DNA of 64,000 nt from contig JAJEKV010000046.1 of assembly GCA_021234155.1 (NCBI GenBank), positions 7,509,012 to 7,573,011 on the forward strand, read 5' to 3'. Position 1 is the stretch's first letter, and each line of letters begins with the position of its first letter. The position numbers and the translations under genes were made by a program. The stretch comes from Isoetes taiwanensis (Eukaryota; Streptophyta; Lycopodiopsida; Isoetales; Isoetaceae). The notes beneath the pieces are model-generated. The model was not told the origin of the DNA, ran no database searches, and saw only the letters and a program-made list of their open reading frames with translations. This document shows, piece after piece, positions 1 through 64,000 of the stretch.

Positions 1-79
1 GCTGGTCGTTTCGATGTGAAGACAAAGCAATAAGAAGCAAGCAAGATGAATAGGAAACGAGAAACAAAAGCAGAGTAAA

Positions 80-1077
80 GAAGAAAGAGCAGAGTTAGGT
101 ATCCGGCATTTTGATGCCTAATGTTTGATGCGCATAATTTTTCTTCCCCTCCAAAAAGAAATCAATGAAGAGCATAACAAAAGCTATGATCTCATACCGA
201 TATTAGCAACAATGGACTCTGCCAGCAAGAAAAATCGAGAAGACAAGAATCCAGAGGACAAAAGTTTTGATTGGTAACAACATCCAAAATGGCGCACTCT
301 AAATCTTATTTAGTACGTCCACGTCCAATACAACACCAAAATCATAGGAAAACCATGCCAAAAGCAGATAAAACTAAAAAAAAAAACATTATTATCTTTG
401 GATATTCTTGCAGTTTATATTGACCAATGTGAACTTGCTAGATGTGTATCTCGAATACATGTGTCCAAATGACCTCAATTCTACCATGTATAGAATCTCA
501 TCCTGCAATTGGGTTTATGCAAATGGCCTCATTGTACTGTATATAGAATCTCATCCCAAAGCAGTATGCAAAGGTCTCGGAATACATGTGTCCAAATGAC
601 CTCAATTCTACCATGTATAGAATCTCATCCTGTAATTGGGTTTATGCAAATGGCCTCATTGTACTGTATATAGAATCTCATCCCAAAACAGGGTGTATGC
701 AAAGGCCCTAAAGTAATGATATTTAGTTTTTTCACAATGTTTGTTGTGCAAATGCAACATTTACAAAGGAGATCTGTATCCTTTGTTATTCAGGTTCATC
801 AGAAGAATAATTTAATTTTGGATGCAAACCTTTCAAGTATGTGAACATCTTCATTAGAGGTGTAACACAAAAGCAATAGGCCCTACTAAGAGGTTGCATG
901 CCAGAACACAACATGAGCCTGGCAAATATTGTAATTACTATCCATGCTTTTATGTTTTTTGCAGATATTTTCATTGAGGCGAAGGAAGAACTGATATGAC
1001 CCTGCCTTTGTATGTCTCCAAATAGCCAAATTGGCAGAGGATGTATATTTTTTTGCAAAATTGGTCCTCTTAAAGAC
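80..1077 (+). repeat. Left copy of a ~0.9-1 kb direct repeat flanking the Crypton-like element
   Basis: This stretch is nearly identical to 4807-5682. The left copy is longer mainly because of an internal tandem duplication (454-690). Both copies start at the motif gaagaaagagc and end at cctcttaaagac. No coding capacity is convincing in either copy. They are not LTRs: there are no TG...CA ends, primer site or polypurine tract. They may be a host tandem duplication into which the transposon inserted, or part of a composite element. Confidence 0.85.
454..690 (+). repeat. Two-unit tandem duplication, period about 127 bp
   Basis: The block starting 'aatacatgtgtccaaatgac' occurs at about 455 and again at about 580. 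Each is followed by the same text about 'ctaccatgtatagaatctcatcc'. The right-hand flank copy (5190-5300) has only one unit, so the duplication arose after the two flanking copies separated, or one unit was lost on the right. Confidence 0.8.
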
Positions 1078-1095
1078 CAATTTAAGAGGACCAAT
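1060..1095 (+). other. Perfect 15-bp stem, 6-nt loop inverted repeat
   Basis: The arms are 1060-1074 (attggtcctcttaaa) and 1081-1095, its exact reverse complement, around the loop gaccaa. A partial third arm (ttaagagg) follows. The hairpin sits where the left direct repeat ends and is absent from the end of the right copy, so it marks the boundary between the direct repeat and the 74-bp DNA preceding the transposon's left terminus. Confidence 0.7.
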
Positions 1096-1151
1096 TTAAG
1101 AGGCCGCCAGGGGTTTCTTCCAGGAAACCTCCTGCGACCGGAGTTTCCCTC

Positions 1152-1178
1152 CGTAACTTTCTAGACCCTGAAATTTCC
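1152..1178 (+). repeat. Left terminal inverted repeat
   Basis: It starts cgtaactttctagaccctga and pairs with 4781-4807 in inverted orientation at 26 of 27 positions. The mismatch is the t at the eleventh base. Similarity stops sharply after aaatttcc. Confidence 0.8.
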
Positions 1179-1969
1179 CCTTTCCGACGCCACGTCAGTT
1201 TTTTTCTCTCTCTTCTGGCCGGAGCTATGGCGCCGGAGCTATGGCGCTAGGTTTCTGCATCGACGTTTAGTTTCTGGTTCGGTTCAGGTGGTTTGGTACA
1301 CAAATTTTAAGCTTCGTTTTCTTGTAGCGGCTCATTTTGCAGAAGATCTGTTGAAGATTACAGATCTGTGGCGATTTTGTGTGATTCGGCTGTTCTTGGT
1401 GTTGGCGCTCGTCTTCTATTGTGAATTTTTGGCGGTTAGTGTGGTTGTGGAGCTGTATTTCAGTGATCTTTGTCAAGATTTCTTAAGGTGCGAACTCTAT
1501 TGCTTGGAAGAGGTCACAGTGAAGTTTTTATCGAAGTTTCTTTGCTTGTGGAGGTCTGTTGTAGCAATCTTGGCGAAAGTTTGTTGCACTGAAGATACTT
1601 CAAACAAATATTCTTCAAGCTAGCAATATTTTCGGTATTTCCTGTCTTGTAGGTTTTTGTTTATGACATATTGTATGTTTTAGTTTAATCCTTGTCGATT
1701 CTTTTTCAGGTTACAGGTTATTTCTTGTAGGCACTACTTGCAGTGCAGTATTTTCTTTCTTGTTTTTTCAATGGCAAGTGGTGCTAGTGATCTAAGAACT
1801 GTTGCTAACTGCAGTTCTTATTCAAGTTCTTATTCGAGTGGAAAATTTCAGGTCTTGAAGGTAAGTTTCAGTTTTTATTCGAGTTGTTTTCTAAGTTATT
1901 TTCAGTTCTTATTGGAGTGTTTTCTAAGTTGTTTTTTTTTTTTGACAGGTTATATCAGTAAAGGTTGTA

Positions 1970-4394
1970 GTGTTGTTATGGATGATCTTTCTTAGTTTTC
2001 ACATCGTTCCTAATGGAGATTCTAGTTATCCTTGTAGTGATATGGATTCTGGTAAGTCTGGTCAGATTTCTGAGGTAGGAGAACCGAGTTTCACTTTGGA
2101 TCCAAGTTTGGAAGGTGGCTTTGAAGATGTTCAAGATCTGGATGCATTCTTAGATGCAAATATTACAGATGAACAACAAGCTTTTATGGAAGAAATATCC
2201 AAGGAACCATGGTTTGATGAAGATTACAAGGTTCCTGATAATGATACGGTGACAAAGGTTGCAGATGAGATTATGGATGAAGAATCTAGCAGGTTTCTGC
2301 CCCTTGATGCTAGCATTATGCATGATGTGTACCATGGCGGCAGGGATCGGTCTGCAAAGGCGACCAATTGGGCCCGTGGTAAGTTCGATGAGTGGAGACG
2401 ATTTGCAAACATGGATACTTCTATTCCTATAGAAGACCTGCCTTATCCTGCTCTAAATGAAATGCTGGTGCGCTTTCTCATACAAACAAAGAAAAATAAC
2501 GGCCAAATGTATCCTGCGAGCAGGTATGATGATTTATCTTGTTCTTTTATTTTTTATATTAATTACTTTAATGTGTAATCTATTTTCCTCTTCATGTTTT
2601 GTAGTTTTAAATAATGCATTTCAAGACAATTGGGCCGGATTGTGAGGAAGAAGCGAGGAGATGATAATGGAAGAGGCGGGTGTTGAAGTTCCAAAGTTTA
2701 ACATTGTAACGAATCCTATGTTTTCAAGAGCTCGAAGGCATTTATTGGTGCGGTGAGACGGGGGCAAGGCGTCTTTGGGGTTGGGACAAGGAAAAGGAAG
2801 GCTCGAAATAACTTTTAGACTTGAGGCAGTAATGTTGGCAGACCCAGAACATCAAGTAACAGATGTTCATGGGTTACAGAAAAGATTATGCTACTATGTG
2901 GTCACGCGTTTCGGTATTAGAGGTTACAAGGAACTTCATGCTACAATGGATTGTGATTTCAGCTTAGGAAGTGATAGCTATGGTGAGTTTGTTGCCTACC
3001 ACGAACGAGTAAGCAAAATTGGTCATCTTGTCACAAAGTTTGATAAACAGCATTTTAGACCAATGTCACGGACTCATGAGGAGGACTTTGTCTTTACTTA
3101 CAAGCGGTATTTGTTGCATCTTCCACCAAAGGAAGGGTCTGAACCTCGTAGTTTCTTTTTGCAGCCTATCACTCGCCCGTCTAAAGTGGTAAGTGTTTAA
3201 TTCTGTTTAATTCTTTTTTCTTGCAAGTTTGTTACATTTATTTATTGTGTTATTTGTCTAGGTTTGGTACCAGAAAGGCCCTGTTGGTACTAATAAAATT
3301 CGGTCATGGTTAAACGTCATGGGTAGTCTTCTGAATGATAGCACAATATCTAACAAGAGTGGCCGAGTCACTACCGTATCAAGGTTGTCTTTGGCTGGCG
3401 TCCCTCCAGAAATTGGATGTTTAGTTACTGGCCACAAACGCATTGAGTCGTACCAAAAGTAAGTAATATATTCATGTTCGTCTCTGTTTTTGTATCAATT
3501 ATCTTCACTAATGTTTTTTATCTAATGTGTAGATATGACAGAACAAAAGAGCTCCAAGTTAATGCGTGTATGAGCATTTTGGCTTGTCCGTTTGATAGTG
3601 ATGGTAATGTAAGGACATATAAACAAGTTTTGAACGAAGAGATTGCAAAGAAGCGGTCAGTATGTAATCCAAAACCTTCTACTATTGACGTGCAACCAAT
3701 TGTTCCTGTTTGCGATTCTGTTCAAGTTGACAATCTTTGCGACATAGTTGTGGTAAGTTTTTTATTTTGATTTTTTGTTTCTCGTATTTTGATTCTTTGA
3801 TTCTGATGTGTCTGATTCTTTGTTTCAGAAAAAAGCAAGATTGGATGACACAATATGTGAAAAAGACTCCGCAATTATGGTATTTATTTTGCTTATTTCA
3901 ATTTCTTTGTTTCGTTATACTGATTCCTTCGTTCTGCTTTATTTAGCAAGAACAAGCTTCTAGCGATCTGATGCAAGTGGATTCGGACCAAGTTGTTTCT
4001 ACTAGCAAGGTATATCTTTGTTTATTTCTATCTAGGTTTTTTTAGTTCAATTTCTGTTAGATTTATATATTTAGGATTTTGTATTGCACTGCAGGGAAAG
4101 GAGTTAATTAACAGTACTAGTACTGATGGTGTTCATAATGTCCATTTTGATCCGGAGATCGATAATGACTTCTGGGATGAAGTTGAAAGGCAATATCCGC
4201 AGATAAATGGATTAAAGATCGTGGATTCAACCATAAACAATACTGGAGGGCAGTCTTTTATGGGTGCTACAAATAATAATTGTAGTTTCTACAATTATAA
4301 TCTCCCAGACCCAACAGTCCTTGCAGGTATGTTTGCTGAGGTGATGAAGCACGCAATGCAAAAGTGTAATGTCGATGGTCAATCTTCTTCATAA
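1970..4394 (+). pseudogene. Tyrosine recombinase of Crypton/DUF3504 type, spliced, disrupted
   Basis: Predicted strand-exchange enzyme acting on DNA. Exon blocks are bounded by good splice sites: 1970-2523, 2605-3188, 3262-3458, 3533-3752, 3829-3879, 3947-4009 and 4095-4394 (stop TAA). Exon 1 gives an acidic leader and a SAM-like core-binding region (WARGKFDEWRRFANM ... LNEMLVRFLIQTKKNNGQMY). Exon 2 has the first catalytic Arg (FGIRGYKEL). The third exon has the second box, with SGRVT for the usual H-x-x-R (Lys replaces His) and the GH of TGHKRIESY; the next exon completes the nucleophile context YQKYDR. The C-terminal exons are low-complexity polar. Exon 2 contains in-frame stops near 2612 and a frame change near 2750-2775, so the copy is probably dead unless those are sequencing errors. 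The family call rests on motif order and the R...KxxR...H...Y pattern; exact intron use is inferred. Confidence 0.75.
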
Positions 4395-4502
4395 TTTCAG
4401 TAATTTTGAAATGTAACTGATATGAGACTGTGACCAGCAAATTTGGTTCTACTAGTATGAGGAAATTTGGAATTGTGAATTGTGAACAGGTATTCCTGAA
4501 GA

Positions 4503-4745
4503 CTAGTGATATTTTGGAATCACTATTTTGGCATTGTAATCAAAACTTGACTGTAATGAAATTTTGGCACTGTAACTGTAATTTGATTGTAATTTGATTG
4601 TAACTGTAATTTTGGTAACTGTAATTTGACTATAACTTAACTGTAATTTTGGAAACTGTAACTGTAATTTCACTGACTGTAACTTCACTGACTGTAATGA
4701 AAACTTGGTGGCGCTACTAAATCGCCACCAGAAACTTGGTGGCAC
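4503..4745 (+). repeat. Low-complexity TAACTGTAATTT minisatellite in the element's 3' end
   Basis: Repeated short blocks such as actgtaatttgattgtaa and taactgtaattttgg occupy 4550-4700, followed by the repeated phrase aacttggtggc (4705-4745) with an inverted gccacca between. This lies between the recombinase stop codon and the right terminal inverted repeat, where subterminal binding sites would be expected. No function can be read from it. Confidence 0.6.
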
Positions 4746-4780
4746 AAAGTTACCTAAAAAAAAAAAGGTCTGAAAACTTA

Positions 4781-4807
4781 GGAAATTTCAGGGTCTTGAA
4801 AGTTACG
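4781..4807 (+). repeat. Right terminal inverted repeat
   Basis: It begins ggaaatttcagggtcttgaa and is the inverted partner of 1152-1178. The last base is also the first base of the right direct-repeat copy. Confidence 0.8.
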
Positions 4808-5682
4808 AAGAAAGAGCAGAGTTAGGTATCCGGCATTTTGATGCCTAATGTTTGATGCGCATAATTTTTCTTCCCCTCCAAAAAGAAATCAATGAAGAGC
4901 ATAACAAAAGCTATGATCTCATACCGATATTAGCAACAATGGACTCTGCCAGCAAGAAAAATCGAGAAGACAAGAATCCAGAGGACAAAAGTTTTGATTG
5001 GTAACAACGGTCCAAAAATGACGCACTCTAGAAATACTATTTAGTACGTCCCAATGAATACAACACCAAAATCATAGGAAAACCATGCCAAAAAGCGTAT
5101 AAAACTACAAAAAAAAAACACTGTTATTATGCTAGATATTCTTGCAGTTTATATTGACCAATGTGAACTTGCTAGATGTGTATCTCGAATACATGTGTCC
5201 AAATGACCTCAATTCTACCATGTATAGAATCTCATCCTGTAATTGGGTTTATGCAAATGGCCTCATTGTACTGTATATAGAATCTCATCCCAAAACAGGG
5301 TGTATGCAAAGGCCCTAAAGTAATGATATTTAGTTTTTTCACAATGTTTGTTGTGCAAATGCAACATTTACAAAGGAGATCTGTATCCTTTGTTATTCAG
5401 GTTCATCAGAAGAATAATTTAATTTTGGATGCAAACCTTTCAAGTATGTGAACATCTTCATTAGAGGTGTAACACAAAAGCAATAGGCCCTACTAAGAGG
5501 TTGCATGCCAGAACACAACATGAGCCTGGCAAATATTGTAATTACTATCCATGCTTTTATGTTTTTGGGAGATATTTTCATTGGTGAAGGAAGAGCCTGA
5601 TATGACCACCTTTTGTATGTCTCCAAATAGCCAAATTGGCAGAGGATGTATATTTTTTTGCAAAATTGGTCCTCTTAAAGAC
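4807..5682 (+). repeat. Right copy of the flanking direct repeat
   Basis: It matches 80-1077 with scattered substitutions and small indels and lacks the internal 127-bp duplication. After 5682 the sequence diverges into unrelated DNA. Confidence 0.85.
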
Positions 5683-6663
5683 ACTAAGATTACAAAAAGA
5701 GCATATTGCAGGTTTTGAAGCAGAAACTTAATTGAAAGCTTTCTCTCTAATTCTACGTATGTTCCAGCTAAGATTGTATCTCAGAAAATGAAAATACAAG
5801 CCTGTTGTACATGCGTGCAATCTCTACCAATAGACATGCATATTTCTTCGTCTTTAAGGGTGTCAAAAAGTAGGAATCCTTTTGGCAACAAGCACCTTGG
5901 TTAAATGATGACATCCTAATGATAAAAGTAAAAGTATAAAATTCAAAACATTTGAGTTGCAAAGGAATTAGTGGATTGAAAGGCCAATGGACTTCAATGT
6001 TGGTCATGATTTTTTGTTCTCTTGCTATGTGTCTGACCTAAAGACGTGTGCTTCATATTAAAAGGAACTAACTGGATGTAATATCATTCTTTTAGGTTCT
6101 TAACTAAATGTTCAACAAAATCTTTTGTGTATCTATAGAGAAATAAGAGGCATTATGTCATGTAGGGCCAAAACTTCAATGTAATGTCCTTGACGCTTCA
6201 AGGGTTACAACATGAAGTATGAAGTGACGTGTTTTACTATAACATTCATTACTGATGTGACTACTTGGATTAGTTCTTCTTAAAAACTTTATATAAACGA
6301 AGATAATTCTCTTTCTATATATCAATAGGTATCTTAAAAATGACCATTTTTTTGGATGAGAAACCTTGCATATTAACAATTTAGGGGTTTTGGCACATGC
6401 CTATCTTCTTGGGTGCTTATTATGGACTAATGGTAATTGTATTTGGATGTCCATGTGCTAGGATAATTGTCCTCAATTCAAGATTGCTAAACTATTTCCT
6501 TTGCAACTCTAGCAAGGCAATCTGCTTATGCCTACTCCTTCATGGTTGCCTATATCAAAATTGCAATATCATCTCCCGTCTTCCACACCCCCCTTTCAAA
6601 TGTAGCAAGGCAATGCACTTCTATCTACCTCTTCATAGTTGGCTGTATTCAAATTGTACTCAA
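5683..6663. other. Unassigned AT-rich DNA, possible Helitron body
   Basis: I recognise no coding region or RNA gene. The right end is a Helitron-like terminus (6664-6692), so part of this stretch may be the body of a non-autonomous Helitron; no 5' TC end could be picked out. Confidence 0.3.
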
Positions 6664-6692
6664 GCCCGGCAACGCCGGGCATCCATAACTAG
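6664..6692 (+). mobile_element. Helitron-like 3' terminus (hairpin plus CTAG)
   Basis: A GC-rich hairpin gcccggc-aac-gccgggc (6664-6680) is followed 8 nt later by CTAG (6689-6692) and a host T, the layout of Helitron 3' ends (hairpin, then CTRR|T). The same 15-nt string AGCCCGGCAACGCCG plus ATAACTAGT recurs on the minus strand at 25943-25976. No RepHel protein is in the window, so any element here is non-autonomous. Confidence 0.55.
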
Positions 6693-6765
6693 TATAAGGT
6701 AAAAGTCTAGGACTAGGATTTTTAACTGGTGCAACTCTTTCACAGAAATATCAAAATTTTGCAAC

Positions 6766-7300
6766 TTACATGCCCACCTTTGAATCTTTGGTTTGTTGGT
6801 GTTTTTTTCCAAATAGCAATCCTATGGGATTCTGCTTCATGTAGACCATAACCTTACTATTCATGATCAAATGTCCCTGTTTGTTGATGAGGAACATGAG
6901 GGCAGCAGCACTTTTTTCCATTCGAGGGTACCTTTCTTGATTCTTGGACCATCGCTTGCTAGCAAACAGAATAATGTGCTTCTCCTGCAGAATTGCTAAT
7001 CCTATAGCTTTTTTAGTTACTGTAATATATATTTTTAATGGCACATCCATGTTTGGTTTCTTGAGCAAGGTAGCCTTACATATAGAGGAAATTAAAAAAT
7101 CAAAAGATTCTGGACACTCAGATGTCCACTTAACAGGGATATATTTACTTTCAGACTTGAAGAATTTGCCTATTCTAGTCAACTTAGAGATAGGGCTTAT
7201 AATGTGAGCGAAATTAGGTACATACATTATAAGGAAACTGGTCATACCTATAAAACTTTTTACTTGTTTCAAATTTTTAGGGGGTGCTAACCTTTTGAGG
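6766..7300 (-). pseudogene. RT connection and gypsy-type RNase H, 3'-truncated
   Basis: After GVNLNPKKCIFVS and the connection motif (KRLAPPKNLKQVKSFIGM) the sequence continues into a gypsy RNase H with degenerate residues (IYITVTKKAIGLAILQEKH; YPRMEKSAAALMFLI). The usual first catalytic Asp of the D-A-S motif is not evident (TVTKKA). The element ends after GKKHQQTKDSKVGM; no integrase follows, and 6693-6765 shows nothing related. Confidence 0.65.
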
Positions 7301-7985
7301 GCCTCGACCTTGTTTTGTGCAACTTGGATACCCTTGCTGGAAACTTCATGTCTCAATAATTGCCCTTTTGAGGAAACGAATATACATTTCTTTGGGTTCA
7401 GGTTGACTCCAGAATCTCTGCACAAGGAACATAATCTTGCAAGTAATGCCAAATGGTTAGTAGAGCTAGATCCTAGGCAAAGATCATCCAAATAGATTCT
7501 AAGCTCTTGGCCAGACATAGTTAGAAAATGACATCCATGGCCCTTTGAAAAGTGGCTGGAGCATTCATCAGACCAAATGGCATCCTCTTCATAGCATAGG
7601 TGCCCCAAGGAGTGATAAATGCAGTCTTTGGCTGATCCTCTTCTTTAATACTAATCTGGTTGAACCCTGAAAATCCATCCAAAAAAGAGTACATATCCTT
7701 ACCAGCCACAACATATAAAATTTCTTCTAAAAAAGGCAGGGGGTAACAATCTTTTATGGTGGCCTTGTTGAGATCTCGATAATCTATACAAATCCTTAAT
7801 GCCTTTTTTTTTTTTTCTCTTGGCACAATGCAAGACACCCATTCAAACAAATCCCCTACAAAAAGAGTCCTTTGCTGACCATTCTTTGAGATAATTACCT
7901 CACTAGTCAAATTTTCTTGAGTTGTGTTGATGACTAGAATAGGACAAAGCTCCTTAACCTCATCATTATCCAGTTCATCTTCAGA
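7300..7985 (-). pseudogene. Reverse transcriptase domain of the dual-RNH element
   Basis: RNA-dependent DNA polymerase. Motifs run in order: LRICIDYRDLNKATIKD, YSFLDGFSGFNQI (first catalytic Asp), FITPWGTYAMKRMPFGLMNA, and the YLDDL box after a frame change at about 7521. The catalytic aspartates are kept. The N-terminal finger region usually found before EWVSCIVP is short or missing, and the aRNH linker runs almost directly into it. Confidence 0.8.
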
Positions 7986-7989
7986 TATG

Positions 7990-8492
7990 GACCCTTCAGT
8001 TAAATGTGACATAAGAGTCTCTCTACATAAAGCATCAGCTTCACCATTTTGCTCCCTTGGTATGTGAGTGATCTGCCAAGATGTAAAATGTGCAAGCAAT
8101 CCCATGACAAGGTTTTTCTGTGCCTCCATATCAGCGTGTTTGGTCTGGTATTCTCCATTAATTTGATTACATATTAGCTGAGAATCCCCAAAAATAAAAA
8201 TATGAGAGATTTCCATAGCTTTAGCTTTCTAGAGCCCTGCAATCAAAGCTTTATATTCTGCTCCATTAGAGGTTATTTGGGGATAGATATGCCATACCTT
8301 AGCCAAAAGTCTGCTAGAAGAATCCTTCAATATGGCAGCAGAGGCAACAATATTTAATTTTGTTGAAATACCACCATCAAACCATAACTGCCCAGTCTTG
8401 CCTTGCTGAGTAGTAGAAGGTGTACATTCTATAATTAGAGGAATAGCATCATATTGTTGTACTAAAGGAGCAGGTATTCTATAATGTCCCAA
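7990..8492 (-). pseudogene. Additional archaeal-type RNase H domain (aRNH)
   Basis: It degrades RNA in RNA-DNA hybrids. The catalytic set is visible: D in LWFDGGIS, E in NGAEYKALIAGL, D in IFGDSQLICNQING, and the final D in NGEADAL. This pattern matches plant dual-RNH gypsy elements (Tat-like aRNH) rather than the gypsy RNH found at 6766-7300. One stop codon (near 8228) splits it. It lies upstream of the reverse transcriptase, whereas in well-known Tat elements the extra RNase H follows the first RNase H. Confidence 0.75.
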
Positions 8493-8502
8493 TGGTTCTT
8501 GT

Positions 8503-8519
8503 TCTATTCTATTCTATTT
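8503..8519 (-). repeat. Short (AATAG)n array inside pol
   Basis: The plus strand reads ttctattctattctatttt between the protease and the extra RNase H. It introduces stops in the pol frame. The same pentamer occurs at 15520-15570, 27573-27601 and 44072-44090. Confidence 0.7.
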
Positions 8520-8599
8520 TAATGAAATGTAACTCTTTGCTTGAATCAAGTAATGCTTCTTGGTTGTACAACGTGGCCCTTTGAATACCATTGGAGATA

Positions 8600-9097
8600 G
8601 TGCAAATTCCTCGAGACCAAATTGGCCTGGCATCAACAGTAGCCATCCACTTCTTCAAGCAGAAGATCATAGATATCTGTGTCATCTCCCATATTTTCAA
8701 AGGCCACAACAATGAAGTTAGCAGCTACAGTTATTCCTTTGGTGTTGACAGGGACTTTGGTAACTACCCCAACAAGAGATATTTTGGCATTATAAAAAGA
8801 CTTCAATAAGACAGAGGACTTCTCATCTACCTTGAGACCACACTTTTTCATAACATGATAAGGCATAATGTTCAAAGGAGATCCCCCATCTAGCAATACA
8901 TTTGAGAAGATAAAGCCTCCCAAAGTAGCTGAACAGCTGAATGGTCCAGGATCTTCCTCATTCTGGGCTAAAATGGAGTTAGTAGCATCAGTAAAGTTGA
9001 CACATGCTACTGATTCATGAGAGGCAGTCTGTTGTAATAATCTTTTTCTATAACTAGGAGCAATTTTTAACAAAGTAAATAAATCTACATTTACCAT
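8600..9097 (-). pseudogene. Retroelement aspartic protease domain
   Basis: It cleaves Gag-Pol. The active-site loop reads LLDGGSPLNIMP (D-G-G-S in place of D-S/T-G), preceded by ATLGGFIFSNV and followed by hydrophobic strands and a C-terminal LGRP-like segment just past the frame change near 8633. The domain has about the normal length and its reading frame is open over 8633-9097. The preceding 9333-9091 segment (HTRSMNDTNKQVESSESAAR) links it to the knuckles. Confidence 0.7.
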
Positions 9098-9439
9098 CTA
9101 TTCTTAGAGTTCTTAAGTAAAACATCTACTTCATCTAGATCTTGATCTTTCTTACCATACTTTTGAATTGGTGGTGGAGCTATATCTCGGGAAGGTATCT
9201 TTTCGACAGCAGTTGATGGAGGTAATGTCCTGGCATCTCTGGCAGCTGACTCACTAGACTCAACTTGCTTATTGGTATCATTCATGCTTCTGGTGTGCAC
9301 CACCATGATCTCTTCTACTTTATGCTTGTACAAACCTTATAGAGGTACTTGGTTCAGTAAATCTCACAGCCAGATTTGATTCTGGTTTCTTTTCCTTTTC
9401 CTGTTTTGCAACAGATTCTTTAACAGAGCATTTGAGGTC

Positions 9440-10425
9440 AGTATGGCCTATCTCTTTACAAAAAGCACAAACATGACATTATCTTCCAAAGTGACCTTTC
9501 CTATTACATTTAGGGCAAACCCTCCAATAGCAAATATCTGAAGGATGTGAAGTTCTAGCACAATGAATGCATTCTGGATAAACTCTGCCCGCCCTAGATG
9601 TTTTGAGCTCAGCTAATTGTTTGGTAACTTCAGCTAAAGCATCTGTTACCTTAGATAGATCTGCCTTGACCTCTGAGTTCTTGGTGTCAGACTCCTCTTC
9701 TTTAGCATTCTTCTTGTTCTATCAGTGGCATCTGGATAAGAGGGATCATGATGAGAGATATTGTGTTTTTCAGGCAAAATAGAAAGCATTCTAGTGAGTT
9801 CAGTAGTCTTGGCAAAGACTTTGTAGATAGAGTCAAATCCCTCAGCAGCTTGAATCTTGATCAGTTTCCTTTGAATTTCAGGTCTAGGAGCTAACCCTTT
9901 GATAAAAGATGACACTAAGAAAAGAGTAGGAATAGGAACTTGGCTCTTTTGGCATCATGTAGGTGCTGAATCTTTCTTTGTATTGGTTCACACTTTCACC
10001 TGTACGAATAGAAAAAGAATGCAGTTCATTAACGAGGTCTTGAGGGGTAGCTAACTTACCAAATCTGTCCAAGAATTTGTTAACAAGGTCATCCCATTGG
10101 AAACTCCCATACGTTTTTCATATATCAACCAAGCTCCAGCCTCATCTCCTTCCTTAAAGCATTTCTCAAACTCGGACAACTTACAACCCTTTTTGTGGCC
10201 ATAATCTCTGTAATATTCTTCAAATACTCTCATAAAATGATTAGCATTCATACTTGAATCAAAAGTAGGCAAAGGAACTGGAACATTTAATTCAAATTGG
10301 TAAGGCATGCTTGAAAGCAAGCTACTTGAGAGGTTTTGAGGCAAAGGTCTGTCTCTGCAATGTTCTGGTGCCTCAGCTTCCTCCATGTGATTAGGATCAC
10401 CAGGTACTCTCTGTTTAGGAGACAT
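9440..10425 (-). pseudogene. gag polyprotein fragment with three zinc knuckles
   Basis: Structural protein that packages element RNA. It starts MSPKQRVPGDPNHMEEAEAP at 10425. Typical plant gag capsid text follows in three frames (ANHFMRVFEEYYRDYG; FLDRFGKLATPQDLVNELHS; SSFIKGLAPRPEIQRKLIKI). Downstream, 9600-9440 encodes CX2CX4HX4C-like knuckles (CIHCARTSHPSDIC, CPKCNRKGHFG, CAFCKEIGHTDLKC). Frame changes near 10060 and 9900 and a stop between knuckles two and three break it. Without the indels it would read into the protease segment. It is one of two gag copies here; the 12.1-12.5 kb fragment repeats its 3' end. Confidence 0.75.
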
Positions 10426-12092
10426 GAGTTATTAAGATCCAGGAGAGATCTCGGTAGGACCTCCAAGATGTTGACCCTCCAAGATGGTGATCAGTCTTTT
10501 CAAGATAAGACAGGCCACAACATGCAAAAGAATCAAATACTCATACCTTCCCAATTCTGGATTTAGGTAGTAGTGGCTCCAAGATTATTGTTGTAAGAAC
10601 TTGACCTTTTTCTTTGGTGCGAGTGCTTTCGGACTTCTGAGAGAAAAAGTTCTTTGAGATGCAATGGTGAAATTGGATACAAATGGCTTTATAACTTTAA
10701 ATACAAATAGCTTTTTTGGGTTTTTTCAAAGCACACAGGTGCTAGACATTATGAATATGAAGTGCAACTCCATGGTGAAGCAATATATGCAAGAAAATAT
10801 GATTTTTTATTTTTTTGAATGAGGAAAATTGGTAGAAATTGTATCAGAGGGAACGTTTGAGAAAGTAATCGATGCAAATTGGTATTTCAAGTCATAAACA
10901 TCACAGGGCTATATCAGAAATTAATTCAGTACTTCCTAAACACAGCTTTTCACATTGTCAAAATAATGATGAAGAATTTTTCCCAAGTGGAATGATTTTC
11001 CAATTGAGGGAGTGCACAGGGAACTAAGGGATGCTCGGATCTGCTTCTTGCTTGCTCTGAAACTTCCTTGATCACTTCTGGGCCTTCAAAAATTTTGTGT
11101 CGATCACCCTGGGATTTATTTCAAATTTTAATGGATCCAGAATCTTAGGCCTTAATTATGGGTTTGTTGGGTAGCTGAGAAGTGGGAAACAAGGATTCGG
11201 GAGGAATTGAAGCAGTAATGGAGGAATCTGGCCAATTCGAACGATTTTTCTAATTTTAGGATTCTTCGAGGGAATCTCGCGAGCATCTTTTGAGTATCTT
11301 TCAAGATTTTGGGCTTTTAAAAATTCAATTTTCAAAGGTTTAACAAAAAAATCAAACCTTTGAATTTTTGGAACCTTAGAAATCTTTTGGAGATGCTTTC
11401 CAAGAATTGGGGGGCATATCTGACTTTGTCACATGGCATGGAGCATCTTTGAGGGATCTAAAGTGATACCCTAATCATTCCCCTAGAATTCTAATATTCC
11501 ATGGTAGGGATTATTTTTTCAAAAATAAAGGCCAAATATTTCAAGGTTATGGAAATGAAATGGATGAAATGGCTCAACCACATAACCCTAAGTTTTGATT
11601 TTGAACTAGGAAAATATAATTGAAAAAAATGGTCAAAGTCGTGTTTTTATGGCAAGACAAAGGAAATGTGACGGAAATATGAGATGGGGATGGTCTTATG
11701 GCAAGATAAGGGAGAAAGAGGTGATGAATCAAGGCAAAAAATAGAGCAAAGTGTAGAAAGGTGGAGATGGGAATAAATTAAGGCCAAAAATTCTAGATCA
11801 CCATGGGGGTCTTCAAATCTTCCAATCTTCATTACCCAAAAGTCTTCTAGCTATGTAAGACCCAAATTTGACTTTGAAAAAGAGTACCTTGTGGTTGACT
11901 TTGGTGATATATCTTGTGACTTGACTTGCATAACCATTTGATTACTACTTTTCTCATTTTTTGGTGATGAAGGTCTTCCAAACTTCTAAGCATGATATCT
12001 TCCAATCTTCGAACAAGTGTCTTCCAATCTTCATATAGCTTTGACTTAATGATGTCCATAGGAGTTGACTTTGCAAATGTTGGCATCTAGGT
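10426..12092. other. Non-coding DNA upstream of the dual-RNH element's gag
   Basis: This probably contains the leader and possibly part of the 5' LTR of the 6.8-10.4 kb element on the minus strand, but no repeated LTR partner and no initiator-Met primer site are visible. It is AT-rich with no recognised gene. Similarity to gag resumes at 12118. Confidence 0.35.
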
Positions 12093-12117
12093 ATGATGTG
12101 GTTGCCATGTTGCCCTT

Positions 12118-12440
12118 TGGGGGCCTTTTCAACAGCAGTTGGTGGAGGTAATGTCCTGGCATCTCTGGCAACTGGCTCACTAGACTCAACTTGCTTATTG
12201 GTATCATTCATGCTTCTGGTGTGCACCACCATGATCTCTTCTACTTTAGGGACCTCTCTTGCTTGTACAAACCTTATAGAGGTACTTGGTTCAGTAAATC
12301 TCACAGCCAGATTTGATTCTGGTTTCTTTTCCTTTTCCTGTTTTGCAACATATTCTTTAACAGAGCATTTGAGGTCAGTATGGCCTATGTCTTTACAAAA
12401 AGCACAAACAGGACATTCTCTTCCAAAGTATGGCCTGGCA
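12118..12440 (-). pseudogene. Second gag 3' fragment of the dual-RNH element family
   Basis: This repeats 9195-9480 closely (ARTLPPPTAVEK, HTRSMNDTNKQVESSE, CAFCKDIGHTDLKC). It has one good knuckle and an additional 19-bp insertion next to QAREVPKVEEI. Here the knuckle reads FGRECPVCAFCK without the stop seen in the other copy. Upstream (12441-12556) the reading frame runs into unrelated text, MSVGPPSFEHSVYMPFKSAA, so this fragment is fused to foreign DNA. Confidence 0.7.
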
Positions 12441-12931
12441 CTAGAAATCACAAAGGCAGGGGTTGCCCGGGGCTTACAATATCTTGTAAATGATAAGGCG
12501 GCGGACTTAAATGGCATGTAAACAGAGTGCTCAAATGAAGGAGGACCCACCGACAATGCCCTTCCTCACTATATTATTCAATGAATGTTACAAGAAGGCT
12601 TTCCCCACAATGGACCATTAGTAAGGTTATTCACATCTACAATGCATGGACCCACATTGCTCAACCAATTATCGCGACAATCATGGTTGCTTCGCTATTT
12701 GCAAAACTACTTGTCGGCATTCTCGAGCAACAGTTAACGATGTTGGCGGAGGAAGCAGAGAGGTATGGACACTCACAAAACAGTGATTCAGGTCCCAACA
12801 CTCTACCATTGATCATATCTAATAAGATAAAGTTAAAGATAAACTTTTTATTGTCCATGAGAACCCAGTCAGGTTATGGGACCCAAACAAAAAGGGGAGC
12901 ATAAGCCCAAACCAAAACTGGGGGACAAACC
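12441..12931. other. Unassigned segment between gag scrap and solo LTR
   Basis: The plus strand has a 107-codon open frame (12581-12904) with a hydrophobic stretch (AQPIIATIMVASLFAKLLVG) followed by a helical polar stretch (LEQQLTMLAEEAERYGHS). I cannot assign it; it may be a captured exon. Confidence 0.25.
12927..12931 (+). repeat. Target-site duplication AAACC (left of solo LTR)
   Basis: The pentamer aaacc directly precedes the solo LTR and is repeated at 14601-14605 directly after it, as expected for gypsy integrase. Confidence 0.75.
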
Positions 12932-14600
12932 TGTGACGTCCCCTACTCGTATACGATGCCCGCACCGTATACAAACAGGAGTTCATCCCCCATACCAGCT
13001 CCCACAGCGTCTGGGGCCCTCCACAATCACTGCACCCGTAACGAGTCCCAGTGGGAAGAGTGAAGGGGTCATTCTACCTTGTCTCCCTCAGGGCCTACCT
13101 AGCTGCGGAAGCATAAACACACATGTCAGTAGTACATACATCAACGTCATATGACCATCACGAAGGATGGTCTCCCACATATCTGCATAGACAAAGATCA
13201 GCACAACACATAGGAAATCCTACCCAAGGCTCAGACACAGGGATGGACTGACAAGCTTGGGTCTCCAGAGGTCATTGCAGACAGAATTCATGGCAATGGA
13301 TTTGGCTGGCATAAGAACATGGCATTGGGTTGTCCACTCCATCCGCCCATACGTGCACACTTTGGCAAGAGTAGGTGAAGAGTGGGACGGACTGGCGTAG
13401 CCCGCCGGATGCATAGCCAAAAGGGCTATTCACGGGTTTCATCTTCCCGGTTCGATGGGGCAGGAAGAGATCACTCCCTCCAGAGATCTACATGCTGACT
13501 CAAGGTGACTAGAGGGCCACTGCCCGTATTCGACTGAACCCACTGGAAAGTGTACACCACTTCACGGGTGTCGAGTCCATGCCTCACCCGCACTCAGTGG
13601 TGAGCCATCAGACCTAGTCACAATGATCCCCGGTAGGCCTTACACACCAGAGGGATCGTTCAAGAGTCAGAACATGAACCTCCTTCTTAGCCAGTCTGGC
13701 CCCTTCACCCACAACCAGGTGTGGTTCTTGTACACAGGCCGAATCTATATGGTGCTAGAGAGGCTAATCTAGGAGCATCTACTACCAAGCTTTATGTCTC
13801 TACCCCCCTTCCCAATACAAGGAGTTCATAGAGATACATCATCCATATACATCACAGAAGAACTAAAGAACAAGATCTAATCTACATCATAGAGTTAGGT
13901 TCTTTAGTTAGAGTCTGGTATCTAGAGATCTAGAAGGCTGCTATGGGCAATTTAATAGGCTAAACCTACTGGTTCGATGACTAAAAGAGGGTTTAAGCTA
14001 TTAAATTGCCTAAATACCTGATCCTTGAGTTCCTCCTCCTGACCTGAGTTCGACCATCCTGCTGAAATGCTCGAACCAAGGGAAACTAATGGTGCAATTC
14101 TCTCAGGCAGAGTCTGGGATGCGGTTTTGGCTCTTGAGGCAGCCAAAACAGAGCTCTAAAACCCTAGAAACGAAAATGGGCAAGTTAGGGCTCTCCACCT
14201 TAAATAGACAAGGGGGTTGGGCTAGGGTTTCCAATTATCCCCTTTGGGCATGTGGGATAATTGGGAATGGGCCCACTTGCCATTAATGACTATGTGGCAA
14301 AAAGTGCCCACATGGGAAGGTGTGCCCACATTAATGTGCATATTGGCAAATGTGCACATTAATTGCACACTTGGGTATGGCCCACTTGGCACCAAGTGTC
14401 CACATGGGAAAATGTGCACCTAGATAAATGTGCACATGGTTAAATGTGCACATTAATTAATGCACACTCCTTGCGAGTTGCCCCCTAGGGGCTACCCACT
14501 TGGCTACACGTCGGCGTACACGTCAGTCGGGATGGCGTGTACGCGTGACGAGGCAGTACAGTATACGTCCTGGGACCGTATACTGTGCTGGAACGTCACA
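12932..14600 (-). mobile_element. Solo LTR with 5-bp target-site duplication AAACC
   Basis: This 1669-bp LTR runs on the minus strand from TGTGACGTTCCAGCACAG (at 14600) to the end at 12932 (tgtgacgtcccctactc on the plus strand). It is the same family as the LTRs at 44168 and 53988. It is flanked by aaacc at 12927-12931 and 14601-14605. Neither a primer-binding site nor a polypurine tract adjoins it, so it is a solo LTR left by LTR-LTR recombination. Confidence 0.85.
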
Positions 14601-14605
14601 AAACC

Positions 14606-15080
14606 CCATCATCAGAACGGAAGGGGGGAACTAATCCCCATCACAAAATAAACAGACATTTAAATTTCAATTTTTTACAATGAGAATTAGTTGGGGAAGA
14701 CGGTGACCTAGCAAACACACTAATGAGTAATGATATGCATTTGCACCACTAAAAGAATCTTTTAAAGATTCCCTAAAAAAACTTAAATTTTGCCACTTTT
14801 TAGAAGGGGGGGTCAGTTTGAAAAATGGCTCTCAATTTATAATTGCATGACCCATGACCCATTTTAGGGCTCAAAATTAAGGAAAATCTTTTGTTTTGTT
14901 AATTTTACACCCCCAAACTAGATGTAAAATTAGAATCGCAATTAGGTGGATTTGGGACAAACTTGGAAATAGAAAAAATTGAAAAACCACTAGAATCTTG
15001 ACCAAAATTAAATGTTAAAATATGCAAATCTTAGCGTATCCATTTGTTATTACTATAACAGAACCACAAGATGCTATGCA
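14606..15080. other. Non-coding DNA with no recognised feature
   Basis: AT-rich DNA. I see no open frame, repeat or RNA gene here. Confidence 0.3.
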
Positions 15081-15570
15081 CATATGTAGCAAAATAACAG
15101 GGGGTTCCAGGGGGATTTGATATAGATGTAAAAATAACAATTATTGAAACCATAGACCATATATCCCTAAAACAATTGAATAAGTTGTTATAAAAAAACA
15201 TAGATTCAAAATAAAAAATAATCACATTAGCTCACTAGGTATATTGATTAAAGTAGTCTTATTAGGACATTGAGTTATTTTGGTAGAGGTTCGAGCCCCC
15301 GTATTTCATATTCTAAAATCTTAGACAAAGGCATATAGAGGTTCGATATTCCCTCAAAACTTTAGGGGAAATCGTATTTCATATTTTAAAATCATAGGCG
15401 CCTCCAATCATAAATGACTATAAGCGAAACGAGAGGTGCCAAGAGGCCCCAACATACGATCTGGGTCGTAGGATCGACGAATCCGACGACTGTGGTAGTC
15501 CAAGGTGCACCTTGTTTAGAATAGAATAGAATAGAATAGAATAGAATAGAATAGAATAGAATAGAATAGA
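15081..15570 (+). repeat. tRNA-like SINE unit with (TAGAA)n tail, copy 1
   Basis: Within the unit, ttagctcactagg (about 15227-15239) resembles a pol III A box and ggttcgagcccccg (about 15287) contains a perfect B box (GTTCGAGCC), about 58 nt apart. A ~230-nt body follows, and the copy ends in an (AATAG)n array (15521-15570). A conserved 120-nt block (gggggttccagggggatttg) lies in front. The same unit recurs at 17929-18347 and 18348-18793 without the pentamer array. No acceptor stem is visible, so this is not a functional tRNA gene. Confidence 0.5.
15521..15570 (+). repeat. (TAGAA)n pentanucleotide microsatellite
   Basis: About ten tandem copies of agaat follow the SINE-like body directly, in the position of a SINE tail. 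The array ends where repeat X1 begins (agaatagacattattgtccc). Confidence 0.9.
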
Positions 15571-16716
15571 CATTATTGTCCCTTGTGCCCTGAGGCCACT
15601 GGACTTATGTAGCATGGGCGAGCTCCCTAAAGGGTGCTACTAGCACATCACGCTGGTTTATTGTAGCCTTTTCTGAAGGCTTTTCTTGGTTTCTTCTAGT
15701 ACCGGCACCCCGCTTATATTTTGGCTTCGTGGCCATGCGAGAATGCTTCGCTATTAACAGCTTTGAGCTGTACACATTGTGGATTCCATTGTCCCACCTT
15801 TAATAGTGGGTCAAATTGTGAACCCTCAGCTTTTGGTGCACCAGATTTCTTATGTGGAAATAGAACACCAGCCGGCGGGTTGTACCCGCTCTATCTTGGT
15901 AGTCAGTCGGAGGTTTCTCATTGTCCCGACACTTAGCTCCTTTCCTTTTTCTACAATTATTATGCATAGTCTTGGTGCCCAATAGTGGTGCCCAGCGGCA
16001 ATAAACTCGCACTGACCTGGGCTACATTAGTGACGCCGATTACTATCAGGATTAAAAAACCTCGCCCCAAAGGATTTTCGAGGAAAAACCTTAATAGTAA
16101 TGGGCTCACTAATGCACAGTATTATTATCAGATCCTTTTCTGTCATTCTGGATTTTGGATTTTTTCCGCTGCCACATCCTTTTTCCATCGTGTGGATTTT
16201 GGATTCTCCGCTGCCATTCATCCTTTTTCCATCATTCTGGATTTTGGATTTTTCCATCTGCTGCTCTTCCAAAATCTGCCATAGCTATCATGTTTTTCTC
16301 CTTCTGTATTGTTGCTTTGAAGAGCTTCCTGCAAGAAGCCTAAGATCGTTGCAGAAGCCGATGGATGCCTTTATGGATTTTTCTACTAATTGTCTAAATG
16401 TCCAATTCATCCACAACACAGATGAGCATTATTGTTAGGCTGCAAAAACCCTAAACTAAACTGATTAGAACTGATTAAAGCTCCATTCCGGAGCTATGAA
16501 TATGTAGTGATTACTGGCAACATAACATCACGCATCCAAAGGTCCGTGTTTATAACCCATCTTGAAATATTCTAACTACACTATGTTAGCACAACCCACC
16601 AGCTTATGTAGTCACTGCCTTATAGTTCAGATTTATATTAGTATAAAGCGTCTAAAGAACCTTCCTAATTTCATACATAACATGCATATACTATGCTGAT
16701 AAAACTGATGCATGGT
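15561..16716 (+). repeat. Repeat X, copy 1
   Basis: This 1.15-kb sequence is nearly identical to 16803-17928. It starts agaatagacattattgtccc and ends at tgataaaactgatgcatgg. Three versions of a ~52-bp minisatellite (tttttccatc...attttggatt) occur at 16140-16262, one more than in copy 2. There is no gene and no LTR signature; tggtgcccaatagtggtgcc is the only primer-site-like text. Confidence 0.85.
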
Positions 16717-16802
16717 GGTTCCAGGGGGATTTGATATAGATGGAAAAATAACAATTCATAGACCATATATCCCTAAAACAATTGAATAAGTTGTTATAAA
16801 AA
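16717..16802 (+). repeat. Partial SINE-like unit between the two X repeats
   Basis: The segment ggttccagggggatttgata ... aataagttgttataaaa matches the head of the SINE-like unit but is cut short and joins repeat X2 at agaatagac. It marks the junction of a tandem duplication. Confidence 0.75.
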
Positions 16803-17928
16803 GAATAGACATTATTGTCCCTTGTGCCCTGAGGCCACTGGACTTATGTAGCATGGGCGAGCTCCCTAAAGGGTGCTACTAGCACATCACGCTGGTTTAT
16901 TGTAGCCTTTTCTGAAGGCTTTTCTTGGTTTCTTCTAGTACCGGCACCCCGCTTATATTTTGGCTTCGTGGCCATGCGAGAATGCTTCGCTATTAACAGC
17001 TTTGAGCTGTACACATTGTGGATTCCATTGTCCCACCTTTAATAGTGGGTCAAATTGTGAACCCTCAGCTTTTGGTGCACCAGAACTCTTATGTGGAAAT
17101 AGAACACCAGCCGGCGGGTTGTACCCGCTCTATCTTGGTAGTCAGTCGGAGGTTTCTCACTGTCCCGACACTTAGCTCCTTTCCTTTTTCTACAATTATT
17201 GTGCATAGTCTTGGTGCCCAATAGTGGTGCCCAGCGGCAATAAACTCGCACTGACCTGGGCTACATTAGTGACGCCGATTACTATCAGGATTAAAAAACC
17301 TCGCCCCAAAGGGTTTTCGAGGAAAAACCTTAATAGTAATGGGCTCACTAATGCACAGTATTATTATCAGATCCTTTTCTGTCATTCTGGTCCTTTTTCC
17401 ATCGTGTGGATTTTGGATTCTCCGCTGCCATTCATCCTTTTTCCATCATTCTGGATTTTGGATTTTTCCATTTGCTGCTCTTCCAAAATCTGCCATAGCT
17501 ATCATGTTTTTCTCCTTCTGTATTGTTGCTTTGAAGAGCTTCCTGCAAGAAGCCTAAGATCGTTGCAGAAGCCGATGGATGCCTTTATGGATTTTTCTAC
17601 TAATTGTCTAAATGTCCAATTCATCCACAACACAGATGAGCATTATTGTTAGGCTGCAAAAACCCTAAACTAAACTGATTAGAACTGATTAAAGCTCCAT
17701 TCCGGAGCTATGAATATGTAGTGATTACTGGCAACATAACATCACGCATCCAAAGGTCCGTGTTTATAACCCATCTTGAAATATTCTAACTACACTATGT
17801 TAGCACAATCCACCAGCTTATGTAGTCACTGCCTAATAGTTCAGATTTATATTAGTATAAAGCGTCTAAAGAACCTTCCTAATTTCATACATAACATGCA
17901 TATATTATGCTGATAAAACTGATGCATG
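16803..17928 (+). repeat. Repeat X, copy 2
   Basis: Near-identical to 15561-16716, with a few substitutions and loss of one ~30-bp minisatellite unit at about 17390. The high identity indicates recent duplication. Confidence 0.85.
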
Positions 17929-18347
17929 GGAGTTCCAGGGGGATTTGATATAGATGGAAAAATAACAATTCCTGAAACCATAGACCATATATCCCTAAAA
18001 CAATTGAATAAGTTGTTATAAAAAAAAACATAGGTTCAAAATAAAAAATAATCACATTAGATCACTAGGTATATTGGTTAAAGTAGTCTTATTAGGACAT
18101 TGAGTTATTTTGGTAGATGTTTGAGCCCCCGTATTCATATTCTAAAATCTTAGGCAAAGGCATATAGAGGTTCGATATTCCCTCAAAACTTTAGGCGAAA
18201 TCGTATTTCATATTTTAAAATCATCGGCTCCTCCAATCATAAATGACTATGTTTAAACGAGAGGTGCCAAGAGGCCCATCATACGATCTGGGTCGTAGGA
18301 TCGACGAATCCGACGACTGTGGTAGTCCAAGGTGCACCTCGTTTAGA
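17929..18347 (+). repeat. tRNA-like SINE unit, copy 2
   Basis: It carries the head block, the A-box-like tagatcactagg and a degraded B box (gatgtttgagcccccg instead of ggttcgagccccc), then the same body through cacctcgtttagaata. It is directly followed by copy 3, so the units are in tandem. Confidence 0.65.
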
Positions 18348-18793
18348 ATATGTAGCAAAATAATAGGGGGTTCCAGGGGGATTTGATATGGATGTAAAAA
18401 TAACAATTCCTGAAACCATAAACCATATATCCCTAAAACAATTGAATAAGTTTTTATAAAAAAAACATAGATTCAAAATAAAAAATAACCACATTAGCTC
18501 ACTATATATATTTGTTAAAGTACCCTTATAAGGACATTGAGTTATTTTGGTAGAGGTTCGAGCCCCCGTATTTCATATTTTAAAATCTTAGGCAAAGGCG
18601 TATAGAGGTTCGATATTCCCTCAAAACTTTAGGCGAAATCGTATTTCATATTTCAAAATCATAGGCGCCTCCAACCATAAATGACTATAAGCGAAACGAG
18701 AGGTGCCCAGAGGCCCCAACATACGATCTCGGGTCATAAGATCGGCCGAATCCGAATGACCATTGTGATAGTCCAGGGTGCACCTCGTTTATA
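18348..18793 (+). repeat. tRNA-like SINE unit, copy 3
   Basis: It starts tatgtagcaaaataataggg, carries ttagctcactata (A-box-like) and a perfect B box ggttcgagccccc at about 18556, and ends at cacctcgtttataatatgta. The body has more substitutions than in copies 1 and 2. Confidence 0.65.
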
Positions 18794-19474
18794 ATATGTA
18801 GCAAACGACAAAGTTACAAGACACAACTAACAATTGCATTTTGTGCTTCCTTATCAAAGCATTCCATGGGCACAACCGGTTGAAAGTAAACAAAAAGATG
18901 GAAAAAGCCATGTATGCATAACACATTGACTCTAAAAAGGGTATGTGAAAAATATCATGATGCTATGCGCATATAGCACCTCAACTATAAAAAATGGTGT
19001 GCGATGAAAATATCACGAGGCTATGCACACATATCACCTCGACTAACGAAATTGCATGTGATCTACAACATTATAGTCTTGAAACGCGTAATTTCAAGAT
19101 TTCTTTGGATGAAGACGTGGGCTCAAAACACATTCATCTCCCACTCATCCATCACAAGAAGGTGCCACTAAGATAGCTACCCCAACTTAATAAAAAGATT
19201 GACAAACAGGGCACCGAAATTGGAGCTCCTGGCTATGCATGGAAAGCTCCAGTTGTTTTGCAAAGAACTGGAACTTTATTATTGCCAGTTGGTTTGTATC
19301 GATTTTTTTTTATTTTTTTATTTTTTGATTTGTTATGGGATGTGTGCTATAATTAATGGTTTATATGTCATTTATAAACTTGATTTTTGATTTTTTTCAT
19401 ACAAAATAAAAAAATATCTCCCATAACACACCAAAACAAAAAATTTCAACTTAAAAAAAAAAAAGGATAAACTA
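18794..19474. other. Non-coding DNA with no recognised feature
   Basis: AT-rich sequence with short inexact repeats (atgctatgcgcatatagcac / ggctatgcacacatatcacc). No gene or element is recognised. Confidence 0.3.
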
Positions 19475-21051
19475 TGTGACGTCCCCTACTCGTATACGAT
19501 GCACCCACCGTATACAAACAGGAGTTCATCCTCCATACCAGCTCCATGCTAATACAGGGCCCTCCACATATCTTTGCAAACCGTAATGAGTTCCAGTGGA
19601 AAGAGTGAAGGGGTCATTTTACCCAGATCTCCCCTCGGGGCCTACCTAGTCTGCGAAGCGTAAACATACATGTCAGTATACAATATCATCACATATCCAC
19701 CTCGAAGGGTGGTACGTCAACATCTGCATAGACAAAGATCAACACAATACATATGGGAATTCCTAGACTCGAAGAGATGACTAACGGCTTGGGTCTCCAG
19801 AGTTCATTGCGCATGCAATTCATGGCAATAGGTTTTTGGCATAAGAACATGGCTTAGGGTTGTCCACTCCATCCGCCCCTCCCCGTGCACACTTTGCGAG
19901 TAGGCTGAAAAGTGTTGGGACTCTTGGATCAGCCCCACGGATGCATAGCCAAAGGGGGCTATTCCGGGTTGCATCTCCCGGTTAAGATGGATGCGGTAGG
20001 GATCTCTCCTCCGTGAGATCTACATGCTGACTCAAGGTGACTAGAGGGCCACTGCCCTTATTCGACTTGAACCCACTGGAGAGTGACGCATCACTCCACA
20101 GGTGTCGAGACCATGCCTTGCCCACACGCAGTGGCAAGCCATTAGACCTAGTCCACAATGATCCCCGGTAGACTTTACACACCAGAGGGATCGTTCAAGA
20201 GTCAGAACACGAACCTCTTTATAAGCCCCGCCCCTTCACCCACAACCAAGTGTGGCTCCTGTGCACAGGCCGAAACTACAGTGTGCTAGAGAGGCTAACC
20301 TAGGAGCATCTACTACCAAGCTTTAGGGCCTCTACCCCCCTTCCCAATACAAGGAGTTCACAGAGGTACATCATCCATATACATCACAGAAGAACTAAAG
20401 AACTAGATCTAATCTATATCATAGAGTTAAGTTCTTTAGTTAGAGTCTGGTATCTGGGGATCTAAGTGGGCAGCTATGGGCAATTTAATAGGCTAAACCT
20501 CTTGATTCAATGACTGGAAGGCGGTTTAGGCTATTAAATTGACTAAATACTGATCCTTGGCTCGCCCTCCTGCCACTTACGAAACTCGACCATCCCGCTA
20601 AACTGCTTGAAGATGGAACCAACAAGGAAAACTAATGGTGCAATTAAGCTGCGGGCCAGTGCTGAGAGGTTTGACTTTGGAGCAAGCAAAACAGAGCTAT
20701 AAAACCCTATGGACTAAAAATGGCAAGTTAGGGTTTCTCCTACCTAAATAGACAAGGGGTTAGGGCTAGGGTTTCCAATTATCCCTTTAAGCATGTGGGA
20801 TAATTGGGTATGGCCCATTTGCCTTTAATGGCTAGGTGGCATAAAGGTGTCCACATGGGAAAATGTGCACCTAGATAAATGTGCACATTGGTAGATGTGC
20901 ACATTAATAAATGCACATACCTTGCAAGTTGCCCCCTAGGGGCTACCCGCCTGGCTACACGTCGGCGTACACGTCAGTCGGGGTGGCGTGTGACGCGTGG
21001 CAGCGATACAAGATACTCGCCCTAGGACCGATATCGTGCCGTAACATCACA
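19475..21051 (-). repeat. 3' LTR of the truncated chromovirus
   Basis: It reads tgtgacgtcccctactcg at 19475 and ends atcaca at 21051, giving TG...CA ends on the minus strand, 1577 bp. It shares most of its length with 12932-14600 but is shorter in the TGTGCACA-rich part. Confidence 0.85.
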
Positions 21052-21107
21052 TTCTCCCCACCTTGAAATGATGTTGTCCGCAGCATCATGGGTCTCTCCA
21101 CCTTGGA
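21052..21107 (-). promoter_or_regulatory. Duplicated polypurine tract beside the LTR
   Basis: On the minus strand, AAGGTGGGGAGAA directly adjoins the LTR (21052-21064), and a second aaggtggagagac lies about 35 nt further inside (21094-21107). The tract adjoining the LTR is the expected plus-strand primer site. The 30-43 kb and 44-56 kb elements have the same two-tract layout. Confidence 0.65.
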
Positions 21108-21939
21108 ATCCTCCTAACCTACAATCAACCTGATGCATACAATATACTACTATAATACTTGCACATTTATTAAGATTACCTTAAGGTAATATTTTTAGAA
21201 CATTATTACGCCATTATCTTATGAAATAACTTATCAATTCGTAACATCATTAAAACAAGTTACTCAATAGTTTCACTTATCATGACATTTTAGTTTATCA
21301 AAATTTTAATATTTCATATATATAATTATTCTTCGAGGTACTCTTCATTCCTTGCAACACATTCCAACAAAATTTGTGTTGCAAGTCTTCGTAGCTCGAC
21401 CTCCTTGCCCTCCGGAGCGCTCTATTGGCCTGCAGGTCGACACTACGTTAGTACCGTTTTAATTATTAATAAAAATTTTGGTTATATGGTGACCACCCCA
21501 CCTATCTACATGAATGCATGGCTAATCTCCCGTAGGAAGAGGATGCTTCTTCCATCGGGTCGGAGTGGAGACAGCCCTATAATGCCTATATGGCGCTCAT
21601 GCCTACACCTTTAGTTGCCCGGGTGGAGGATAGGGTCCTTCAGGTATATGGGGCGTGAAGGATAGGGTCCTCCCCGTAGGCATTGACTAGAGGTGCTTTT
21701 CCTATCAATGCATTCCTCCTGAATGACCTCTTTTCTCGAGGTCGCCTACTTGGGTGGGGATGGTAGACTTTCTAATCTACCTTCCACTCATCCAAGCGGA
21801 ACCGCGGTCATGCCTACATTGACATTACACCACGTCCTAGAGATCACCGTAGTGGTCCCATCATCGGTAACAACGCATGCAACCCATACCTAGCATAGGT
21901 TGCATGCGCAGATTAATCTTAACTACACATAGAATTAAT

Positions 21940-22265
21940 CTACACAAATCGACATGCCTGAGCCGATTTCTTCGGAGATGACCTTGTCGTCCCATTGCTC
22001 CATAAACTGTGGGTACTGTTTTAATAGATCCTTCTTGAGTACCCACGTCGCATCTTCAGTGTTTCCATTTAACCAAATATTGGAGAAACTCTGATCTCCT
22101 TGTTTTCTTGAAGGCTTTATCAAGAATCAATTCTGGAACTATTTCCAGCTGCTCCTCCGTCATTTCCAACAACGTTGGAGTATCCAAGACTTCGTCTGGA
22201 TTTGGGGTATGCTTCTTCAACAAACTCACGTGGAAGACTTTATGAATCTTTAGGTGTGCTGGCAA
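21940..22265 (-). pseudogene. Integrase C-terminus with chromodomain
   Basis: The chromodomain targets chromoviral integrase to chromatin. HVSLLKKHTPNPDEVLDTPT leads into the aromatic and acidic core ILDKAFKKTRRSEFLQYLVKWKH, a frame change, then EDATWVLKKDLLKQYPQF, which matches the YLVKW...TWE pattern. It is near-identical to 40384-40640 in the plus-strand element, where the same region is uninterrupted. Confidence 0.85.
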
Positions 22266-22269
22266 GTCT

Positions 22270-23240
22270 AACTTGTAGGATTGATTTCCTACTCTCTGGA
22301 CTATTCTGAAAGGTCCAGCCCACCTTGGAGCAAGCTTCTTACAATTTTCGATCTTGAGTGAGCTTCCGCTTCACCTTGATCTTTGAGCCATACGCCGTCG
22401 CCAACTTGGAACTCTCTCGACCATTCGATGCTTGTCGGCGATGCTCTTTTGTAGACTCCTTGTTGCCAGAAGATATCCTCGAACTTCTTCCACGAGCTGT
22501 TGCATGTCGGCCAACATTTGCTGCGAAACCTCTACGTTTGACACGGGATTGTGCCAAGTGTCTGGAGTTAGGCATTGATAGCGTAGTTGATCATAAACGG
22601 CGACATTTGGGATGATTCTGCTTGGTGCTATTATCACAAAACTCCACCAAGTGAATAAATTCTTCCTACATACCTTGCTTGTTCCGGACATAATTTCGTA
22701 GCATATCCTCCAAAATCCTGTTGGTCCGCTCCCGTTTGCCCATCCGTCTGAGGATGATAGGCCGCGCTCATGGATAGCTTCATCTGAATAAAATTAAAGA
22801 GGTGTTGCCAAAAGGCACTCATGAACCGGATCTTCACGGAGATAATCTCCTTTGGCATGCCATGAAGCCCGAAGATTTTTTTGGTGAAGAGCTTCGTTGT
22901 ATCCATAGCCGCGGTAATGGTCCCCGCAAGGCACAAAATGTGCCATCTTCGACAACTTGTCGACTACTACCATCAAGGCATCCTTCCCTCTTCGTCCTTG
23001 GAAGTCCATTTACGGGTCCACGCCGATGACCTCCCACTTAGCGTTCGCACGCTGCCTAATGGTTCCAATGCCCCTGAATTAAGCTGCTCTGCCTTTCGCC
23101 TCACGACATAGCTGACATTCTTTGATGTAGCGAAGCTACTTGCTTCTTCATCCCCCGACCAATAATAGCTGCCGCACTTTGAAATATGTCTTCATAAATC
23201 CTCGCATGGCGGCTATTGGATCATAGGGTGTCGTGGAGAA
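22270..23240 (-). pseudogene. Integrase core domain
   Basis: Fragments in three frames include MDFQGRRGKDALMVVVDKLSKMAHFVPC (first Asp region; partial quote of its parts: VVDKLSKMAHF), SAAYHPQTDGQTG, and downstream NPVSNVEVSQQMLADMQQ. Several indels break the reading frame. Domain order relative to RNase H and chromodomain is normal for chromoviruses. Confidence 0.75.
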
Positions 23241-23249
23241 TCAACTTCC

Positions 23250-24165
23250 TTACACCCGATGATTCGGCACGCACAACTTGTCTTTATGGTATAAATGCAT
23301 TGCCTTCCTTCTTATAATGTTTGAAGGCTTCCCGCTCCTTCTCTTTCTAGCCTCCCTAGAGAGGCTTGCCCATACTTCCTTGAAATCATTATCCAATGGC
23401 AATGTCTCCTCAATTTTCTTACCAAACTCACTCGAAAAGAGTTGATATAGCGTTACAATGCATTCGGCCCGAATGGTCTCCGGAGAGGGGCATCCAACAA
23501 CATTAAGCTTTTGGGGCTTATACACTATGTCAAAATCATACTCCTCAAGGAATTCCATCCACCTCCCTTTTGCCTTAGGTTGAGGAGTGGTTGGGTGAAG
23601 ATATATTGAAGGCTCGGTGATCAGTATCCAACTCCAAACTTCCTTCCCAACCAAATAATGCCTCCAAATCCTTAGTGCTCGACAATGGCTAGCAACTCCC
23701 CGATCATGGGTCGGGTAGCTGGCCAAGGCGTCATTCATCTTCCCGAATCATACGCTACTACACGCTCTTCTGCCCCGCATGAGCACCGCACTGGCTATCT
23801 TACTTGCGTCTGTCGCCGCCAACTTGTCTTTCTCTGGGTCTCGTAGGGTTAAGACGGGGGCGGTTGTCAAAGCTTCCTTCAACAATTCAAACCCTGCTTG
23901 GGCTTTCTTGTGCCAATGGTCTGCCCAATCTTTCACCTTTTCCGCCCTCGTCAAGTCAAGCTGGCGGAGCCGCTTATCTTAGCAAAGTTCTTCACGAACT
24001 TCTGTAGTACCAAGGCTAGGCCGAGGGAAACTTTCGACCTCATGGACATTCTTGATTGCCGCCAATCGAATGACCGGGCTTCAATCTTGGCAGGATCCGT
24101 CGAAATCCCTTCCGCTGAGATCACGTGACCCAGGTATTCCACCCTCTCCGTTGCGAAGTGATAGT
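23250..24165 (-). pseudogene. RNase H and the C-terminal end of RT
   Basis: The RNase H to integrase linker ([20 protein letters not shown]), part of RNase H (LTLRDPEKDKLAATDASKIA) and the end of RT/connection (VEYLGHVISAEGISTDPAKI; FVKNFAKISGSA) appear in broken frames. The usual D-A-S motif is present as ATDASK. The segment ends at the 24165 breakpoint. Confidence 0.75.
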
Positions 24166-25942
24166 GGATGATGAGGATGAGGCATCTCGGGAGAGGCGAA
24201 GAGTGAGGGCTCTGACACGTGTGGACAGAAGTGATGTGGTATGAGAGAGTACCCAGCGGCCAGGGGAGGGCAAGTATAGGGCTAGAGCAATCACACGACT
24301 GACTATAGAGTGGGCAAAAAATGAGAGAACCATGACGCCTCTTGAGATTGCAGAGAGATTTCCACAAAGGAAGGAGCAGTGGATGGTAGACCGATTGCGT
24401 TGATGTTGGCATTGGCCTTACTGGGGCTGAGACGCCGGCGAGAGCGAGTCTAGACTTGTACATAGGCATGGCCATGATCATGTTGTTGAGGATCATGTTG
24501 TTGAGGATGAGATATCTCAGGAGGACCGTGTAGTTTTGGATAATATAGTAGCGGACTTGGTAGCAAAGGTGAGTGCTACGGGATATGCTCAGAGGCCAAA
24601 GAGACTTGGCATCCGCTTCTACCTCCTTTTATATGGAGGGCAATAGAGTTCATGTTGATCCTTTGTGTAGTATGTACCACAAAGTAGCTTGGGTTTTGTT
24701 ATGCACCCAATACATCTCGCGATCCATGCACGGCGTCCATAGGCGTGGACCTTCATATTGGGAGGGTGCCCATTGATCTTAATATTTTTGTATTTCCTAT
24801 CACCACATGTGGCCCTTCTAATTTTCCATTGATGCCATCTCTTCCTCCCATGACTCTACCTCTTGGACCTTCACACGCTCACTCATCTTCACATATTTCT
24901 TTTCATGGGAGATCTTTCATAGACTTGCGAGAAGACCTCATCATCTTTGTCACCTTCATGTACCACACTTGGTTTAGGTGTATCTTGTGTACCAGAGCTT
25001 GTGGGTTCATGCCCCATAAATAGCTTGTCATTCGGTGACACTATTTCCTTTGTGGAGGATGGCTTCCCTAGACTCTCGATGCCTTCTTCACCTATGCCTT
25101 GTATTTCCTCATCGATGCCTAGTCCCGCTACACCTAGACACCTTAGTGCACATGAGCTTAGTACCTCTTTTGGGATGCTTGCACCTCAAAGATGACGTGA
25201 CACATCCCTCGCATTACTAGTTGTGGCATGCTTGATACCTCCAGCACGAGGTTCCATGAGACACAACGTTAGAATTGCTTCAGCGGTAGGGGCCCCATCG
25301 ATGGATATTGGAGATATTTTGAGGTCAGGCGTGGGCATTGGCGTGGGGAGGAGTAGGCCTAGGCTAGCACGCCAGGGATCCCAGCCCCGATGCGCTGGAG
25401 AGACGAGGCATTGCACTGGTCTAGTGACTCCCTTCCTCCTTCTGGATCGTGATTGGGCAGCATTGTCGCCAGATGGATGGGTGTTTGATCGTGTTGGAGG
25501 GTACGGATACCTCCCATGTGGATATCATGGGGTTTCTTCTTTAGTCGTATTTGTGCCCTTATGTGCTTGGGCTTCCGAGAGGACGAGAGGCACGTGCACC
25601 CATATGGTTGATGATTGATGCAACTTTTTAGACCGCAGCGTTGGTTCCGGCGAGTTGTACATGAGATTGCCGTTGGTTTTGAGTGGGAGCCCTATGGATA
25701 TTTGTACCATGTAGTGGAGAGAGGGCAGGGGAGAAAGGCGCAGGCACTCATTGCCTCACCCTTGTGTCCACACTCCTCGATCCGGTGACAAAAAGTCTAT
25801 TAGATATGACATGGGATGGGCAATGGGAGATTGGAACTGCGCTTGTATATCATGTGAGTATCCATATCATTCTTCAAGTTTATGTCTCCTATGCTTCTTC
25901 TAGAAATGTTTGGTTTTGCATATTTGTAGGATTATCGAGGCA
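24166..25942. other. Unassigned segment between truncated chromovirus and Helitron-like end
   Basis: The longest open frame is 25223-25618 (plus). Six-frame reading shows no RT, transposase, integrase or host-gene motif I can name. There is a short duplication, gatcatgttgttgaggat, at 24478-24507. Composition is more GC-rich than the DNA that follows 25977. Confidence 0.3.
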
Positions 25943-25976
25943 CTAGTTATGGTGTACGGCGTTGCCGGGCTTTAGC
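25943..25976 (-). mobile_element. Helitron-like 3' terminus on the minus strand
   Basis: Read on the minus strand this is AGCCCGGCAACGCCG, a few bases, then CATAACTAG and a host T. It shares the hairpin left arm and loop and the ATAACTAGT end with 6664-6693, but the right arm of the hairpin is damaged (gccgtac for gccgggc). The body would extend to higher coordinates; its 5' end was not found. Confidence 0.45.
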
Positions 25977-27572
25977 AAAATGTGGATAGTCGAAGGAAGC
26001 ATGTAGTTTTGCATTTATGGGCTTTAAGACATTGTCGTAAGGTTGTTTTAGTGAATTGGCCTTTGTAGGCCTTAGAATAGTTGGTCTTAGATTTGTGTAT
26101 GTAATTTGAAGAGGTTGTATTTATGGAGTTTTAATGTTTGGGTGAAATATATGATGAGGATTTATGTATAATAAAGGATGCACAACATTGGCAATCAAGT
26201 TGTTATTCTTTTGGTAGGTAATTTATGTGGATTGAACTTGCAATAGGTTATGCACCAGGCATTTAGCTACCTCTAATAGAAAGCTTGTAATTAACATGTG
26301 TGTGGTTAACAAACCGCTTGTTGAAATAGTACGCACTTATGAGAAAGTGGTGGATTTGGCAAAAGCACCAAAATTCATCATCAAACTTTCTTGAATAGAT
26401 AAGTTGTTGGAGCCACCTTAGATGTAATGACTATGGCTAGAACATACATTCATCAACCCCTGTAGGATCATGTTCGGGATCGCAAAGACGCTTAGTGATA
26501 GAAGGAGCGCAGAGAGGGGTTAGTAATTTCAAGAGAGAGGATTTTGTTGAGCGGAAGCTATCAAACCCTAGATTAATGGCCTTTTTTTCAACCAAACGCC
26601 ATTAAAAGGGTTCGAAATCAAGAATGCTCATGTGAAAGAGAGCTTGACATGTAAAGATGTAGTGCCTAAAAAACAGAGGATCGCGAAAACGAAGTTGAAG
26701 TGTAATGGCGGTATCAACCAACATCTACCATAATACCCATTCTTTGGGAAAATCCTTGCTTATGGGATAAGTTTTCCATACTTTTATACTTCTTCACTGA
26801 GGTTTTTGTTGTTGTCCCATTGGCATTTTTGAAGAGCGTGCCATGCTAAGTTGAGTATTCCACATCATTCTAGAGCCTTATCACTTAGCTTTTTTCCTGC
26901 AAAATAATTTTCTTGATCTATATGGGCCTATAGCACCTGCAACAATGCCTAATCTCTAACCTAGTTCAAGCCCTCCCCATTTAAACCATAGTTCTGGTAG
27001 CATAGATCCATTTAGGCTTTTATCAGCTGGAACATTACGACTTCTATAGAACACTTTAAAGCATCATTCCAATTTCTATAGAAATCCAAGTATTTTCATT
27101 CTTATCAATCAAATCAAATTTATAAAATAAAATAGAATCTGAATTTATGTCCCCAACAATTGTTGTTCTCCTTGTACATTCATGTTCTTGGTCTTTTCCT
27201 TCTAGAGCTCCCATTATGCAAACTTCTAGAAAGTAGTAGCACTAATCAAAGATATACCATAAGTACATAGCTCTGCTAACATAGAAATTTAATGTAAAGC
27301 ATTCCCAACCACTGCCATTATCATTATCAAGAAATAAACCAATATTGCTTTTGGAAAACCCTTTCTTTTTTTTCTTTCATTCTGTCCGAACTCGGTGTGC
27401 AACACCCACGATTCTATTATAGACATCAAAACCAAAATTCATATGGTCGATTTAGCAAGAGAAGAATTTGAGACTTGAAGACACAACATCAACAATAAAT
27501 GGCCCGAAGATGCAAAACACCCTCGAAGATGCAATATAACAACTGAATGCCCTAAAAGATTTTGGGGCACAA

Positions 27573-27601
27573 ATAAAAATTCTATTCTATTCTATTCTAT
27601 A
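27573..27601 (-). repeat. (TTCTA)n pentanucleotide array
   Basis: Six copies of ttcta; reverse complement of the tail pentamer at 15521-15570. No SINE-like body is attached on either side. Confidence 0.85.
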
Positions 27602-28526
27602 ACAAAGTAGCCCTACATAGCTATGACCAAATGACAAATGACTTGGTACATCGTGTATAAGAGAACGGGAATACCATGCTTTGTATGTTGTGATTTTGTA
27701 ATATGTTTCTATGGGAGGGCTTTAGCTACATGTTAGTAGGCAAGGATCTAAAAATACTCAAAGAAGTGTTTGTTTGATTTGTTTGTTGGTTGTACGCAAA
27801 ATTATGGCTAAGATTTCACATATACCTCAAAGGTTAATATAGAGTGGAGTTTAGCGATTGTAGTGTTGTGGCGACTTTTCAATGAATAGTATAGCGACTA
27901 CATCTACGACTTCATGAAATATTGAAATTTTGCATTGTGAAGAAAATTCAATAAAATATACCAATTATCAAAGTTGAGCCCGGCTTCTGAGAGATGGAGA
28001 GTTTTGAGGAACCCCTTTAATATTCAATTGATATATGTGATGCTTTGGTAGATGAATAAATCAAAGATCTAAATGTATACCATCGTTTAAGATCGAATTT
28101 GCCATAACATGACATTAGTTACTATTTTTTTTCGCAATATAAACATGACATTAGTTATTATTTATTACGAAAAGAGAAGGCTGAGGTATATCACGGAAAC
28201 TTTAAATTCTAAGACATGCTTCACGGGATAAAATGGTGCCTTATAAATGTTTGTGGATGCAATTTGAATGTTTGAATTGTAGTTCAAGAAGATTCACCTA
28301 GATGAGAGAGGGTTTGTAAAATGTTGACATATTGAGTGCAATCGAGCATGTGATAATTTTGTAAATGTTGCAAGCTGTGTAATAAACCAGGAGAACATTG
28401 TGTAATAAACCATGGAGAATATTATTGAGCCAAAGGTGAAAATTCTCACAGCACAATATGTACATCTGTAATAAATTGAAGGAGCTAGTCACTTAATATC
28501 GTTCTTTAATATTGACACCTTATACA

Positions 28527-28669
28527 TTGCCATGGATTTAAGGGTCTTAATGCATCCAATCATTGCATTGTTCTGTCCCCCCAATGATTCCATATCATAT
28601 GCCATGTATTTGAAGGTCGAATGCATCCAATCATTGCATTGTTCTGACCCCCCAATGATTCCATAATTC
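28527..28669 (+). repeat. 73-bp tandem duplication
   Basis: The phrase gcatccaatcattgcattgt ... ccccccaatgattccat occurs twice in succession with a few substitutions. Confidence 0.8.
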
Positions 28670-29210
28670 CAGTGTCAATTTATGAGATTGAGCATATCCA
28701 CCATGACATCCTTAAAGTTTGTGATGCAGACCTATTTGTTGCATTCAAAGATCTAATCTCAAAAAGTTTGGGGGATCCAGAACATCCTTAACTTTCTGAT
28801 GCAAACCTGTTTGCTACATTCAAAGACATACCCTTGGAAAGTCTTGGCATTATTGTGCCCGGTCTCCTAATAAAGAAGTTAGAGATAGTCTAGTCGAATC
28901 GTGCACATGCACCTCCCCGCTATGGAATGCCCCGCAAATAGAAGATGTTGGGAGGCTTTCAAATGAAGCTTTCATGGGCCATAATAGATCTCCCAATTCT
29001 GTTCTAAGCAAAGCAGCAGTTGAAAAGGGCAACCTGACATTATTGTTCCATTTTCTTGGCAGAATCACCACCCATTACTACAGGGTATAGGTCATGAGAT
29101 AGGCCCTGAATAGGAGGGCCATAATGCTGAGAAAAAGGACGTGGACATGCTACAATATTTGAAGTAATCCATAGTGTAAAACCCTTGTGAAGTAGAATAA
29201 TCGGTCTCTT

Positions 29211-29345
29211 GGTGATCTATTACATAGCCACATGCAAACCTAGATGGACTTATTATGGAAGACTCCGTGTCTCTTGCAGATCTATTACATAGCCACATGC
29301 AAACCTAGATGGACTTATTATGGAAGACTCCAGTATCTCTTGCAG
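29211..29345 (+). repeat. 66-bp tandem duplication
   Basis: The phrase atctattacatagccacatg ... ggacttattatggaagactcc occurs twice, almost identically, and a third, shorter remnant (aggtctgttgtagg) follows. Confidence 0.8.
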
Positions 29346-30045
29346 GTCTGTTGTAGGACAATGTACATACTGGAACCGGTCTACAAAGTAACTAAAAGCT
29401 GAGCATTTTGCCACATTCTTGCAGCGTAAATGAAATTAAACTGCATGCTCTCCTTTTACGTTAGTTTCAACCATTCCTGCAATTTCTGGCCCTATTCCGA
29501 GGCAGGAGCCATCACATGCAAAAAAAAATTAGCGCTGGTGTAAACATAGTTTTTTGGGTACTTATTGATTTGGAGCCAAATACAAAGGAATGAATGATAC
29601 AAATGGAGGGCATGGAAAAGACAATATGAAACATCGAAAGCGACCAACAAACATGAAATCATAAATAGACGCCCCGAGATATCATATGCAATATTACACC
29701 CCAGTGTAATAATAATTTTGGGCTATCAATTGACTGAGAGGAAAATGGAAAGGAGGACAAAATAATTATGGAACATCCAATAGCCAACAAACATGGAATC
29801 CTTTTTCACCATCCCAAAAGCACGTGCATACACTATTATCAAATAAGTTGAAGATAAAAGCTTAAGAATGGCATGAGAGATATGTATGTTAACCAAAAAC
29901 TCACGTCAAAGAAGGTAAAATGAGGCAAGCATGTACCGCATGATCCGGAATCCATAGCTTGTAAGCATCTTCGCTTCAATGAAAGTAGCCGAGCGATTGC
30001 GGTATGCCTATAAGCAAAACCAAATAGTGCACAATAAAACATATT

Positions 30046-31536
30046 TTAGACGCTCCAAAGACGATATACGGTCTCAAGACATATACCGCATCAGGCCGCC
30101 ACGCCAGTACGCCGGCCCGGTCGACGCGGTACGACGAAAACCAAGCAAGCGACTTAGGGGCAACTTGCAATGGTGGGCACACTTAGCAATGCGCGGCACC
30201 TTTAGACCTTTAAACCATTAAAGGTAGACCAAGGGTCATGGGAACCCTAAACCTAACGGGATAGCCTACATAAGGCACCAAACCCTAACATTCCCCTTTT
30301 TCGCCCAAAACCTTCCTTCGAGCTTGGATTCGCAACCGAGGAGTCAATTCCAACTTCCACGATCTGCCAAGACGCCCCCAAATTGTCGATCATCCTTCCG
30401 ACCGCATCCCGGCGTAACGAGACATGGACGCCTTCGGATCAAGAGGAGTGAAACTGTGGATCGGGTATTTGGTCGATTGAATAGCTTAAACCTTATTCCA
30501 GCCTTCAACCAAAGTAGGTTTAACCTATTAAATCGCCCTTAGTAGCCAAGCACCTCGAGATTGACTCTAAATAAAGAATTAACTCTATGTATTAGATTAG
30601 TTCTTATTATTTATGATCATATGATGGATGGTTGTATTCTCGTGGACTCATTGTATTGGGAAGGGGGTAGAGACTTAAAGCTTAGTAGATGATGCTCCTA
30701 GCTAGTCCCTCTTAGTGCATTACTAGATTTTGGCCTGCGGTACAAGAGCCCACCCGGGTTGTGGGTGAAGGGCCGACCGGGCTTAGAATGAAATTCGGTG
30801 TTCGACCCTTGACCGATCCCTCCCGGTGTGTAAGGCCCACCGGGATCGGGAGTGACTAGGTCTAATGGCTTGCCACCGAAAGTGCGGGCAAGGCATGGGC
30901 TCGATAACCGGGGGTGGTGTTCACCTTCCGCTGGGTTAAGTCTAATAAGGGCGCTGGCTCTCTAGTCACCTTGGGTCAAGATGTAGATCTCGAGGGAGGG
31001 AGCAATCCCTACCGCCGCCCCATCGGGGATCGGGAGATGTAACCCAGAATAGCCCCTTTGGCTATGCAACCGGGCGGCTAGCCGTCCCAACACTTTTCAA
31101 CCTACTCGCAAAGTGTGCAACAGGAGGGGCGGATGGAGGGACAACCCTAAGCCATGTTCTTATGCCGGCCCAATCCATTGTCATGATTCCATCTCAAGAT
31201 CGAACTCGAGACCCAAGCTTGTCGGCCATCCCCCGAGTCCCGAGCCTTGGGTAGAACTTCCCTTGTATTGTGTTGATCTTTGTCTATGCAGATGTTGATG
31301 TGCCACCCTTCGAGGTGGATATATGATGTTATGTTACCGACGTGTATGTTTACGCCTCCGCAGCCTAGGTAGGCCCCGAGGAAGACGGGGTAAAATGACC
31401 CTTCACTCTTCCCAATCGCGGACTCTAGACGGTCCACGTTGATATGTGGAGGGCCCCCAGACGTTGTGGAGCTGGTGGGAGGATGAACTCCTCGCTTGTA
31501 TAAAGCGGCATCGTGATATGAGTAGGGGACGCCATA
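30046..31536 (+). repeat. 5' LTR of the 30-43 kb chromovirus
   Basis: About 1.49 kb, starting at ttagacgctccaaagacg (the 3' copy reads tgtgacgcccaaagacg) and ending gtaggggacgccata before the primer site. It shares the body text tctaatggcttgccacc and cctaggtaggccccgagg with the other LTRs in the window but has a distinct U3. Confidence 0.8.
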
Positions 31537-31537
31537 A

Positions 31538-31550
31538 TGGTATCGTGAGC
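31538..31550 (+). promoter_or_regulatory. Primer-binding site, initiator-Met tRNA type (degenerate)
   Basis: It reads tggtatcgtgagc where the canonical site is tggtatcagagc (intact at 45867-45878). It lies one base after the LTR end, followed by the conserved leader tgttcttggagaccaagagc found also at 45882. Confidence 0.7.
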
Positions 31551-31740
31551 TATGTTCTTGGAGACCAAGAGCAAAGCACCGACCATGCTCCCAAAGAGTA
31601 CTAACTTGATAGGATCCTCAAGCCTCTAAAAGTGGGAAAATTTTTTCTCATTTTTGTAGTTCATGCTAAGCTAGTAACATTTAAGTGAATTGCAACTTAA
31701 TAAGACTAAAAAGAATGAGCCAAAAACTTGCCAGTAAGGT

Positions 31741-31990
31741 GGTCTCATTGTGCCATACTGGTCAAAGAACTAAACTTTAGTTTTTGAGCTTAGGCGCAAG
31801 TCGTGAGACATCGAGCTAAGATCACTTAAACATGATGAATTTGAGAAAATAATGGGGTAAGGCTAGTTCTAAGATAGGAATTAATTAGAATAGCATGTTT
31901 AAATTACTTAAATTACATAAAATGTGGATTCATCACCGCTACCCGGTCTAAAAACTAAACTTTAGTTTTTTTGAGGCGCGTGAGACCAAT
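31741..31990 (+). other. Leader hairpin units 1 and 2 (gtctca ... aactaaactttagtt ... tgagac)
   Basis: Unit 1 (31741-31808) has outer arms gtctca/tgagac and an inner near-perfect palindrome aactaaa-c-tttagtt. Unit 2 (about 31935-31987) repeats ggtctaaaaactaaactttag and ends cgtgagacc, with a degraded left outer arm. They are about 204 nt apart. Two more copies are at 33628 and 33830. Confidence 0.7.
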
Positions 31991-32200
31991 AAGTAGAAAA
32001 AGTCGGAAATAAGTGTAAGTTTTAATTAAATAGGTACCTTAGCAGGTTAAATAGAGCAACTTGAATTTTGACCTAAAAATTGCCAAGCTATAAATAGAAG
32101 TAGACCCCCTCATTTGAATGTTCCCGCCTTTAGAAACCAGCTCTCCGCGCCCCTAATATGCATCTTTTGGCTCGATATCCCATTGACGATCATCCAAAAC

Positions 32201-32873
32201 ATGGCACGGACCAAACAGACCGCGCAAGGAAAGCCCGCCCAGCAAAATCCTCAGCAAAGAACACCGACCTCATCCGCCAGGTTCTTCGGGGAGAGGCTCA
32301 TCGAGGGAAGGTGGACTGTCTTCCAGCGAGGAGAGTATTGCAGATGACCAGAACGAGGAGGTAAGCCAGCACTCGGATGCCGGGACAGAGCTCATTGAAG
32401 AGGAAGAGGAAGGGGAAGCTGCAAGCCGGGAAAGGAGAACCAAGGCCCGAGAGGAACAGAGGATGTCGACTCCAGAGCCGACCATTGAAGAACAAGTCGA
32501 AGCCTGGATTCGACAAAAGGAAGCAGAGGAGCAGCAAGAGCAGAGCGAGCCGAGACTTGAGCCGGCGGGGGAAGCAGACTCCTCGCGCTTTTTCATCAGA
32601 AAGTATGAACGAAAAGAAAAGAGAACAAAAGAAAGGAAGAGGGAAGAGGAGGAGGCTAAAGCGACCGAGGAGCTCAGAAGAAGAAAGGGAAATGGGTGGG
32701 GAGCCCCTGTGAAGCTCAAGGAAATCCCCATGGTAAAAAAGCCCAACCCCAAGATCACCATCACCAACGGGCCAACCGATCAGCCCCCCCCCCCGAGGAT
32801 TCTGGACGAAGAACCCAACCCCAACACAGAGGGGCAAGTTCTTCCAAACCCCCGAATCGCTGAGCAGAGGTAA
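32201..32873 (+). pseudogene. Extra first ORF with histone-H3-like N-terminus (MARTKQTA), charged coiled-coil-like body
   Basis: The ATG at 32201 opens with MARTKQTAQGKPAQQNPQQR. Residues 2-8 equal the first seven residues of mature histone H3 (ARTKQTA, including K4); then Q-G replaces R8-K9. This frame runs to a stop at 32345. The likely continuation is one frame over (SSSEESIADDQNEE, then 32463 onwards: EEQVEAWIRQKEAEEQQEQ, ERKREEEEAKATEELRRRK, ITNGPTDQPPPPRILDEEP), ending near 32873. That body is highly charged and helix-prone with a proline-rich end, and has no zinc knuckle or enzyme motif. A single-base shift between 32280 and 32330 separates head from body. It lies between the primer site and gag, flanked by leader hairpins. 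Role unknown; chromatin-reader binding is an inference from the H3-like tip. Confidence 0.6.
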
Positions 32874-34879
32874 CCGAAAACCAGTAGCAACCCGAGGAGG
32901 AGGAGCAAGCAGGACACGCTGAAGAAGCCCCTCCTTACATCAAATGGGACAGAAGAAGCAACCCCGCCCCGCCTGAGTCTTATGTAACTAACCCCGCTAA
33001 AATCTACGAGCAAAGATGCGGGAGCATGAGGCCTATATGAAGGAGTGGGAGGCATACAACTCCTACTACCAGAGAACAGTGGTCGACCATCGGGGGGTCA
33101 CCCCACAAGCGCCAGAACCCTAAGACCCCCACCACCAAAGCCCAAGGTCCCGAAAAAGCCTGCGCCGTAAGAAGCTCACTAAGAAGCAGCTCGAGCAAAG
33201 AGCACTACGGGAGATTCGACACTTCCAAATAAGAAGCCATTTACTTCCTCGATTCCCCGCGGCCCCTTTGTTCGGCTAGTTAGAGAAGTAATGCAGATTT
33301 CGTGACCGAATTTTAGGGTCACGATGAAGTGTTGCCGGGCATCGCAAGAAGCGGCCGAAGAAAGCTTTATAGTGCAACATTTTGAAGACTCAACATCTTG
33401 CAATCGTTTCATGCCAAACGGTAACCCTTATGAGGCAAGACATGTATCTTGCTAGACACATTAAGGGAGAACGCCTTTAGAACCTTTTGTAAATAATTGA
33501 AAATTTTGTAATATGGAACAATTTTGGGTACTTTTTAATTGCCCGAACTTGATTAATTAGGACAAGTTAGCAGGTTTTAGCTTTTATTTCAGCAAAATAG
33601 GACATTTGTAATCGAAGGCGTGTGGATGTCTCATGTTTCGCTACCGGGTCAAGAACTAAACTTTAGTTATTGAGCGAGGCTAAGTCGTGAGACCTTGCCC
33701 AAAACCTGCCCAAAAATTGCCCAAATTGACCAAATAAGGGGTCAATTCTACTTGATTTGATGAGCCCATCATATTACACCCCTTTAGTTCACCTAAATTG
33801 GACACGCTTTTGATCAAAATGGGATTGATGTCTCACAGTCGCACCGGTCAAGAAACTAAACTTTAGCTTTTGAGCGAGGCTAAGTCGTGGGAGACCTCCT
33901 AACATTTCTTCACCGTAACTTGCCCAAATGATTTTCAACCCGTTGTATAGCATCTTTTAGGTAATCCAAAGCCATGCTCTAACACTTGAACTAGTCTTCA
34001 AATTCCCATTTTGACCTCAAGATAGACTACAATCACCCAACCCAAGAATTTTCTAAGTCACCCAAAAATTAGGGACCCTCTTTTCTATAAATAGGTCCCT
34101 CATTTCACACATATAGCACCCTACAAGTTTGCTCCTGCCCTCTTAGCCGATTTTTCCAACTCCCGAGGCGCTTATTGCAAACGTTTGCTACTCTCCTTCG
34201 CAGATTAAACCAATGGCAACCTCTCGATTTCAAGATATGGTATAGCGCCAAAGGCCATGTGGCCGAGGCCGACATCGACCAAATTTTCCATGTCTTCCGA
34301 AGGAGGTAGATGTCCAAGCAACTTTGCATGCAACCCCAATTTTACAAGAGAGTCCCCGTCTCAATTCCAAGCTAGGGTAGAACCAAAGACTAGTGCAGCT
34401 CCCCACCTTGCATAGGTTACTTTGTTCCTAGGCAATCCCTTCAAGCAGCTTTTTTAGGCGATGTTCCAAACATTGCCAAGTATTCACAAACAAGGCCCAA
34501 CAAGACGCCTCGAGCCAATGGTTCTAACCGTTAATAGACCAAATATTTTCTTTTAACACCGCCTTGGCAATTTTTCTTACCCATCGTGGCCGAGAACACC
34601 GGGGAGAAACCTCCATTCCCCCATGGACGGGACCCATTAGCCACAAGAAGAATAACGCTCCTTACGCAAGATTAATAACAGAGCAGAAGGAAAAGAAGAA
34701 GAGTAAGAAGAGGAATCGAAGAAGAGGAGGAAGACTACGCCGAAGCTCAACCCCTGGGAAGAGCGGGCGACAAGCGTAACAAGAGTGGCAAGACTTGAAA
34801 AGAAGCCGGGCAAACTCTTAGAATCGCGGGCCACCCCTTGGGCTAGGGCATTACAAGCCTAGCCCCCATCATTGTCGAG
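32874..34879 (+). other. Leader/intergenic region between extra ORF and gag
   Basis: It continues degraded charged coding text to about 33300, then two hairpin units (33628-33693 and 33830-33895). The stretch 34560-34800 encodes broken basic text (KEKKKSKKRNRRRGGRLRR) that may be the N-terminus of gag. No catalytic motif is present. Confidence 0.4.
33628..33895 (+). other. Leader hairpin units 3 and 4
   Basis: Unit 3 (33628-33693) is gtctcatg ... gggtcaagaactaaacttta ... gtcgtgagac. Unit 4 (33830-33895) is gtctcacagtc ... ggtcaagaaactaaacttta ... gtcgtgggagac. Spacing is about 202 nt. Both keep the inner aaactaaa/tttagtt stem and the spacer gagcgaggctaagtcgtg. Confidence 0.75.
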
Positions 34880-35752
34880 GGCTAAGAATTTTGCTCCTAA
34901 GCGACATCCAAAACCTCCCTGAGTGTGGAAAGGGAGTATCGACCAAGAGTTGCCGCACCAACCCCAAGAACGGATCTCGACGACTTCATCGTCCGAGGAA
35001 CCTCCTCGACTTCCCACTCCAAGTAAGGGAAGCCGACACTTACACGGGAGTCGACCTCCGATATCCAAGCCTACAACAAAGATCGTGCAGATTATGGAGG
35101 CGCACTGAAAAACCAACTACCGACGAGGAAGAGTTCCTTGCTCTACAGAACAGATGGGGATTCGCCACGACATCAACATCTTAATGGCAAGCTTTTCTAC
35201 AACACCTCCCGAGAGAGAAGAGGCGAAGTTCGACCTCGAGAGCTTCAACAACAGCCGTGGACTACTGTGGAGCTCACCACTGCGGGAGGTAGATGACTTC
35301 GGCGCGCATACACAGAGCTGGATGCCGAAAGTGGCCGAGGACTCCGTCACGCAACGATGTGTCGCTATGGTATTACCTCCCCGCCGACGGATGGAAGAAT
35401 AGCGTAATTCACCGCAAATTCACCCCCAGAGGCGCAGGAAGGAGTATCGATGCTAATTGCGCCTCGTGATTTGGCCGGCATGCTCGGGTTACCCCTCAAC
35501 ACCGAAAAGTATGCCATCCCGGTGAAGAGAGCGTAGCACTCGATGTTTTTGACTTCGCCATACCTTAGGGCGGCAAGGAAGACTAGCAAAGGACAGCAGC
35601 CTATACCTCCGAAGCAGAGTAGAAGATTTGGCGAGCTTTTGTGGTGGATCTTCTTCGCTAACGCCCTTAGGAACTTGGGTCATTGGGAATAGCCCAAGTG
35701 AAGAAGTTCCTAGAGGATAATCCATCCCACCGGGCAAGTTATCAAGAATAGT
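34880..35752 (+). pseudogene. gag capsid region of the 30-43 kb chromovirus
   Basis: Fragments match the better-preserved copy on the minus strand at 63073-63921: LDFPLQVREADTYTG (34998 onwards) against FPLQMREADTYTGQSTSDIQ, EEEFLALQNRWGF against EEFYAIQERMGI, and LGTWVIGNSPSEEVPRG against NLGRSVGTAQVKKFLEDN. Frame breaks occur at about 35050, 35180, 35400 and 35560. The end coincides with a TAG stop that is shared by both copies. This is a capsid-type protein by position and by pairing with the nucleocapsid-like ORF. Confidence 0.65.
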
Positions 35753-35935
35753 TAGGAATCTTGATACCGAAGTCTTTTGTAGTAAACATATTATATAATA
35801 TAAATATAACTTCTTTTGCATTTTAAATGTTTTGTTGATATATTTTGTTCCGCGAACTATACCAACAACACATATAATGCAAATGTAACAAACAAAACTA
35901 ACCGCATAACCATGACCAATTGTGTATGCGTAAAG
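35752..35935 (+). other. Conserved AT-rich spacer between gag and the next ORF
   Basis: The stretch ttatataatataaatataac ... ttttgttgatatattttgtt ... ataccaacaacacatataatgc is conserved in the second copy (62906-63072, reverse complement), although neither copy is open through it. It follows a shared TAG stop and precedes the basic ORF. It might be an intron, a re-initiation or internal entry element, or an ancient insertion. Confidence 0.65.
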
Positions 35936-36037
35936 GGAACAACGAATGGCCTAGCAAAAAAAACAGAGGCCCAACAGAGATGAAGAAACTCCCGACAGCA
36001 ACCCCTTCAAAGGAACCTCTTCGAGGGATATGGCCCC

Positions 36038-36724
36038 ATGACACCAGAAGAAGAGTTGTCGCAGATGCAAACAGACCTGGACCAGATAAAGGCCCTACTA
36101 GCAGCCCAAGCATCATCCGCCATTAAACGACACACTCGAAAAGTCGTGGGGAAAGACAAGAGAAGGAGTAAGAGAAGGAGGTCCCCAGCACGTAGACCCA
36201 ATCAAGCTCTCAACCCCGACTCGAAGTCCCAAAAAGAGGCCGAAAGGTGCCGTAATCGCAGAGATGGCGTGCGTAAGGACACTAAGGCCCTAGATTACCG
36301 TAAGAAGGTGGACTCAAAGACTGAAATGTGTGGAAAGCCCCGAACCCAACGCTTCTGGGCGAGAACAGATCCGCCTAGAGGCGAGGCATGTACGGATGAA
36401 ATGAGTGAGTACAAAGAATGCCTATGGCATGAAGGACAAAGACAAAGGCGGTGGTGGCTACAACCAACCCGAAGGAGCCGCGACGATATGGTGGAAGGGC
36501 TATGCCAAGGCCCATGGGTTGAGCAGATGCATGCCACTTTAAGAAGTTCTCAAAAGCTTTTAAGAAACACTATGTTCCTGAACACAAGTCAACATGATGC
36601 GCCAGCTTTTTGTGATGCAAAGATAGGGTACAAGACGGCGCGTAAATACAATCAAGAGTTCATGAGGCTAAGATCAGATGTGCCTAAACCGAAGCGAGAA
36701 ACATGCAAAGGGAAAGCTACATAG
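36038..36724 (+). pseudogene. Basic nucleocapsid-like ORF (MTPEEELSQMQ...)
   Basis: A 228-codon open frame begins MTPEEELSQMQTDLDQIKAL, the same as MTPEEEMSQMRMDLEQIKAF at 62.8 kb, so this start is conserved. A short heptad-like helix is followed by a strongly basic stretch (KDKRRSKRRRSPARR), then polar text that drifts out of recognisable homology. No intact CCHC knuckle is visible in frame; CGECHIFGRYR at 37200 may be a knuckle remnant in a later frame. Nucleic-acid binding is inferred from composition and position. Confidence 0.5.
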
Positions 36725-37799
36725 AAGGGTGAACGAGGAACTCAGAAAACTCGAAGGGCAATAGACCCCAAAACAAAGGTTCCCGGTTTGAGTCCAAGGC
36801 AATTAGTTTGTAAGGATCGGGCCGCAGAATCAAAGGCACGAGGCAGCCTTTACCATCGTGATAGAGGGAAAGCAACGTGGAGCTACGGTCCTAGGGCAGC
36901 CAGCCCAAGCCCAAAGAAAGTCCCCATATAATAGCAAACTGTGGGAAACAAAGCCAAGAAAGAAAGCAAGTGTCCTTCAAGGACAAACAGAAGGTTCCAA
37001 CTACTGAAAAGCAAAGACGGTCCTTCTTGCGTGGGATGCCCAAGGAGAAAAAGGCAGAATGCATAGAGAAGCGCTCGCTTTAGATGTTTCCCCGCCACCA
37101 ATCGAACCGCCCATTTGTTATGAGCTCAAGACCGGCAGCTAGCAGAGTTGGGCGGATGGGACACTCCATCGACGAGGACGGCGAGGAGGCACGCCGGGAC
37201 ACATTCTGTGGTGAGTGCCACATCTTCGGCCGCTATAGATACGTAACGTGAAGAGACCCAAAGATAAGGTAATCACCACAAGAGGGAAGGCAAAGGCCAA
37301 GTCCTTCATAGTCTTGATAGACTCGAAGTAGCCATAACTTCGCATCCCCGAGGATGGTTGAAATGTTGAAATTGAAACCCCTAAAGTCCAAAACCAAGGC
37401 CCGTAGTCTTGGCAAGCGGGCAAAGAAGACATAGCTTGGAAGAGAATCAACTTCGACATTGACTTGCCAGTGGATTAATATCCGTGATGGGGGCGTAAGT
37501 AATGGGCATTGGCAAATATTAACTTGATCGTTGGAATGGAGTACCTTGGACCAGCCGGGCCATCATTGATTGTGGAAAGCGGAAGGTGACCTTCCAACGC
37601 CCGACGGCAAAGCCATTGAGATCACAGGTAAAGAAGTTACCCCATCATGCAATGTATGTCCGTTAAGAAGTCGCTTCAAATCTATAAAGAGCGAGAAGGT
37701 AGCATACATCTTCAAACTCGAGATTGAGGAACCTAAGTCGGAAGGGAAGCAAAGAAGACAAGTGCTAAGAAGTTGCCCAAGCCAATCGCCAACTTGATT
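36725..37799 (+). pseudogene. Degenerate segment expected to hold protease
   Basis: By position this should encode the aspartic protease. The frame fragments DKVITTRGKAKAKSFIVLID (about 37260) and, near 37520, NLIVGMEYLG resemble the strand before the protease D-S-G loop and the later I-L-G-M-x-W-L segment. The D-S-G triad itself is not readable. No frame stays open beyond about 100 codons. Confidence 0.4.
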
Positions 37800-38640
37800 A
37801 TTTGAGTTCCACGATCTCTTCCGTGATGAGATCGAGAAGCTTCCTCCTTACAGGGGAGTAGAGTGTGAGATAGCACTCAACCAGTGGACCAAGCCGACGA
37901 AAGCAAGGCCCCATATAGAATGACCACACATGAACTCACTGAGCTAAAGAAGCAGCTACAAGAATTGCTCGATCTAGGCTTCATCGTGCCCAAAGGTCTC
38001 ATCATTTGGGGCACCCATCCTTTGTCAAGAAGAAAGATGGAAGCTTGAGGATGTGCATAGATTACGCATAATTGAACAAGCACACCATCAAGAACAAGCA
38101 CGCACTTCCCGCATCGATGACTTGATGGATCAGCTCCAAGGGGCAAAGGTCTTCCAAGATCGACCCAAGGTCGTGGTATCACCAAATCAGAATAAAGGAA
38201 GAGGACATCCACAAAATGGCTTTTAGAATCGATAATATGGGCATTACGAAGTTCACCGTAATGCCATTTGGGCTATCCAACGCCCAGCCTACGCTCATGA
38301 GACTCATGAACTACATCTTCGAGAATACTTGGACACCTTTGTGATAGTATTCTTCGACGACATCTCCGTGTACAAGAATCCATTGAAGAGCATGCTCAAG
38401 ACGCCGTAAAGGTGCTCGAGAAATTAAGGAGGCATCAGTATGCCAAGTTGTCGGGCGTCACTGCTAAATGTAGAAGGTGGAATACCCTGGCCATGTGATT
38501 TCAGCGTAAGGAATCTCATGCACTCGCCAAGATTGAAGCAAGAATCCAATGGCCGGCACCAAAGAACGCCCATGAAGTCAAGTTTCTTTGGCCTAGTTGT
38601 GGTATTACAGAAGTTCGTGGAAGAACTTCGCGAAAGATAG
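37800..38640 (+). pseudogene. Reverse transcriptase of the 30-43 kb chromovirus
   Basis: Motifs run in order over several frames: [53 protein letters not shown]-like text, [29 protein letters not shown] and [11 protein letters not shown] (the Y-x-D-D box as F-F-D-D). Catalytic Asp pairs are retained, but at least six small indels interrupt the frame. It matches chromoviral RT in motif order and spacing. Confidence 0.8.
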
Positions 38641-39195
38641 CAGCCCCAATCGACGGACTTGACAAAGGCGAGAAAGTAAAAAATTTAACCGACCATTGGC
38701 TCAAGAAAGCCCAAGCAGGATTTGAGTTGTTTAAGGAAGCTTTTGACAACCGCCTCGCCTTGACCCCCGCCGTAATCTTGAAAAGGACAAGTTAGTGGCT
38801 TGGATGCAAAGCAAGATAGCCACGTGCGTTGCTAATGCAAGATGAGCTGCGTAATAGCGCACGCACTCAAGGAAAATGAACGACGCCAAACGCCAAGCAC
38901 CGACGATGATCAAGAGCTGCTAGCGCTTGTCGTGGCATTGAGAACCGGAGGCATTACCTCTTAGGGAGGAAGTTCCAACTTGACACCGATCACCGAGCCT
39001 CCAAGACGATTCACACAACCACATCTCAACTGGAGACAGAGAAGGTGGATGGAATTTCTCGAGGAGTACGACTTTGAGATAGTCTACAAAACCCGGAAGC
39101 TTAATGTGGTAGCAGATGCGCTTTCAAGGCATCCACCGACAAACTGTGGTGCACCGCAACGCAATCTCGACGCCTTCGCCGATTTGAAAAAAAGA
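38641..39195 (+). pseudogene. RNase H of the 30-43 kb chromovirus
   Basis: KKAQAGFELFKEAF and DDQELLALVVAL, then the linker [20 protein letters not shown] and [13 protein letters not shown] (the D-A-L-S-R motif that closes gypsy RNase H). It is disrupted by frameshifts at 38760-38990. Confidence 0.75.
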
Positions 39196-39299
39196 TAGAA
39201 GAAACCTTGCCAACGGATGTTGACTTCAAGGAAGTATGGGCAAGCTTGCAAGGAAGTTTAGAACGGATAAGGAGAGGGAAGCCTTCAAAATTTTAAGAA

Positions 39300-40310
39300 G
39301 GAAGGTAACCTCCTATACCATAAGAACAAGTTGTGCGCGGCCGAATCATCCGGAGTAAGAAAGTTGATCCTCCACGACACCCACAACAGCCCAATAGCCT
39401 GGCCACGCAGATTTATGAAGACATATTTTAAAGTGCGCGAAAGTAGCCTACTATTGGCCGGGAATGAAGAAGCAAATAGCCCGCTACATCAAGGAGTGTC
39501 ACTATGCCAAAGAAACAAAGGCGTAACAACTCCCAATACTGTGGGCATTGGAACCATTAGCAGTCCCAAACGCTAAGTGGGAGGTAGTCAAGATGGACTT
39601 TATAACAGATCGCCAAGGACGCGTAAGAGGCAAGGATGCCTTGATGGTCGCGGATCGACAAGTTATCAAAAATGGCCCATTTTGTGCCATGCAGGACCAC
39701 GGACACAACTATGGATACGACAAAGCTCTTCACCAAAGAGATCTTCAGACTCCATGGCATGCCAAGGGAAATCATCTCCCAACCGAGATCCAAAGTTCAT
39801 TAGTGCTTTTCCGCAGGATCTCTTCACAACCATTGGAACAAAGCTATCCATGAGCACGCCTATCATCCTCAGACGGATGGGCAAACAGAGAGCGGTCAAC
39901 GTAATATTGGAAGACATGTTCAAACTATGTCCGAACAAGCAAGGTATGTGGGAGGAATTTATTCACTTGGTGGAATTTGCATACAATAGCACCAAGTAGG
40001 AATCATCCCAAATGTCGCCGTTCATGATCAACTACGGCTACCAATGCCTAACTCCAGACACTTGGCACAATCCCGTGTCAAAAGTAGAAGTCTCGCAACA
40101 AATGTTGAGCGACATGCAACGTACTTTGTGGAAGAAGTGCGAGGATATCTCCCAGCAGCAAGGAGTCGTGAAGAGCATCGCCGACAAGCATCGAAACCGT
40201 GGAGTTCAAGTTGGCTACAATGTGTGGCTCAAGATCAAGGTGAAACAAAGCGAAGTCCGCGATCGAATTGCAAGAAGCTTGCTCCAAGGTGGGCTGGACC
40301 CTTTAAAATA
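39300..40310 (+). pseudogene. Integrase of the 30-43 kb chromovirus
   Basis: The zinc-binding region is partly visible (LILHDTHNSPIAWPRRFMKT, then cysteine-bearing text near 39500). The core domain follows: AKWEVVKMDFITDRQGRVRG (first Asp), DRDPKFISAFPQ-like text across a frame change (second Asp), and VILEDMFKLCPNKQGMWEEF. After FAYNSTK come MSPFMINYGYQCLTPDTWHN and KVEVSQQMLSDMQ, typical of the C-terminal part. It is interrupted by about five indels. Confidence 0.8.
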
Positions 40311-40383
40311 GTCAAGAGAGTGGTTAACCAATCCTACAAGTTAGACTTGCCAAAGACACTTAAAGATCCACAAAGTCTTCCAC

Positions 40384-40728
40384 GTGAGTCTGCTAAAGAA
40401 GCATACTCCCAATCCAGAAGAAGTTTTGGATACTCCAACGATGTTGGAAATGACAGAAGAGCAATTGGAAATAGTTCCAGAGCTAATCCTTGATAAAGCA
40501 TTCAAGAAAACAAGGAGATCGGAGTTTCTCCAGTACTTGGTCAAGTGGAAACACTTGCCTCTGGAAGACGCGACATGGGTACTTAAAAGAGATCCGGAAA
40601 ACAAGTACCCACAATTTTATGGAGCAATGGGACGGGGGGTCATCTCCAAGAAATCGGCCGTGCATGTCGATTTGAGTAGATTAATAGCTTATCTAGTTAA
40701 GAGACCCACGATGCAACCTATGAGGTAA
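40384..40728 (+). pseudogene. Integrase C-terminal chromodomain
   Basis: An open stretch reads MSLLKKHTPNPEEVLDTPTM, then ELILDKAFKKTRRSEFLQYL, VKWKHLPLEDATWVLKRDPE and NKYPQF. The aromatic and acidic residues of a chromodomain (the YLVKW strand and the ATWV strand) are intact here, making this the best-preserved part of pol. Chromodomains of this class guide integration to modified chromatin. Confidence 0.85.
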
Positions 40729-41526
40729 GGGTTGCATGCATTGTTACCGATGATGAGATTACTACGGTGATCTCTAGGACGTGGTGTAATGTCAATGTAG
40801 GCATGAAAGGGTTCCGCTTTGGAAAGTCTACTCGGTATTAAGTAGACGACCTCGAGAGAAAGGAGGTCATTGAGGAATGCATTGATAGGAAAAGCACCTC
40901 TAGCCCCATATATGCTTTGATAGGAGGAATCGGGCCTTCACGCCCATATACTGAAGGACCTATCCGCCACCGGGCAACTAGGGTGTAGGCATGAGCCGCA
41001 TATAGGCATATAGGGCTGCCTCCACGGCCATAATGGAAGATTCACCTCTTCCTACGCCGGAGATTAGCCATGCATCCATGTAGATAGGTGGGTGGTCACC
41101 ATATAACCAAAAAATTTTATTAATATTATGGTACTAACGTAGTGTTGACCAAGCAGCCAATAGAGCACCCCGGAGGGCCAACGTAGTGTTGACCTGCAGG
41201 CCAATAGAGCAGAAGGGCCACGGGTCGAATCCATTTAAGACTTGCAACACGCTTTGTTATAAAGTGTTGCAAGGAAAGAATAATTGTATATATAATAATA
41301 ATAAACCCAAAACATTAGAAGTTATTGTTACAATGACATAAGTGATAACCATTGATTGATAATAGTATAATAATGTTCTATAAATATTACCTTGAGGTAA
41401 TCCTATTAAATGTATAACTATAATAATAAGTATATGGTATGCATGAGGTTGATTGCGGTGTTAAGAAGATCCCAAGGTGGGGAGACCCATGATGCCGCGA
41501 CAAAGATCAATTCAAGGTGGGGAGAA
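40729..41526 (+). other. 3' UTR with two polypurine tracts
   Basis: After the chromodomain comes text shared with the other two elements (gatctctaggacgtggtgtaatg). It then carries a 16-nt palindrome-like attaccttgaggtaat (41386-41401) and two purine tracts, aaggtggggagac (41474-41486) and aaggtggggagaa (41514-41526); the second abuts the LTR. Confidence 0.7.
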
Positions 41527-42978
41527 TGTGACGCCCAAAGACGATATACGGTCCCAAGACGATACCGCATCGCGATCGCCGGCCACGCCGCATTATCGCC
41601 ATCCCGACACGGCGGTAATGCCGACGAGTACCCAAGCAAGGACGCCTCTAGGGGCATTTTATAAATGGTGCGCATTAACTTAGCAATGCGCGACCTTTAA
41701 ACCTTTAAACCATTAAAGGTAGACCAAGGGTCATGGGAACCCTAAACCTAACCGATAGCCTACATAAGGCACCAAACCCTAACATTCCCTTTTTCGCCCT
41801 ACAGACCTTCCGAGCTCATCTTCGCCACCGAGGAGTCAATTCCAACTCCCACGATCTGCCAAGACGCCCAGCCTTGTCGATCATCCTTCCAATCGCATCC
41901 CGGGCGTAACGGTAGACATGGACGCCTTCGGGATCAAGAGGAGGAACGTGGATCAGTATTTGGTCGAATTGAATAGCTTAAACCTTATTCCAAAGTTCTT
42001 CAAACCAAAGAGGTTTAACCTATTAAATCGCCCCTTAGTAGCCAAGCACTCGAGATTTACTCTAACTAAAAGAATGTATTAGATTAGTTCTTATTATTTA
42101 TGATCATATGATGGATGGTTGTATTCTCGTGGACTCATTGTATTGGGAAGGGGGGGGGGTAGAGACTTAAAGCTTAGTAGATGATGCTCCTAGCTAGTCC
42201 CTCTTAGTGCATTACTAGATTTCTAAGATGTGTACAAGAGCCCACCTCGGTTGTGGGTGAAGGGGCCGACCGGCTTAGAATGAGATTCGTTCTCGACCCT
42301 TTGACCGATCCCTCCTCGGGTGTGTAAGGCCCACCGGGGATCGGGTGAGTGACTAGGTCTAATGGCTTGCTACCGAAAAGTGGGGGCAAGGCATGGGCTC
42401 GACACCGCGGGGTGGTGTTCACCTTCCCGGGTTAAGTAATAAGGGCGTGGGCTCTCTAGTCACCTCGGTCGCAAGATGTAGATCTCCTCGAGGGAGCAAT
42501 CCCTACCCCGCCCCATGGGGATCGGGAGATGTAACCCAGAATAGCCCCTTTGGCTATGCAACCGCGCTGATCCTGTCCCAACACTTTTCAACCTACTCGC
42601 GAAGTGTGCAATGTGAGGGGGCGGATGGAGTGGACAACCCTAAGCCATGTTCTTATGCCCTGCCCAATCCATTGTCATGATTCATGCCTGATCAACTCAC
42701 GAGACCCAAGTTTGTCGGGCCATCCCCCTCAAGTCCGAGCCTTGGGGAACTTCCCCTGTATTGTGCTGATCTTTGTCTATGCAGATGTTGATGTGCCACC
42801 CTTCTCGAGGTGGATATATGATGTTATGTTATTGGACGTGTATGTTTACGCCGCGCAGCCTAGGTAGGCCTCCGAGGGAGACGGGTAAAATGACCCCTTC
42901 ACTCTTCCCACTCGTGGACTCTAGACGGTCACAGTTGATATGTGGAGGGCCCAGACGGTGTGGGAGGTGCGTGGGATC
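41527..42978 (+). repeat. 3' LTR of the 30-43 kb chromovirus, 3'-truncated
   Basis: It begins tgtgacgcccaaagacgata and aligns with 30046-31470. It stops at about 42978 (gtgcgtgggatcc), lacking the terminal ~60 bp that end in gtaggggacgcca in the 5' copy. Confidence 0.85.
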
Positions 42979-44162
42979 CGCGGAATGCTTTCTAACCGCT
43001 GGAATATTCATAAATCTTCACCTTCTAACTTTAGCGGATGTAGCCATAAATCTTCCATGGCAATTAAGTGAAATCCAAAGTGCTAACCTTGGCAACATAT
43101 GAAAATATCTAATATTAAGCAATCTTGCATATGCATGGTTCATGGACATACATTGACAACTCTAGTAGTCGAACCTCTATAATTTTTTCTATGAAGAATA
43201 TTATGTCACTCTTGTCTCAAACAGGATGTAATCGCAATAAATAACAAAAATGTTTAAAGAGAAAAGAATTAGAGAATGAGTAGGAGAAATGTGGGTACCT
43301 TTTAGAAGCAGAAAATCGAATTGTATTTGTTACAGACATATGCCACCCAAAGTGGCTTTACCGAATAGATATGACTTCGAATGTGAAAAGATCCCCGGTG
43401 TGTGTTTGTTGCCACAACTCCTCTAGAGATATAGCTTGAAACATGTTAGTGATGACTTAATTTGCACGAAATGTGATGGCTAAATCGACAATATCGCATT
43501 GCAAAGACTATTTCTTTGTATATGCATTTACACTTACTTTTAAGGATGGTGCAGAACATCCGCTCACGCAATAAGATCACCTTTGCAATAAATCACCCAC
43601 GTAATAAGATCGACTATGCGGGACCCTCAAAGAATTGCAAAAGTCGCCAAATGATATGAAGCAAATAAAAATCAGTGGCATTGATAAATCGCTATCTTTT
43701 AAGGACAAATCTAACCTCCAAGACCATAGAGAGTTCGCCCGAGAGAGTAAACAACCATCCATAGCAGTGATTGTTTAGTGACCTACAATTCGGATGTAGA
43801 ACTTTAATATGAAACAAAATAAGAGATGGAAAAGTCTCAAAGGCTTCATAGAAGGAAATGGCCTATCTTACCATAACATGCACTTATAATGAATATACCA
43901 ATCTGCCAGAAACTGCATTATCATAGAATAAACTCACAATTTAGATCCTAAATTCAACTATATATGAATCCCAAACTCAACCACATTTAACTTTGCTATG
44001 CAGAATCTACCATATCCCTCCATTTGCAAATATATGGATACAAATAGATTGATTACGTGGACGTTAAAAAATTTATTCTATTCTATTCTATGATTACGTA
44101 GGATATTAACCTTGTTATAACAGATATGAGGTCTTTGCAGTCATAATAGGTCCCTAATCAAG
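42979..44162. other. Non-coding DNA between two LTR elements
   Basis: AT-rich with no recognised gene. It contains a (TTCTA)n array at 44072-44090. Confidence 0.35.
44072..44090 (-). repeat. (TTCTA)n pentanucleotide array
   Basis: Reads tattctattctattctatg, the same pentamer as at 8503, 15521 and 27573. Confidence 0.8.
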
Positions 44163-44167
44163 CATAA

Positions 44168-45866
44168 TGTGACGTTCCAGCACAGTATACGCTCCCAGGA
44201 CGTATATTGTACTGCCACGTCACGCGTACACGCCACCCCGACTGACGTGTACGCCAACGTGTAGCCAAGTGGGTAGCCCCTAGGGGGCAACTTGCTAAGA
44301 ATGTGCATTAGTATTAATGTGCACATTTTCCAATGTACACATTAATGTGGGCACACATTTCCACACTTGATGCCAAGTGGGCCATACCCATAGGTGCAAT
44401 TAATGTGCACATTTTCCAATGTACACATTCATTAATGTGCACACATTTCCATGTGAGCACATTTGGGTGCACACATTTCCATGTGGGCACATTTGGCCAC
44501 CTAGCCCTTAAAGGCAAGTGGGCCCTTTTCCCATTATCCCACATGCCTAAAGGGATAATTGGAAACCCTAGCCAACCCCTTGTCTATTTAAGTAGGAGAA
44601 CCCTAACTTGCCCATTTTCGTTTCTAGGGTTTTAGAACTCGCTTTGGCTGCCCAACAGCCAAAAACCGCCTCCCGCACTACGGGCACCGAGAGGATTGCA
44701 ACGTTAGTTTCCCTTGATTCAAGCGTTTCTGCCAGGATGGTCGAAGCTCAGTCGAGGAGGAACTCAAGGATCGGGTATTTAGGCAATTTAGTAGTCTAAA
44801 CCCCATTTCAGCCATCGAATCAAGAGGGTTTAGCCTCTTAAATTGCCCATAGCAGCCCTCTAGATCTCTAGATAGCAGATTCTAACCAAAGAACCTAACT
44901 CTATGATGTAGATTAGATCTAGTTCTTTAGTTCTCTGTGGAAGTATATGTATGATGTATCTTTATGAACTCCCTTGTATTGGGAAGGGGGTAGAGACCTA
45001 AAGCTTTGTAGTTGATGCTCCTAGAGTAGCCTCTCTAGCACACCGTAGATGCGCCCAGGCACAAGAGCCACACCCAAGTTGTGGGTGAAGGGGCCGACGG
45101 GCTTATAAGGAGATTCGTGTCTCGACTCTTGAACGATCCCTATGGTGTGTTAGTGTCGCCGGGATCATTGTGACTAGGTCTAATGGCTTGCCACCGCGGT
45201 GGGCAAGGCATGGGCTCGACACCGCGTGAGGTAGTGGATATGACCTTCCATTGAGTTCAAGTCTAACACGGGCAAAGGGCCCTCTAGTCACCTTGAGTCA
45301 AGATGTAGATCTCTCGGAGGGAGTGATCCCTACCGCCCCATCGGAACGGGGAGATGAAACCCGTGAATAGCCCTTTGGCTATGCATCCGCTGGCTACAGG
45401 CCAGTCCCAACACTTTTCAGCCTACTCGCAAAGTGTGCAATGTGAGGGGCGGATGGAGTGGACAACCCTAAGCCATGTTCTTATGCCGCCCAAATCCATT
45501 GCCATGAATTCGCGCCCGCAATGAACTCGAGACCCAAGCCGCCGGGCCCTCCCTTTGAGTCCGAGCCTTGGGTAGGATTTCCTCTATGCATTGTGCTGAT
45601 CATTGTCTTTTGCAGATGTGATGTGCCACCCGTAAGGGTGGGTATATGTGTTGCTCTTTATATAATCGACATGTATGTTTACGCCCGCAGCCTAGGTAGG
45701 CCCCGAGGGAGACGGGTACAATGACCCTTTCACTCTTCCCAATCGAACCCGGCCACGGTTGCAGCTGTTATGTGAAGGGCCCCAGATCGGCAGATGGAGC
45801 TGGTATGGGGAAGAACTCGCTTGTATACCGGTGAGTGCACCGTATGCGTAGTAGGGGACGCCACGC
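44168..45866 (+). repeat. 5' LTR of the 44-56 kb element
   Basis: It runs from tgtgacgttccagcacag to gtaggggacgccacgc, about 1.7 kb. A TATA-like ctatttaag lies at 44584, 417 bp in. The U3 part carries palindromes aatgtgcacatt and variants (44325-44480). Confidence 0.9.
44584..44592 (+). promoter_or_regulatory. TATA-like element in the LTR
   Basis: The text ctatttaagtaggagaaccc is conserved in the 5' and 3' LTRs (54405) and in inverted form in the solo LTR near 14200. It precedes a conserved block (cctaacttgcccattttcg) that is a plausible transcript start. Confidence 0.5.
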
Positions 45867-45878
45867 TGGTATCAGAGC
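45867..45878 (+). promoter_or_regulatory. Primer-binding site for initiator-Met tRNA
   Basis: tggtatcagagc is the canonical 12-nt site and directly follows the LTR. Confidence 0.9.
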
Positions 45879-46096
45879 AATGTTCTTGGAGACCAAGAGC
45901 AAAGCACCGACCATGCTCCAAGAGTACTAACTTGATAGGATCCTCAAACTCCCAAACTTGATAGGATCCTCAAACCTCGAAAGTAGCGGGAAATTTTTTT
46001 CCGGGGGTAGAGCTAGTAATTATCTAAGATTAGGATAATTAGAGAACATAGGCACTTAAGAGATCCTACTAAATTTCGTGCACTCTTGGCCAATGA

Positions 46097-47177
46097 CTCC
46101 AAGAGTGCGCCAGAGCATGTTAGGTTCAGACCTAATGGCCTCACAAGACTCTTAGAGTAGTCACCCCATATGAACCCTAGAACTTGGCCTTAGGAACCCA
46201 AATGGTAAAATAAAAGATGAAATCCCAATCAAAAAGCTCAAATAGCTAGAATTATATGTTAAAACATCGAAAAAAACATTATACAAGTCACTTTTGAACA
46301 CGATCTCCAAGAGTGCGCCAGAGTATAGTTAGGTCCCAACCTAACCCCTCCTCACAAGACTCTTAGAGTCATCCCTAAAAGTGACCTCAAAAATTGATCA
46401 TAACTTACTCAAATGGTAAAGGTAATAATAGAATCTTGTTTATAATGATTAAATTAGTGGGAAACGATGTTAAATTGTGTAAAGGGGATAAGTTTAGAGC
46501 GAAAGGGACAACACCTCTAAGGGTGCGCCAGGCATAGTTAGGTCTGGACCTAATACCCTCCTCACAAGATGCTTAGAGGGGTTCGAGAGAAAATAGTTGA
46601 AGAAGACCTAGCTTCGATTCGAGATATGGAGGATTTCATCAACAAACCAAGAAAAAGCAAGGCAGAGATGGAGGTCGCGGCAACACTTGAAGACTCATTG
46701 GCGCACGCCCCACGAAAAGACAACCGAGAGACATGAGACCATGGTACATCAAGAGGACGATAAATAGAACACAAGTCGCTTTTTGTAACTAACAGTGTTT
46801 ATATGTGATGTATGAAAATTTCAATAATAAAGATATATAGTCGCTTAAAAATGTGTATTCATTAGGTACAAGATCCGAGCAAATGCGATATTTTGACCAA
46901 CGATTTCCAAGAGTGCGCCAGAGCATAGTTAGGTCCCAACCTAACCCCCTCCTCACAAGACTCTTAGAGTCATCCAACCAACTGGGCCTTGATTAGCCCT
47001 ACTTGCTCCAAACGTAGTAATAAACAAAGAAACTTGCATTTAGGGAAGAAAACTAATAGGAATTTACCCTCCCAAAGCGGATTCTTGGCATCCATTAGGC
47101 GTAGATAGGCCATCGACTTCCAAGAGTGCCAGAGGCCACTTAGGTCCCAACCTAACACCCCTCAAGCACTCTTAGAG
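46097..47177 (+). other. Array of five nested leader hairpins at ~200-nt spacing
   Basis: Units start at about 46097, 46304, 46513, 46904 and 47117. Each has an outer stem (ctccaagagt ... actcttagag) and an inner stem (ttaggt ... acctaa), with gcgccag and ctcacaag between. In unit 3 the outer arms have both changed (cctctaag / cttagagg) so that they still pair, and the inner stem is one pair longer (ttaggtc/gacctaa). Confidence 0.75.
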
Positions 47178-47179
47178 AC

Positions 47180-50100
47180 GCCCAATTTTTCAAACCCCAT
47201 AACTTGAGCTACAGAGCTCCAAATCGCTTGAAATTTGTTGCAATAGGACCGCTAGACAGCCTAGAATCCATTTATGACCTCAAATTAGGCTAGAAATGTC
47301 AAACTTTAGCTCAAAATGACCAAAATTGCTCAAACCCTTGAATTGTTTTTCCAAACTATGGTTTGTTTGTAAATAGAAGCATACCCCATTAGTACCACAA
47401 GTATTGTTTCTCGCCCAAAGCTGATGCCTTACTCCAAGGTAGAAGTGCCCAAGAACACCCCTTTGTTATAGTCATCTAAACCTCAAAGATAGCAAATCAA
47501 GTCCAACTGTTGGTACATCACCTCCGCCATGCCAAAAGCATAAACATTGACCTAATTTTGTGTCCTTCTAATAGAGTTTGACCTATATACCGCCACATTC
47601 ACACTCCCTATTGCCGTGATACCTAGAAAGGAGCTAGAGTCTAGAGCTGCCCAAGTCACTCCCGGTGTAGAGATTGGACCCCCCCCAAACCAACTTTGCT
47701 AGGACCTTAGAGTATGCCTCAAACATCGTGGAGGTCCTGCAAAACAAACCCTCATTTCATGCCATACCACACGCCTAATGTCCATAGACTTGTAGATTAA
47801 AGAGATGTCTCCAATAATGTCGCCGAGCCATCTTGCTTGCTTATAGAGCCCAAAAGGTAGGAGAGCCCTTCAAGTAGACCCTTAGACTCTAGGATATACG
47901 AGAGTTGCTTTCGGGCACAGGCCGAGCCACGCACGACGAAGCGAGAGGCGAACTTCTTTGAAGACATCAAGGTCCCAAACATGTACAAACAGATAAGAAG
48001 AGGAGACCGAAAAGCGCACTCCAAGAGAGGGAAGCACAACGACAAACACCTCAACCGACAAACGAGTAGAACAGACACCACCGACCTATCATCAATCTCC
48101 ATCAAATGGGAAGAATATTGGTAACCAACGGCACCAAGAATGTTCTAGATGTCAACCTCCCGGCTACCACGCCCACGAAGCTCACATCGTAAAGAGGATC
48201 TCAACGCCTTCACCAACTCGACGCACATGAGTTTCAAATGGAAGAACGCGAGACAACAAAAATACAGTGTACAGAAGATGTTAGGCATCGATGTCGCGTT
48301 AGCATCACGAAGCTAGGGGCCGAGGGCATAATCTTCCGCCGAGGAGACAACTCATGGTGACACAGAGCCGCGATAGAAACCGGAGGGAAGATCACCACCA
48401 CCTTGCAGCCCCCAGCTCTCGCTTAACGCCAACAAAAGGAGTAACCAAGCTAGGCAACCACAAAGCACCTAAGGCTGACCAAGATGAGCCTCCAACCCCT
48501 TTGCACCAAAGCAGAGAACTTTCATCGGTTCCAAAAAGGTAGGAGACCATGAGAGGGAGGAGACGATATCAAGGAACATTTCCCACTCGAAGGCCTCAGA
48601 CAAGACTAGGGCAAGACCAAGGAGGAGAATATTCTCGCTCAAACAGAATTCGACCCGTGAACACCTAGAAACCAAAGGAAGGACGGCTTTTACTACGCCG
48701 CCCAAGGAGTGTGACTGAATGGTTAGGACCCAAAGGACGGAGGAGACCACCTAGCCGCCAGGTAGAAATCACGCAAAGGCACCGTAAGGAGCTACCAGAA
48801 GTGCAATGGAGATGACCACACTTCCGTGCACGTGAGAGCCACCTCGAATGAAGCAAAGCCCAAGCAAATGAGTCGACTCGTAAATTCAACCCGCTGGGGA
48901 ATGACAATGCCCCGCCACCACCACGATCTCAGAGCTTCAAGACATTCAAGAATGCCCGACCGCAACAGCCAGTGACCCTACTCAAGCTCGATCAATGGCA
49001 CCGCAATCAGCAATCTTGCAACAACACACCGCATGTAGGGACGGAGCTGTTACCGCGATTCCTCGCGACTAACATACACAACAAGGAGGAGCATCTTTTC
49101 AAGGGATCACATCGACGAACACTCTTCAGAACTTGAGGTGATCAGCTCGGATCAGACATAAAGCTCAACAATAGTAGCAAAGATCTCAAGGAATCCCTGA
49201 GTCAACCCGAACTAAGAAGATGCAAAGAAAACCAAGAATCAAATGCGATAGGAGGAAGGGAAACCTAGAGGAGTATAAATAATTAGGTAGATCTTCGAAG
49301 TTGTTTTGCAAAAAGTGGATGAATTAAAATCCCAATGTAAATGCGATATGTCTATTGTATATCTAGGATGTCCACATATATAGTGGAGAAACATGGGTTT
49401 AAAGTCATGTTTTACTTGATTTAGCTTAGATCGTGAAGCTCCTTCACTCGACTACCAAAGGAGGAAGCAAGGAGGCACAACTATAGCCCAAGATCAAAAT
49501 GGAAGAGCAACTACGAGGGAGAAACGACGAGAGGCCAAGCAAACCTTCAACTCCAAACACTTTGGGAAATGCCCCCAAGCGTAAGACGCGCCGCCACCCA
49601 ATGTTAGAATAAGAGACAACACCGATCATGTCAAGATCATCAACGCGGCACCGTGACATCGCCGTATGCGCAACACTACCTCTTGTAGCAAAGGGCAAGA
49701 CTTGACTAACTTATGACATGAGTGGCCTCAACAATGGAAGGAGGAACACCCCGACATCAACGAGCCAACTAAGAAGGCAACATCTCGACGACCATAATCC
49801 CACCTTGTGGTAATATAGGGTGATGCGCTATGACACGGTATTAGATGGAGATGCACTTACTTAAAGGCACCACGATGAGGAGACATGCCTCCAACAACTA
49901 GGTGACGGCTTCGGCCGTAATCCTACCAAGAATTAGAAGAGAAGAAGCTTCACCATATCTCCGACATGTGGCACGCCAAACGCCCAAGGTAGAAGCATTC
50001 GACACCTTTAACGACAAGGATAGCAACCTCAAGCACCTTCGCAAAAAAGAGAGTTCAAGATAATAGCCAAGCTATTCAACGACAAGAGTATATCTAAGGC

Positions 50101-52740
50101 GTGTACTTCTTCAACTCAAGGGTCAAGCGCGCATATAAGGATCCATCATCCCCACAATATAGCCGCCAGGAGGAGAGCCATGATGCTTTACTTGCCGAGA
50201 GACCGACATGCATAGAGGGACAAAGGTCGAACTGAAAGTCGGAGAAGTGCTAGCAACCGACTTCTTCCACGAGCCCCTAGAGGCAACAGGAGGACCAAAA
50301 CCGAAGAGCACAATCAAAGCCACCGGAGGGTACCTCAAGGCAAGAAGACTAAGATAGCACCGTGGAACGCGGTTAACGCCCAAGCCATGCGATCGAGGGG
50401 ATCAAACGAGGAAGTTTGGAAGCTCGATGGAGAACCAACTAGGTGAGGCGAGCCGATGACTTGCACGCTGCCTTGCATGCAACTTGGTGAACCCAAGGAT
50501 GAACGATTCAAAGAACAACCGCAGAAGAGAACAACCCAGAGGAGTATAGCCAAAGGAATCGCAAGACAGCCCCTCAAGAGACGCCTCCAAATAGCTTCAA
50601 GTATCATGAAGGGGGGAACAATTATTGCCCGAGAACGTGATCAAGAAGCGCATCGAAATGTCGGAGCATCAACGACAAGCACACCTTAGTTAGAATGTGA
50701 TGCAAAGCGGAAGAAGCCATAGCCGACAAACGCCTGAGGGCCCAAGTATTTCAACAAGTTACCCCGGTATGAGCCGACGCACAAATAGGGAGGATATAGA
50801 TCGCCAACACCATTGCACCGAGGAACACCGATGACATTGCCAAGGAGTAGGTGCGCAACTCAAGGGAGGCACAAGGGAGACCTAATAGCTCTAGTAGTAT
50901 AATTGTAATTATGTAAGCTATATGTTTTGCATGTATAGTTCCCTTTGTTATTCCTTCCTCCCATAGCGCAATGCATCAAAGGAAGAGATGTTATGCAAGT
51001 TTGTGTGGGTGAAGCAATCAACATCGCCAACACTCTTGGGGCAACTCGACGATGAGGCATCGATGGAGTCGAAGAAACAATATCGGATATCGAAGTCGCC
51101 CTTAGCCGCCAAGACAAAGAGTTCAAGATGAAAGATCTCTTTCAACGGCGCCACCTTCGTGCTTTTGAAAAGCTGCATGGAAGATTTCAAGTGATCAACT
51201 ACGCCATCAAAGCCACCAGCAATGAGAGGCTCCTAAAGCGAACAACGCCAACCTCTACTTCAAAGAGCAGCCACCGTCAAGGAGATCAAGTATCGAAAGC
51301 GACTTGAAGAACGCTACCTTGCTCCTTCAAGCAAAGTAACGAGCGGATGAGCTTCTAGCAAGCTCAAAGATCTAAGGCCATGGGGCCTAGTAGGTTAAAT
51401 GTATGGATGGTAACATCCATATTGGGATTAGAAGGCATTTCCGTGATATTCTCGCCGAAAGGATTGCCCCAATATTGAGCTAATTGCCAAGATTGGGAAG
51501 GAAATGCATAGGAGTAACTATAATTATACACCATTGTTAACAGACATCCAATGTATTGAAACCACTTGGTGAGATTGATCTCCTCACTAAGAAGGAATCA
51601 TTACTAGGATAATTGTTGACCATGTATAAATCTAGTATCTCCTAAAGAATAATCCAACCGAAAAGAAAAGAAGTAATCTAACAAGTCCCGCCAACTTGTT
51701 ACGACATGACATCAATTCGATTGGTAGGAATATTCCAAGAGTTTAAATAACTAAGAAAGGGGAATCTCTAGAATAATAAAATAATAGTACATGCAAGGTA
51801 CATCTAAAATAAGAATTATAGTAATCAAATAGTCTTTTGAGACAAAAGGAATTGTCATGATGACAAAAACCTTGTGGTTTAGAATCGCTCTAACTAAGTA
51901 GGTAACCCATGCAAAATAAGAAGCGATAACCTCTTAAGGGGAGAGAATAGATATGACGCTGTGTACAACGCCATTGAAGGGGTGCGTGACCAATTTCTTT
52001 TCAAGAAAGTGGGAGGGCTCAATCTTATGATTGAACGCATTTGTATCGAATTGACCTAACCAGTAGAATAGAGTTCACTCCCAAGCAATGGCCGGGCTTA
52101 ATAGAGCGTAAAATAGATAGATACCTTAGGCTCAGGAGGCCTTCAACGCGTAGACCGACGTAGTAGCTAACTACACCAATGAAGTGGAGCAAAACTATGG
52201 GAGCAATGCAACCACCAAGTCATCTCCAAAGTACTCAACGCCACCAATGGGTGGATGCTCTAGCCTTAGGTAAGGGTGCGCATGTATTATAAGCTTTTAA
52301 TGTGTCTTATTGATAAGTTAAATATAGATCCTAATAACCCATAGAAATTGTTGCATGTATATGTATCATAGGGAAATAAGTTAAATAACAACGATAATGT
52401 GAGGTAGCATGTTAATTGATCCTTCGCAAGGACGCAATTCCTTCCAAGGATAGCTATATGACCCTGGGGTCCTTATAAATATAGATAGAAAATAGAATTG
52501 GATATACTTAAGTATATCTTAGGGATATATTTCCAAGGGTAATGCAGACCCAAGGAAGAGAATAAGAAGCACATCTAATTCTTGTGTATGATAATTAAAA
52601 CCTTGTCTATGTAACAATAGGTCTAAGTAGGGTTATTGTTTAAATAATCGCGATCTAAAAGTCGTTAAATATTGCAAAGCTTAGAGTAAATTTAATTGTA
52701 CTATCGGAAGTAATATATCCAATACTATGATAATGTTAAT
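47180..52740 (+). other. Internal region without recognised retroelement proteins
   Basis: I read all frames for RT, RNase H, integrase, chromodomain, zinc knuckles and protease and found none. Short fragments are polar and charged (for example KSALQEREAQRQTPQPTNE near 48020), which might be remnants of a gag- or ORF1-like protein. No frame stays open beyond about 100 codons. Confidence 0.5.
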
Positions 52741-53987
52741 TCATAAATATTACCTTAGGGTAATTATGTTAATCACATGCATTAAGGGAGGTAAAAAAAA
52801 AAAAAAAAAATTGCCTCGTGCATGTCGATTTGTGTTTAGATTAGTTTCATGTGTAGTTAAGATTAATCGCGATGCAACCTATGCTTGGTATGGATTGCAT
52901 GCGTTGTTATCGATGATGAGACCACTACGGTGATCTCTAGGGCGTGGTGTAATGTCAATGTAGGCATGACCGCCAAGCTCACCGGACGAAAGTGGAAGGT
53001 AGATTAGAAAGTCTACTGTCCCATCTAAGTAGATGACCTCGAGAGAAAGGAGGTCATTAAGGAATGCATTGATAGGAAAGGCACCTTTAGCCCCATATAT
53101 GCTTTGATAGGAGGAATCTATCCTTCACCCCCACGCCGAAGGATATCCTCCCCGGGCAACTAGAGGTGTAGGCATGAGCGCATATAGGCATATAGGCGCC
53201 GCTCCACGGCCATAATGGAAGATCCACCCTCTTCCTACGGAGATTAGCCATGCATCCATGTAGATAGGTGGGGTGGTCACCATATAACCAAAATTTTTGT
53301 AATAATTAATAATAGGTAGTGTCGACCGCTGAGGCCAATAGAGCCCGGAGGGCAAGGAGGTCGAATTTGAAGGCTTGCAACACAAATTTTGTTATAATGT
53401 GTTGCAAGGGATGAAGGGTACCTTAGAAGTGTAAATTTTGTATGAAATTGATAAACTTTGATAAACTTAAATGTTGTATTAAGTAAGGTTAATAATTACC
53501 TTATGTGGATTAAGTTATGATGTGATAAGTTAATAGGATAACTTAAATAGTAATGTCTTAAACATTACCTTAGAGTAATTCTAATAATTAAGATAGTAAG
53601 TATGTAATTATAGATATTGTAAAATTAATGCAGGATTTTAAGGGTGTGAAGACCGCAACACAAATTTTGTTGGAATGTGTTGCAAGGAATGAAGAGTACC
53701 TTAAATAATAATTGTATATGAAAGTGTTAAATTGTGATAAACTAAATGTTGTGATAATAGAAACTAATAAGTACCTTATTTTAGTAGAAGTTACTTAATT
53801 GACAACTTATTTGATAATGTAATGGCTTAATAATGATTTAAAAAATATTATCTTAAGGTAATCGTAATAAATGTGTAAGTATTATAGTAGTATATCGTAT
53901 GCATCGTGTTGATTGCGTGTTAGGAAGATTCCAAGGTGGGGAGAACTACCGATGTCGCGGACAAAGATCATTTCAAGGTGGGGAGAA
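52741..53987 (+). other. 3' UTR with internal ~260-bp tandem duplication and polypurine tract
   Basis: It begins with text shared with the other chromoviruses (gatctctagggcgtggtgta). A block starting acacaaattttgtt occurs at 53381 and again at 53659. The palindrome-like attacc...ggtaat occurs three times (52749, 53564, 53847). Two purine tracts precede the LTR (53933 and 53975). Confidence 0.7.
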
Positions 53988-55689
53988 TGTGACGTTCCAA
54001 ACAAAGATACGCCCCGTGACGTATATTGTACCGCCACGCCACGCGCATACACGCCACCCGACCGACGCGGTACGCCAACGTAGCCAATGGGTAGCCCCTA
54101 GGGGCAACTTGCTAAGAATGTGTATTAGTATTAATGTGCACATTTTCCAATGTACACATTAATGTGGGCACACATTTTGGCCACTTGATGCCAAGTGGGC
54201 CATACCCATAGGTGTAAATTAATGTGCACATTTTCCAATGTACACATTCATTAATGTGCACACATTTCCATGTGAGCACATTTGGGTGCACACATTTCCA
54301 TGTGGGCACATTTGGCCACCTAGCCCTTAAAGGCAAGTGGGTTCTTTCCCCACTATCCCACATGCCTAAAGGGGATAATTGGAAACCCTAGCCAACCCCC
54401 TTGTCTATTTAAGTAGGAGAACCCTAACTTGCCCATTTTCGTTTCTAGGGTTTTAGAACTGCTTTGGTCTGCCTCAACAAGCCAAAACCGCCTCCCAACT
54501 GCCTCGAGAGGATTGCAACGTTAGTTTCCCCTTGATTCAAGCCGCTTCGCCAGGATGGTCGAGCTCAGTCGAGGAGGAACTCAAGGATCAGTATTTAGGC
54601 AATTTAGTAGTCTAAACCCCATTTCACCCATCAATCAAGAGGTTTAGCCTCTTAAATTGCCCATAGCCCTCTCTAGATCTCTAGATAGCAGATTCTAACC
54701 AAAGAACCTAACTCTATGATGTAGATTAGATCTAGTTCTTTAGTTCTCTCGGGAAGCATATGTATGATGTATCTTTATGAACTCCTTGTATTGGGAAGGG
54801 GGTAGAGACCTAAAGCTTTGTAGTTGATGCCCTAGAGTAGCCTCTCTAGCACAATCGTAGATGCGGCTGGTGTAACAAGAGCCACACCAAAGTTGTGGGT
54901 GAAGGGGCCGACCGGGCTTATAAGGAGATTCGTGTTCTCGACTCTTGAACGATCCCTATGGTGTGTTAGTGCCGCCGGGATCATTGTGACTAGGTCTAAT
55001 GGCTTTACTTTAGCGGTGGGCAAGGCATGGGCTCGACACTCGTGGAGGTAGTGGATATGACCTTCCATTGAGTTCAAGTCGAATACACGCAAAGTGGCCC
55101 TCTAGTCACCTTGAGTCAAGATGTAGATCTCTCGGAGGAGTGATCCCTACCGCCCCATCGAACCGGGAGATGAAACCCGTGAATAGCCCTTTGGCTATGC
55201 ATCCCGCGGCTACAAATCCAGTCCCAACACTTTTCAGCCTACTCGCAAAGTGTGCAATGGGGAGGGGCGGATGGAGTGGACAACCCTAAGCCATGTTCTT
55301 ATGCCGCCCAAATCCATTGCCATGAATTCTCGCCCGCAATGAACTCTGAGACCCAAGCCGCCGGGTCCTCCCTTTGAGTCCGAGCCTTGGGTAGGATTTC
55401 CTCTATGCATTGCCGATCATTGTCTTTTGCAGATGTGATGTGCCACCCGAAGGGGTGGGTATATGTGTTGCTCTTATATAATCGACATGTATGTTTACGC
55501 CTCCGCAGACTAGGTAGGCCCCGAGGGAGGAGGGGTACAATGACCCTTTCACTCTTCCCCTTTGGAACCCGCCACGGCAAGAAAGTGTTATGTGAAGGGC
55601 CCTCAGACGGCAGTAGGAGCTGGTATGGGGAAGAACTCCTGTTTGTATACCTGCGGAGTGCAATCGTGATCGCAGTAGGGGACGCCACA
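53988..55689 (+). repeat. 3' LTR of the 44-56 kb element
   Basis: It begins tgtgacgttccaaacaaag and ends gtaggggacgccaca. AT-rich parts are almost identical to the 5' LTR, while GC-rich blocks differ in clusters. Confidence 0.9.
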
Positions 55690-57499
55690 CATAAGATGTA
55701 CAACATCAGGCATCTTAGAGAACGATGCCCAAGTATCCAAAGAACATGCACGTGCTTTAAAAAGAAAAAATCAAATTAGATAAAAGGAGCTCTAAAATAA
55801 TGGAGCTTCCTTTGGTTACCCCCAACATCTTCTTTGTATTGCTTGGCAATAAGAGAGAAAGCAGAAAATTAGAGGAATGTGCAACAAAATTGGTTTCTAG
55901 AGAAAGCAAAAAGCATATCACAAAGAACGAAGGATAACTTAACCAAAAGATAATGCGTAATAAAAGGAAACCAACATAGAACTTGTAACTTGCACAAAGG
56001 GCGATTGATTATCGCGACCTTGAATCAAAAGCATGTCTCTTGATGGACCATAACCACAACCTCGCCTAATAGGGCATCAATATTCTACTTTTAAAAGAAG
56101 CCCTTGAATTGGAGGACTGCAACCTAGTAGGTATACATAAATTTGACAATGATTTGATAAAATAATGTGAAAAAAAGAAAGAAGATCCATGCATTACCTC
56201 TTGATAATGACATAAATTTTGACTTAGAATCGTAAGCATGTATTTTGATGAAGACCATAAACACAACCTGATGGGCTAAAAGCACAATGATGTTCTACTT
56301 TAAAAGAAGCCTTTGAACTGGAGGATGCAACCTAGCAAGTATTAATGAATTTGACAATGCATTAATATAATAACATGACAAAGCAAGAAAAATTCATGCA
56401 TTACCTCTTGATGCATCTATGCAAAAGAGGATCTATGGAAAGAGAATGATACAAAAAACCATTTCCTTCAAGAAGAATTGAGAAGCTTCTTTGTAGATAC
56501 CTGATGAAAGTTAAAAGAAAGTAAGATGACCATTACAAATACATCAAACACGAAACCTGGACAAAGGACAAAGAGCAACACACCACAGAAGATGCCAACG
56601 CAGCCCACAAAAATTTCTAAATCTAAGAGCAATTTTCGGATCCTACTACCTAATCGACAGAGAGAAGTGATTCGCTTAAACACAAAAGGAAAGCTCTATA
56701 GCATACTTTGGGAATGATGCATCTGCAAAACTTCTCCTGAAATGCAATTCCATAAATGAAAGTGAGCAACCAAGTAAACCATCAAAGCATACTTGTTGTG
56801 AAGCCCTAAGTACTTACGCAGAGGCCCTGCACCAACAAATCTTGTATTCCACTAAATCTGGTTGAGAGATATTGCAAGAGCCTGCACAACAAAGAATATA
56901 AGGATAGAGATATTGAAACTTATTGTCATGAACAACGACCTTTGCTTCTTGACTTATTGTCGATCAGGTTGTCATGATGGATCAGCAGCAAAAACCCAAA
57001 CCTACACCGGAGAACCATTTATTAGATGAGCTCCAAAAATGGTGAAAAAATTGGCATGACAGCTTGCGTGAAGAAATTCAAACAAAAATGAAGAAATTAG
57101 AAGAAGTTATATATTTGAATGTTGGATACGCAACTCTGGATAAGCTGGCCTCCATAGCCTGCTTAAGCAACCATCACCTTTCCAACTTCTGAAAAAGCCG
57201 CGAATCGTCAAAAGCTTGTTCATGAATTTCGATTATGTGGAGAAGCCGTATGTTCGTTGAGATAGAATCACCACGCATTATCTGGCGAGAGCATTTTGGT
57301 GCGATATGCTTCTAGGCTAGCCGGAAAACCTCATTCTTTTTTGGTGCCTTTGCATATCGCTAGATATCGAGCACAGCATCAATCAAAGTGAATGAAGCAT
57401 ATACAACAAATCATATGAAAAAAAAGGCTACCCAAAATCTCTGCATCATTAAGCAACGAATAGAACCAGAATTAAGAAAACAAAATCGTTCCTTACCTT
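55690..57499. other. Unassigned DNA with a two-unit ~200-bp tandem repeat
   Basis: Units at about 56021-56226 and 56227-56420 share gaccataa(a/c)cacaacct, aaaagaagcc, ggatgcaacctag and catgcattacctcttgat. No gene is recognised in the rest. Confidence 0.45.
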
Positions 57500-57648
57500 A
57501 CAATTCTCCATCTTTTAGAATTTGCAGAGCATCCCGTCGGCCGTATGAGCCACAAGAAGAGGAAGTAGGGCCAATTGAGCTAGCAACAGGTGCCGTTGGC
57601 ATCGCCAACTCTGTGTTTCTGACTTGATCTGTGTTCCGGGCCACCATG
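57500..57648 (-). CDS. Possible first exon of an unknown protein
   Basis: On the minus strand an ATG at 57648 opens MVARNTDQVRNTELAMPTAP, then SSIGPTSSSCGSYGRRDALQ and ILKDGEL, and ends at a consensus splice donor (gtaagg) near 57500. I recognise no family. It lies left of the Ulp1-like gene and points away from it, so it may be an accessory gene of the same transposon or a host exon. No downstream exon could be placed. Confidence 0.25.
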
Positions 57649-57869
57649 GTGAAAAATATTCTCGCCTAATCTCGAAAACTTTTTTCCACCTAAAACCTTA
57701 ACCTAAATCGAAAAAACAATGAAACTCTAAAGCCACAAATTATTTCTTTTCAATTTTTAGGTGATCGGATTTTTTTTTCCGGCCACTAAATCTTTCAAAA
57801 TCTTAGGAAATGGGGCTAAGAAAAATTCCAAAAACCTTTTTAGCCAAATCGGAAAATCCCAAATTAACA

Positions 57870-58540
57870 AGATTGATTGATATGCTATCGACGAGGATCG
57901 CTTTTCGAAGTTCTATTTGTGGATCCCACATACCATTTCGTGCTTTTGGTATGCTTGCATCACGACACCGATAGAGATATTGTCACTCATGCGGGCCAGC
58001 CATTTCGTGATAACTCACGACCTAATGTGGAATGGAGGAGCATCCGGCGGTATTACGCCGGTTGTACATAAGTGAGTCCTAGTTTTTGGTTCATGTGCAT
58101 ACATACTTTCATGTCTAACACGCTTAATGTTAGTCTCCATTGGTGGTTGTACATCTTCATTCGAGATGTGGACATTGGACACTTACTTGGGATCGAGGGG
58201 GATTTGACTTCATCGTGGTTGTGCTTTTGACTCACTGGGGGTGCATAGAGGCCCGAGTCTTAATGAGTTGAATAGGTAGATGCTTCACATTGTATAAGTA
58301 GGCATGAGTAAGTACAATATGTGATATTAAACAAATTCCATTGTTTTAGGTTGTTTAGGGCTTATATGCTTATCAGAGGAGCACCTCCAGATGCCAGAGA
58401 TGCGCTTGCACCTCTTTATATCCGCAACATGGACATTCCACAGCAGGAGGATGATACTAGTTGTGGGGTCCATACGGCATTGTGCATGCGTCTGATCGTA
58501 AATGCTTTATTCATTGGAGATCCTCCAAAGATTTGTTAAG
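57870..58540 (+). pseudogene. Ulp1-like (C48) cysteine peptidase, transposon-associated
   Basis: SUMO-protease fold. The catalytic triad is visible in order: His in SLHWWLYI (codon 58138-58140), Asp in FDSLGVHRGPSLNELNR (58229-58231) and Cys in DTSCGVHTALCMRL (58462-58464), with the oxyanion Gln in IPQQEDD. An N-terminal part reads YHFVLLVCLHHDTDRDIVTH and RPNVEWRSIRRYYAGC. Likely introns are 58055-58131 (tgtacataagtga ... aatgttag) and 58276-58348 (gtagatg ... ttttag). A frame change near 58180-58220 separates the His and Asp blocks. Plant MULE and CACTA elements often carry such peptidases; here the gene is convergent with a MULE-like transposase. Confidence 0.65.
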
Positions 58541-59203
58541 GTATTCCGCACATTAATATTCCCTTCTAGTTGTGCACTTAAAATAATGTCGTCACGTAGC
58601 TAACCTATTGATGTTGGCATTGTAGATTGGGTCAGATTGGTTCCTACCATTGCATAAAAGACCGAGCGACAAGTGTTTTCTTCAGCCATTGCATTACTTT
58701 ATGCTTTGTGGCTCACTAGTAGGCAACATCCTCATGCTTGACTATGTGACATCCTGTATAAAATTTTGACCATGACTGTGGATCCTCTCATGATGTATCT
58801 CTTGGCACGTCTCAATGTACCTCTTATTGCATATAACTGTCATAATGCTTTCTGTTACTATTCTATACTTTGATTTTAGGATTTGTAAAGAACCATATCA
58901 TTTCATTTGATGCTTTGTAAGTAACCATTTAACTTCGGTATGACTGCTTCTTGAGAATTTGACAATAATTCTAAACAAATATATATCCTAGCATCCATGT
59001 CACTCAAACTATTATGGAAATACAACACGTACTGTAGACCCTCCTCTTGGTCTGCCCCTGGATTGAATGGGAGGTGCTTGTCGGCGAGGACCGGCATCCC
59101 CAGAGTGGAAAAGTGGCATTCTAGCCGCAGCTTGTGATTGTGCATATGAGCCTTTGAAGTTCATAGGTGTTGGTTTATCGGCCAGTTCCTAGCAACCTAA
59201 CAT
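58541..59203. other. Region between Ulp1-like gene and transposase 3' end
   Basis: Minus-strand text PFNPGADQEEGLQYVLYFHN (near 59060) may be the degraded C-terminus of the transposase. Nothing else is recognised. Confidence 0.3.
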
Positions 59204-62200
59204 CTAAAAATAAAGGACATCACGGATTATGTGTTGAAGTTCCTCTTCTCCCACCGACATCCACATTGGACAACTTCTCAAGCGTCTCCACGCTTTTTTG
59301 AGCAATTGAATGGCGATGTCACCGTAGAGTTCCAACATTATTTTGAATAGGAACTTGCTCCTCGTATTCATCCCTACCACACCCGGTTGCTTCTCCCGTT
59401 GGATGCAACTGTTCATAAACATGAGGATAATGCCTTGCAAGGAAGTACTTTCGTGGCTAGAAGATGTTTGCATCGAGGCGGTGGGCTTGGACAACCACAA
59501 TAAGTTTGCTTGCAAGAGAACTTGATATCCGAAGCCCTAGAGTGGACTCGGACATTATCGAAAGTGCAATTTTTACCAGGATCCTCTAATATAATGGTGT
59601 CTCCTTGTGCTTATTGTAATTTGCAGGGACGCTCTGCTGCGACTAGGGCTTGCCACAATCTCGGCGTGCAAATCTACCACTTGCATCTATCCAAAGTTAC
59701 GGCGACTTAGTATAAACACGGTACAATTAAATACAAAGGGAAAAGCGAACAATTGAAGGACAACTTACCAAGCTCTTGTCATTTGCATACATAGATCAAC
59801 CATCGTGCCTCTGTTGGCACCCCTCCATCTGGGTAGCCAATGAGGGTCGATATAAGGTGGAACATCACGAACATTGACTTTGGCGTTGGAAAAGTTGGAC
59901 CTTAAGAATCGCCCGGTGCATACGTGAGGTTAGTGGTATCGCAATTGGAGTGGGGAACATCCTAGCATATCTTTGCCATTTTCCGTCCCGTGACCACCGA
60001 AAGCACCCGGTTGTGACGCAAATAGCTTGTTGAATAAAATTAATAGCCCGAGGAAAAATGGAATAACATATGCCAATAAAAACAACAAGGTTCTATCCAT
60101 ACCTTAGCACTTCCTTGTTTTCTTGGTAGGCATCAATGAGATCATGTAATTGACTAGTGTATTCCTGTGCATTGGTGCAAGTCATCATCGAGGTGAGACG
60201 TTTAAAGAGATCCTTCTTTGGCCGGACCTTTAAACCTAAGAAGCTAATCCCGTATTCAACCCTAGTGGACATACCAAGACAATTCGACTCCAACATACCT
60301 TTGGGAGCAAGTACTTCAGCCATGAACGCTTAGGTGTGAAACCAACATGCGAGAATATGACATGCAATCTTTATACAACCAATATCAGGATCGAAGTAAC
60401 ACAAAGAGCGTGGGGATGACTCACCGTGTTTCCCCTAGCCAACAATGTGCATCCTCCCTAACCACGCCCCCTCGATAGCCAAACGCTCTACTTTGTCGAG
60501 ATCTATAGTGATGGCTCTTGGTCTAATAGTCTCCATTGAAGGAACACAACACGCAAAGGCAATACCAAGGGCAAGCCTATCATGATGTTGACAGATGCAT
60601 GTCATTACATAGCATATAGAAAATGGGAATACCCATCCCATTGCGGTTTGGAACATGTGCACTATATAATGGACACCCATACATATTTGTCCTGAAAGTT
60701 GAATCCATGGTCCATGCCGCATTTTGGCTATATCTAACTGTTTGCTCCAGCATCCATGGATCTTGAATAACTACAATCCATGGACGTTTTGTTGGATCCT
60801 CATGGGCAGGCGCAAAGGGCTGGTGGTAAATTACCCTTTGTGACCATACCCAACTATCCATTCCACTCTCTACTTCATCCCAATCAGGACCAAATGATGC
60901 CACTGCAATATATATAAAACCGTAACCTTGAGGTCACTCAAGCTTGTAGGGAACAAAACACACCATTACATGATATATGTGAAACAAAAACTTAGGGAGT
61001 GAATGATCGTACCACTTAGGCGCAATTGATATCCAAGGCGCCAGATGTCCTCATGAGCCATCTTGAAACGGTACATCACTTTATCTGTAGGTTTAATGAC
61101 ATTGTTATCTCCTTCCCCAAACAGCCTGAAAATCCCTAGTCCCTAATAGCATACTAGTAGCCTCTTCCAACATAGATGGATGTAAGGGGAGGGACCATTG
61201 GTCATCCTCAGACCATGGATTGTGGCCATTATGACCAGTGCGTATAAGTATCTTGGCAATGCTAGAGCCATCCTGAGCAAGATTAACTGGAGAGATTGTA
61301 CGAAGTCTAAATCCACATTGTGCCTTGAAACTTCGTCTAGTTTGCCTCTCTCCTTGCAATCCAGACCTTCGAACTTTGCCTCCTCTATGGCATATATAGT
61401 CAACACATTGCATATCATTTATCCACACCCTACAATGGCTTAATTAAACAACCTAACTCTATGCTCTACTTGCAATTCCTCCAAGCGAGCATCAAAGGAG
61501 GCAATGGGCACGTCCTCCTCGTAATAAAATAAATCTGCATTCTTAGTGGGCATCACATGCTTGGTGTTGCATTTGCATGCTGATATGCATTGCCTGATAT
61601 AAAGCTCGGGGATGCCATGGAACTTGGCACCAACTTGCCATGTATTCTTAATGTTATCCAATGTAGGTGATATTGGAAGATGCCCCAGGCCTTCGTGAAC
61701 ATGGGCTCTAACAATGATATCTTCCCAAATATTAACCGGTGGAACATATAGCCATCTTCCAAAGGTCATACGTGTGAGAAAACCAGCATGTGTATCCATT
61801 TGCAGTTTTTGCTGAAAGGACACCCACCTTGTTATTACTTGTGTCTCTTGAGACCTTAGTGAGGGTGAAGCATATCCAGGAGGGAAATTTGGATCTGCAG
61901 CAAGCACATCTTCAATAGAAGGAGGAACAGAATTTACAACACAGTGAATCATCAGATTATATGCAGCCTCTGTAAAGACATAGCCTTCGGCGGAAGTGAT
62001 AAGAGGCGGAGGAGGAAACAGGTCCTTGATCCTATCAACATTTACATCGTCATCACAACCTTCATCTTCTGGATCTTCAAACTCTGCATCTGGAGCAATC
62101 TCCACAAAAGCAAAGTCACTCACCGTTTCATCTGAGTCGTATACAGAAGAATCACTAGAGCTTGACCTAGCACCATAGCCTTCAAGGTTCTGATCCATGC

Positions 62201-62249
62201 TGGAACATGAAGCTCTTCCAGAGAATTTGAAGACGAAGGAGGCACACAA
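59204..62249 (-). pseudogene. MULE-type transposase with acidic N-terminus and H2C2-like zinc module
   Basis: Cut-and-paste DDE transposase. Block 1 (62249-61440) has an acidic leader, then an integrase-like zinc pattern (HVHEGLGH ... C-x3-C-x-C at residues 183-227). Block 2 (61428-61105) has a C...GHNGHNP finger (KAQCGFRLRT; ILIRTGHNGHNPWSEDDQWS) of the WRKY/GCM-like kind. Block 3 (60903-60435, after a 3' splice site) holds the DDE core: WTMDSTFRTNMYGCPLYSAH with the first Asp, NGMGIPIFYMLCNDM, then TIDLDKVERLAI. Block 4 (60323-60093) and 59515-59204 are probable C-terminal parts. Frame breaks at 61440, 61105 and 60590 could be introns or indels. No SWIM zinc finger was seen. Assignment to MULE rests on the D-x-TF-x-TN-x-Y motif. 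Confidence 0.7.
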
Positions 62250-62298
62250 TAAAAAATAAATTCAAAGACCCTCTTTTTTCATGGTGGTGCAAAACGCG

Positions 62299-62370
62299 TG
62301 TGCACCTCGGTGGATGCGATGGAGTGTGGGAATCGGTGCACCTCGGTGGATGCGATGGAGTGTGGGAATC
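62299..62370 (+). repeat. 35-bp tandem duplication upstream of the transposase
   Basis: The phrase gtgcacctcggtggatgcga ... gagtgtgggaatcg occurs twice in a row, immediately 5' of the transposase start on the minus strand. Confidence 0.85.
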
Positions 62371-62437
62371 GATGTCTTTCTTTATTGCACTGGTGTACGT
62401 GAAAGATTCAATGGCAGGGCGGATTTATTGCTACCAA

Positions 62438-62697
62438 GGGAAACCTAGGTGGGTTTTTCCAATGTGAAACCTATATAGGTTTTATTCGACGGAAACCTAG
62501 ACTCGTTACCTTTGAAGGAAACCTAGAAAGGATTATGTGGAAACCTAGGGTAGGTTCCACACGAATGGAAACCTAGAGTAGTTTGTTGGAAACCTAGAGT
62601 AGTTTGTTGGAAACCTAGAATGGTTTTATGGGAAACCTAGAGTAGTTTTATGGAACCAAGTCTAGGTTTCCATTAAAAACCTCTCTAGGTTTCAACA
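62438..62697 (+). repeat. Cluster of ggaaacctag motifs, possible subterminal repeat of the DNA transposon
   Basis: About ten copies of ggaaacctag at ~20-30-bp spacing (some aaacctagagtagttttatg) are followed by two inverted copies (tctaggtttcc, tctaggtttc). The cluster ends at 62697, exactly where gag similarity on the right begins, so it is likely the right terminal region of the transposon. I did not find a matching left end. Confidence 0.6.
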
Positions 62698-62905
62698 AGG
62701 TCCAACCCAGATCGGGCGTAGATGGAACCAGGAAAGCCTTTATCTGCTCAAGGTCCATCCTCATCTGTGACATTTCCTCCTCTGGGGTCATGGGTCCAAA
62801 TGCCTCATACAGGCTCCTTGCCGGGTGCAGCCTAGGCGGACTCTGTTCTTCCCTATGGTTCCGTTGTTGTTGTTCTGCTGATCCTGTGCCTCTAGCTACA
62901 TGCAC
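62698..62905 (-). pseudogene. Nucleocapsid-like ORF of a second chromovirus copy, truncated
   Basis: MHVARGTGSAEQQQRNHREE, then GPMTPEEEMSQMRMDLEQIK, is homologous to 36038 onwards. It is cut at 62697 by the ggaaacctag cluster. The version here extends upstream of MTPEEE by about 37 residues. Confidence 0.65.
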
Positions 62906-63072
62906 AAGTAGATCATGGCTATATGGTTAGTTTTATTTGTTCTCTTGCATTGTATATGTTTGTTGGTATAGTTGTGGAACAAAATACATCAACAAAACAT
63001 TTAAAGTGCAAAAGAAATTATATTTATATTATATAACATCCTAATACAAAGCCTCCGGGATCAAGAGTCTAA
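62906..63072 (-). other. Conserved AT-rich spacer, second copy
   Basis: Reverse complement matches 35752-35935, with the shared core ttatataatataaatataa and tttaaatgttttgttgat. It follows the TAG stop of gag. Confidence 0.7.
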
Positions 63073-63980
63073 CTATTCTTGAAATCGCCGGTAGGATGGG
63101 TTATCCTCAAGGAACTTCTTAACTTGGGCCGTTCCTACCGAGCGTCCCAAGTTCCTAAGGACATTGGTTGACGCCCCGCCCTGTAAGGCTGTCACCAATT
63201 CCTCTACCCTGCGGTCGGAGGTGTAGGCCGCGGTTACTGCCAATCTTTCCTGTCGTCGGTAGGGCACGACGAAGTCGAAGAGGTCAAGTGCCATCGCTCT
63301 CTTGACTAAGACAGCATAGTCAACGTTTGCAGCTATTCAAGCATGCATGCCAAAGCCAGAGAGTGCAATGAGCATAAACATTCCTTCTTCGCCTCGGAGA
63401 CTGAATTTGCGGTGTATCACCGCTATTCTCCCATCCAGCAGCAGGGGAAGGTAGTACCTCAGCGACTTGTCATTGTGTGTTGCTGACGACTCTCCTCCTG
63501 CTTGGCCTCCAGCTCTATGCCTTCCGGCGTATTCATCGACCTCTACCTCAGTGATTTCTTGGTAGTCTCTAATTGTCGAGTCGACTCGCCTGATGTCGAT
63601 TCCTGCTGTCGAGGAGGTCGGCATCAAGATGCTCGTGGTCTTGCCACAGATCCCCATCCGTTCTTGGATGGCATAGAACTCCTCCTCAGATGGCAGTTCT
63701 CGAGCTTCCATAACTTGCCGTATGTTGCTGTAAGCCTGGATATCCGAAGTCGACTGCCCTGTATAGGTGTCGGCTTCTCTCATTTGAAGCGGGAAGTCTG
63801 AGACTCCCCGGACGATGAAGTCGTCTCGTAGTTGGTGCAGCAATTCATCAAGTCGGAACTCCCTCTCCCTGCATTCGGGGAGTCTGGATATCGCTGAGGT
63901 GCAGATACTCCTCACCGTCAATGATGATGGGGGCTAGGCTTGTGATGCCTAGCCCAAGTGGGGCGCGACTTCAGGGTCGC
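63073..63980 (-). pseudogene. gag capsid region of a second chromovirus copy
   Basis: The best-preserved gag in the window. An open frame at 63921-63337 reads LPECREREFRLDELLHQLRD, SDFPLQMREADTYTGQSTSD and YLPLLLDGRIAVIHRKFSLR. A further frame at 63294-63073 reads LDLFDFVVPYRRQERLAVTA and ends VKKFLEDNPSYRRFQE, then TAG. They are separated by a stop near 63337 and a frame change. The 5' part and LTR lie outside the window to the right. Confidence 0.65.
63930..63955 (-). other. Hairpin inside gag
   Basis: gggctaggc-ttgtgatg-cctagccc forms a near-perfect 8-9-bp stem. The same site in the 30-43 kb element (34845-34869) is ttgggctagggcattacaag followed by cctagccc, so the pairing is conserved. 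Confidence 0.5.
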
Positions 63981-64000
63981 GGCCCGGCCGGGTTGGTTAG

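What the first reader, a model, noticed from the sequence alone, without database searches (positions are those of the whole stretch)
32201..32345. Retrotransposon ORF that begins with the histone H3 tail (MARTKQTA)
Seen: the ORF starting at 32201 begins M-A-R-T-K-Q-T-A, identical to encoded histone H3 residues through A7, at the very N-terminus where H3 readers bind. The next residues are Q-G, so the R8-K9 heterochromatin methylation site is missing. Known: PHD and related readers bind the free H3 N-terminus with R2 and K4, and some viral proteins use short histone-like tails. Inference: this chromovirus, which also has a chromodomain integrase, may present an H3K4-like tip to host readers or modifiers while escaping K9 methylation. 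The body is charged and helix-prone, so display of many tips on a particle or complex is conceivable. I know of no described plant LTR element with this feature.
Basis: partly seen in the sequence, partly recalled or inferred. Interest (0 to 1): 0.93.

Follow-up and report, generated by a model that had tools for sequence, protein, structure and literature searches.

The report
Retrotransposon carrying its own histone H3
A family of LTR retrotransposons in this (likely plant) genome carries a gene for its own histone H3-like protein, with the exact tip of the H3 tail at one end and a histone fold at the other, both kept by strong selection; the protein would probably enter host nucleosomes and change the chromatin of the element's own copies.

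Summary
The window ORF at 32201 starts MARTKQTA, and the genome holds 2079 places with that coding motif against 0 for the reversed control. Fetched copies show that the ORF encodes an H3-type histone: H3 tail tip, ~290-residue charged linker, C-terminal histone fold (Pfam Histone, E 2.4e-21; solved H3 chains, E about 1e-19). The window copy has the fold too, broken, at 33205-33474. In 20 copies chosen by the fold and a long open frame, 16 begin exactly MARTKQTAR and 4 differ at one residue. Synonymous change is heavy and amino-acid change slight in the tail (pS 0.61, pN 0.027) and in intact folds (median dN/dS 0.076). R8 is present in the family; its absence in the window belongs to this frame-broken copy. 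K9 is often kept but is V or I in other copies. The ORF lies between the 5' LTR/PBS and pol of a chromodomain Ty3 element. The nearest precedent found is H3-like genes in fungal hAT DNA transposons. Nucleosome entry and purpose are inferred.

The parts
30049..31537 (+). 5' LTR (3' boundary set by the PBS remnant)
   Evidence: 30049-31480 aligns to 41530-42976: 1305 identities of 1378 aligned positions, gaps apart; the stretch up to 31540 matches just upstream of the PBS position in many other copies; LTR similarity of some length in 30 of 66 loci
31538..31549 (+). primer binding site remnant, initiator-tRNA-Met type (name and consensus recalled)
   Evidence: TGGTATCGTGAG here; exact TGGTATCAGAGC upstream of the ORF in 19 of 65 copies
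32089..32096 (+). TATAAATA box in the leader, outside the LTR; possible internal promoter of the histone-like ORF (inferred)
   Evidence: TATAAAT at -102 to -117 in 44 of 65 copies, 2.2% of shuffled stretches
32201..32224 (+). start codon and H3 tail tip MARTKQTA
   Evidence: family counts
32225..33204 (+). charged linker between tail and histone fold, in broken frames in this copy; main open stretch 32187-32873 is in another frame than the ATG
   Evidence: conserved block before the fold matched at 33013-33164
33205..33474 (+). H3-type histone fold remnant (frames broken), followed by a stop codon at 33478-33480
   Evidence: tblastn with a sibling fold, best piece 33252-33401 at 64% identity, E 6e-14; sequence
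35984..36724 (+). ORF in the place expected for gag; no Pfam match, so unconfirmed
38126..38341 (+). reverse transcriptase fragment (below Pfam's curated cut-off)
   Evidence: Pfam RVT_1 E 8e-6, 26.1 bits against a cut-off of 29.6
39990..40490 (+). integrase C-terminal SH3-type domain
   Evidence: Pfam SH3_Tf2-1 E 9.1e-11
40345..40725 (+). chromodomain
   Evidence: Pfam Chromo E 7.1e-8
41530..42976 (+). 3' LTR as far as it aligns

Best explanation
A chromodomain Ty3-type LTR retrotransposon carries, between its 5' LTR and its pol genes, an H3-type histone gene whose protein has the H3 tail tip ARTKQTAR at the start and an H3 histone fold at the end, and this protein would likely pair with host H4, enter nucleosomes and keep chromatin at the element's copies open to transcription. 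Shown: the architecture, about two thousand motif places, the position after LTR and PBS, and strong selection on both histone ends with less on the ~290-residue linker. Inferred: an ancestral element captured an H3 or CENH3 gene. The fold still has residues that H3 uses for the H3-H3' contact and for minor-groove DNA contact (roles recalled), so deposition is plausible. The linker stands where H3 has its residues 10-47 and would hold the tail tip far from the nucleosome core. K4 and R8 are kept while K9 varies more, so the selected partner is more likely a reader or writer of K4-R8 than of K9. The mechanism I commit to is self-marking against silencing: element nucleosomes offer a K4-type tail and need no K9.
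For: Motif 2079 places against 0 in the control. Of 65 element copies (window included), 52 show a fold by tblastn at E <= 0.01 downstream of the motif; 13 do not. Locus L034 holds the whole design in one open frame of 388 residues. Histone fold: Pfam PF00125 E 2.4e-21; 174 PDB sequences match, best E 2.6e-19, the 60 shown being H3-type. The fold finds 8639 first-look candidates in the genome; 150 were scored and all 150 match. Sampling from the other end: 20 of those 150, all with open frames of 393 or more residues; 16 of 20 begin exactly MARTKQTAR, 4 differ at one residue, one of these a stop. Codons 2-9: pS 0.61, pN 0.027 over these 20; L034 against L008: tail no amino-acid change, linker dN/dS 0.21, fold 0.024. 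Fold of 16 copies: median dN/dS 0.076, highest 0.15, over 32 usable of 120 pairs (copies with stops in the fold left out). R8 in 55 of 65 through six codons although the search pattern did not ask for it. Element context: exact PBS upstream in 19 of 65, controls 1 and 0; similarity to the window's LTR in 30, leader in 32 and internal region in 40 of 66 loci, neither host H3 locus among them. Start: purine at -3 in 61 of 65. The stated confidence covers the statement up to nucleosome entry; for the anti-silencing purpose alone I give about 0.3.
Against: No expression, protein, localisation or nucleosome data. Most sampled copies are broken: 2 of 65 have an ORF over 300 residues, and one of these two (L056) runs out of frame in the fold. 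13 of 65 pattern copies gave no fold match. In 7 of 65 an extra Met stands directly before the tip and 2 more have a longer in-frame extension, which could spoil a free ART end. RT and chromodomain linkage was shown in the window element only; for other copies linkage rests on LTR, PBS and shared internal DNA. A genome search with the chromodomain was sent ten times and never answered. The purpose is inference: K9 is still K in 34 of 65 and 18 of 20, which also fits a use of K9. Purifying selection would also arise if the protein serves only as a decoy or nucleic-acid packer.
Confidence: 0.6

Rival explanations
1. Docking histone: the element histone is deposited at chosen sites (for example centromeric or heterochromatic) and serves as a landing mark for the element's own integrase complex.
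For: The element has a chromodomain integrase. At 19 columns that tell plant H3 from CENH3, the element fold matches CENH3 at 7, H3 at 3 and neither at 9. Elements group with angiosperm CENH3 at 86/90.6, unstarred.
Against: Loop 1 has H3's length, not CENH3's. Grouping with H3 is not rejected (p-AU 0.173). K9, the residue chromodomains are known for, varies. The third cage residue of the window chromodomain looks non-aromatic (my reading; not tested).
Confidence: 0.25
2. Soluble decoy: the protein titrates H3 chaperones, readers or modifying enzymes of the host through its tail tip and fold without entering nucleosomes.
For: Tail tip kept nearly to the letter; the H3 stretch just before alpha-N (RYRPGTVA) is hardly recognisable in the element protein, which may weaken DNA wrapping (inference).
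Against: All 16 intact folds keep the counterparts of R83, C110, R116 and T118, 14 of 16 keep H113 and 15 of 16 D123 (alignment; roles recalled), which a decoy for tail readers would not need.
Confidence: 0.15
3. Passenger: a captured H3 gene copied along with the element, without use, as reported for H3 in fungal hAT elements.
For: Gene capture of H3 by transposons is known (PMC6710886, PMC3538342). Most sampled copies here are broken.
Against: Between subfamilies synonymous sites are saturated or nearly so while tail and fold change little; a passenger would decay at dN/dS near 1. The fold set left out copies with stops, so it describes the intact copies.
Confidence: 0.03
4. Packaging protein: the histone fold and basic linker bind element RNA or DNA inside the particle, and the tail tip is a relic.
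For: Linker strongly charged; the element's gag was not confirmed.
Against: A relic tail would not be the least changed part of the protein (L034 against L008).
Confidence: 0.08

Closest known systems
H3L genes in hAT DNA transposons of Pyrenophora tritici-repentis (PMC3538342, passages read) and captured histone H3 in hAT elements of Pseudocercospora fijiensis and relatives (PMC6710886, abstract read)
   Same: A transposon carries an H3-like gene in many copies; the Pyrenophora H3L also has insertions in its tail, fits neither H3 nor CenH3, and has ESTs
   Different: Fungal DNA transposons; copies near-identical (26 in Pyrenophora, thought to have drifted) or inactivated by RIP (Pseudocercospora). 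Here an LTR retrotransposon in a likely plant, about two thousand motif places, diverse subfamilies, strong selection on tail tip and fold, long linker
Orchid Ty3/Gypsy elements with an added m6A RNA demethylase-type ORF (PMC9289625, passages read)
   Same: A plant Ty3 element that keeps an added protein gene resembling a host gene
   Different: Enzyme acting on RNA, not a histone
Additional ORFs of plant LTR retrotransposons (PMC7264820, passages read; word 'histone' 0 times)
   Same: Extra ORF beside gag-pol, some upstream of it
   Different: That text names no histone; it says those between pol and the 3' LTR are the most frequent
   Same: H3-type fold with a divergent N-terminal part; shares residues such as H53, P63 and A65 with CENH3 rows
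   Different: Loop 1 length is H3's; tail tip is canonical H3; ~290-residue linker; not placed with CENH3 at starred support

Membership tests
Ty3/gypsy chromovirus LTR retrotransposon | paired LTRs with internal PBS | tested here: met
   LTR pair in window, PBS remnant at 31538; exact PBS in 19 of 65 copies
Ty3/gypsy chromovirus LTR retrotransposon | RT followed by integrase with a chromodomain, same strand | tested here: met
   RVT_1 8e-6, below Pfam's curated cut-off; SH3_Tf2-1 9.1e-11; Chromo 7.1e-8; window element only
Ty3/gypsy chromovirus LTR retrotransposon | gag and protease | tested here: inconclusive
   ORF 35984-36724 lies in place but has no Pfam match; no search was made for protease alone
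Histone H3 family | H3-type histone fold | tested here: met
   PF00125 E 2.4e-21, 76.7 bits against cut-off 26.4; the best 60 of 174 PDB matches are H3-type
Histone H3 family | H3 N-terminal tail ARTKQTARK... | tested here: inconclusive
   Residues 1-8 met in most copies; the rest of the H3 tail is replaced by the linker
Histone H3 family | assembly into nucleosomes with H4 | not testable with these tools
   no protein data; contact residues mostly kept (alignment)
CENH3 / CENP-A | longer loop 1 than H3 | tested here: not met
   loop 1 aligns gap-free to host H3; all 7 CENH3 rows used are longer
CENH3 / CENP-A | grouping with plant CENH3 | tested here: inconclusive
   86/90.6 with angiosperm CENH3, unstarred; grouping with H3 p-AU 0.173
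CENH3 / CENP-A | centromere localisation | not testable with these tools
   no chromatin data
   the same protein holds an H3 fold
hAT transposon with captured H3 | DNA transposon with hAT transposase | tested here: not met
   the window element has LTRs, RT and integrase domains; no search was made for a hAT transposase itself

The most novel reading that the evidence does not exclude
A selfish element that builds its own chromatin: the retrotransposon makes a private H3 variant, loads it into nucleosomes over its own copies, and thereby decides how the host reads them, possibly even seeding centromere-like chromatin.
Probability: 0.35. Interest if true: 0.97.

Novelty: new variant of a known kind. 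Interest (0 to 1): 0.9.

Why it matters
Histones are among the most guarded host proteins, and mobile elements are usually studied as objects of histone marking. An element that has carried its own H3 long enough to saturate synonymous sites between subfamilies, while keeping the tail tip and the fold, would show that a transposon can supply the substrate of the epigenetic code itself. It would make testable whether elements can mark their own chromatin, and it offers a natural experiment on which H3 tail residues matter (K4 and R8 kept, K9 more variable).

Tried and rejected
Short tail mimic: rejected, because the same protein has a histone fold. Host H3 genes as the source of the motif count: rejected, 2 of 66 fetched places. 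Upstream true start: rejected for 56 of 65 copies. Same-architecture relatives elsewhere: none seen in three protein searches. One search scored only the 7996 candidates sharing most words and gave 64 hits covering 17-32% of the query, about the fold's share; one search gave 4 hits covering 51-57% of the region asked; one search listed the best 120 of 6492. I looked at the sequences of 26 of these hits. Annotated protein sets usually leave transposon ORFs out, so this says little about spread. Viral contigs: no match to six peptides of L034. Plasmids: no match. CENH3 origin: leaning, not shown. K9 loss: 3 changes by parsimony, but on a poorly resolved tree of 16 copies, 15 counted. In print: ten paper searches (listings only, except the papers named in this report) showed no LTR retrotransposon with a histone gene; subscription journals are mostly missing and no preprints are held. 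PMC13317346 (a 2026 review of gene capture by plant elements) uses the word 'histone' 0 times (passages). PMC12786077 was read in passages. Host species: not identified; 'plant' rests on the host H3 type, the PBS and the element type (recalled knowledge). Host CENH3 and genome-wide chromodomain positions: asked many times, never answered.

Rows dropped before counts: L009 and L010 (re-fetches of L006 and L008) and the two host H3 loci from the 65; for the fold dN/dS, of 25 long matches six with stops in the fold (L002, L003, L026, L039, L045, window), L049 (garbled) and the two host H3 rows were left out, leaving 16.

Full report
What was checked. The window ORF at 32201 begins MARTKQTA and its frame stops at 32345-32347. 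The genome that holds the window (1.658 Gb, 1110 contigs) has 2079 matches to the degenerate coding pattern of MARTKQTA and none to the reversed pattern. I fetched 66 distinct places from the 100 that this call listed (two of the 68 loci were re-fetches). Two are canonical host H3 genes (L048, L050). The other 64 and the window copy make the 65 copies counted below.

What the ORF is. In 52 of the 65 copies a tblastn match to an H3-type histone fold (E <= 0.01) lies downstream of the motif, mostly 830-1230 bases away; 13 show none. Locus L034 has the whole protein in one open frame: 388 residues, H3 tail tip at the start, charged linker, H3 fold from residue 301 to the end. Pfam finds Histone (2.4e-21) and nothing else at E <= 0.1. 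Of 174 matching PDB sequences the 60 shown are H3-type. The window copy has the same parts in broken frames; its fold remnant is at 33205-33474.

Conservation without circularity. The motif pattern did not cover residue 8 in H3 numbering, yet it is R in 55 of 65 copies, written with six codons; residue 9 is K in 34, V in 12, I in 9. As a second test I searched the genome with the fold alone (8639 first-look candidates, 150 scored, all 150 matching). From these I took 20 with open frames of 393 or more residues and fetched only the stretch where the N-terminus should lie. All 20 have it: 16 exactly MARTKQTAR, and one each with T3R, Q5H, R8P and a stop at R2. Residue 9 is K in 18, V in 1, I in 1. 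Choosing open frames favours intact copies but not any particular tail sequence.

Selection. Over those 20 copies, codons 2-9 differ at 61% of synonymous and 2.7% of amino-acid sites. Between the two groups (14 and 6 copies) the figures are 76% and 3.3%. Between L034 and L008, dN/dS is 0.21 in the linker and 0.024 in the fold, and the tail has no amino-acid change. Among 16 folds without stops the median dN/dS is 0.076 over the 32 pairs that could be used of 120; the median synonymous difference is 0.82, so most other pairs are saturated. Six copies with stops in the fold and one garbled row were left out. Tail tip and fold have thus been kept as protein for a long time while the linker moved faster. 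K9 changed three times by parsimony on a poorly resolved tree of 16 copies, 15 counted.

Element context. The window unit has two LTRs 11.5 kb apart (1305 of 1378 aligned positions identical, gaps apart), a PBS remnant at 31538, and on the same strand a reverse transcriptase fragment (below Pfam's cut-off), an integrase SH3 domain and a chromodomain. Gag was not confirmed. Elsewhere, an exact TGGTATCAGAGC site lies within 1 kb upstream of the ORF in 19 of 65 copies: 16 at -642 to -719, two at -574 and -576, one at -971. There is one match in the downstream 3-kb control and none antisense. The window's LTR, leader and downstream region match 30, 32 and 40 of 66 loci, mostly in the same order (one downstream match, in L068, lies before the ORF; some matches are under 100 bases); neither host H3 locus matches. 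A TATAAAT box at -102 to -117, outside the LTR, is present in 44 of 65 against 2% of shuffles; that the histone-like ORF has its own promoter is inference. Start context is good (purine at -3 in 61 of 65). Nine of 65 copies have an in-frame Met upstream, seven of them a single Met directly before.

Origin. The folds of the elements form one clade (100/100, 100/99). They sit between plant CENH3 and H3: 7 of 19 telling columns agree with CENH3, 3 with H3, 9 with neither; loop 1 has H3 length. The tree leans to angiosperm CENH3 (86/90.6, unstarred) and does not reject H3 (p-AU 0.173).

Mechanism. From the alignment all 16 folds keep the counterparts of H3 R83, C110, R116 and T118, 14 keep H113 and 15 keep D123; their roles in DNA and H3-H3' contacts are recalled knowledge. 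H3's stretch just before alpha-N is hardly recognisable. I infer that the protein enters nucleosomes and presents the tail tip on a long tether. Because K4 and R8 are kept and K9 varies more, I think self-marking with a K4-type tail against silencing most likely (about 0.3 on its own; the 0.6 given to the best explanation covers it up to nucleosome entry), ahead of a docking histone for integration, a decoy, or packaging. A passenger gene is contradicted by the selection data.

Precedent and novelty. H3-like genes carried by hAT DNA transposons are known from fungi (PMC3538342, PMC6710886), and extra ORFs from plant Ty3 elements (PMC9289625, PMC7264820). I found no LTR retrotransposon with a histone gene in the ten paper searches named under Tried and rejected. 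I call it a new variant of a known kind: the kind is transposon-borne H3, and the variant is a retroelement gene kept by selection.

Limits.

Noticed in passing
window 12934-24161 (minus) and 44166-55687 (plus): Two more LTR elements with LTRs about 74-77% alike to the window element. No tail remnant was found there, but a weak tblastn match at 46662-46715 (E 0.19) in the plus-strand one reads like a decayed piece of the same histone fold.
   Followed up: partly
L007, L022, L025, L038, L051, L058, L062 (start of the ORF): A subfamily reading MARTKQTARIHP, mostly with early stops and, in three of the seven, a weak fold match only about 530-700 bases downstream: perhaps a separate old branch of the same design.
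   Followed up: no
L012, L023, L024, L028, L031, L044, L067, bases before the ATG: A second Met directly before MARTKQTA (MMARTK), which could block a free ART N-terminus in these copies.
   Followed up: partly
L034 protein residues about 222-291 and window 33013-33164: A block with IEGG(R/H)P and many prolines lies just before the histone fold in different subfamilies; no Pfam match.
   Followed up: partly
window 15082-18732 and 74-5486: Complex direct repeats of 57-300 bases, many above 90% identity; not looked into.
   Followed up: no
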